Origin: Pagrus major
Lineage: Eukaryota; Chordata; Actinopteri; Spariformes; Sparidae
NCBI RefSeq assembly: GCF_040436345.1
Contig: NC_133236.1
Coordinates: 17,811,466 to 17,875,465 of the forward strand
Reading direction: 5' to 3'
Length of the DNA stretch: 64,000 bases
Under the pieces are notes generated by a model. That model worked only from the letters and a program-made list of their open reading frames with translations, was not told the origin of the DNA and did not search any database. This document shows positions 1 to 64,000 of this stretch, in pieces (the first letter of the stretch is position 1; every line of letters starts with the position of its first letter). A program made the translations under genes and the position numbers.

Positions 1-3000
1 GATTTGAAAAAGTGTCCGTACAGAGGGGTGCCAGCACGCTCCAAACGGCCCGAAACACGCTCCTAAACACCCCCTGGAGGAAGGATGTTGAAAAGTTGAC
101 ATTGACACTTTGTCAAATTTCACCTTCCCATCCATCCCATTCACTTTGCAGCCTCCAACCCTGACCCAAGATTTGAAAAAGTGTCCGTACAGAGGGGTGC
201 CAGCACGCTCCAAACGGCCCGAAACACGCTCCTAAACATGCCCTGGAGGAAGGATGTTGAAAAGTTGACATTGACACTTAGTCAAATTTCACCTTCCCAT
301 CCATCCCATTCACTTTGCAGGCCTGCCTCCAACCCTGACCCAAGATTTGAAAAAGTGTCCGTACAGAGGGGTGCCAGCACGCTCCAAACGGCCCGAAACA
401 CGCTCCTAAACATGCCCTGGAGGAAGGATGTTGAAAAGTTGACATTGACACTTAGTCAAATTTCACCTTCCCATCCATCCCATTCACTTTGCAGGCCTGC
501 CTCCAACCCTGACCCAAGATTTGAAAAAGTGTCCGTACAGAGGGGTGCCAGCACGCTCCAAACGGCCCGAAACACGCTCCTAAACATGCCCTGGAGGAAG
601 GATGTTGAAAAGTTGACATTGACACTTAGTCAAATTTCACCTTCCCATCCATCCCATTCACTTTGCAGCCTCCAACCCTGACCCAAGATTTGAAAAAGTG
701 TCCGTACAGAGGGGTGCCAGCACGCTCCAAACGGCCCGAAACACGCTCCTAAACATGCCCTGGAGGAAGGATGTTGAAAAGTTGACATTGACACTTAGTC
801 AAATTTCACCTTCCCATCCATCCCATTCACTTTGCAGCCTCCAACCCTGACCCAAGATTTGAAAAAGTGTCCGTACAGAGGGGTGCCAGCACGCTCCAAA
901 CGGCCCGAAACACGCTCCTAAACATGCCCTGGAGGAAGGATGTTGAAAAGTTGACATTGACACTTAGTCAAATTTCACCTTCCCATCCATCCCATTCACT
1001 TTGCAGCCTCCAACCCTGACCCAAGATTTGAAAAAGTGTCCGTACAGAGGGGTGCCAGCACGCTCCAAACGGCCCGAAACACGCTCCTAAACATGCCCTG
1101 GAGGAAGGATGTTGAAAAGTTGACATTGACACTTAGTCAAATTTCACCTTCCCATCCATCCCATTCACTTTGCAGGCCTGCCTCCAACCCTGACCCAAGA
1201 TTTGAAAAAGTGTCCGTACAGAGGGGTGCCAGCACGCTCCAAACGGCCCGAAACACGCTCCTAAACACCCCCTGGAGGAAGGATGTTGAAAAGTTGACAT
1301 TGACACTTAGTCAAATTTCACCTTCCCATCCATCCCATTCACTTTGCAGCCTCCAACCCTGACCCAAGATTTGAAAAAGTGTCCGTACAGAGGGGTGCCA
1401 GCACGCTCCAAACGGCCCGAAACACGCTCCTAAACATGCCCTGGAGGAAGGATGTTGAAAAGTTGACATTGACACTTAGTCAAATTTCACCTTCCCATCC
1501 ATCCCATTCACTTTGCAGCCTCCAACCCTGACCCAAGATTTGAAAAAGTGTCCGTACAGAGGGGTGCCAGCACGCTCCAAACGGCCCGAAACACGCTCCT
1601 AAACATGCCCTGGAGGAAGGATGTTGAAAAGTTGACATTGACACTTAGTCAAATTTCACCTTCCCATCCATCCCATTCACTTTGCAGGCCTGCCTCCAAC
1701 CCTGACCCAAGATTTGAAAAAGTGTCCGTACAGAGGGGTGCCAGCACGCTCCAAACGGCCCGAAACACGCTCCTAAACACCCCCTGGAGGAAGGATGTTG
1801 AAAAGTTTACATTGACACTTAGTCAAATTTCACCTTCCCATCCATCCCATTCACTTTGCAGCCTCCAACCCTGACCCAAGATTTGAAAAAGTGTCCGTAC
1901 AGAGGGGTGCCAGCACGCTCCAAACGGCCCGAAACACGCTCCTAAACATGCCCTGGAGGAAGGATGTTGAAAAGTTGACATTGACACTTAGTCAAATTTC
2001 ACCTTCCCATCCATCCCATTCACTTTGCAGGCCTGCCTCCAACCCTGACCCAAGATTTGAAAAAGTGTCCGTACAGAGGGGTGCCAGCACGCTCCAAACG
2101 GCCCGAAACACGCTCCTAAACACCCCCTGGAGGAAGGATGTTGAAAAGTTGACATTGACACTTAGTCAAATTTCACCTGTATGTTTCACCTTCCCATCCG
2201 TCCCATTCACTTTGCAGGCCTGCCTCCAACTCTGACCCAAGATTTGAAAAAGTGTCCGTACAGAGGGGTGCCAGCACGCTCCAAACGGCCCGAAACACGC
2301 TCCTAAACATGCCCTGGAGGAAGGATGTTGAAAAGTTGACATTGACACTTAGTCAAATTTCACCTTCCCATCCATCCCATTCACTTTGCAGGCCTGCCTC
2401 CAACCCCGACCCAAGATTTGAAAAAGTGTCCGTACAGAGGGGTGCCAGCACGCTCCAAACGGCCCGAAACACGCTCCTAAACACCCCCTGGAGGAAGGAT
2501 GTTGAAAAGTTGACATTGACACTTAGTCAAATTTCACCTGTATGTTTCACCTTCCCATCCGTCCCATTCACTTTGCAGGCCTGCCTCCAACCCTGACCCA
2601 AGATTTGAAAAAGTGTCCGTACAGAGGGGTGCCAGCACGCTCCAAACGGCCCGAAACACGCTCCTAAACATGCCCTGGAGGAAGGATGTTGAAAAGTTGA
2701 CATTGACACTTAGTCAAATTTCACCTTCCCATCCATCCCATTCACTTTGCAGCCTCCAACCCTGACCCAAGATTTGAAAAAGTGTCCGTACAGAGGGGTG
2801 CCAGCACGCTCCAAACGGCCCGAAACACGCTCCTAAACATGCCCTGGAGGAAGGATGTTGAAAAGTTGACATTGACACTTAGTCAAATTTCACCTTCCCA
2901 TCCATCCCATTCACTTTGCAGGCCTGCCTCCAACCCTGACCCAAGATTTGAAAAAGTGTCCGTACAGAGGGGTGCCAGCACGCTCCAAACGGCCCGAAAC

Positions 3001-6000
3001 ACGCTCCTAAACACCCCCTGGAGGAAGGATGTTGAAAAGTTGACATTGACACTTAGTCAAATTTCACCTTCCCATCCATCCCATTCACTTTGCAGCCTCC
3101 AACCCTGACCCAAGATTTGAAAAAGTGTCCGTACAGAGGGGTGCCAGCACGCTCCAAACGGCCCGAAACACGCTCCTAAACACCCCCTGGAGGAAGGATG
3201 TTGAAAAGTTGACATTGACACTTTGTCAAATTTCACCTTCCCATCCATCCCATTCACTTTGCAGCCTCCAACCCTGACCCAAGATTTGAAAAAGTGTCCG
3301 TACAGAGGGGTGCCAGCACGCTCCAAACGGCCCGAAACACGCTCCTAAACATGCCCTGGAGGAAGGATGTTGAAAAGTTGACATTGACACTTAGTCAAAT
3401 TTCACCTTCCCATCCATCCCATTCACTTTGCAGGCCTGCCTCCAACCCTGACCCAAGATTTGAAAAAGTGTCCGTACAGAGGGGTGCCAGCACGCTCCAA
3501 ACGGCCCGAAACACGCTCCTAAACATGCCCTGGAGGAAGGATGTTGAAAAGTTGACATTGACACTTAGTCAAATTTCACCTTCCCATCCATCCCATTCAC
3601 TTTGCAGGCCTGCCTCCAACCCTGACCCAAGATTTGAAAAAGTGTCCGTACAGAGGGGTGCCAGCACGCTCCAAACGGCCCGAAACACGCTCCTAAACAC
3701 CCCCTGGAGGAAGGATGTTGAAAAGTTGACATTGACACTTAGTCAAATTTCACCTTCCCATCCATCCCATTCACTTTGCAGCCTCCAACCCTGACCCAAG
3801 ATTTGAAAAAGTGTCCGTACAGAGGGGTGCCAGCACGCTCCAAACGGCCCGAAACACGCTCCTAAACATGCCCTGGAGGAAGGATGTTGAAAAGTTGACA
3901 TTGACACTTAGTCAAATTTCACCTTCCCATCCATCCCATTCACTTTGCAGGCCTGCCTCCAACCCCGACCCAAGATTTGAAAAAGTGTCCGTACAGAGGG
4001 GTGCCAGCACGCTCCAAACGGCCCGAAACACGCTCCTAAACATGCCCTGGAGGAAGGATGTTGAAAAGTTGACATTGACACTTAGTCAAATTTCACCTTC
4101 CCATCCATCCCATTCACTTTGCAGCCTCCAACCCTGACCCAAGATTTGAAAAAGTGTCCGTACAGAGGGGTGCCAGCACGCTCCAAACGGCCCGAAACAC
4201 GCTCCTAAACATGCCCTGGAGGAAGGATGTTGAAAAGTTGACATTGACACTTAGTCAAATTTCACCTTCCCATCCATCCCATTCACTTTGCAGGCCTGCC
4301 TCCAACCCTGACCCAAGATTTGAAAAAGTGTCCGTACAGAGGGGTGCCAGCACGCTCCAAACGGCCCGAAACACGCTCCTAAACACCCCCTGGAGGAAGG
4401 ATGTTGAAAAGTTGACATTGACACTTAGTCAAATTTCACCTTCCCATCCATCCCATTCACTTTGCAGCCTCCAACCCTGACCCAAGATTTGAAAAAGTGT
4501 CCGTACAGAGGGGTGCCAGCACGCTCCAAACGGCCCGAAACACGCTCCTAAACACCCCCTGGAGGAAGGATGTTGAAAAGTTGACATTGACACTTAGTCA
4601 AATTTCACCTGTATGTTTCACCTTCCCATCCGTCCCATTCACTTTGCAGGCCTGCCTCCAACCCTGACCCAAGATTTGAAAAAGTGTCCGTACAGAGGGG
4701 TGCCAGCACGCTCCAAACGGCCCGAAACACGCTCCTAAACATGCCCTGGAGGAAGGATGTTGAAAAGTTGACATTGACACTTAGTCAAATTTCACCTTCC
4801 CATCCATCCCATTCACTTTGCAGGCCTGCCTCCAACCCTGACCCAAGATTTGAAAAAGTGTCCGTACAGAGGGGTGCCAGCACGCTCCAAACGGCCCGAA
4901 ACACGCTCCTAAACACCCCCTGGAGGAAGGATGTTGAAAAGTTGACATTGACACTTAGTCAAATTTCACCTTCCCATCCATCCCATTCACTTTGCAGCCT
5001 CCAACCCTGACCCAAGATTTGAAAAAGTGTCCGTACAGAGGGGTGCCAGCACGCTCCAAACGGCCCGAAACACGCTCCTAAACATGCCCTGGAGGAAGGA
5101 TGTTGAAAAGTTGACATTGACACTTAGTCAAATTTCACCTTCCCATCCATCCCATTCACTTTGCAGGCCTGCCTCCAACCCTGACCCAAGATTTGAAAAA
5201 GTGTCCGTACAGAGGGGTGCCAGCACGCTCCAAACGGCCCGAAACACGCTCCTAAACATGCCCTGGAGGAAGGATGTTGAAAAGTTGACATTGACACTTA
5301 GTCAAATTTCACCTTCCCATCCATCCCATTCACTTTGCAGGCCTGCCTCCAACCCTGACCCAAGATTTGAAAAAGTGTCCGTACAGAGGGGTGCCAGCAC
5401 GCTCCAAACGGCCCGAAACACGCTCCTAAACACCCCCTGGAGGAAGGATGTTGAAAAGTTGACATTGACACTTAGTCAAATTTCACCTTCCCATCCATCC
5501 CATTCACTTTGCAGGCCTGCCTCCAACCCCGACCCAAGATTTGAAAAAGTGTCCGTACAGAGGGGTGCCAGCACGCTCCAAACGGCCCGAAACACGCTCC
5601 TAAACACCCCCTGGAGGAAGGATGTTGAAAAGTTGACATTGACACTTAGTCAAATTTCACCTGTATGTTTCACCTTCCCATCCGTCCCATTCACTTTGCA
5701 GGCCTGCCTCCAACCCTGACCCAAGATTTGAAAAAGTGTCCGTACAGAGGGGTGCCAGCACGCTCCAAACGGCCCGAAACACGCTCCTAAACATGCCCTG
5801 GAGGAAGGATGTTGAAAAGTTGACATTGACACTTAGTCAAATTTCACCTTCCCATCCATCCCATTCACTTTGCAGGCCTGCCTCCAACCCTGACCCAAGA
5901 TTTGAAAAAGTGTCCGTACAGAGGGGTGCCAGCACGCTCCAAACGGCCCGAAACACGCTCCTAAACACCCCCTGGAGGAAGGATGTTGAAAAGTTGACAT

Positions 6001-9000
6001 TGACACTTAGTCAAATTTCACCTTCCCATCCATCCCATTCACTTTGCAGCCTCCAACCCTGACCCAAGATTTGAAAAAGTGTCCGTACAGAGGGGTGCCA
6101 GCACGCTCCAAACGGCCCGAAACACGCTCCTAAACATGCCCTGGAGGAAGGATGTTGAAAAGTTGACATTGACACTTAGTCAAATTTCACCTTCCCATCC
6201 ATCCCATTCACTTTGCAGGCCTGCCTCCAACCCTGACCCAAGATTTGAAAAAGTGTCCGTACAGAGGGGTGCCAGCACGCTCCAAACGGCCCGAAACACG
6301 CTCCTAAACATGCCCTGGAGGAAGGATGTTGAAAAGTTGACATTGACACTTAGTCAAATTTCACCTTCCCATCCATCCCATTCACTTTGCAGGCCTGCCT
6401 CCAACCCTGACCCAAGATTTGAAAAAGTGTCCGTACAGAGGGGTGCCAGCACGCTCCAAACGGCCCGAAACACGCTCCTAAACACCCCCTGGAGGAAGGA
6501 TGTTGAAAAGTTGACATTGACACTTAGTCAAATTTCACCTTCCCATCCATCCCATTCACTTTGCAGGCCTGCCTCCAACCCCGACCCAAGATTTGAAAAA
6601 GTGTCCGTACAGAGGGGTGCCAGCACGCTCCAAACGGCCCGAAACACGCTCCTAAACATGCCCTGGAGGAAGGATGTTGAAAAGTTGACATTGACACTTA
6701 GTCAAATTTCACCTTCCCATCCATCCCATTCACTTTGCAGGCCTGCCTCCAACCCTGACCCAAGATTTGAAAAAGTGTCCGTACAGAGGGGTGCCAGCAC
6801 GCTCCAAACGGCCCGAAACACGCTCCTAAACACCCCCTGGAGGAAGGATGTTGAAAAGTTGACATTGACACTTAGTCAAATTTCACCTTCCCATCCATCC
6901 CATTCACTTTGCAGGCCTGCCTCCAACCCTGACCCAAGATTTGAAAAAGTGTCCGTACAGAGGGGTGCCAGCACGCTCCAAACGGCCCGAAACACGCTCC
7001 TAAACACCCCCTGGAGGAAGGATGTTGAAAAGTTGACATTGACACTTAGTCAAATTTCACCTTCCCATCCATCCCATTCACTTTGCAGCCTCCAACCCTG
7101 ACCCAAGATTTGAAAAAGTGTCCGTACAGAGGGGTGCCAGCACGCTCCAAACGGCCCGAAACACGCTCCTAAACATGCCCTGGAGGAAGGATGTTGAAAA
7201 GTTGACATTGACACTTAGTCAAATTTCACCTTCCCATCCATCCCATTCACTTTGCAGGCCTGCCTCCAACCCTGACCCAAGATTTGAAAAAGTGTCCGTA
7301 CAGAGGGGTGCCAGCACGCTCCAAACGGCCCGAAACACGCTCCTAAACATGCCCTGGAGGAAGGATGTTGAAAAGTTGACATTGACACTTAGTCAAATTT
7401 CACCTTCCCATCCATCCCATTCACTTTGCAGGCCTGCCTCCAACCCTGACCCAAGATTTGAAAAAGTGTCCGTACAGAGGGGTGCCAGCACGCTCCAAAC
7501 GGCCCGAAACACGCTCCTAAACACCCCCTGGAGGAAGGATGTTGAAAAGTTGACATTGACACTTAGTCAAATTTCACCTTCCCATCCATCCCATTCACTT
7601 TGCAGCCTCCAACCCTGACCCAAGATTTGAAAAAGTGTCCGTACAGAGGGGTGCCAGCACGCTCCAAACGGCCCGAAACACGCTCCTAAACATGCCCTGG
7701 AGGAAGGATGTTGAAAAGTTGACATTGACACTTAGTCAAATTTCACCTTCCCATCCATCCCATTCACTTTGCAGGCCTGCCTCCAACCCTGACCCAAGAT
7801 TTGAAAAAGTGTCCGTACAGAGGGGTGCCAGCACGCTCCAAACGGCCCGAAACACGCTCCTAAACACCCCCTGGAGGAAGGATGTTGAAAAGTTGACATT
7901 GACACTTAGTCAAATTTCACCTTCCCATCCATCCCATTCACTTTGCAGCCTCCAACCCTGACCCAAGATTTGAAAAAGTGTCCGTACAGAGGGGTGCCAG
8001 CACGCTCCAAACGGCCCGAAACACGCTCCTAAACATGCCCTGGAGGAAGGATGTTGAAAAGTTGACATTGACACTTAGTCAAATTTCACCTTCCCATCCA
8101 TCCCATTCACTTTGCAGGCCTGCCTCCAACCCTGACCCAAGATTTGAAAAAGTGTCCGTACAGAGGGGTGCCAGCACGCTCCAAACGGCCCGAAACACGC
8201 TCCTAAACACCCCCTGGAGGAAGGATGTTGAAAAGTTGACATTGACACTTAGTCAAATTTCACCTTCCCATCCATCCCATTCACTTTGCAGCCTCCAACC
8301 CTGACCCAAGATTTGAAAAAGTGTCCGTACAGAGGGGTGCCAGCACGCTCCAAACGGCCCGAAACACGCTCCTAAACATGCCCTGGAGGAAGGATGTTGA
8401 AAAGTTGACATTGACACTTAGTCAAATTTCACCTTCCCATCCATCCCATTCACTTTGCAGGCCTGCCTCCAACCCTGACCCAAGATTTGAAAAAGTGTCC
8501 GTACAGAGGGGTGCCAGCACGCTCCAAACGGCCCGAAACACGCTCCTAAACACCCCCTGGAGGAAGGATGTTGAAAAGTTGACATTGACACTTAGTCAAA
8601 TTTCACCTTCCCATCCATCCCATTCACTTTGCAGCCTCCAACCCTGACCCAAGATTTGAAAAAGTGTCCGTACAGAGGGGTGCCAGCACGCTCCAAACGG
8701 CCCGAAACACGCTCCTAAACATGCCCTGGAGGAAGGATGTTGAAAAGTTGACATTGACACTTAGTCAAATTTCACCTTCCCATCCATCCCATTCACTTTG
8801 CAGGCCTGCCTCCAACCCTGACCCAAGATTTGAAAAAGTGTCCGTACAGAGGGGTGCCAGCACGCTCCAAACGGCCCGAAACACGCTCCTAAACATGCCC
8901 TGGAGGAAGGATGTTGAAAAGTTGACATTGACACTTAGTCAAATTTCACCTTCCCATCCATCCCATTCACTTTGCAGGCCTGCCTCCAACCCTGACCCAA

Positions 9001-12000
9001 GATTTGAAAAAGTGTCCGTACAGAGGGGTGCCAGCACGCTCCAAACGGCCCGAAACACGCTCCTAAACACCCCCTGGAGGAAGGATGTTGAAAAGTTGAC
9101 ATTGACACTTAGTCAAATTTCACCTTCCCATCCATCCCATTCACTTTGCAGGCCTGCCTCCAACCCCGACCCAAGATTTGAAAAAGTGTCCGTACAGAGG
9201 GGTGCCAGCACGCTCCAAACGGCCCGAAACACGCTCCTAAACACCCCCTGGAGGAAGGATGTTGAAAAGTTGACATTGACACTTAGTCAAATTTCACCTG
9301 TATGTTTCACCTTCCCATCCGTCCCATTCACTTTGCAGGCCTGCCTCCAACCCTGACCCAAGATTTGAAAAAGTGTCCGTACAGAGGGGTGCCAGCACGC
9401 TCCAAACGGCCCGAAACACGCTCCTAAACATGCCCTGGAGGAAGGATGTTGAAAAGTTGACATTGACACTTAGTCAAATTTCACCTTCCCATCCGTCCCA
9501 TTCACTTTGCAGGCCTGCCTCCAACCCTGACCCAAGATTTGAAAAAGTGTCCGTACAGAGGGGTGCCAGCACGCTCCAAACGGCCCGAAACACGCTCCTA
9601 AACATGCCCTGGAGGAAGGATGTTGAAAAGTTGACATTGACACTTAGTCAAATTTCACCTTCCCATCCATCCCATTCACTTTGCAGGCCTGCCTCCAACC
9701 CTGACCCAAGATTTGAAAAAGTGTCCGTACAGAGGGGTGCCAGCACGCTCCAAACGGCCCGAAACACGCTCCTAAACACCCCCTGGAGGAAGGATGTTGA
9801 AAAGTTGACATTGACACTTAGTCAAATTTCACCTTCCCATCCATCCCATTCACTTTGCAGGCCTGCCTCCAACCCTGACCCAAGATTTGAAAAAGTGTCC
9901 GTACAGAGGGGTGCCAGCACGCTCCAAACGGCCCGAAACACGCTCCTAAACACCCCCTGGAGGAAGGATGTTGAAAAGTTGACATTGACACTTAGTCAAA
10001 TTTCACCTTCCCATCCATCCCATTCACTTTGCAGCCTCCAACCCTGACCCAAGATTTGAAAAAGTGTCCGTACAGAGGGGTGCCAGCACGCTCCAAACGG
10101 CCCGAAACACGCTCCTAAACATGCCCTGGAGGAAGGATGTTGAAAAGTTGACATTGACACTTAGTCAAATTTCACCTTCCCATCCATCCCATTCACTTTG
10201 CAGGCCTGCCTCCAACCCTGACCCAAGATTTGAAAAAGTGTCCGTACAGAGGGGTGCCAGCACGCTCCAAACGGCCCGAAACACGCTCCTAAACACCCCC
10301 TGGAGGAAGGATGTTGAAAAGTTGACATTGACACTTAGTCAAATTTCACCTTCCCATCCATCCCATTCACTTTGCAGCCTCCAACCCTGACCCAAGATTT
10401 GAAAAAGTGTCCGTACAGAGGGGTGCCAGCACGCTCCAAACGGCCCGAAACACGCTCCTAAACATGCCCTGGAGGAAGGATGTTGAAAAGTTGACATTGA
10501 CACTTAGTCAAATTTCACCTTCCCATCCATCCCATTCACTTTGCAGGCCTGCCTCCAACCCTGACCCAAGATTTGAAAAAGTGTCCGTACAGAGGGGTGC
10601 CAGCACGCTCCAAACGGCCCGAAACACGCTCCTAAACACCCCCTGGAGGAAGGATGTTGAAAAGTTGACATTGACACTTAGTCAAATTTCACCTGTATGT
10701 TTCACCTTCCCATCCGTCCCATTCACTTTGCAGGCCTGCCTCCAACCCTGACCCAAGATTTGAAAAAGTGTCCGTACAGAGGGGTGCCAGCACGCTCCAA
10801 ACGGCCCGAAACACGCTCCTAAACACCCCCTGGAGGAAGGATGTTGAAAAGTTGACATTGACACTTAGTCAAATTTCACCTGTATGTTTCACCTTCCCAT
10901 CCGTCCCATTCACTTTGCAGGCCTGCCTCCAACCCTGACCCAAGATTTGAAAAAGTGTCCGTACAGAGGGGTGCCAGCACGCTCCAAACGGCCCGAAACA
11001 CGCTCCTAAACATGCCCTGGAGGAAGGATGTTGAAAAGTTGACATTGACACTTAGTCAAATTTCACCTTCCCATCCGTCCCATTCACTTTGCAGGCCTGC
11101 CTCCAACCCTGACCCAAGATTTGAAAAAGTGTCCGTACAGAGGGGTGCCAGCACGCTCCAAACGGCCCGAAACACGCTCCTAAACATGCCCTGGAGGAAG
11201 GATGTTGAAAAGTTGACATTGACACTTAGTCAAATTTCACCTTCCCATCCATCCCATTCACTTTGCAGGCCTGCCTCCAACCCTGACCCAAGATTTGAAA
11301 AAGTGTCCGTACAGAGGGGTGCCAGCACGCTCCAAACGGCCCGAAACACGCTCCTAAACACCCCCTGGAGGAAGGATGTTGAAAAGTTGACATTGACACT
11401 TAGTCAAATTTCACCTTCCCATCCATCCCATTCACTTTGCAGGCCTGCCTCCAACCCTGACCCAAGATTTGAAAAAGTGTCCGTACAGAGGGGTGCCAGC
11501 ACGCTCCAAACGGCCCGAAACACGCTCCTAAACACCCCCTGGAGGAAGGATGTTGAAAAGTTGACATTGACACTTAGTCAAATTTCACCTTCCCATCCAT
11601 CCCATTCACTTTGCAGCCTCCAACCCTGACCCAAGATTTGAAAAAGTGTCCGTACAGAGGGGTGCCAGCACGCTCCAAACGGCCCGAAACACGCTCCTAA
11701 ACATGCCCTGGAGGAAGGATGTTGAAAAGTTGACATTGACACTTAGTCAAATTTCACCTTCCCATCCATCCCATTCACTTTGCAGGCCTGCCTCCAACCC
11801 TGACCCAAGATTTGAAAAAGTGTCCGTACAGAGGGGTGCCAGCACGCTCCAAACGGCCCGAAACACGCTCCTAAACACCCCCTGGAGGAAGGATGTTGAA
11901 AAGTTGACATTGACACTTAGTCAAATTTCACCTTCCCATCCATCCCATTCACTTTGCAGCCTCCAACCCTGACCCAAGATTTGAAAAAGTGTCCGTACAG

Positions 12001-15000
12001 AGGGGTGCCAGCACGCTCCAAACGGCCCGAAACACGCTCCTAAACATGCCCTGGAGGAAGGATGTTGAAAAGTTGACATTGACACTTAGTCAAATTTCAC
12101 CTTCCCATCCATCCCATTCACTTTGCAGGCCTGCCTCCAACCCTGACCCAAGATTTGAAAAAGTGTCCGTACAGAGGGGTGCCAGCACGCTCCAAACGGC
12201 CCGAAACACGCTCCTAAACACCCCCTGGAGGAAGGATGTTGAAAAGTTGACATTGACACTTAGTCAAATTTCACCTGTATGTTTCACCTTCCCATCCGTC
12301 CCATTCACTTTGCAGGCCTGCCTCCAACCCTGACCCAAGATTTGAAAAAGTGTCCGTACAGAGGGGTGCCAGCACGCTCCAAACGGCCCGAAACACGCTC
12401 CTAAACATGCCCTGGAGGAAGGATGTTGAAAAGTTGACATTGACACTTAGTCAAATTTCACCTTCCCATCCATCCCATTCACTTTGCAGGCCTGCCTCCA
12501 ACCCTGACCCAAGATTTGAAAAAGTGTCCGTACAGAGGGGTGCCAGCACGCTCCAAACGGCCCGAAACATGCTCCTAAACATGCCCTGGAGGAAGGATGT
12601 TGAAAAGTTGACATTGACACTTAGTCAAATTTCACCTTCCCATCCATCCCATTCACTTTGCAGGCCTGCCTCCAACCCCGACCCAAGATTTGAAAAAGTG
12701 TCCGTACAGAGGGGTGCCAGCACGCTCCAAACGGCCCGAAACACGCTCCTAAACACCCCCTGGAGGAAGGATGTTGAAAAGTTGACATTGACACTTAGTC
12801 AAATTTCACCTGTATGTTTCACCTTCCCATCCGTCCCATTCACTTTGCAGGCCTGCCTCCAACCCTGACCCAAGATTTGAAAAAGTGTCCGTACAGAGGG
12901 GTGCCAGCACGCTCCAAACGGCCCGAAACACGCTCCTAAACATGCCCTGGAGGAAGGATGTTGAAAAGTTGACATTGACACTTAGTCAAATTTCACCTTC
13001 CCATCCATCCCATTCACTTTGCAGGCCTGCCTCCAACCCTGACCCAAGATTTGAAAAAGTGTCCGTACAGAGGGGTGCCAGCACGCTCCAAACGGCCCGA
13101 AACACGCTCCTAAACACCCCCTGGAGGAAGGATGTTGAAAAGTTGACATTGACACTTAGTCAAATTTCACCTTCCCATCCATCCCATTCACTTTGCAGCC
13201 TCCAACCCTGACCCAAGATTTGAAAAAGTGTCCGTACAGAGGGGTGCCAGCACGCTCCAAACGGCCCGAAACACGCTCCTAAACATGCCCTGGAGGAAGG
13301 ATGTTGAAAAGTTGACATTGACACTTAGTCAAATTTCACCTTCCCATCCATCCCATTCACTTTGCAGGCCTGCCTCCAACCCTGACCCAAGATTTGAAAA
13401 AGTGTCCGTACAGAGGGGTGCCAGCACGCTCCAAACGGCCCGAAACACGCTCCTAAACACCCCCTGGAGGAAGGATGTTGAAAAGTTGACATTGACACTT
13501 AGTCAAATTTCACCTGTATGTTTCACCTTCCCATCCGTCCCATTCACTTTGCAGGCCTGCCTCCAACCCTGACCCAAGATTTGAAAAAGTGTCCGTACAG
13601 AGGGGTGCCAGCACGCTCCAAACGGCCCGAAACACGCTCCTAAACATGCCCTGGAGGAAGGATGTTGAAAAGTTGACATTGACACTTAGTCAAATTTCAC
13701 CTTCCCATCCATCCCATTCACTTTGCAGGCCTGCCTCCAACCCTGACCCAAGATTTGAAAAAGTGTCCGTACAGAGGGGTGCCAGCACGCTCCAAACGGC
13801 CCGAAACATGCTCCTAAACATGCCCTGGAGGAAGGATGTTGAAAAGTTGACATTGACACTTAGTCAAATTTCACCTTCCCATCCATCCCATTCACTTTGC
13901 AGGCCTGCCTCCAACCCCGACCCAAGATTTGAAAAAGTGTCCGTACAGAGGGGTGCCAGCACGCTCCAAACGGCCCGAAACACGCTCCTAAACACCCCCT
14001 GGAGGAAGGATGTTGAAAAGTTGACATTGACACTTAGTCAAATTTCACCTGTATGTTTCACCTTCCCATCCGTCCCATTCACTTTGCAGGCCTGCCTCCA
14101 ACCCTGACCCAAGATTTGAAAAAGTGTCCGTACAGAGGGGTGCCAGCACGCTCCAAACGGCCCGAAACACGCTCCTAAACATGCCCTGGAGGAAGGATGT
14201 TGAAAAGTTGACATTGACACTTAGTCAAATTTCACCTTCCCATCCATCCCATTCACTTTGCAGGCCTGCCTCCAACCCTGACCCAAGATTTGAAAAAGTG
14301 TCCGTACAGAGGGGTGCCAGCACGCTCCAAACGGCCCGAAACACGCTCCTAAACACCCCCTGGAGGAAGGATGTTGAAAAGTTGACATTGACACTTAGTC
14401 AAATTTCACCTGTATGTTTCACCTTCCCATCCGTCCCATTCACTTTGCAGGCCTGCCTCCAACCCTGACCCAAGATTTGAAAAAGTGTCCGTACAGAGGG
14501 GTGCCAGCACGCTCCAAACGGCCCGAAACACGCTCCTAAACATGCCCTGGAGGAAGGATGTTGAAAAGTTGACATTGACACTTAGTCAAATTTCACCTTC
14601 CCATCCATCCCATTCACTTTGCAGGCCTGCCTCCAACCCTGACCCAAGATTTGAAAAAGTTTCCGTACAGAGGGGTGCCAGCACGCTCCAAACGGCCCGA
14701 AACATGCTCCTAAACATGCCCTGGAGGAAGGATGTTGAAAAGTTGACATTGACACTTCGTCAAATTTCACCTTCCCATCCATCCCATTCACTTTGCAGCC
14801 TCCAACCCTGACCCAAGATTTGAAAAAGTGTCCGTACAGAGGGGTGCCAGCACGCTCCAAACGGCCCGAAACACGCTCCTAAACATGCCCTGGAGGAAGG
14901 ATGTTGAAAAGTTGACATTGACACTTAGTCAAATTTCACCTTCCCATCCATCCCATTCACTTTGCAGGCCTGCCTCCAACCCTGACCCAAGATTTGAAAA

Positions 15001-15838
15001 AGTGTCACGAAACGGCCCGAAACACGCTCCTAAACATGCCCTGGAGGAAGGATGTTGAAAAGTTGACATTGACACTTAGTCAAATTTCACCTTCCCATCC
15101 ATCCCATTCACTTTGCAGCCTCCAACCCTGACCCAAGATTTGAAAAAGTGTCCGTACAGAGGGGTGCCAGCACGCTCCAAACGGCCCGAAACATGCTCCT
15201 AAACATGCCCTGGAGGAAGGATGTTGAAAAGTTGACATTGACACTTAGTCAAATTTCACCTTCCCATCCATCCCATTCACTTTGCAGCCTCCAACCCTGA
15301 CCCAAGATTTGAAAAAGTGTCCGTACAGAGGGGTGCCAGCACGCTCCAAACGGCCCGAAACACGCTCCTAAACATGCCCTGGAGGAAGGATGTTGAAAAG
15401 TTGACATTGACAGTCAAATTTCACCTGTATGTTTCACCTTCCCATCCATCCCATTCACTTTGCAGGCCTGCCTCCAACCCTGACCCAAGATTTGAAAAAG
15501 TGTCCGTACAGAGGGGTGCCAGCACGCTCCAAACGGCCCGAAACACGCTCCTAAACATGCCCTGGAGGAAGGATGTTGAAAAGTTGACATTGACACTTAG
15601 TCAAATTTCACCTTCCCATCCATCCCATTCACTTTGCAGGCCTGCCTCCAACCCTGACCCAAGATTTGAAAAAGTGTCCGTACAGAGGGGCGCCAGCACG
15701 CTCCAAACGGCCCGAAACACGCTCCTAAACACCCCCTGGAGGAAGGATGTTGAAAAGTTGACATTGACACTTAGTCAAATTTCACCTGTATGTTTCACCT
15801 TCCCATCCTTCCCATTCACTTTGCAAGCCTGCCTCTAA
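1..15838 (+). repeat. Tandem satellite array, main homogeneous block
   Basis: About 90 head-to-tail monomers, each beginning GATTTGAAAAAGTGTCCGTA and ending in a CCTCCAACCCTGACCCAA-type segment. Three length classes recur: 169 bp (TTTGCAGCCTCC junction), 174 bp (5 bp GCCTG added at that junction) and 187 bp (a further 13 bp, TGTATGTTTCACC-like, in the second half). A second dimorphism, AACATGCCC versus AACACCCCC near monomer base 70, often alternates and gives 343 bp dimers (174 + 169), for example between 7635 and 8664. Neighbouring copies differ by only a few bases, which implies recent homogenisation. The array continues past the left edge of the window. I do not recognise the family. The 174 bp unit is exactly 58 codons, so long but spurious open frames arise. 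Confidence 0.97.
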
Positions 15839-18006
15839 CCAAACCCTCACCCCAGATCCGAAAAAGTGTCCGTACAGAGAGGTGCCAGCACGCTCCAAAC
15901 GGCCCGAAACACGCTCCTAAACACCCCCTGGAGGAACAATTGAAAAATTTTGCCCCCCCTGACAGTCAGATTTCACCTCTGATCCTTCCCATTCACTTTG
16001 CAAGCCTGCCTCTAACCAAACCCTGACCCCAGATCCGAAAAAGTGTCCGTACAGAGGGGTGCCAGCACGCTCCAAACGGCCCGAAACATGCTCCTAAACA
16101 TGCCCTGGAGGAAGGATGTTGAAAAGTTGACATTGACACTTAGTCAAATTTCACCTTCCCATCCATCCCATTCACTTTGCAGGCCTGCCTCCAACCCCGA
16201 CCCAAGATTTGAAAAAGTGTCCGTACAGAGGGGTGCCAGCACGCTCCAAACGGCCCGAAACACGCTCCTAAACACCCCCTGGAGGAAGGATGTTGAAAAG
16301 TTGACATTGACACTTAGTCAAATTTCACCTGTATGTTTCACCTTCCCATCCGTCCCATTCACTTTGCAGGCCTGCCTCCAACCCTGACCCAAGATTTGAA
16401 AAAGTGTCCGTACAGAGGGGTGCCAGCACGCTCCAAACGGCCCGAAACACGCTCCTAAACATGCCCTGGAGGAAGGATGTTGAAAAGTTGACATTGACAC
16501 TTAGTCAAATTTCACCTTCCCATCCATCCCATTCACTTTGCAGGCCTGCCTCCAACCCTGACCCAAGATTTGAAAAAGTTTCCGTACAGAGGGGTGCCAG
16601 CACGCTCCAAACGGCCCGAAACATGCTCCTAAACATGCCCTGGAGGAAGGATGTTGAAAAGTTGACATTGACACTTCGTCAAATTTCACCTTCCCATCCA
16701 TCCCATTCACTTTGCAGCCTCCAACCCTGACCCAAGATTTGAAAAAGTGTCCGTACAGAGGGGTGCCAGCACGCTCCAAACGGCCCGAAACACGCTCCTA
16801 AACATGCCCTGGAGGAAGGATGTTGAAAAGTTGACATTGACACTTAGTCAAATTTCACCTTCCCATCCATCCCATTCACTTTGCAGGCCTGCCTCCAACC
16901 CTGACCCAAGATTTGAAAAAGTGTCACGAAACGGCCCGAAACACGCTCCTAAACATGCCCTGGAGGAAGGATGTTGAAAAGTTGACATTGACACTTAGTC
17001 AAATTTCACCTTCCCATCCATCCCATTCACTTTGCAGCCTCCAACCCTGACCCAAGATTTGAAAAAGTGTCCGTACAGAGGGGTGCCAGCACGCTCCAAA
17101 CGGCCCGAAACATGCTCCTAAACATGCCCTGGAGGAAGGATGTTGAAAAGTTGACATTGACACTTAGTCAAATTTCACCTTCCCATCCATCCCATTCACT
17201 TTGCAGCCTCCAACCCTGACCCAAGATTTGAAAAAGTGTCCGTACAGAGGGGTGCCAGCACGCTCCAAACGGCCCGAAACACGCTCCTAAACATGCCCTG
17301 GAGGAAGGATGTTGAAAAGTTGACATTGACAGTCAAATTTCACCTGTATGTTTCACCTTCCCATCCATCCCATTCACTTTGCAGGCCTGCCTCCAACCCT
17401 GACCCAAGATTTGAAAAAGTGTCCGTACAGAGGGGTGCCAGCACGCTCCAAACGGCCCGAAACACGCTCCTAAACATGCCCTGGAGGAAGGATGTTGAAA
17501 AGTTGACATTGACACTTAGTCAAATTTCACCTTCCCATCCATCCCATTCACTTTGCAGGCCTGCCTCCAACCCTGACCCAAGATTTGAAAAAGTGTCCGT
17601 ACAGAGGGGCGCCAGCACGCTCCAAACGGCCCGAAACACGCTCCTAAACACCCCCTGGAGGAAGGATGTTGAAAAGTTGACATTGACACTTAGTCAAATT
17701 TCACCTGTATGTTTCACCTTCCCATCCTTCCCATTCACTTTGCAAGCCTGCCTCTAACCAAACCCTCACCCCAGATCCGAAAAAGTGTCCGTACAGAGAG
17801 GTGCCAGCACGCTCCAAACGGCCCGAAACACGCTCCTAAACACCCCCTGGAGGAACAATTGAAAAATTTTGCCCCCCCTGACAGTCAGATTTCACCTCTG
17901 ATCCTTCCCATTCACTTTGCAAGCCTGCCTCTAACCAAACCCTGACCCCAGATCCGAAAAAGTGTCCGTACAGAGGGGTGCCAGCACGCTCCAAACGGCC
18001 CGAAAC
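14290..18006. repeat. Direct duplication of a ~1.8 kb satellite block, offset 1919 bp
   Basis: The block from about 14290 to 16087 is repeated at about 16209 to 18006. Private variants recur exactly 1919 bp apart: AAAGTTTCC (14655-14663 region and 16574-16582 region), CACTTCGTC (near 14755 and 16674), the truncated GTGTCACGAAACGG junction (near 15003 and 16922) and GGGGCGCCAGC (near 15687 and 17606). The left breakpoint lies between 14124 and 14298, because 16043 and 14124 already differ. The right breakpoint is at about 16087/18006, where the copies diverge. This is a unit of unequal exchange much larger than the monomer. Confidence 0.85.
15839..16042 (+). repeat. Divergent (B-type) satellite monomer embedded in the main array
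   Basis: This monomer has AGATCCGAAAAAGTGTCCGT in place of AGATTTGAAAAAGTGTCCGT. It also has GGAGGAACAATTGAAAAATTTTG in place of the GGAAGGATGTTGAAAAGTTG part, CTCTGATCCTTCCC, and GCAAGCCTGCCTCTAACCAAACC. It matches the border monomers beyond 17760 rather than its direct neighbours. It was probably carried inward by the 1.8 kb block duplication described separately. Confidence 0.85.
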
Positions 18007-18520
18007 ACGCTCCTAAACACCCCCTGGTGGAACAATTGAAAAATTTTACCCCTGACACTTAGTCACATTTCACCTCTGATCCTTCCCATTCACTTTGCAA
18101 GCCTGCCTCTAACCAAACCCTCACCCCATCAACCCTGACCCCAGATTCGAAAAAAGTGTCCGTACAGAGGGGTGCCAGCACGCTCCAAACGGCCCGAAAC
18201 ACGCTCCTAAACACCCCCTGGAGGAACAATTGAAAAATTTTGCCCCCCCTGACAGTCAGATTTCACCTCTGATCCTTCCCATTCACTTTGCAAGCCTGCC
18301 TCTAACCAAACCCTGACCCCAGATCCGAAAAAGTGTCCGTACAGAGGGGTGCCAGCACGCTCCAAACGGCCCGAAACACGCTCCTAAACACCCCCTGGTG
18401 GAACAATTGAAAAATTTTACCCCTGACACTTAGTCACATTTCACCTCTGATCCTTCCCATTCACTTTGCAAGCCTGCCTCTAACCAAACCCTGACCCTAG
18501 ATCCGAAAAAATTCACCTTT
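17758..18520 (+). repeat. B-type satellite monomers at the array border
   Basis: Monomer starts (AGATCCG or AGATTCG) fall at about 17773, 17950, 18143, 18321 and 18499, giving spacings of 177, 193, 178 and 178 bp. The 193 bp unit contains an extra CCTCACCCCATCAACC segment. Two subtypes alternate: GGAGGAACAATTG with six or more C residues, and GGTGGAACAATTG with ACCCCTGACACTTAG. The block is more divergent than the main array, as expected of a satellite edge where homogenisation is weak. Confidence 0.88.
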
Positions 18521-18660
18521 CCACAGTTAAAAAAAAAAAAGTCCATACAAATGGGTGCCCGCCGACTCAAAATGGCCTGAAAAAAATTTTGCTCCGTCTC
18601 TACTGCAGGGTTTATTGATGTAAATGCAGAGTTTACACATTTCCATTGCACAAAAAAGCC
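18521..18660 (+). repeat. Degenerate terminal satellite monomer
   Basis: The segment GTCCATACAAATGGGTGCCCGC followed by CTCAAAATGGCC is an eroded match to the monomer core GTCCGTACAGAGGGGTGCCAGC and CTCCAAACGGCC. It is interrupted by an A-run near 18529-18540. Past about 18600 no monomer sequence can be followed, so I place the array boundary here. Confidence 0.6.
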
Positions 18661-21600
18661 TGGTCTTCGCGGGTTTAAGTGGGATTTTTGACTAGTAGGA
18701 AAGAGGTACTAGTTAAGCTATCATCCAGCTAACTTTCAAACCTTTATAATGAGCTTAGCCTAGGATATATTGAATATTAGGATGTCCGTTATGCTAACCT
18801 CTTGACTTAATGTATCTGTCAGACATTAACAGGGGAGCTCATGAAAAGTCAGACTTGTCCTCTTCACTGTATCTCACTTCTGCCTTAATGTAAACCAGAT
18901 GTGACGGATGATGACTTGCCTACACTCTTTCATTTGCTACCGACGGATGCTGACCCGGGGCGTCATGGCTGCCCGGGGTCCCTGTCGGCCCATCGCCCTC
19001 TCTCCACCTCGGGGACGCTCGGCTCCTCCAGCGTTTTTAACACGGTGATTAATCACACACGGCGGCGGACATGCTGTGCTGAACACGGCCAATCACCTCC
19101 ATTAAAGCGGGGGAGCTCCGGCCGACACAGAGAGCACTTTGTGCCGGGGAAACACAGGTCATTGTCCACCGCGACGCCTGGCTCGGTGGGGAGACATGAG
19201 GCTGGACTGTGTGCGACTGTTTTGACAACCTCGGCTAGGTTTCCCAAAACCGCATGTGTGCCTCATTTCCTATTTCATATCCTGGCCTGGTTAGCAGGAT
19301 TACATGGGATTAATATAATAGATCACTGTGTTGTCATTTTACTCCCACTTTGATCAGTTAAGTCACAAACAGTAGGCATCAACAGGTTTGTCAGCTAACT
19401 ACAGGAGTCATTTTAATCAAGATAGCCTGTTAGCTAATAAGAAATGTCATTTACTTAATCACTTATTTACTTGCTCAATTAATATGCTGCAGTTTATCTC
19501 CAGAAGTGGACTCCAGTGCCCCTCACAGGCTGTCTCTGCATGCTGTAGTAGTGTGTGACCTCCTGTAGATTTGAGACTTGAAAATAGAGCTGTTACACTT
19601 GTAAACAATACAAGAAGAAACAACCTACACCACTGTTTATTACAATAAATACATAGAAATAAAACCCAGAGTCTTGGTATAGCAATGTTTATTACAAGCA
19701 ACACATAGAAATAAATACAATTCAGAGGTATTTTAAAGAAGCACAAATGATGTAGGCTGCAAGGTAAAAAAAAACAACAAAAAAAGTGATTTTTTATCCT
19801 AAGTAACTATCATGGCTAAATTTCAAAGTGCATGATTTTCAACTGAGACAATTGTGGCTGATATGATATAAAACATTAGGAACACTGAGGGTGTGCAGTT
19901 TTAAATACTTTATATACAGTTAGGTAGTTAAATCAAATGAGGTGTCAGGGCCCCTCAAAAGGGTCAAAGATACATCCAGGGGGCTATTAGATGAAAGGAA
20001 GAAAATACACAGTGCTGCTTCATAAATTTGGATACATTTGTCAGATTTGTCCTTCTTCCTCTTTGGACCTCAAACATTTATTTGAATGAAACAATGTGAG
20101 AAGTCTGGAGGAACTTCTAACAACTCACAGACATCTTAAACATAACAACGGCCCCCAGCTAGACACTGCTCTTTCATAGGGGTTCATAAACCAAAAGGTT
20201 TAGAGCCGCATGTTAATCTTTCCATTTATTGCATTTTAGAAACTTTTAGAAACTAAAGTTAAAGTACCTCAAAACTATACTAAGTACAGTTCTTGAGCAA
20301 ATGTACTTTGTTTCATTTTATCACTAGGGACAATAAGATTCACAAAATGGTTTCTATGCCTCTGTGCACTAATCAAGTTGCTGTTCCAGAGCTGTGGCGA
20401 CCTTTGTATATGAAATCCCATAACTTCATCATTTAATCCTATTAGACATTTGTATGTGAAATTTCATTGTAGTTATTGTATAATAATTCTTGAGTAATGG
20501 CCAAAAATGTGTTTTGTAAGGTCACAGTGAACTTGACCTCTGACCCTTTGGCCACCAAAATCGAATCAGTTCATCCTTAAGTCCAAGTGAACATTTGTAC
20601 CAAATTTGAAGAAATTCTCTAGAGGCATTCTTGAGATTTAGCATTCATAAGAATGGGACAGATGGACGCAAAACTGGAAACATAATTAATAAATACAAAA
20701 TGCTGTATTTCTGTTAATATGACATATTAATATGACACAAATGGTTAAATAATGAAGAACCATATCTAAGTTGAGTACAAAGATGTCCAATTTGATGAAC
20801 TGCAATTGGAAAGTGGTTTGTAGTGATTATCAAAGGCCCCCAAACTTAAGGAGGGACTGGCCTAAATATCTCTGGTGGTCTTCAGGTACTGTGTATGATT
20901 AACTTTGTGCACTGTTATCAGACAGGATCAGGTTAAAATGTACAAAACTGAAAAGCTTTATCAAAAACAGTACACTTGCTTGACCTGGAGCTTTGGTTAG
21001 TTTGGTTGTCATAAAAATGGCTGTGAGCTCCAGAAAAAGAGCTGAAACTGTTGTCAACTGCCTTTTCCAAAGTCAAGACTGAACTGTCAAGCGCAAGTAT
21101 GCGACAAAAATGTTGCTTAGTATTCCTTATACAACCCAAAAACAGACCAACTTTAAAACACTGTTTAAAACCTCTCCGTGTTGTCAGGGCAGTGTCTATG
21201 ACACATTTGGAGGTGTGTTGAAGAGGATGGCTGCGGGATAATTCCTAGTTTCACTCTTGCTTGCAATATGCAATTATGGTGGTGTCTCATGAAAATATGA
21301 ATACAACTCAGCCCCAACACAGCATAACGCTGTATGCAGCGCTTCATCATATGCTGCTGTACGAGTGTTAGATGTGTACTGATGTGATCAATCCGGAGAG
21401 AGCTGATAACTGGCAGCCTGGGTGCCGAGCCAATCAAGAGAGCTGTCAAAGAGGCTTTTCATTGGCCCAGCAGGAAGCTGGACAGCAGTGTCACCGACAG
21501 GGACTCTTCAGTCTGGCAGACATACAGGCGGGCAGAGCCGGGTGAGCGCCTTGGCACTGGAAGTGGAGCCGGCATTCTGGTGGAGCAGTGGCTGGCACCG

Positions 21601-23124
21601 GGACCAGGCTGGCCTCTCCAGTGGCAGAGAGGGAGATCACACACACATACACACACTCTGCCACACTCCTGCTGAGGAGCAAACGGAGGCTGGCAGGGAG
21701 GGCTGCTCCTGAAAAGCTGCCGTTGTCTGGAGATGGCTTTCATGTGAATGGGAGCCTTAATAGGCGTTGTGTGACGGCTCTCGCTGCACGCTGAGCACCG
21801 AGTGATCCTCTTCTGTTGGGTTTTAATTAATAAGCAATGTTTGAAGGCTGCAATGCACTTGGAGGGACAACACAGTGACTCCTTGGTGGCCTTGATGCTG
21901 TTTGTTTTTGAGTCATACTCAAACTCCCACTGAGGTGACCACATAGGCTGGGAGGCGCTGACTTTTTTCCTAAACTATTTTCACTCGATGTAAGAAAAAC
22001 ACACTTTTAGGTCTACTAGAGCTCTGTGGCTTTCAGTTATTATACTGGAAGTTTGGGCCAGCAAAAGTATGTCAGCTCTACCTTTTCTTCAACTAAATAG
22101 TGATTACAACCTAAACGATGTTAGTCAGGTAAAAGCTGCTGGTAAAATTAAGCATACTTACGCACAAATCTGTCAATAGACATCTAAATAAATAGCACAC
22201 ATATAGGCATTAACTTTCATTTCAACACAATCTTTTTTCCCCTCCAGGATGTGAAGTTATGCAACTTAAAAAAATTGTGAACCATGTTAAAAATAGTCAC
22301 TCTGATCACATTTGTGGGGATGCAAAAAAAATGCAATATGATAGTACTGTAACAGCACAGAGCCAGTATTTTGGACAACAGATGCATCAAATGGTCACAA
22401 ACTATTTGCACAGTGTTAACATGTGCTTTGCTGACACCATCCCAAACAAATTTACTGTGATTTCAAAGTACAGATGACATGAATGATGAGGACAGACAGC
22501 GCGCTTCATCTCACGATTCTTTTATGGACTAAGGCTGCCACCTGGTGGATCATGAGGACATCAGCAGCTGAGGTCTGCCCATAAAATTAAGCACCAACTT
22601 TTCACAACATACTGGCAGTGTTTTGATTCCTGAAGAACTCAAACATAGGTGCGAAATAAATCGTGTTTTTCCTAGAACAAGAAAATATGACCACACAGTT
22701 TGTAGTCCACATGTTTTGATAAAATGAATTCTGGGGAATAACTTCATTCAAACTAAAATTTTAAATGGTCCAAGAGTCAAATTTTTACAGTTTCAGGGGT
22801 GGAATTGGGGATCTTTCTTTGTTCTCCACAGTGTAGGGTTGAGTTGCCCAATAACACATTGTGGAACCATGTTGAACCGAACAGCATTGTCTGTGCTACA
22901 AAGGGTCAAATACTTGTGGTGCTGAGGAAACCCAGACTGATCAATAACAGCAGGATGCAGCAAGGAAACACTTGAGTTATTAGGACAAAGGGCAGTAGGA
23001 CATCTTACAGCAAAGATCATTTTAATGGTCCCAAATATTCTGAACAACTAAGTGTACACTCATGTAAAAGGAAAAAAATGAGAAGATATGACAAAATTCA
23101 TCACATCTAGAATTCCACTCAATC
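18661..23124. other. Gene-free spacer between satellite and ppp4r3a
   Basis: I see no coding exon with splice sites and a recognisable product. Contents: a GC-rich stretch at 18900-19260 containing the 12 bp palindrome GTGATTAATCAC (19045-19056); an interspersed repeat at about 20395-20672; a moderately GC-rich stretch at 21390-21950; and AT-rich DNA elsewhere. The two richer stretches look unlike the surrounding spacer and could be regulatory, but nothing in the sequence proves it. Confidence 0.6.
20395..20672 (+). repeat. Interspersed repeat fragment, copy 1
   Basis: Shares a series of blocks with 28890-29231: CATAACTTCATCA, AGTTATGGC/AGTAATGGCC followed by TTTTGTAAGGTCACAGTGA-like sequence, CCACCAAAATC, AATCAGTTCATCCTT, GTCCAAGTG, GAAGAAATTC and GAATGGGACAGATGGAC. 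Two copies in one window show that it is dispersed. From memory it is a repeat type common in fish, but I cannot name its class. Confidence 0.75.
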
Positions 23125-24070
23125 TTTAATCAAGACGGGATTACAAATTCTCCAAAAAATCTGCAGTTTCAAAGGGCAAAAAGGGTAAAACTAGCTCACC
23201 TACTGAGGTCTTTAAAAACCTGTTCAAGTGTGACTGAAAACGTCCTGAACATTTAAAGGCAGGTCTTTTTTGTCGTCATTTACAAAAAACAGGAGAAAGA
23301 TTGAGAGACAAATAGAGAACAAAAAGAAAATAATGAAGAAACTGCTGGCTTTTTTTCTCTTCAGAGAAAGAACGTCCGCTGAGGAACAACGACACTGTTG
23401 ACATCATCAAACGACAACAAGGACAGCTCTTTGCCACATGCTGCCTCCCGTCTGGTCCTATATACTAACTTAAAAAAAAAAAATAGACAAAAAGCAACAG
23501 ACAAAGAGGGAGAAAGAGCAGAGGAGAAAAGAAGGAGAAAGAAACAAGGAGGAAGGTGAAGTCTGAGGAAGGGGGAATGGGGATGCGAGTGGTGGTTCTG
23601 GGTCTGAATTGGCCGACCCATTTGGGCCGCTGTGATGTCCTTCCCTGAGTGGGGGGCGGGGGGGCAGTGGGTTATGGTCCGAGCCCGTGAGCTCTCTGGG
23701 ATTTCACTCTGCGTGTACATGTGTTTTTGTATGTGGTCTTTTCCTCCAGTTGCTAAGTCACCAAACTCCAACCGGTCTCATGGTGTCCGAGTCTGCTGAC
23801 GATCTGCTGAGTGTCACCTTTTCTCCCCCAACTTTCACATGTCTGTTCCGACGTTTTTTCACTCCTGCTTTCCTGATTGGCACTTGTATGAAGTGGGCTA
23901 GTCTGAGGAGGCTTCGTGTCCGTTCACAGTCCACTCCTCTTTTGGCCACCCGCTGACGGCGAGGCGTGGCTTTCATTCATTCATTTTGTTTACAAGTTTG
24001 ATCATTCCTGTGTAAAGTCTATGCGCTGAAACTGTCTGAGCATAGCACGAGCTGAGACAGTGGAGCTTCT
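23125..24070 (-). other. ppp4r3a: Probable 3' UTR of ppp4r3a
   Basis: Follows the TAA at 24071-24073. A candidate polyadenylation hexamer ATTAAA lies on the minus strand at 23125-23130. No AATAAA was seen nearer the stop, so the end is uncertain. The region includes a strand-asymmetric polypurine run at about 23472-23595 on the plus strand, which is polypyrimidine in the transcript. Confidence 0.45.
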
Positions 24071-35392
<11,322 letters not shown>

Positions 35393-36169
35393 CCTGGCAG
35401 GTAGCTGTGGCCGGTTTCTCTCACCCGGACCTTCTTGGCTTTTACAGAGTGTCTGCTTCACCCAGTAACGCCACAGCTTCAATTCACTTTTTTACACCTG
35501 TTCACTTCTACAATGCAGTACAAACTAGTGCCCGGGGTCAACCAGGCTAACAGTTCTTTGAAGGAGCTTAAAAGTGAAACACCTGGACGTATATCCAGGA
35601 AGATTTCCTGAATCAATCCTGCAGTCACAACTACACTATCTGATTATTTAAAACGAGCTGCCTCAAAACTTATTTCGCCAGGGTTACAGGCGACACGCCA
35701 CACAAAATCAGCTTACAGACCATTGTAGCAAGCTAACGACAGTCAAATTTACAGTGCGGATGGCATTGACGTTAGCTAACGTGATAATCTACAAAACAAG
35801 GACTGACAGACAATGCAAAGTCCTAGCACACAGCTGAGAGGACAGTATTCAGAATAAGCCCCACTGTTACAATCGGTGGCTCCCAAGACACACAGCCTGC
35901 TTATTAGTACAGTGTGTACGCTTGCGGGCAACGTTTGCCAGTTACGTTAGCTAGCGAACCTAGCGAGTTAACTAGCTAGCTCGTATGCTAACTGCCAACG
36001 CTCCACATATTCAATGTTAAACAATTCTTTGAAGCAAAACGACCACAGCTGTGCACCGATAGCATTATTTCACCCTTGCGGACCGCAGACACCGTGTTTA
36101 CCCCAGACCAATGTTTCTAATTGTGTCTGAATAATACGCCAGCTAGCTAGCGTTAGCTGCTATTTCTTC

Positions 36170-36390
36170 CCAAGTGTTCCGCCATGTTCTGGCTCGGGGC
36201 CGCGGAGAGACTACTCTCCCCTTACTGGTATTCATGCATCCCAAAAATTATGCAAACCAACAAACTGTAGTCGTGTAATTACTTAAAGGTTACGCTTTAC
36301 ATTATAATGCTATTTGCCATTCATTCCCGACGTCTTGCTCAGATAATTGCTAACTGCCCCCCCGTGAGTATTCAGCCATCTTGGGTCCCT
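36170..36390 (-). promoter_or_regulatory. ppp4r3a: Probable ppp4r3a promoter with two YY1-type motifs
   Basis: Minus-strand AACATGGCGGAA (36177-36188) and CCAAGATGGCTGAA (36371-36384) match the YY1 core (AAGATGGCGGC type), which is frequent near start sites of housekeeping genes. The site lies about 0.8-1.0 kb upstream of the PPP4R3A start codon, with GC-rich CGGGGCCGCGGAG between the motifs. The stretch 35393-36170 would then be 5' UTR or a 5' UTR intron. I cannot place the start site. Confidence 0.5.
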
Positions 36391-36725
36391 TCAGAGTCAG
36401 TACGGGGTTTCCAGCACAGCAACAACAGGGCAGCCCGCCACATTTAAAGAGACAGTAACATCACAGGCTACAACTTCCATTTCTGACGGTGATCAGCAAA
36501 AATAACTCACCGAGAGGCTCCAGCAACATCCAACATCATTCTGCCTCATACCCTTTATATAACTTTAGCCACTGTGCATCATATTAAACACACACTTTTG
36601 ACACATACTTTGATCCAGAGTTGTTGATCCTTGTCAACCACCAATTTCTATACAGACAAAAAATTATTCATCATGGTTATATATGCTCATTTATGCAATA
36701 GTGAACACCAGTCAGAAAACAATAG

Positions 36726-36731
36726 TTTATT
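36726..36731 (-). terminator. erh: erh polyadenylation signal AATAAA
   Basis: Minus-strand AATAAA about 600 nt beyond the ERH stop codon, in AT-rich sequence. It defines a likely 3' UTR of roughly 36705-37329. Confidence 0.55.
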
Positions 36732-37329
36732 ATTTTTTTTAATCAAAAGAAAACAGCAACATGGAAAGTTGAAATCTACACAAAACGAAATGTTTACAAG
36801 AACAGCATTTTACATCACGATGGTAGGCTATAGCATCAATAGTAAGAACAGATGCAATATGGAAAGTAAATTCTTCTGGGATCAGTTAAATAAATGGGTC
36901 AGTCAGTCTTCAGACATTTATCTGATTCAAAAACAAGTCACCTGCATTCAAAATCCACAGAATGTTAAAAATCCAACCGTCCAGTAAAGGTATATTTTAA
37001 AAAGCATCAGATAATTTTTAGGGAAACTGAAAGCACATAACGAAAAATTGGAGAAACCAAAAAAAAAGAAAAAAGTATTCATCTAGCCTGGCGAATATTT
37101 CTCCAAGCAGAATCCCTCTCCATCAATAAGTTAGTCCTTGCAGCCATTAGCCTGACTCCCATCATAGTGTAACAACTTAAAAACACATGTATGCTGCCAA
37201 GCACGACTCCTTTTCTATATAAAGCCCAAAAGTTCTCACTTGACCCCATTTTTCAAAACCCCTTCTTTTCCCAATGTGAAGTTAACTCCTTCAAAGTGTA
37301 TGTAGCCGGACATCTCCTCACTGATTCCT

Positions 37330-38721
37330 TTACTTTGCTGCTTGCTGAGCCTGACGCCGCAGCAGGACATATATCTTCTCCTTGATCCAGTCTTTGTTGT
37401 ATGGTTGGTATGTTTGAGTGTCAGCTCTGTACCTGTATACAAAAAAAAAAAAAAAAAATCACAATTATGTTTTTACCAGAAGTGAACAACAGATTCAATG
37501 CAAGCTAGAGTTTTCATTCAAATCATACTTACACAAGACAGCTCAGATCTGCCAAGTCGTCAATAAAGTCAAACAACTGACTGATGTCATAAGTGATGGA
37601 GGGACTGTTTGGATTCATCCTCTTAAGATGCTCCTCATACATTTTGCAAACACCTGAAAGAGAGATACAGGATAATTGCTAAAAATGGTACAGATAACAA
37701 TAAACTCCATTTAGTGTATGTAACAGTTTTCAGTACACATTTCACTAAAAGGAAGAGATGCCGGAGGAATAAGAATGGGTTAACAAAAGGAATAATACTA
37801 CAAAACTGAATTAGTAAATCTTGCAACTCCAGCTCACCGTGCATGTTGTGTGTTACGTTGTACAGCATACTTATCATTCAATAACTAATATATCAAATAA
37901 TTACACAATAAATATAAAAGCAGTTAATATTTTAGACAAGTGCATTAAAAGGCTTTCACTTTGCCTCACACAGATTTACAGTCGTAAATAGTCTCCACAT
38001 AATGACAGGACTCCATGACTGTGCTTAAAGCTAAGTTCAATTATATCAGTGAGGAATATTGTTGAAATGAAATCATGATGATGTGCAGATAACAGAATAT
38101 GGTTTTCAGCTTTTTAAAGGCTTATTACACAAATAAAAGCAAAACAGCACGGTGATTTATTAGTGAAAATCACTTGAAAGCAGCTGAAGACTCACCTTCC
38201 ATGCATTCATTCACTGACTCGTAGTCAGCGTATGTGCGGCCCTCAGGTCTCTTGGTAGGTTGGACAAGCAAAATTGTGTGCGACTGTAAAGACGATTAAT
38301 ATCATTTAATACACACAACAATGCCGGCCTTTTTGTATCACACCACATCAGCTCAATTACTGACATGCAGTCCTGTTGTTTTGCTCTCATACATCAAGCA
38401 TTACGGGATTTCAAACAGTAGCTAAGCGCTGGTTGTTGAGCAACTGATCCACTCACTGTGACAGAAACAACCAACGTAGTTTTTCACAAAATATCCCACA
38501 TACTTAGTTCATGTGTGTGCTAACAGGTAGACATTAATCATTGACGCTTCAACGTTAAAACTGGGTGTTTAAAGAGAAGGAATTTGAGGAAATACATGTT
38601 TGACAGAGTAGTAAACGTTAGCTTCCTAGCTTGTTAGCTTAGCTATGATGGTATAACAGGAGCTATGGCTAAAACTGCTAGTTTGACCTCTTAAAAACGT
38701 AAAACAAAACACCCTTACCAT
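37330..38721 (-). CDS. erh: Enhancer of rudimentary homologue (ERH), complete in 4 exons
   Basis: Small, highly conserved nuclear protein that dimerises and binds RNA-processing partners; this is family knowledge. Coding exons: 38719-38721 (ATG only), 38196-38283, 37533-37653 and 37330-37432. Together they give 315 nt and 104 residues, exactly the usual length. The first exon codes only the initiator Met, followed by a GTAAGGGT donor. Exon 2 begins [20 protein letters not shown]. Exon 3 contains [17 protein letters not shown]. Exon 4 contains [20 protein letters not shown] and ends RRQAQQAAK before TAA (37330-37332). All junctions are in frame. Upstream on the same strand is papilin, downstream ppp4r3a. 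No defects seen. Confidence 0.98.
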
Positions 38722-38854
38722 GTTTGTGTTGACCACACACACTGTCTTGTATGAGGAATGCAAAAATGCAAAAAAGAAATGGTTGTTTATTGCTTCTCAA
38801 TACCCCGTGCGATGTAGCCGATTGAAGGAAAATATTCACGGGAAATGAAATAAA

Positions 38855-38870
38855 TATTCTTCCGGTTGTA
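38855..38870 (-). promoter_or_regulatory. erh: ETS-type motif in the erh promoter region
   Basis: Minus-strand CCGGAAG at 38859-38865, about 140 bp upstream of the ERH start codon. Such GABP/ETS motifs are typical of broadly expressed genes. No TATA box is evident. This is a motif match only. Confidence 0.35.
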
Positions 38871-39954
38871 CAGTGTAGTGCTTTCAAAATAAAAATGTTT
38901 GTTTCAAAATAAAAGTCAGAAAAATGAGCATCAAAGGTGTTCAAAAAAAATATATCAATTACTAAATGAAAAGCAGCAATCTCGTAGAGTTAGAATAGTC
39001 TACCAGAAGGGAAACTGTAAATATAAATACTTAATCATTTGCAAAGTAAGTATCAAAAGTTAAAGTATTTATAATGTGCTGGGCTAGGCTTGGGAAATAA
39101 TAGAATACATGTAATGGGATTACATAATCTGGATACAAAAAAAGGTGACTTTATTCCAGTAAAGTTACAGAAAATAAATATGTAATTATATTACGGATAC
39201 ATTTGGTAAAAAAAAAAAAAAAAGGGGGGGATAACTAACAGGATTGTAATTTTAAAATAAACAAATGATATTCTAGTCTGTAACCATGCCCATGTGCACA
39301 CATGACAGGACTTCACGAGTGTCACACAACATCACTCTGGTCTTGAGAGAAACTGAAAACACGTACAAGTGTGTATTCTTACAGAATATACACTCAATAT
39401 TAAGATTAAATTATAAGTCATCTTATTAATATTTCTTCTCTCTAGTCTTTTTTTTGCATATGTTTGGTAGCGAGGTCCAAAAGTCATCATGTTATCTTAC
39501 TTTGATATTGTGATACATGAATTATCTTACTGACTGCATTTTAAAAGGGTAATTATTAACTGTATTGGAATACATTTTTAAAGGAACCCTCCCAACCCTG
39601 TTTGTTACTGATTGTTGTGTAGTTTAATCTATAACAATGCCTGATGAACTCATCATTTGTTTTGTGTGTAAAATTCTAATCAGCAAAGTGGCAAGTAAAT
39701 TCAGCACTTTCCTATGAAATGTAATGGATTAGGCATATTAAGGGAAAGCATAAAATAACAGAAAATGAGAAACCTCAACTATACTACTGAATTTCACGAG
39801 TAAATGTAGTATGTTACATCAGAACCTTTGTATTTTTCTTTGTAAAACCTGACTAATATTTCAATAGAAGGAATGTCAAATCAACATTTCACATGACAAT
39901 GAAGAACCACACCAGTTTTTTTTTCAAGGTTATCGGATAGGAGATTTATTGATT
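38871..39954. other. AT-rich spacer between papilin 3' end and erh promoter
   Basis: No open frame with recognisable content and no Ig-like or PLAC exon. Includes an A-run followed by a G-run at about 39210-39230 and repeat-like AAGTAAGTATCAAAAGTTAAAGTA sequence near 39050. Its emptiness supports the view that the papilin-like gene really ends at 40313. Confidence 0.6.
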
Positions 39955-39960
39955 AGCTTT
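39955..39960 (-). terminator. papilin-like gene polyadenylation signal AATAAA
   Basis: Minus-strand AATAAA about 355 nt beyond the stop at 40313-40315. It is the first good signal downstream and is consistent with a short 3' UTR. Confidence 0.55.
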
Positions 39961-40312
39961 TGGATGTCAGTTGGTAAATCACATTGACATTTTTTAAATT
40001 TTTAGTCCTGATGTATAAGGCAAAATACATAAATGAATGAACTCAGCATTACGAACAAAATGCCAAAGATCAAAAAGATAACAAAATCAGAACAATGAGT
40101 TGGGATCATATCAGTTATAATGTGAGGTTATCTAGATAACTGTTAATGTAGTGTACCGTGTAAGTCAGATGTTGAAATGAAAGATTAGATTTGTTATATT
40201 AAGCAATACATATCTGTTTCTGTCTTCATATATGTAAATACTACATGTTTACAAATATCATGCTTCACCCTGGTTATCCCTTTGATTATGGAGGTATTAG
40301 TGGAGAGCATGG

Positions 40313-43300
40313 TTATGCCCTTGCCCTCAGAACAACCCTGGGCGACCCTCTCCTTGGGGCAGGTGGAGGCTGCCTCACCACACCCCCACACTCTCTCTGG
40401 CAAGCTTCCAGCGACCCAAAGTTATTGCCATTACCCTGGCAGCTTCCATACCAGAACTCGGTACATTTGCCCATGCCTGAGTCATAGTAGAAGCGGACCT
40501 TCCATGTATCGCAGGGACCCTCATCACGAGGCAGGGAGCACACAGTACCGGTGGATGGACGGGCAGGAGGTGGTGGTGGTGGTGTGCGCTGCTCAGGGAA
40601 AAGAGACAGAAAGAGTAAACAGTAAATCTTTATGTCTTTACGTAAAGAGGGAAAGAGGATCTACTGCTGAACTTCATTAAAGTTGGGGGAAATTGAGAAT
40701 AACAAAAGTGATCAAAAGTTATGCAGCAGAGGCCGTGATATCCTGATTTTTAGCAGCCATTATGGGTCATGCTCCAAAAACACTGAATCCTACACTTCCC
40801 ATAATGTATCTTAATAGCATCTTTTATTAGCTGATGAAAGCCCAGATCTTTTAAACTCCACAGGCTCGATTTATAACTAATGCTTTTTGAAATATTTAAG
40901 GTAATAATACAAACTCAGAAATATAGATGTTTTTCATAACTGAATAAACAAGCTGTTCTCAGAGGATAATAAGGTCCCCAGAACACTGTTTGAAGCTAGA
41001 AAGGTGGCAGGGTCCGCCACATATAAACACAGTAAAACAGTATAAATTGTGTTTCCTATAAGGTCAGTTTGTTTATTCAATTTATTCAGTCATGAAAACA
41101 AGGAGTTTGTTTATTGAGTTTGTTTAGGCATAACAAAAACAGTCAATGAAGATTTTTCTCTTTTGATAAAATTCCTCAAAACTACATAGTGCATCTTTAA
41201 CAACTCTGAACAGATGAAAAAAGGATGTGATTCCTACCGCAGTTGCCACACTCGTCCGGTACTCAGGACATCCAACCCTTCCAAATCCTTGAGCTGGAGT
41301 CACCCCATCCAAACAACAGCCGTATCTAGGGAGAAATGTTTTTTGTATGTTTGAACCACTTTCTATTAAGCCAATATTCTGTTAATCAGTTTCATATGTG
41401 TCTTATACTGGCCACAAGATTTGGATCCAGGAGAGGTTACCTGGTGCGAACACAGTCCTCTTGGGTGCAGCCCTCATTTCTGGGCCCTGTGGCGGAGGTA
41501 TAGCCATCAGGACAGCAGCCATAGAATGACTGCGCACAGTGAGGACCAATCACAGAAGGGTAGGGGTCACGCCTGGAAGCTAAAGCAAGTAAACACAGAC
41601 ACAGACATGGTCAGACTGCTTCTATACATAGCATAGACCTGTGGAAATATATGTTTATCCTTTCTTTTTGAAGGTTAAGATTAAATTTGGTAGTAGTTAA
41701 ATTTGACTTGTTATTTTTTAGAATCTAAATATGACTTTCCGTATGAAAAGAAACACTTTGGGCTTTGCAAGAAAAAGAAAGCAGTGAGAAAGCAGTGCAA
41801 TCACGGTCTAGACATCAGTAATTACAACATAAGGGCACATTTTCTTTACTGCCTGAGGATGAATTCCCAGAAAAATGATCTGAGCAATACCTGAGCTCAA
41901 ATAACAGGCTGCGCATTCATTCTCAAAATACTTTCTACATCATCTTTACGACTACTTTGGCGACACATATGTACATAAAAATTTAGTGTGATCGAGCACA
42001 TAAAGTAAGCATACTCGACATACCTGAAGGGTCTCCTGGAACATGGGGCACAAATCCTCTCATGGTGGTTTCATGTGCCCTAGGGTCCTGTACACTTGGG
42101 ACCGCTAAAGAGAAAGTACATTGATTAAAAAACAAACAATCAAACTCCCAAAAAAAGAGTATAGAAGTGGTTCAGGTTTGGCTCACTTTGTGCTCCGGGG
42201 CAGGCCTGTGAGTTGCATGTCTCTACAGCAACAGGTCTGCTAGCTGTTCCACAGCGGGCCTCTGGGTAGGGGTTCAAATCTGTATCATAGCAGCCCACTC
42301 TCCTCTCCCTCACACCACCACCGCAACTTCTAGTGCACTGCAGAGACAAGAAAGGAGAGGGTAAAGGATGTGGAGGTAGAGGAGGGATAAAAGTTTTTGT
42401 TGTTGCTCCAGTTCACCTACCAGTCCGTAGTCAGTCACGTGCCATGTGATGTGTGTGTGACAGGCAGGTCTGCGGCAGGTCTGGACAGAAGGGGGTCTTG
42501 CCAGTCCACTACAGGCATGGTCAGGGAGACGTTCACCTCCTGAGCCCACACAGGTCACCTCCCTCGACTGCTGGCCTTCCCCGCAAGTCACTGAGCACTG
42601 ACCATCATATGCAATAAGATGATATTATATATATCATGACCAGATCAATTTCAATACCTGAGCATTATCATAGGTAAATGAAAACATAGTCGAGTAGCCA
42701 GGCTTGTAAAAAGTAACCAAAAATCATACTTGAGTAAAAGTGAAGATATTGGGTTAAAATATTACTTTGGTAAAAGTAAAAGTCGCCTATGCGAGTAGTA
42801 CTTGTGTAAAATATACTAAAGTATCAAATGTACTTTTCTGCAAATAAATGTACTTTCTTCCTCTCCACTACATTTTGGAGGCAAATATTGTGCTTTTTAC
42901 AATTATGTTGTATCTTTTTCACTGTGCATTACTATAAGCATATCGTTAAATGATATACTAAAAGTCTATTTTTTAAAAGACCTTTAAAGATGCACTATGT
43001 AGTTTCAGGGAAGACTTTTAATCAGAAGAGAAAGATCTTCATTGACTGATTTTTTTAATGCACAAACTAAATAATCAAACTTCATTCAATTTCATGAGTG
43101 AATAAACAAGCTGACCTTAAAGCACAGTTTCATACTGTTTTACTTTGTTTATATGTGGCGGATCCTGCCACCTTTCTAGCCTCAAACAGTGATTTTGGGG
43201 CCTTACTTTCCTCTGAGAACAGCTTGTTTATTTAGTTTATATGGAAAAATAAATATTTCTGAGTTTGTATTATCACCTCATTAATATAGTAAGCATTAAA

Positions 43301-45133
43301 ATTCAGAGTTTGAATTTCTTCTCCAAATCTACATAGTGCTCCTTTAACTTTCTGCCAGAAACAGTAAGCCATCACCTGTCTGTATGATGTTCAAATTGTT
43401 AAAGATAAGTTCTCTGCCGAACTAACCACACTGAAGCTGGAGACACTGAACTCAGCAGCACAGGGATGCATGTTGCAGGCCTGCTGGCTTGCTGGTCTCT
43501 GCAGGCGCTGGGTAATGCAGTAAGTCTCTTCCACCACACGGGGGTTCACTGGGTCCTGAACCCAACACTCCACGCTGCGATACTGCATGCCTCCATTGCA
43601 GGCGGCAGAGCACTCGCCATAGACACCAGTTTTGTACAGGTATGTGAGCGTCTCCCTTGGGTGAGGAGCGACAGCGACAGGAGCAGCAGAGTGTACGGAA
43701 TTGGTGTCTTCATCCAAGCCCATAAAGTCTCCATGGATCAGTATCTGGAGAGAGACAAATGACTTTTAATTTGAAAGGTGGTGGTGTATAAAAGTCTTAA
43801 GGAGTGGATGGTCTGATCCTTTTGGTTGACTTGATTGCTGTACTGAAAATTGGCTACTTATTAAGAAAAATAGACAAAGTTTTTCTGTATAATACAGTAC
43901 AATGTCGAGCTCTTGAACTTGGTCATCTTAGTCTTAGTTTTGTTCCCACCCTGCAGATGCCGTCCACACAGATATCAGAGCGGCCCACATAACATTGAGT
44001 CCCATCCACCACTGCAGGTCTGTGTCGGTAGAAGAAGTTCTCTCCTCTTGGGACACAGTTCAACTCACATGGATTGGATCCTACAGAACAGACACAGACA
44101 TTAAATATAAACACATGATATATAGACCTAGACCTATACAGACCTGGCTCAAATAGAATCAGCACTTGTTTTATTATGGTTTGACTGCTATGTCCAAGAA
44201 TTACGTTAAAGTACTGTTCCACCTACACACAGACTATATGGATGTACAGTATATTAAAGCTCTTATACCTCCATAATAAGGAACCCATGCGTGATGTTTG
44301 TTCTGAAAGTCCATCCTGTCAAAGTGGGAGCACTGCTCCTCCCTGAAGTCCCTGGATCCAACTGGACATTCCTGCAGTGATACAATTTTGTATTATTGGC
44401 ATATTTTAGGGTGCATTAGTGCAGGTCGAGGGTGGATGTAATATATAGAAAGGCAAAAAAATTAGATTACTTGTGTATTACAGGTTCGATAGGATTTGGA
44501 AGATCCTAAGCAGTTATGTCCTCCGTCTGTCCTGCAGGAGAGAAGAAATAATGCTATCGAACACAGTGCCCCTTTAATTGATGAGACTATCGTCCCGTCC
44601 TATCACCCTGCGTCTAAATGTCCTACCTTGAAGTAATACATTTTCTGGTCCTCATTGCGACTCCTGTGCCACATGTGCGACTGCAGGGCCCATAGGCTCC
44701 AAACTCTCCCCAGTAGTCATGGGCTGGCCGTGTCAGCTGAAAAACAAAGTACACAAAACTCCTACTTGCTCAGCCGCTGGAACACATAGTACTCTCACAC
44801 GTCATATCACAGCCCACCAACCACCAAACCACCAACACACACTAAGAGCATGCTAGAGATGCAGAAATAGAAGCTGGAACATTTAACCTCAAACCCTAAA
44901 TGTTGCATAATATAAACCAGCAGCATCACTGCTGGCACATGTGAACACTCTGCCTTTTTTTATGTTGAGATTTTGGACATGCTGTACTTTACAGTACATG
45001 CAATTTTCACCCATAGTAAAGTATTTTTTCTACATTCAAATGGCACAATGTTATTAATATTGTTGAAAATGAGACTCACAGTAAACGTCGGTCCAGATAG
45101 CAGGAGGAGACCCAGGACTTGCAGGATGTTCAT
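40313..45133 (-). CDS. papln: Papilin-like secreted matrix protein, reduced form, 12 coding exons
   Basis: Coding exons: 45080-45133, 44627-44736, 44471-44531, 44269-44371, 43950-44080, 43427-43744, 42421-42597, 42187-42337, 42024-42104, 41441-41579, 41238-41325, 40313-40588. All are in frame, giving 1689 nt and 562 residues. Order: signal peptide (residues 1-18, MNILQVLGLLLLSG); TSP1 with CSRTCGTG (about 27-75); ADAMTS-type Cys-rich segment with CELNCVPRGENFFYRHRPAV (76-153); three more TSP1 repeats (CSAACNGG, CSVTCGEG, CTRSCGGG; about 195-368); two papilin Cys cassettes (YGCCPDG, YGCCLDG); and a Kunitz domain (about 488-540; GPCDTWKVRFYYD, FWYGSCQGNGNNF). It resembles human papilin most closely. 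It lacks the rest of the Cys-rich/spacer region and the Ig and PLAC domains of the roughly 1278-residue human protein. It could be a reduced teleost paralogue. Confidence 0.88.
40870..41200 (-). mobile_element. Non-autonomous element (GCACTATGTAG family), partial copy in papilin intron 11
   Basis: Ends with CTACATAGTGCATCTTTAA (41182-41200). The body (AACAAGCTGTTCTCAGAGGA, CTAGAAAGGTGGCAGGGTCC, ATATAAACACAGTAAAACAG) is the reverse complement of the element at 42984-43347. The opposite terminus is not recognisable. Confidence 0.8.
42700..42880. repeat. Interspersed repeat fragment, ACTTGAGTAAAAGT type
   Basis: Dense in AGTAAAAGT, TACTTTGGTAAAAGTAAAAGT and AAATGTACTTT motifs followed by CCTCTCCACTACATTTTGGAGGC. 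From memory this is a common fish repeat. Located in papilin intron 6. Confidence 0.5.
42984..43347 (+). mobile_element. Non-autonomous element with GCACTATGTAG terminal inverted repeats, complete copy
   Basis: Left end TTAAAGATGCACTATGTAG and right end CTACATAGTGCTCCTTTAA are inverted repeats with two mismatches over 19 bp. The element is 364 bp with no coding capacity. It lies in papilin intron 6. Related copies occur at 40870-41200, 46701-46894 and 60270-60510. Confidence 0.85.
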
Positions 45134-45343
45134 GTTCACCCGAAGCTTCTGCAGACCTACTGATGAGAATAGAAACTAAATAACTAAACATCAAATCCAA
45201 GAACATGCATTTCCTACATGTATGTACATCTGGTTATACCAAAATTCCTTGATATCTTTTGTGATTTCTTTGCTAATGATAAATACCTGCATTAAATGTG
45301 CAAAGTGTTTCAAAAATTATCATCAGGTCCTCTTTTGTCTTAC

Positions 45344-45420
45344 CTTCTTGAAGTGAATTGCCAGCTGCTCGGCCAGCAGTCCAGAGAGATGTGCGCCTCA
45401 GTAGTGAAAGTAGGCACTGA
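45344..45420 (-). other. papln: Possible 5' UTR exon of the papilin-like gene
   Basis: On the minus strand, ...CACTTCAAGAAG is followed by a consensus donor GTAAGACA at 45343 downward. A matching acceptor, CTCATCAGTAG, lies just before GTCTGCAGAAGCTTCGGGTGAAC and the start codon at 45133. The upstream limit is unknown. Confidence 0.4.
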
Positions 45421-47725
45421 CACCCAGCTTTCTATCTCCTCACCCTCTCTGCTCACCAACACCACAACCCATAAAGTGTCAGGTTTCAACCACACAGAGG
45501 AACTTTTTTTTTTTTTTTTCCCAAAAAAAGATTTTGGGACTTTTTTGGATGTTGAATGTAAGCTGTGATTTCTTCTATCTGGAACAGTTTGTTTGCAGTT
45601 AACACCCTCAGACTATTTATGTTGTAGTTATTTATCTCATCTGTTAAACCAAATGATCAAAAACAAAGTGTGCTTTTGAGCAACAATTTTAAATATAGCA
45701 AAAAAAAAACAACAAACAAAAAAAAACATAAAATTTGTATATTCATTGTTTATTCCAATACAGAAGAAGACAACATAATATTTTGGTACACATAATTTAA
45801 TGGTTGCCATACATTAATTGCACATTTTAAAGCAATAACATCCATTCAGCCTTTACATATGAAACACACTAAAATTAGATTCGAGGGTTGAAAGAGAATA
45901 TGAAGTTTTTTTTAGGTTGCTGGCCACTGAGTGTCCCTTTCACACATCCCATAACCACTAAATACAGACCAATAATTCACAGAAGAGGAGCTGGCGAGAG
46001 GTAAAGATCGCCTTAAGGCTCTATTTTGGTTTATTTCAGTGAGAAACCACAGTGGAGCATGTGCCTGGAGGGGACGAGAATATGAAGGATGTACCAACAG
46101 CGATTAAAGCTGCAGGAGTCATCCTGCAGTAGCATATATACTTAACTGTCAACGTAGAATACTTTGGTGATGGTAAATCATAGCTGTGACGTGTGTGTTT
46201 GTTAGCGGGTGGGCACAAAAAAAATGTAATGACAGCAGAAGTGATAGTAAATCATTTGTTGACACGCAGCGTAGCTCTGCGCAGTCTTGTCATCGCCTGT
46301 GTTAAAAACAGCGGCACATGGCAATCTAGTATGAAAGAACAACAAATTGTACCCTCGGAGAGCTCATAATGTTTATGTTTCATTAAATCTAAGACAGAGA
46401 GGTGTTGATCCAACTTTATGGTTATTTTTGAGGTTGTAACTTGTGATGGTGCCTTAATGCATTGTGTTATATTCACTAGACTAAGCGTAGTAATACAGAA
46501 TGATACATGTTTTATATTGCCTTTCAGTGAATGTGAGCTCAGTCACCAGAGTAAAAAATGTTGGTATTGCAAACTACAGATATGTTCAGATTTGCGTGTG
46601 AGATTTCCACAATACATGTCGTATCACATTCACATCACATGGTGAGCTGACTTTCATGTTGGGACGTGGAAGGGATGGCGTGGAAGCCAATTACAGCCAG
46701 TTAAAGGTACACTATGGAGTTTTCGGGATGACATTTTAATAAAAAGAGAAAAATCTTCAAGATTGATTTTTTAAGTTTACATAAACCAACTCTTCTTTTT
46801 CATGACTGAATAATGTCCTAACATGAAGTGATGCATTTCCTGGTCCTCATCGCCACTCTTGTGCCACATGTGCAACTACATAGTGCAGCTTTAAAGAAAA
46901 AAAAATAATGAAAACTTAGCGTGTTTTCACAAAATGATGTCTATTTATCCCATAAATTCCTATCCTATAATTATAAAGGTTAATGGTTAAATGTTTACTT
47001 AATTGTCATTTTACATCATGAGGGTTGCAAAATGTAACTGAGCTTTAGTCCCTTATGCTCCATAAAGGGACTTACACTCAGTCTCACTTTTGTCAGATGG
47101 CAGCAGGGTGAACAGGCTGTGGCTGGGGTGGGTGTTGTCTCTTAGCGTCCTTTGGGCACTTTTTTTTTTCATTCAGGTTTTCATTTTTTTTTTTTTTTAA
47201 CACGCAGAAATAGGCTTCCACAGTGGTGGGGTGACAGCTGTGCGTGACTGCCAAGCCAGAGTTCACTGTTCAACATATAAAAGCATGAAACCACTGGATA
47301 TTTGTGATGAGACGAAGCATGAGCTTTTCCTAATCTGAACCAAGTGGTTTTTGTGCCTAAACCTAATCTGATCATAAACACAGCGTTTTCACAACATAGA
47401 AAATTGAACTTAAAGAAACACAAAGTTGTGACATAAAGAAATGTTAAGTTATATCCGTGGTTTGCTGAAATATACCAACATTTGTTCTGGCGATTGGGTT
47501 GTGAATGTGTTTGACTGATACAGACCTTAAAGGTACAAGTTGCATAACAAGAAGTTTATATAATGCCATTTAAGAATCTAATTAAAGCCATGAAAACCTC
47601 AGCATCTCACCACACATCCAAACCAAATTTAAATCAGAACTCACACATCCAAATTCAAAACCACACCCCCACAGTTTTTGTTTTTCTCCTCATTGAGAAA
47701 CAGTTCGTCAGACACTTTCTGTTCC
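45421..47725. other. Mostly non-coding; may include a long 3' UTR of the coiled-coil gene
   Basis: No recognisable coding exon. A minus-strand AATAAA at 45749-45754 could end a transcript from the gene at 47726-48082, which would imply a 3' UTR of about 2 kb. A T-run lies near 45505-45520 and another at 47187-47200. An element copy lies at 46701-46894. Confidence 0.35.
46701..46894. mobile_element. GCACTATGTAG-family element carrying a copy of papilin exon 2 sequence
   Basis: Left end TTAAAGGTACACTATGGAG, right end CTACATAGTGCAGCTTTAA. The first ~110 bp match the family body up to TTTCATGACTGAATA. Then 46814-46877 aligns without gaps to 44619-44682, the exon 2/intron 2 boundary of the papilin-like gene, at 55 of 64 bases by my count. 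The right terminus follows directly. The inserted piece spans the splice donor, so it came from genomic DNA, not from a spliced RNA. Confidence 0.8.
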
Positions 47726-48082
47726 TCAGAGCTGCCGGTTCAGTTTCTGTGCTTGCTTCTCTTTGGCTTCAAAGGCACTCTTGGTGCTGAACAGCTCATC
47801 CACTGAATCCATGATCTCCTGCATTTCTCTGGACAGATCCGCGTAACTCTCCTTCAGCTCGTCTTGTTGCTGCCTCAGGTCCACAGCCGCACGCATCAGC
47901 TCGGTGGCCTGGTGGCTGCAGTGGCCCCGCAGCTGCTCCACGTCCGACAGCAGCACCTCCATGCTCTTCATCAGCTGCTCCAGCCGGCCGGCAGTTACCT
48001 CAAAGCCGGATGTGTCCAGAGTCCCGACCTCGGTGTTGTCTGGGGCCTGGGCCTCAGAGTCTGGCTCTAACTTTGACTCCAT
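47726..48082 (-). CDS. Small coiled-coil protein of unknown identity (118 residues)
   Basis: Open frame from ATG at 48082 to TGA, 118 residues, uninterrupted. The first ~28 residues are acidic and polar (MESKLEPDSEAQAPDNTEVG). From about residue 30 to the end the sequence has heptad-like hydrophobic spacing without prolines (GRLEQLMKSMEVLLSDVEQL, DELKESYADLSREMQEIMDS), predicting a long helical coiled coil. No signal peptide or membrane segment. An in-frame TGA lies upstream of the ATG, and a strong acceptor (CCCTTTTCTTCCAG) at about 48145 suggests a 5' UTR exon 48083-48144 and an upstream non-coding exon. GC content is higher than in the flanks, as expected of coding sequence. I do not recognise the family. 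A single-exon coding region of a vertebrate gene is likely. Confidence 0.7.
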   Translation of the reverse strand: MESKLEPDSEAQAPDNTEVGTLDTSGFEVTAGRLEQLMKSMEVLLSDVEQLRGHCSHQATELMRAAVDLRQQQDELKESYADLSREMQEIMDSVDELFSTKSAFEAKEKQAQKLNRQL

Positions 48083-48144
48083 CCTCTTGTTGTAGCAGTT
48101 CTCAGGCGCTCGATACTCAAGTCAGACTTCAGTGAATCAAATAT

Positions 48145-48616
48145 CTGGAAGAAAAGGGAATCATTTAGCTAGTAGCCAATGAGTGTAAAGTTCAAAAGGG
48201 CAGAAAGAATTCAAATATTGAGAGAAAAGGCTGAGAAATGTCAGAAACGCAGAGCAGCACCGACACCTTTCTCCCTCTCAGCTGGTAATGAGTCTAAGCT
48301 CCTTGCAGGGGGTGAAACATGCAGTAATCTCCTCCACTTGTGCACCTGTGTGTACAGTGTGTGTGTGTAGGTATATGTGTTTATGTGCCCAGGTGTCCTC
48401 TCACTGACATCTGCTATCCTGTAATCCATTTAGGGCAGCTATCCTGAGCGACACCCTCCCCTGTCCAGACCATTGCTGGCTCGGCTGAGCGGCAGGCGGG
48501 ACATCAGATTACGTGGTTTCGTCGCTCCGCCCGGCCTATTCACTGCCAGACAGATTAACCCCATCCTCGTGAACTCGTCTGTGTTTGGCTTTGACACTCA
48601 CATGCACACACTCCTA
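48145..48616. other. Upstream region of the coiled-coil gene
   Basis: Contains a short TG-rich run (48353-48370) and a GC-rich stretch at 48450-48560 that could be a promoter or first exon. No coding exon is supported. Confidence 0.35.
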
Positions 48617-48880
48617 CACAGCAAATTCTGCATACCCAAATTAACACTGTCAGAGTTGATTTCAACACTTTTAAAGTGTCTATATGGGTCCACACCACAA
48701 AGTGTTAATTTAACTCTTTTTGGAGTGTTGGTACTTTAACACTAGTTAAGTGTTATTGATTGACTCTATATGGAGTAGAATAATTAACACTTCTTAACAC
48801 TAACCAGTGTTACTTTTTTTTACTCTTTGGAGTAGTGTTAAATTTCAACTCTCACTCTCTGGATTGTTTTAACTCCGAAA
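48617..48880. repeat. Left subterminal repeat region of the transposon
   Basis: Many short motifs in both orientations: TTAACACT, AGTGTTAA, AACACTT, AAGTGTT and AACTCTTTTTGGAGTG-like blocks, including AACACTTTTAAAGTGTC near 48663. Such repeats are the TnpA-type binding regions of CACTA elements; that role is inference here. Confidence 0.75.
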
Positions 48881-48936
48881 ATATTTTCAAAATAAAGTGT
48901 GCTAAAAATAATGAAGCCGTTTTTAGTCAAAACACG

Positions 48937-48942
48937 TTTATT
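48937..48942 (-). terminator. Polyadenylation signal for the transposase transcript
   Basis: Minus-strand AATAAA about 50 nt beyond the transposase stop codon and inside the element. Confidence 0.6.
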
Positions 48943-48990
48943 TCAAGACGCGCACCACATGAACATCTCATTTACATTTAAAAATGTTTT

Positions 48991-51435
48991 TTAAAACAGA
49001 TAACAGTATGGAACAATGTATGCTTTGTCACCGTCATTAGAGCACTGTTTATCAAAGGGTCTGAAGTAAGTGAGCTGATCAATGCATATCACCCCATACT
49101 CATCATTTTTCTCCTCTATACAATATGCATGATAATGTTCATCAAAGTACAAGGTATTAACTGTACAACCTACTATGAAAGCAGACTGTTCATGTACAAC
49201 AATAGAGCATATTTTCTTGAACACAGGTAGATCATGGGAAGTTTCAGTGGCTATAAATAAACCAATCTGGTACTCTGTGCCATTATGTTTAACCCACTTT
49301 GTAGTTGACACATTTGAACATGAATCTAATTTGAGTAACTGACACAGTATTTCTCCACATTCCATGCTATCAATTGTTTTAATTTTTAAAGGACCAACTT
49401 CAAACCTTCTAAAACTAAAATTTTCATAGTAAAAAGCCAAATGACGTTGGTGTTGTTTTACTAGAGATTTGGTAAGATTTTTGAAATTCTTCACAGACTT
49501 TTTAAAAAAATAATGCTTTGCCTCAAAACGCATGCACCACATATGGATTAAAGGGCCTATTTTTTTAATACATCTTGGATAGTGGATCATTAAGTGGTGC
49601 TTGGGGATCAAATTCTTATCGGGGAATAAGGTTTTGAACATGTTATGGTGGTCGCAAATCAAATGTTTTAGGTAACATATCATGCCATCAGTAAGGATTG
49701 GGGAGAATACTATGTTCACAATTTGTAATAAAAGAAGCACAAAGTTCCAATAGCTATTGTCCCTTTCAACCACATCACCAAAGATGAGAGGGGTATTGCG
49801 GAGAACACACAATGACTGGATGGCATTTAAACCCAAGTGCTTGCTTTTATCATCAATTTTTAATCCACTTGGTTTGTTCTTACGTTCTGTGAAACCATAA
49901 TTAAAACTCTGTATCCTGTATAAAAGTGTGTTCAAAGAAATGTAACCATTTTTTATCAAGTACTGAAAAAACAACTTCAGCTCATATTGTACAACACCCT
50001 CTAACAAATCATGCATAATATCAACAGCAAAATTCTCAGTGCTATGAAAATACTCCAATGTATTGAGGACACAAGACTTTTTAACACCATAAACTGAAGG
50101 TAGAGCAGGTTCTTCACTTAGTGCATTACAGTGCTCAATGTGAAGCGCTTTGAAGCGCAGAACAAGTCCAGGATTGTCCTCATTGAATACAGACTGAATT
50201 TCTTCCTTGGTTGTCAGACAAAACCTACACCAGTGTGTTGCACTAAAAGACTCAACAAACCCTAGCAAGCTATTCAAAGCAAGATTATCTCCAGTCACCT
50301 GAATTATAGAACCAAACAATGAGTCTTGAATACATGGAATTTGGATTCCCTTTGTCTCTAAAATTTTTAAATCATCAATTAGGGGCTTTAAAATTGCATC
50401 AAAACCGTATTTCTTCAAATCTTCCGTATAAAATAGAGCTGCAAGATGCACATTCATTAATACAGAGTTCAATTTTGGTGGGAGATTTTTTAAAGTAAAA
50501 TAAATACACCCCAGTTTGTGAACACCTTTCTTGGAACCTAATGGGTTGGCTGTTTCAAAGTCGTCATAATAGAGCAAAATTTGTAGAGCATACCTGTTTT
50601 GAGAAAAGAGAGGATGGTTCTGGAAATATGACCCATCATTTATGTCCTTATATATTCCCTTTTGACTATGTTTATCTTGAAAAAAACATTCCCTTATCTC
50701 ATCATTTTTGAAAATGGACTTTAGTGTGCCTAAGATAGGTACATACATGAACTTGTCTGTCACAGGGATCTGGCTATAGACACCTGAAGTTCTACTTCTA
50801 CGCGCATCCAGTCTCACACCAAGGACAAATTCTTTGGGCTCAACTATTTCCCATTTTTCATTATAATATTTTTGTCTCTTTGTCTCCGTGTTAAATGTTG
50901 AAAAAGGATTGTCTAACTGATTTAAAGTATGCTCTATTTTATTATAAATTTCTGACTTTTTGGTTTCAGGAGAAAATGTTTGGAGAACAGCTTCTCGTGC
51001 TTGACTTTGAACATCACTGACCACTTCCTCCATTGAACAAACTATTGTTTGGACAGTGCTTTCAGAGAGACCACTGGCTTGTAAATGTGCCACAATGGAG
51101 CCACACATGCTAGCAAGAGGTTTCTGTGTGACAACAGGAGGGACTTGCGACATGGATGCAGAGGTTGTTGGCTGATCACTTAAAAATCCCACCTCAGAAT
51201 GTATCTGTGATGCCACTTCCTGGGGTGTATTGATCTGTTCATCACACGAGAGCTTATGTACATTGTTTAGATGCTTTCTTAAGCCACTATACGTACAAAA
51301 AGATGAAGCACACCCTTGCTCTCCACATTTTAAACGCAAGTTCTTGGCTGGATATAGTCCATGGTGAAACTTCAAATGCTTACAAAGAACTGAACAAGTT
51401 TGGTGGTGCGTTTTGCAAACAAAACATGTGAACAT
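48991..51435 (-). CDS. EnSpm/CACTA-like transposase with N-terminal C2H2 zinc fingers (814 residues)
   Basis: Single uninterrupted frame. Residues 4-25 (CFVC then HLKFHH) and 37-60 (CGEQGC then HLNNVH) look like two C2H2 zinc fingers for DNA binding. Next comes a Ser/Thr-rich linker to about 110 and then the catalytic region. Notable motifs are GDNLALNSLLG (about 383-393), CRFC (403-406), DIMHDLLEGVV (472-482), KHHLMIHYPR (612-621) and MRFEAKH (635-641). The last three resemble the corresponding motifs of CACTA-type transposases, where acidic residues form a DDE site. Asp383, Asp472 or 475, and Glu638 are candidates. An acceptor-like TTTTGAGTGCAG lies just before the ATG. The product would cut and join element ends in the nucleus. 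There are no stops or frameshifts. Confidence 0.85.
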   Translation of the reverse strand: MFTCFVCKTHHQTCSVLCKHLKFHHGLYPAKNLRLKCGEQGCASSFCTYSGLRKHLNNVHKLSCDEQINTPQEVASQIHSEVGFLSDQPTTSASMSQVPPVVTQKPLASMCGSIVAHLQASGLSESTVQTIVCSMEEVVSDVQSQAREAVLQTFSPETKKSEIYNKIEHTLNQLDNPFSTFNTETKRQKYYNEKWEIVEPKEFVLGVRLDARRSRTSGVYSQIPVTDKFMYVPILGTLKSIFKNDEIRECFFQDKHSQKGIYKDINDGSYFQNHPLFSQNRYALQILLYYDDFETANPLGSKKGVHKLGCIYFTLKNLPPKLNSVLMNVHLAALFYTEDLKKYGFDAILKPLIDDLKILETKGIQIPCIQDSLFGSIIQVTGDNLALNSLLGFVESFSATHWCRFCLTTKEEIQSVFNEDNPGLVLRFKALHIEHCNALSEEPALPSVYGVKKSCVLNTLEYFHSTENFAVDIMHDLLEGVVQYELKLFFQYLIKNGYISLNTLLYRIQSFNYGFTERKNKPSGLKIDDKSKHLGLNAIQSLCVLRNTPLIFGDVVERDNSYWNFVLLLLQIVNIVFSPILTDGMICYLKHLICDHHNMFKTLFPDKNLIPKHHLMIHYPRCIKKIGPLIHMWCMRFEAKHYFFKKSVKNFKNLTKSLVKQHQRHLAFYYENFSFRRFEVGPLKIKTIDSMECGEILCQLLKLDSCSNVSTTKWVKHNGTEYQIGLFIATETSHDLPVFKKICSIVVHEQSAFIVGCTVNTLYFDEHYHAYCIEEKNDEYGVICIDQLTYFRPFDKQCSNDGDKAYIVPYCYLF

Positions 51436-51476
51436 TTTTTAGGCAAATCTGCACTCAAAATATGAGTTGTGGCCTT

Positions 51477-54201
51477 TCAACACTCACGCAATAGTCGTGC
51501 TCTCAGCTCCTTGACTCGCGGGGTTTCCTTTGCTTTTCCAACATCAATATTGTACACCGTGGTCTGAATGAAGGTGTAGAAGCTGGTGAGCGCTTCATCG
51601 TAAGAGAGGCTGAAGACGTAGTGAGCTTTGAATAGCTCATCAAAAGCAGCTACCGTTGTCTGAGCATTGCTTGGGATCGGTTTCTGGTCCACAATAATGA
51701 AGAACCTCTGTGTTTTCTTCTTTTGCTCACCGATGCAGAGGAGGAAAGGCTGTCTTGTATCCACTTTCTCCAGGAATGTGGTGAGGCTTGCACCCTCCTG
51801 TAGTTTGAATGACAAAACATCAAGAATTAGTCTTACAGTCCTATATTAACTTGCAAACAAACTTATTTCACACATCTGCTAGCTAACAGAAAGTGCTTTT
51901 GGTCGTACAACATATCTGAAGGTACATACTTTGAGAAATCTTACAAGATGGTGGGCTGCCTGTGCTGAGCTGATCTTGGCTGTTCTTTTATGGCCTCTTG
52001 ATGTAGGGGGCAGGAGATGCAACAACAGGAGGAGAGCTGAAATATGACTATCCCAGCCTTGGGAAAAAAGTAGAGAATTAATTAATAAATTACTTCTTGC
52101 TTAGTGTGCATGTTATTTATTCAAAAATATACAATCAAAAGATATTAATATTTACCGAAGTCATTCTCTGCTTCAGGGTCCAAGGCTGCAAGAAGTTCCT
52201 CAACATACTGATTGTGGGGAAGACTCTGGCATTCTTTGATGACTTTTTGCTTGAAAAATGAAGGCCACTTTGCTAGGAATTTCCCAGATACTTCATCTCC
52301 AAACATCATGGAAAAATCTTGGTCGATCTGTAAAACAGAAACACAATGTACATAGTACATGTCAAAACAAGATTGCATCTCATTTTGAGGGATTTGGCTT
52401 TGAAATAAAATAAAATACCATGCGACAATCTATATACTTACCAATCCAGGGACATCAAGGAAACGAGGGAAAACATCCAAGACTGAAGATGTTGCATCAT
52501 GGTCATGAACAAGCTTCTGTCTATGATCAAAGGTGGCCCTCATCTTTTCTTTAACCACAGAATGATCTGTAGAGTATCTGATGACAGAGAGAGCCTCGCT
52601 ACACTCTTCAGCAAAGAGCTGTTGACCAGTTAACAGTGATTCTCGATAGGTTGTTGGACTGTCCTGCAAATCAGGCCTGGAAAGCCTGTTTGATCCATCG
52701 AAGCTGTTGCGTTGGACTGTTTTGAGTCTCCAAGCAAGGTAGCCAGTGTTGGCCTCTGGATCATAGTAATGTTCCTGTTCACATAAGCACAGACATGTAC
52801 ACACACTTACACATCTGACATCAACGCAACCAAACACTAATCAAATATTAAGCAATACTAAGTTCTACAAAAACACAGATTTGGTCTTCAAAGATACTCT
52901 AAAACTTACATATCCATTTTTTGAGTACGGATCTTGCAGATATGGAAAGAGGGTCACAATTCCAAGTGCATAGGTGGTCCGCACACTCGTGGGTGGAATT
53001 CTCCTTTTAAAAGAAAAAATATGTTACATTTACATCCAATATAAGCTCACAATCATTGATCATTTCTAAGACTTCTTACCCATATGATTCAGTCATATCT
53101 GCGATCAAAATGTTGACCATCTGTCTACGGGTTGAATCCGACAGCATTTTCATTTTGTTATATTCTTTGAAGATTTCTTCTCCCTTTGGATTTGATCTCA
53201 GGGCCGCTTCAACCTTCTGCAAAGACAATTTTGAAATATCAGTAGCTTCTGTAAAATTCATTTTAGATTGACTTTTAACAATTACCTGGTACGAGGTGCA
53301 TGATAATAGTTTAAGTGCTAGTAATGTAGTCTTGATAATCTTCAAATGTAATATACAGTTCAAAATGTGATGTTTCATTGTTTCACCTGTCTTGCTTCAT
53401 CACGGTCCAGGTCACGCAGGCCCCTTTTCCTGTTCTTAGTAGATGGCAGAATGATAGTCGAATCTGAAGAGACAGAAGAAGCTGGTGATCCTGGTGTGTC
53501 TGGTCTTGACACAGGTGTTCCTGGCAATGGTACCGGTGACACTGATAGGTCTGACAGAACTGAGGATTGCATTTCCTCATCCACGAGACATATGTCGAGA
53601 TCTAAAAATGTAAAAAAAGAAAAGGAACATTTCCATATAATGATTAATGAGAAGTATTGAAAATGTCTTATCTAAAATATATCTAAAATTAAATGAAGTA
53701 AAATAATATTTCAGGTCAGGATACTTAAAATAAGGTCAGAGTTTAATACACTTTTTGGAAAATGCAAGAAACTGCGTTAAGAACATATTCAAAACCATTT
53801 CTAAAATAAGCTCTCATTGATAATCATCCATTTGGATAACCTTACTTGATACTGGGTACTGAATGCATCCAATCTTGAAACTTTGAATCCCAGACTTTAT
53901 CAGTTCATCAAACGCATCTGCATCGACCTCGGTACCAGATGTATCGGTCAAACTGAGGACTCCTTCATCCAACTGAGCCTGCAGGCTAAATTTGTCTGTG
54001 ACTAGGAGAATACAAAGAAAAATAACAATGAGCTATAACAAACTGTTTGGATTTTACCTTTACTAAGTGATTACTTTGTTGAGTTTAAAATATATATGGA
54101 TACAGACCAGCTTGAAGAAACTGTAAGAAATCAAAATTTTCCTCCATTTGTGGAACTTTGATGTACTTTTGGACTCCTCTATATTCAACTTTGGCCAGCA
54201 T
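51477..54201 (-). CDS. Second transposon gene: PB1-like domain protein, 9 coding exons, 549 residues
   Basis: Coding exons: 54108-54201, 53846-54001, 53387-53601, 53080-53216, 52910-53003, 52442-52774, 52156-52327, 51930-52057, 51477-51797. All have GT-AG junctions in frame, giving 1650 nt. Residues 1-80 look like a PB1 domain: basic first strand AKVEYRGVQKYIKVP, a helix, then the acidic turn LTDTSGTEVDADAFDELI. A Ser/Pro-rich linker follows (about 88-150). The rest is a conserved-looking globular region (GRIPPTSVRTTYALGIVTLF, EHYYDPEANTGYLAWRLKTV, FGDEVSGKFLAKWPSFF, CIGEQKKKTQRFFIIVDQKP, FKAHYVFSLSYDEALTSFY). I recall similar fish proteins annotated as SAMD3-like. It lies 42 bp upstream of the transposase, on the same strand, inside the element. 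Function is unknown; an accessory DNA-binding or regulatory role like TnpA is possible. Confidence 0.8.
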
Positions 54202-55147
54202 TTTCTGTAAGATATGTATAAACAAATCAACATGCACATTTCTATGGCACATTTAAGAGCCATTTAATAGTAGTCAGTGGAAACTAATGTCATGCAACTT
54301 CTGCATATTAACCATCTTACCACAAGAGAAGTCAGGCGATGACATCAATGCATCTGATTTGGCAGGAACCTTGAACACACTAATATTTTTGTTATGAATA
54401 TGAGATCACGATTGTTAAACACTAGTGCTGTATTTTGATATATTACATAAATGCCTATGCATCTGAGACCTCATCCTTCATAACCAAATCACTTCAGCTC
54501 CATTGTGAATGAGAGCGTTGACCTCATTAAGCTGTTTTACATCTGAACTGACAATGTTAATGGGACGGATCAATACTGTCCCATGTTGATTCAAAACGGG
54601 ATGCGCTAACGTCGTGTAAATTAACAATGTAGATTTCATCCCCAGTTTTAACAATCTGCAAACTGTTTCCCGGCATAAGCAAGCACGGAGTTGCACGATG
54701 CTGCCCGCCCGAACAAGTCCACATATAACGATACGAGCAAGACAGATATAAAATTAACCTGTGGTTATTTTCACAAGTTGCTGCCGATTGTCCCGGCGAT
54801 TTTTTAATGAACAAAGGGCACGCTAGTTAGCTTACCTGGCTAGTTAACGAGTCAACGCTAGCTAATGCCAAGCAAAGCCTTCATCCGAAATACTAACAAA
54901 TTAGCATGGTGTTGCTTATTTTATTAAACAACTCGAAAAGAAAAAAACCCCTGCAAAGTTGCAGACTCATCATTTCCATCAAATGTAGCATCGTGGCGAA
55001 CCAAGATGACATTAACATTACAGTAACGTACATTTGTCAACACAACTTGCGGTGGTGTGGTCACAACTACTTTACCATGAAACAAAAAAATGACCAAAAG
55101 AAATTATGCATACCAAACTCATAATATTTTTAATTTAGGCTACTTAC

Positions 55148-55260
55148 CGAACAACGCACAGGTTAAGATGAGCACCGAAATCGCGGTCGCGGCTTGGAAA
55201 CAGACAGACACGGCTCCTCCGTCGGTCACGGTGTAGATAATGGAGGCGGGGTCACGGTGA
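55148..55260 (-). other. Probable first non-coding exon and promoter region of the transposon
   Basis: On the minus strand, ...CCTGTGCGTTGTTCG ends at 55148 and is followed by a strong donor GTAAGTAG. The segment 55148-55260 is GC-rich and CpG-rich compared with the flanks, and lies just inside the right subterminal repeats, where an EnSpm-type promoter is expected. It would splice to the 54204 acceptor (ATCTTACAG), three bases before the start codon of the PB1-like gene. Confidence 0.5.
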
Positions 55261-55496
55261 CTTAACACTTAAAGTGTCAAAGTCACGTTCAGAGTTGCAG
55301 CGTTGACAAAGCAGTGTTGAAGTCTATTATTATGACACTTAAAGTGTCAATATAAAACAACTCTTTGTTTTTACACTAACTCTATGTCAGTAGAGAGTTG
55401 AATATGAGGAATTTTACTCTATTCAGAGTAAAATTAACTCTACTTTCCTTAAAAAACCGTTGACACCAAAAAATTAACTCTTTAGAATTTGCTGTG
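55261..55496. repeat. Right subterminal repeat region of the transposon
   Basis: Contains two near-palindromes, AACACTTAAAGTGTC (55264-55278) and GACACTTAAAGTGTC (55334-55348). It also has several AACTCT/AGAGTT and TTTTACTCT/AGAGTAAAATT pairs before the 13 bp terminus. The motif set matches the left end. Confidence 0.75.
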
Positions 55497-56530
55497 TACA
55501 CACTATATAATCTCTTATCCATTCTCTCTGATCCCTCTATCTGTGTCCCTTTCACTCAAGGCACAGTCAAACAAATGCAGTTTGAAGGTCAATTAAATGG
55601 TCTACTAAACCAAACACGTAGTGCTGACAACGCTCCGATACAGATACTTACTCTGGTGTCTCAGAGCAGAATGAGTTTTATAAAGAAGACTGTGAGATGG
55701 CACCCTCTGATGGCTCATTTGGTAAATGATGCTCTACTAAGAAACAGATCATCAGCTGAAGTATGGGACCATGTAAAAAGCACACTGTAAATTTTGAAAA
55801 AGTGACTTTAATTCAATGATTTCCCGACCTTTTCAAAGTAAAGTCAATTTTAAAATTTACAGAGTGCTTTTAACCATATTTCATCTTATGATATGCAGCT
55901 CCAGGGTTTTTTAATGAAAAAAATTTAGAGCAAAGGTAAAAGGTAGTTTGTATGTTCTAAGTGTTTTGGAAATTATATGCTTTACATTACCATACCTGTA
56001 CTCTTAACGTAACAAATGTAGTATATACTGCTCAATTTGAGAAAGCTGTACAGATGTTACTTTAAATAAGTGATTTTTATATGATCACTCTTTGCAGAGG
56101 ATAGAAGTTGTGAAATGTAAGATAAAGACACAACACCAAAGCCACCTCATAGAATGAAAGAGTAAGAAAATCCACATGTTTAACAACATGTTGAAGAGCC
56201 GACACAGAGAACGAACCCTTTAAATGGCTGTAAAGATAAGGAGTCGAAATGGTGACGTCACCAACTTCAGTCTCTTATCATATCAAACCAACTTGCTGTG
56301 AGGGCCGGTGTGAAGGAGATTACACTCCTTCTGACAGTGGTGTTAATATTAGCTGTATTAGAGGAGCAGTAAGGAATTATTCATTTGCGACTTAGTTTTG
56401 GATCATTTACTATAAAACCTCCAAAAAGAGCAGATCAATTAGTTAGCTGCAACAAAATCTTATTGTAAAAGTGAAAATATATACTTGGGAAATATGGTAA
56501 GCAGATGAGCTTATGTCTGTTTTCTATGCA

Positions 56531-56555
56531 CAACAACAACAACAACAACAACAAC
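56531..56555 (+). repeat. (CAA)n microsatellite
   Basis: Eight consecutive CAA units plus a final C. Confidence 0.95.
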
Positions 56556-57559
56556 ATAAACAAATAGAGTCAGCCTTATAAAATATGACAAACAATCTCT
56601 GATCTCTTTGGTATCATTGAAAAATTGAATTACATATAAAATGTCTGTGTAATTCAAAAGCATAAGTTCCACATGAAGTATATAATTTAATGCAAAGTAT
56701 TGATAACATGTTGAGTTAATGTGAATAGATTAAATGACTTTGTATACTTAAATTCGGTTGATACGATTTTTCAAGCATTATACATAAAAGTAATGCACTT
56801 CGTATGGATTACTTGTATCTGTAATACTTGAAAAATTGCATTGCTCTACATGTTATAAATACTTTGCATTACATGATATACTTATTGTAGACTTATTCAA
56901 TGGAATAAGCTCTAAAAACTATTAAAAGAGAATATTTGGAGGTAAAGATAAGGATTTTTTACCGAAGCATACAGAGGCTTCAGTTATTAGCAGCAACAGA
57001 CACAATCAACACAACAGAGCAAGTCAAAGGAAGAACTACAAACATCTGGATTTACTAATGCAGAAACAGACCTACTTTTGATATAATTACCTTTAAGCAT
57101 GAAATGAGAAAATGAACTATTACTTGTTTCAGCGGTTATTCACAGAGCATCCAGGATGTTTTCAACATGCAGGCTGAAGATAAGTTAGATTGTGTGTGAA
57201 GTGTGGATCCTGTCCAGGCGCGGCCCACCTCACAGAAACTACATTCACTCACGGTGATGACGATGGTCGTGCTGATGCTATTTTAGACTAAACTCTGAAT
57301 GCTGCTTATCAGCAATTCACACAGAAGCTCTAGTTGTGTGAGCAGTGTGTGTATGGTTTTGGACGTGAATTTGCCCTTACACAGAGACATGTTCCAGACA
57401 TTCGTAGTCACAACTAAATGTCCACAGTTGAGGGCACAAATCGGGCATTAAATATGCAAATGTGACACACATGAGCAGAATCTTTGATCTACTTTGATCA
57501 CTCAGTGACAAATAACTCAAATAAACAGTTTCTGAAATGTACATCTCAGACATCAAACA

Positions 57560-57975
57560 CACACAGTACACTGTCAGAAATAGAGGTACAGTAGGAGTCC
57601 ATTTCCGTCCCCCTAGGTACAATCTACACTGATGTATCCCCCATGGCTAAACATTGGACCTAAAGGTAACCACATGCACCTTTTGGGGTCCAAAAAGGTA
57701 CATATATGTTCTCAAGCAGTAAAATGCTAATTTACATGTAACAATTTTTCTAAACTGTCAGTATTAAAAGGTCAATTATTGTTCCCTCGAATTAAAGTAC
57801 AATATTGTCACCAGAGGTACTGGGCTCTTTAAGGTACAAACCACAAGGGTACAAATAACAACCCAATGTCAATGGTACAACACCTGTACCTTAGAGGGTG
57901 CTGCCCCAGTGCTGATGTTCCCCTCTACCTGTAAGGTACACATATAAACCTTCAGTGTACTTTACCTATGGGATT
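57560..57975. repeat. Interspersed repeat remnant rich in GGTAC motifs
   Basis: Repeated blocks AGGTACA, AAGGTACATATATG, AAGGTACAAACC, GGGTACAAATA, CTGTACCTTAGAGGGTGCTG and GTAAGGTACACAT, in a pattern seen in fish DNA-transposon remnants from memory. No terminal repeats could be fixed. Confidence 0.55.
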
Positions 57976-60269
57976 GAATTGTTAATGTTCTATATACATT
58001 AAAATTGGTGCATTTTTAAAATGTCTAACAACCGAGATCTGGTCATAATTTCCCTATATCGTCGTGTTTCAGATGTAATTTGATGCCAGTTTATTACCCT
58101 TTCTAACATTGCTTAATTTTGTCCCCATTTGCAGTCGTACCTAGCCACCTTATACTTAATATTGTGCATGTGCAGGTTCCCCTTGTGCAGCCAAACCAGC
58201 TCTAATCTGTCAAGGCACGGTCATAAGATCTCTGGAGGTGTCCTGTGGTACAGTGTAACTTCTGCTCTTTTGTGTTACCACCACTGCTTTTTTGAGTTTT
58301 CCCCCTGTGAATTTCTTGTTTGTTCTGATATAGTTCTATACCATTTTTCAAAATCAATGAACATGAAGCAAAATTTTTGCATTTTTCCAATGTTTCCACA
58401 AGGGGGCAGTGTTGCCATGCTACATTTTGTGGAAGATATCTGGGCTTTATAGTTCTTACTTGCACTATATTGTCTCTTGCACGTGTGTGTTTTACTTGCT
58501 CCTCCATGTGAATGCGTATATCATTTTTAGGTGTTTCCTTCCACTTAGAGTTGCAGGTGTGTGTCTGTAAATTCTCCAAGAAGATAGACTTACATTTCAG
58601 TGAGCCCCAACACGTGTGACCATTTAAGTGCCGACATGTGTATTCATGTGTGTGTTTCTATGTATGTGAGTGCTGTGTGGGGGTTCAGGGGTATGGATTA
58701 TTTCGCCCTGGGTCTTATTCAGAGAAGCCAGTCAAGCGTGAGGTGGCGAGGAGAAAGGGGACATTGTTGTGGTCCAGATGAATGTCATAGGTGCCTCAGA
58801 AAATAGATTCACTCATGGGGGGTTCAGCAGAAACAAACTTGCAACAAGCGCCTGACCCCTCAGACTGTGACCGTGCTTGAACCCCTTTTATGAAGGGATT
58901 AAATGTATCAATTGTCATGGTCTGGCATCTGTATGTTGGCTGTAACTGATTGGTGTTAGATCACCAAGGGAAAAAAAGACAATGTATTAAAAGTGTATTT
59001 AGTCTGGTCTGAAATGAAACTTTATGACTAATGGGGAAATTCCTTCTTTTATCGTTTTTGTTTAAAACTTTCTGCCACTTACTCCAAAACTCAGTTGTCT
59101 GGTACGGGTAGAAACATTCCTAGGAATCACTTGGAGATAACTTTTGTTACTGATAACTTTCCTTATCTCTTTTCTTTCTTTGTCTCACACACAATATCTC
59201 CACCCCGACATCTGGTTTGTCTCTGCAGAACGCTTTCAGACAACCCACCATCATCACTGGTCAGAGCTGAAGAAATAGTGCATGGCAGTGTTTCCCCTCT
59301 ATGATTTACTCACAAGTAAATGAGAGCATAAAAAGGCTCTGTGTCACTGAGAGAATGGGAGAGTTATGGGCCAGTGGCTCACTCGCTGCCTCGGCCCTCG
59401 GGACCCTTGGGGGACCAGGGGCTTGCCACGATGTCTTTACCCTCAGAACTGTTACACTATTTATGGACTCTCCGGGGTGTGCATGGGCCTGTGATTTATG
59501 GCTCTCCATCTGGTTCTGTGGGGATATTGTTGTTGATACTGAGAACATGGACTCCTATGGAGATGGAGTCTGTGCGGGGACGGTCATGGGTGGAATCATG
59601 GGGATCGGCATGTGGCTAAAGGGGGTAAGCCATACGTGGGTGGTTTGACTGGAGTTTGGGCATTGGGTCATAAAAGTAGGCAATTAAAGATGTGAAACAG
59701 AAAAGCCTGAAATATATTATATAGATAGACATTACCATTGGTGGACTGCAGGGGATAACCCCCCCTGGGATGCAGGGGGTGGTTATCATTCCACCTGGTG
59801 CCCAGGTGCCCTCTTAGATGCCCCTATTGTAGATAAAACATGATAAAGTGCACTCTAGGGGCCGCTCCAGTGGACAAAACATGTTGAAGTGCCCTCTTTC
59901 TTCACTATAATAATATCAACAAAAAAAACAAAACATAAAGAAATCACGACTTGTGGCGCTGGTACACCCCTCATACATGTGGTGCCCTTTTTATTTTTTT
60001 TAGCCCCTGCCCCTTACACACCCAGACTCCACCACTGGACAGTACAGTACAAGGAAGAGTGCAGAAACAAATGTCAAACACAAGTACTGACATAAAAGCA
60101 AAAAACTATGACCTTTTGAGCCTGCAAGTGTTGAAATTGCAGGAAAGTATGTAAGATGAATGTACTTATGACTGCACTGCACTTTGCCAGAAGTAACAGA
60201 AAATGTACTTGTATGTCTGGTTAGTGAATCTTGGAAGATCTCAGAATCCTCCGAGTCCACTAAAATCCA

Positions 60270-60510
60270 GACCCCTGAAGAAATAAACAAACTGACCTTA
60301 AAGGACAACACATTTTCATACTGTTTTACTTTGTTTGGCGGACCCTGCCACCTTTCTAGCTTCAAACGGTGCTCTGGGGACCTTATTTTCCTCTGAGAAC
60401 AGCTTGTTGATTCAGTTGTGGAAAAAAAAAATATTTCTGAGGTTGTTTTATTACCTCATTAATATTGTAAATATTAAAATACTGAGTTTGAATTTCTTCT
60501 CCAAAACTGT
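60270..60510 (+). mobile_element. GCACTATGTAG-family element, internal fragment
   Basis: Matches the body of 42984-43347: CATACTGTTTTACTTTGTTT, GGCGGACCCTGCCACCTTTC, TTCCTCTGAGAACAGCTTGT, TTGAATTTCTTCTCCAAA. Both termini are missing or eroded. Confidence 0.8.
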
Positions 60511-61849
60511 CATTTGACATACAGTATACGCAATTTCACATGGCCTTCTCCGACAAAGATGAACCTAAAGACAGGGTGAGAGATGTAAGGTTTATTGCCT
60601 TTATTACCTCTGCCAAGGAGGTTATGTTTTCACCTGTGTCTGTCTCCCCTCAGCTCTGAGGAGCATTTCAGCATTTTTCAGTCCATTAGTTTGGTTTTGT
60701 GTCTCACCTCTCTCATCAGTGTCAGTTTTTGGCTGTATCTAGCTCTGATAAACTCACTGTCAGCTATCTGCCCAGCACCAAACAGCACAAGGACTCAGTT
60801 AGTGACAGCTGGTGAACATATTTGAGCTTTTAGCTGGTCCAAATGAAATGCATCTGCTGGATGTGTAAACATCTAACACTGACTTTATAATATAATATTT
60901 TTTTAATATCCTCAAACCACACGTCCACAGCGAGACTTTCTATATTTTCAAGGTAAAACAACATATTTGATAACTCATTAGCTGATGTTAGCATTAGACA
61001 ACTTCCTAGCTATTATTACTGTTTGATTACATCCAGTGTGTTTCACTTCCAAGTTTAGACAGTCTCCAAGACCTGTGTTGATATTTCTGAATCAATTTAC
61101 ACTTTTCCTAATGGTATTGTGTCAAGACAGTAATGTGGTTGAATGCTAACATTAGCTGTTGTCTAATGGAAGTAAATCTGTTATTAAACTTGTTGTTTTA
61201 CCTTGAAATATCAATTGTCTTTACAGTTGCTAATCAATCAGAAAGCAGTGAAATGATAACATTTGAGCTTCCCACCCTGAGTGTGATATCAGAGGAAAAT
61301 GGCCGCCGTGTGAATGTGGTCTATTGAGTAAAGTGAAGACAGCTTTATTTTTACAGCCCCAAATCAGGGTCAGTTCAAAGCTCAAGAACAATGTTTGGGT
61401 GATCGAACTATTGGCCCTTGCTATATCATCCAACTGCACCACACTCAGCACAACAAAAAAAACACAAGCCAGCAAAGTACAAGTTACTGATGTTTGTATG
61501 TGTAGGCCTTCACACGCTGTCTAATGTGTCAAGGACAAAGTGTTGCTGTTATTCTCTGTCTATCAATAGAATGATGAATATGCATTGTGAAGCAATTTGA
61601 GGATTCTTTTGTGGATTAAAAGTGAAACAAAAGCAAGTTGCCCTTGAGACTTTGCAGATTTTTAGCTTGGAGATTTGAAAAGTATTTCTATTTAAAGTGC
61701 CATTTACAGTTTCTTTCAAATGTCAGTCACTCTGGGCAGGAGTGACAGTTAAATCCCTTAAAAAGAAAAGATGAATGCCTTTTGAAAAAAAGTTTAAAAA
61801 AGCACTGTAGTTTAAAAAAAGAAAAAGGTAAAAGAAAAACAGCTAAGCT

Positions 61850-62540
61850 GCGCTCCACCCCAAGCTCTCAGATCTGGATCAGTTTCCTCAAGACGTTGCC
61901 TTTTTCTGGTAAATGGGTGGGATTCCTGATCTCGTCCCTCCAGGGGTGTACAAGTGCATGAATAGCTAATGTTCCAGCGAGACCGCCCCCACTTTTATTT
62001 GATGCCAGAGAATTTCCTGTCCACTGTCAGTAAATTTGAAATCTACGCTGCTCAGAAACCCGGCTCTTACGAAACTATACTGTCAGAGTCAGATGGAAAG
62101 TTTAAATATTTTCCCCTAAATTCATCCAGAAGAACAAACCCAGATTGTTGAAAATATTTGATTTATGTTCCAATTGGCACCTGTTGAGAGAAACTAAAAA
62201 TGACTCATCTAACTGGTATGGTATCTGTTGTATTGGTTGGGCCTATAAAAATGTCTCTCCGTGTGACCTCATCAGTGGACGAGGCCAGAAAAATCAGAGC
62301 AAACATTGGTGATCCTGATCGAAGACCTCGGAAGATGGGCAGGAGTATTCTTTTCAAATTACAGGGATGTAATTTAAGGTGGAACGCATCAAGCTGACCT
62401 CCTCGTGACTCGTGTCCATTATGAATGCCTAATGTGTTCAGAGTGTCAGTCAAGTGAAGCATTTGGCCCCCGTTCACGATAAGCGATACATATGACATTG
62501 ATCTGCTCGCCGGCCCATAGCAGTCCATTGTCGGGCCTCT
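61850..62540. promoter_or_regulatory. Candidate conserved non-coding element
   Basis: Unlike the AT-rich flanks, this stretch has balanced composition and no repeat-like motifs. It contains recognisable factor-binding words (for example TGACTCAT near 62199). It has no long frame with codon-like character. The call is by texture only. Confidence 0.25.
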
Positions 62541-62964
62541 GTTGCACCTGATGTGAGACGACTGCCAGCGCTACACTCCCTTAACAGAGCTTTAATTGTT
62601 TTATATCCTCTCCACATTCTTGGGCTTCAGTTTCTCCTCAGCAAACACTCATACACACATGTTCATACGTACGTAAACAGACTGAAGCAACACTCATCCA
62701 CACTTTATTTTTTCTTTCCAATGAAGTGCTACGCTTGGCTACCAGTACTAACAAATACAAGCATGTGGGAATGTGGCTTTCTGAGGAATGACTGGCTCTG
62801 AAAGTGAAACCACATTTTACTAAGCAAAGACAGCAGCATGAGAGACACTTACTGTAAGTGAATATAAAATCCCAGCTCACCTGAATCATACTTCTACAAT
62901 GCCATATGGATGTGTTTTGTGATGATGTTGTAACTTGAGAAACTTTAATACATGCAATATATAA

Positions 62965-63505
62965 AAGTGGTTCTTAACCTTTTTGGCTTGTGATCCCTTG
63001 AAGCAGGGGTTTTTAAATGGAAAAACAAAATAACATACATTTTTGATTAATTAACGCCACATCTTTCACATCTCAAATAATTATTAATACATTTTGAAAA
63101 ATGCTGCAGTAAAACAACTTGAAAATTAAACGCTACTTCTAACAATTTGGGATATTATTATGATTTTAATTATTCAAAGTTCTGAAGTGAAAGAACAATA
63201 AAGTTGTAACAGATGTAGGCCTATGTATTTCAACAAAGGAACATTTTAAAAAAGGAAACTTTTTCATTTTTAAAGATCTTTGTGGCCATTTCTTAGTCTA
63301 TGAGGTGCACTTGAACGCACCATGATTTCCCTGTTAGTGCACCTTTGCCATATGAAGCGCTATAGATTTCAGAGTATACAATGTGCACCTGAATGCACCA
63401 AGAAGGAAAAACGTTGTTCAGTTTTTCCTATCCCACTGATCGCTCCTTATATTCATCTCTTGTCCTCTTGTGGGGGTCCTGCCCCCCCCTGGTTGGGAAC
63501 CACTG
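62965..63505. mobile_element. Eroded hAT-like non-autonomous element
   Basis: Left end AGTGGTTCTTAACCTTTTTGG and right end GGTTGGGAACCACTG form terminal inverted repeats of the CAGTGGTTCNCAACC type found in hAT elements. The right end is preceded by GGGGGTCCTGCCCCCCCCT. No matching 8 bp target duplication could be seen. Confidence 0.6.
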
Positions 63506-64000
63506 ATTATGCAATGTCCAAAAATCCATGTCTTACAACCCTGAAGACATTTCCATTCTCATTTCCCACAGCTAAACCACACTCGCCTCAACTATTTGAC
63601 AAACCTTTCTTGTATCACAGGAGCTGCCATGTTTTTCTTTTTGGATATTTCCTGCTGCCGCTGCCAGGACCTCATTTACTCTTATTCAGGGCTGGGAAAC
63701 GGGTTTTAGACACTGGGGAAATCTGGTGTGCCTCTGCTCCTCTCACAGCTAATTAGTGTGTGAACTAATTGCATAGCTAACTTTAGCAAAGCGACAGCCT
63801 AGTTCCATCTGTCCGCTATCTATATAGAAGGGAGGGAGATGGAGAAGAGCCTTCTGGTGACATCTAAGCTCCTTTTAGAACATTCTAGCGAGAACTGTTA
63901 CCTCAGAAGCCTGTCAGCTGGTCCAGCCTGGTTCTGATGACCTTTTCTCATATTGACAACATGCTTTAGGAAATTGAGACCTTTTGCAAATGACCACAAA

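Follow-up and report, generated by a model that had tools for sequence, protein, structure and literature searches.

Organization of the element

The window, by which is meant the whole 64,000-nucleotide stretch of Pagrus major DNA that was analysed, contains a transposon of 6880 bp whose 13-bp terminal inverted repeats (TIRs), CACAGCAAATTCT and AGAATTTGCTGTG, match exactly and are adjoined by TA at both ends (Table 1). Two genes lie within it on the minus strand. The transposase of 814 aa is encoded by a single exon without internal stops, and upstream of it the nine coding exons of a second gene (gene 2) join into an open frame of 549 aa across eight introns, all of which are GT-AG. A first-pass annotation had proposed this arrangement of perfect ends, an uninterrupted transposase and a second gene in frame through nine exons, and it holds in each of these parts.

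The terminal 300 bp on either side are rich in AACWCT, a motif that was picked only after inspection of the element ends. Its 13 occurrences at the left end compare with a mean of 1.05 and a maximum of 3 among 200 shuffles, and its eight occurrences at the right end with a mean of 1.07 and a maximum of 5 (200 shuffles). Subterminal repeats of this kind, to which protein binding is here putative, are one of the marks of CACTA/EnSpm elements proper.

Table 1. Positions of the element and its features in the window.
Feature	Position	Strand	Remarks
Whole element	48617..55496	.	exact inverted ends, TA flanks, other full copies, empty sites (L010 copy)
Left TA target duplication	48615..48616	.	
Left 13-bp TIR	48617..48629	+	CACAGCAAATTCT
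Left subterminal repeats	48617..48916	.	AACWCT x13 within 300 bp
AATAAA past transposase stop	48937..48942	-	candidate shared poly(A) signal
Transposase, 814 aa	48991..51435	-	single exon; N-terminal zinc-finger-like region, DDE core
Codon E638 (MRFEAKH)	49522..49524	-	proposed catalytic E; invariant 7/7
Codons H614-x3-H618	49582..49596	-	H(3)H motif; invariant 7/7
Codons C403-x2-C406	50218..50229	-	C(2)C motif; invariant 7/7
Codon D383 (GDN)	50287..50289	-	proposed second catalytic D; invariant 7/7
Codons D291-D292 (YYDDFE)	50560..50565	-	proposed first catalytic D; invariant 7/7
Gap of 41 nt, gene 2 stop to transposase ATG	51436..51476	-	possible splice acceptor (TGCAG, by eye); no ATG
Gene 2 coding exon 9	51477..51797	-	with stop
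Gene 2 coding exon 8	51930..52057	-	
Gene 2 coding exon 7	52156..52327	-	
Gene 2 coding exon 6	52442..52774	-	
Gene 2 coding exon 5	52910..53003	-	
Gene 2 coding exon 4	53080..53216	-	
Gene 2 coding exon 3	53387..53601	-	
Gene 2 coding exon 2	53846..54001	-	
Gene 2 coding exon 1	54108..54201	-	ATG
Possible 5' noncoding exon end near right end	55146..55148	-	splice donor G/GTAAGT, by eye
Right subterminal repeats	55197..55496	.	AACWCT x8 within 300 bp
Right 13-bp TIR	55484..55496	-	reverse complement of left
Right TA target duplication	55497..55498	.	

Copies, insertion sites and related loci

Five copies of the element are present in the genome, four of full length and one (L012) with a 2-kb deletion. 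The first-pass annotation was to be abandoned if no other copy had the same ends; four further copies carry identical exact ends in differing flanks. The near-identical full-length copies that it proposed to seek number three (L009, L010 and L011), each 99.64-99.75% identical to the window copy. The four full copies differ pairwise by only 9-21 substitutions across ~6.87 kb, in keeping with the earlier suggestion of a young copy, and 10 substitutions are private to the window copy among them. The window copy and L011 keep both genes open, their transposases being one residue apart, and the transposase is frameshifted in L009 and L010. The deletion derivative, L012, lacks most of the transposase and sits, flanked by TA, at a site of its own.

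A 2-bp target site duplication (TSD) flanks all five copies, being TA in four and TG in L011. Empty sites, also called for in the first-pass annotation, were compared for the L010 copy, and all seven sites fetched match the expected pre-insertion sequence with a single TA. Because four further copies have the same ends in different flanks and all seven of these sites are empty, the ends of the element stand above chance. The terminal 13-mer occurs 70 times genome-wide, against 11 for a reversed control. Judged by eye among these 70 matches, the only inward-facing exact pairs within 20 kb are those of the five copies, so that no miniature copy was found by this measure; the remaining 60 occurrences fall outside these pairs.

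Seven related loci (L013, L016, L017 and L020-L023) were scanned for ends, only pairs starting in CA and lying between two identical dinucleotides being kept. In L016, L017 and L020 the scan gave CACAGCAAA or CACAGTAAAAAA ends, each flanked by TA on both sides; since only equal flanks were kept, the TA, and not the equality of the flanks, is the finding. With the flank filter removed, L016 and L017 also give several chance pairs of 9-10 bp, and thus what supports their ends is resemblance to the window element, both in the ends themselves and in the subterminal repeats. The right ends of L016, L017 and L020, with 2, 3 and 2 occurrences of AACWCT, show no clear enrichment of the motif. The scan gave only a 9-bp pair in L023 and none in L021 or L013, and in L022 an exact 14-bp pair, CACTTCCTGTTTTT, lies at 57-6390 with AA flanks and would cut off an upstream hAT-like reading frame. 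Two other loci (L018 and L019) have only end-like sequence in common with the window element, neither gene being found there. A search for relatives among viral contigs gave 168 pattern matches, none of which was confirmed, and Rfam gave no match within 48300-55900 at gathering scores.

The transposase and its classification

The CMC(T) clade is defined by DDE catalytic residues with C(2)C and H(3-4)H motifs between the second D and the last E, and its members mostly have 5'-CA..TG-3' ends and a TSD of 2-5 bp (PMC12730594). In the window transposase D291/D292, D383, C403/C406, H614/H618 and E638 are unchanged in all seven aligned homologues; D291/292, D383 and E638 are the proposed catalytic triad, as assigned from motif order. 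The CACAG..CTGTG ends, the 2-bp TSD of all five copies and the L010 empty sites likewise conform to the clade. Intact ends, near-identical copies, empty sites and the CMC motif set therefore identify a young CMC/EnSpm-like element.

The features of CACTA/EnSpm proper are found in part. The TIR core is CACAG and not CACTA, the TSD measures 2 bp instead of 3 bp, and the match of the window transposase to Pfam Transposase_21 (tnp2), at 16.1 bits, falls below the curated cut-off of 28.6. This is nonetheless the Pfam family most often matched, by four of seven members (best E 0.0064, sub-threshold), with one weak Plavaka match among the seven. Given its ends, TSD and sub-threshold tnp2 match, "EnSpm" in the narrow sense is unproved, and the CMC affiliation of the earlier label is supported. 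A profile search of the PDB matched no transposase, returning zinc-finger proteins, mostly at the N-terminal region (zinc-finger chains at profile positions 2-62), and weak unrelated chains. Between the near-identical L016 and L017, transposase dN/dS is 1.16 from eight changes, with no sign of constraint.

Teleost CMC-EnSpm elements, a RepeatMasker/Repbase class, have the CMC clade motifs in common with the window element, a likeness drawn at the level of the class; the class is abundant in zebrafish, where 382,820 copies are masked (PMC4746887). The plant CACTA elements En/Spm and Tgmt* resemble it in their short TIRs (13 bp in Tgmt*), subterminal repeats and pairing of a tnp2 transposase with a second protein, which in plants binds the subterminal repeats (PMC2613891). 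They differ in their CACTA ends and 3-bp TSD, and in the window element the second gene, for which Pfam gives no accepted family, precedes a transposase free of introns. SmTRC1 and other animal TRC elements are CACTA relatives with a 2-bp TSD and a tnp2 domain; SmTRC1 has alternatively spliced transcripts, but its 54-bp TIR starts with CCC, and the portions consulted describe no conserved second gene (PMC1636069). The EnSpm-like ESTA elements of fungi combine a TA TSD with the CMC(T) motif set; the additional gene in the described families is a TET/JBP gene, and gene 2 is unrelated to it (PMC12730594).

The second gene

Gene 2 has no accepted Pfam family, DNA-binding or other, and no PDB relative. 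A link to the host gene family annotated as SAMD3-like is conjectural. In all 11 gene-2 loci opened, gene 2 precedes transposase sequence on the same strand. The 11 include L022, with a transposase of 34-36% identity, where only the final gene-2 exon is seen; in the more distant L023 no gene 2 was detected at E 0.01. In exon 9, silent sites are 73-89% changed and replacement sites 17-32% changed in each of five comparisons, a pattern by which the last exon is judged to be under purifying selection. A literature search on SAMD3 and transposons gave no relevant title, and no description of gene 2 in fish CMC elements was found in a search of the open literature. What is new here is a gene without an accepted Pfam domain or PDB relative that keeps its place before the transposase, mostly at a short distance, and has a last exon under such selection.

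The first-pass annotation had regarded such elements as a source of new host genes, a claim not borne out by the loci opened. Two gene-2 matches with no listed transposase, L024 (C12:1258852) and L025 (C18:14344957), were considered as host domestications and rejected, both being decayed elements with a transposase behind gene 2. In L026 approximately the first 29 transposase codons are retained before the frame ends. The genome search gave at least 114 rows for gene 2, with 79 of 414 candidates scored; as only part of these matches was opened, domestication may have occurred elsewhere in the genome. Multi-copy fish genes of obscure function could have their source in the conserved gene-2 family.

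Proposed transcription and mechanism

The two genes probably form one transcription unit that encodes an accessory DNA-binding protein and the transposase, by analogy with plant En/Spm. From a promoter near the right end, a single pre-mRNA would run leftward to the poly(A) signal at ~48940, its fully spliced form encoding the gene-2 protein. The transposase would come from the same transcript in one of two ways: alternative splicing of an upstream exon to an acceptor immediately ahead of the transposase ATG, or re-initiation past the gene-2 stop. The gap between stop and ATG is 7-41 nt in seven of nine loci measured, 191 nt in L021 and 55 nt in L026. It contains five ATGs in L021 and one each in L024 and L025, which disfavours simple re-initiation there, and it is without AG in L015 and L022, which disfavours a splice acceptor there. 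The DDE transposase would then cut the CACAG...CTGTG ends and insert at TA. The likeliest part for the gene-2 protein is to bring both ends together, as TnpA does in plants, by binding either the AACWCT repeats or the transposase; given that gene 2 has no known DNA-binding domain, this role is drawn from position and analogy.

More broadly, vertebrate CMC elements may possess an ancient, obligatory second gene, the functional counterpart of TnpA yet unrelated to it, that is coupled to the transposase on one transcript by a tight stop-start or an alternative splice; we advance this tentatively, its likelihood lying somewhat short of even.

Activity and alternative readings

These observations are together best explained by a cut-and-paste transposon of the CMC (CACTA/EnSpm-Mirage-Chapaev) clade that has been active recently, is probably autonomous, prefers TA and uses one transcript with gene 2 as an accessory, a reading we consider highly probable. 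Autonomy of the window element itself is plausible from its sequence. It is a good further example of an already known kind and not a new kind. Low copy number, the TG-flanked copy and the broken transposase in two of four full copies were counted against this explanation. So were the sub-threshold Pfam matches of the transposase and its want of a PDB transposase match, the lack of a known DNA-binding domain in gene 2, the failure to detect gene 2 in L023, the low AACWCT counts at the right ends of three relatives and the lack of transposase constraint between L016 and L017. The low number and broken copies would also suit an element already dead and mobile only with help, the window copy being a young fossil, as would its gene-2 residues G111 and H381, absent from the other three full copies. 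Such a fossil is unlikely when set beside the two copies with both genes open and transposases almost identical, and a deletion derivative at its own TA-flanked site.

Gene 2 could alternatively be a captured host gene or a passenger without part in transposition, as its eight introns, against none in the transposase frame, and its want of any accepted domain might indicate. Its constant place in all 11 loci, before transposases of as little as 34-36% identity, and a final exon whose protein is conserved where silent sites approach saturation speak against this, and wide sharing across elements makes a recent passenger unlikely; we regard capture or passage as improbable. Rather more credible, if still doubtful, is a distinct TA-target lineage within the CMC(T) clade, like fungal ESTA, separate from EnSpm proper. 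The TA duplication with CACAG-type ends, the sub-threshold tnp2 match and the single Plavaka match fit this, but animal CACTA relatives such as SmTRC1 are likewise reported to have 2-bp TSDs (PMC1636069), so TSD length alone does not set the element apart from EnSpm.

Few active CMC transposons of vertebrates are known to us. With two copies in which both genes are open, a natural deletion derivative and the defined empty sites of one insertion, this family allows a direct test of whether the element is active and whether it requires gene 2.

The element and its copies

The two-gene transposon of the window is bounded by perfect 13-bp inverted ends (CACAGCAAATTCT), as the first-pass annotation had described, with TA on each side, and carries both of its genes on the (-) strand, with gene 2 (549 residues) first, near the right end, and the transposase (814 residues) next, near the left end. 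The genome comprises 785.9 Mb in 25 contigs, and the window occupies C22:17811466-17875465. When it was searched, the left 1001 bp of the element gave 19 matches, including four full-length ones at approximately 100% (window copy counted), a 447-bp match at 99%, and 14 that were shorter or more diverged. With the right 1000 bp, these five elements were found again, together with a single match at 71%. Near-identical copies do exist: the three full copies besides that of the window (L009, L010 and L011) are 99.64-99.75% identical to it (99.64, 99.67 and 99.75%), and the 9 to 21 pairwise substitutions among the four, 10 being private to the window copy, bear out its proposed youth. Flanking sequence differs for each of the five copies, and the target duplication is TA in four and TG in L011, which suggests that TA is a preference for insertion and not an absolute requirement. 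Exact matches to the 13-mer end number 70 in the genome, vs 11 for a reversed control; only 10 of these are ends of the five copies, and the other 60 may be solo ends, another repeat, or composition.

The insertion site of L010 lies within a repeat. Its flanks, joined with one TA, gave at least 42 matches (40 of 162 candidates scored), of which two are the filled site's own flanks and many others span the junction. At all seven empty-site loci fetched the flanks join at a single TA, as anticipated, so that for this copy both the element's boundaries and its 2-bp duplication are established.

The transposase frame is uninterrupted in the window copy and L011, which differ at one residue (S96L), while an 8-bp deletion in L009 and a one-base insertion in L010 lead to stops at codons 343 and 686, respectively. 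Gene 2 retains all splice sites and an open frame in the four full copies and is broken in L012. Both genes are therefore kept in two of the four full copies, among them the window copy, whose stop-free transposase and in-frame second gene had been noted at first pass. This is a young CMC element with two genes and is probably autonomous; it is ordinary in kind, well supported and useful.

Positions, lengths and gene-2 stop to transposase start gaps of the element, its relatives and other features
Feature	Position	Length	Gap
Window copy	48617-55496	6880 bp	41 nt
Transposase (-)	48991-51435	814 aa	
Gene 2 (-), exon 1	54108-54201		
Gene 2 (-), exon 9	51477-51797		
L009, full copy		6872 bp	
L010, full copy		6880 bp	
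L011, full copy		6879 bp	
L012, 2-kb internal deletion removing most of transposase		4851 bp	
L015, related locus			23 nt
L016, related locus		7003 bp	19 nt
L017, related locus		6953 bp	
L020, related locus		7634 bp	19 nt
L021, related locus			191 nt
L022, related locus			7 nt
L024, related locus			32 nt
L025, related locus			9 nt
L026, related locus (gene 2/opposite-strand transposase)	C6:39571448		55 nt
Gene 2/opposite-strand transposase	C10:15672006		
Gene 2/opposite-strand transposase	C18:12607710		
Gene 2/opposite-strand transposase	C23:328885		
Gene 2/opposite-strand transposase	C22:4144291		
Gene 2/opposite-strand transposase	C21:491549		
Tandem array	1-18510		
PP4R3 exons (-)	33983-34627		
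Thrombospondin type 1 domain (-)	43391-43723		

Affiliation of the transposase and its relatives

Pfam gave sub-threshold matches to the single transposase sequence, namely Transposase_21 (16.1 bits, cut-off 28.6), DUF4218 (16.8, cut-off 27) and zf-AD (14.3, cut-off 28); over seven homologues, Transposase_21 appeared weakly in four and Plavaka weakly in one. Across the seven aligned proteins (window, L016, L017, L020, L021, L022 and L023; 33-60% identity to the window protein), D291 D292, D383, C403-x2-C406, H614-x3-H618 and E638 are invariably kept. The element shows every feature that the available text of PMC12730594 lists for the CMC(T) clade: D,D,E, C(2)C, H(3-4)H, CA..TG ends and a 2-5 bp duplication. 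Its ends lack the CACTA core and its duplication is of 2 bp instead of 3. Accordingly, the CMC part of the earlier assignment stands, and the element is EnSpm-like rather than EnSpm proper. Duplications of 2 bp have precedent among animal CACTA relatives, and CMC-EnSpm elements are abundant in the zebrafish genome, according to the portions available of PMC1636069 and PMC4746887, respectively.

The transposase search gave at least 60 matches (55 of 541 candidates scored), and the related loci were taken from the better of these, not as a random sample. Ends were scanned at seven loci with equal 2-bp flanks demanded, a filter whose removal yields chance pairs of similar length. The ends look clear, with TA flanks, in three: L016 and L017 (CACAGCAAA), which are near-identical members of a single family, and L020 (CACAGTAAAAAA). 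Because of those chance pairs, the ends of L016 and L017 rest on their likeness to the window's. L022 has an exact 14-bp inverted pair (CACTTCCTGTTTTT, AA flanks, 57-6390) around its transposase, L023 a 9-bp pair, and L013 and L021 none. Upstream of gene 2 in L022, a distant CMC element, hAT-like frames were read by eye at 5813-7896.

A conserved second gene

The unexpected part of the element is its conserved, uncharacterised second gene, closely coupled to the transposase, a description of which was not found in the literature searched. The nine-exon gene 2 has no accepted Pfam match (listed entries lie far below cut-off) and no PDB match, whether as a single sequence or as a last-exon profile. 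Gene-2 sequence was found in 11 opened related loci (L013-L017, L020-L022 and L024-L026; only the last exon in L022), and in all 11 it is followed, in the same orientation, by transposase sequence, counting a later part only in L013 and approximately the first 29 codons in L026. Gene 2 was not detected at L023 (35% identity), nor was either gene at L018 and L019, which hold only end-like sequence. The gap is 7-41 nt in seven of the nine loci measured, with L013 and L014 (junction lost) and L017 (near-copy of L016) left out, and its length modulo 3 varies, so that no fusion protein is kept.

Between families, silent sites of exon 9 are changed at 73-89% vs 17-32% for replacement sites in all five comparisons, which include the decayed copies L015 and L024; because silent substitution has come close to saturation or gone beyond it, no exact ratio is claimed. 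Comparison of exons 4 and 5 with L013 gives a similar picture (0.26 vs 0.07 and 0.13 vs 0.04). The L016 and L017 transposases give a dN/dS of 1.16 from 8 changes, as expected of recent copies without selection.

Given such short gaps, a separate transposase promoter would need to sit within gene 2. On the coding strand, AATAAA is absent from the gene-2 stop to 50943, within the transposase frame, and next occurs at 48942, past the transposase stop; ATTAAA variants lie inside the frame at 49864, 49569 and 49383. A 5' noncoding exon is suggested by two sites read by eye, a GTAAGT donor following 55148 and an acceptor ahead of 54204. The transposase could be expressed by re-initiation or alternative splicing. 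Candidate acceptors occur in the gaps of the window copy (TGCAG), L016 (CCAG) and L020 (TTAG), and AG is absent from those of L015 and L022. Simple re-initiation is disfavoured at L021, L024 and L025 by ATGs within the gap (five, one and one).

Of three patterns picked after the ends were read, AACWCT is present in 13 copies within the left 300 bp of the window copy and in 8 within the right 300 bp (shuffled means 1.05 and 1.07); the interior has 0.38 per 300 bp. Enrichment of this motif is also seen at the left ends of L016 (12), L017 (12) and L020 (6), with only 2, 3 and 2 at their right ends; the right end of L020 has 8 ACTCT (shuffled mean 1.38). In plant Spm/En, the second protein TNPA binds subterminal repeats and is needed for transposition, and proteins of this type have little sequence in common between elements (PMC2613891, available portion). 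By this analogy, gene 2 is proposed as an animal counterpart of TNPA.

Other features

Among the matches listed are six places where the last exon of gene 2 and a ~35% identical transposase, on the opposite strand, are 9655-9660 bp apart. One of these, L026, has hAT-like frames within gene 2 and a shortened transposase behind it; the arrangement is apparently a nested composite copied as a single block. The window begins with a tandem array whose ~174-bp unit is repeated some 104 times up to 18114 (a unit of 343 bp, reaching 18475, fits as well) and which keeps long open frames (e.g. 340 aa at 6079-7101). Host gene exons are also present in the window, for PP4R3 (phosphatase 4 regulatory subunit 3; E 9.7e-72) and for a thrombospondin type 1 domain of the ADAMTS kind (E 5.3e-10).
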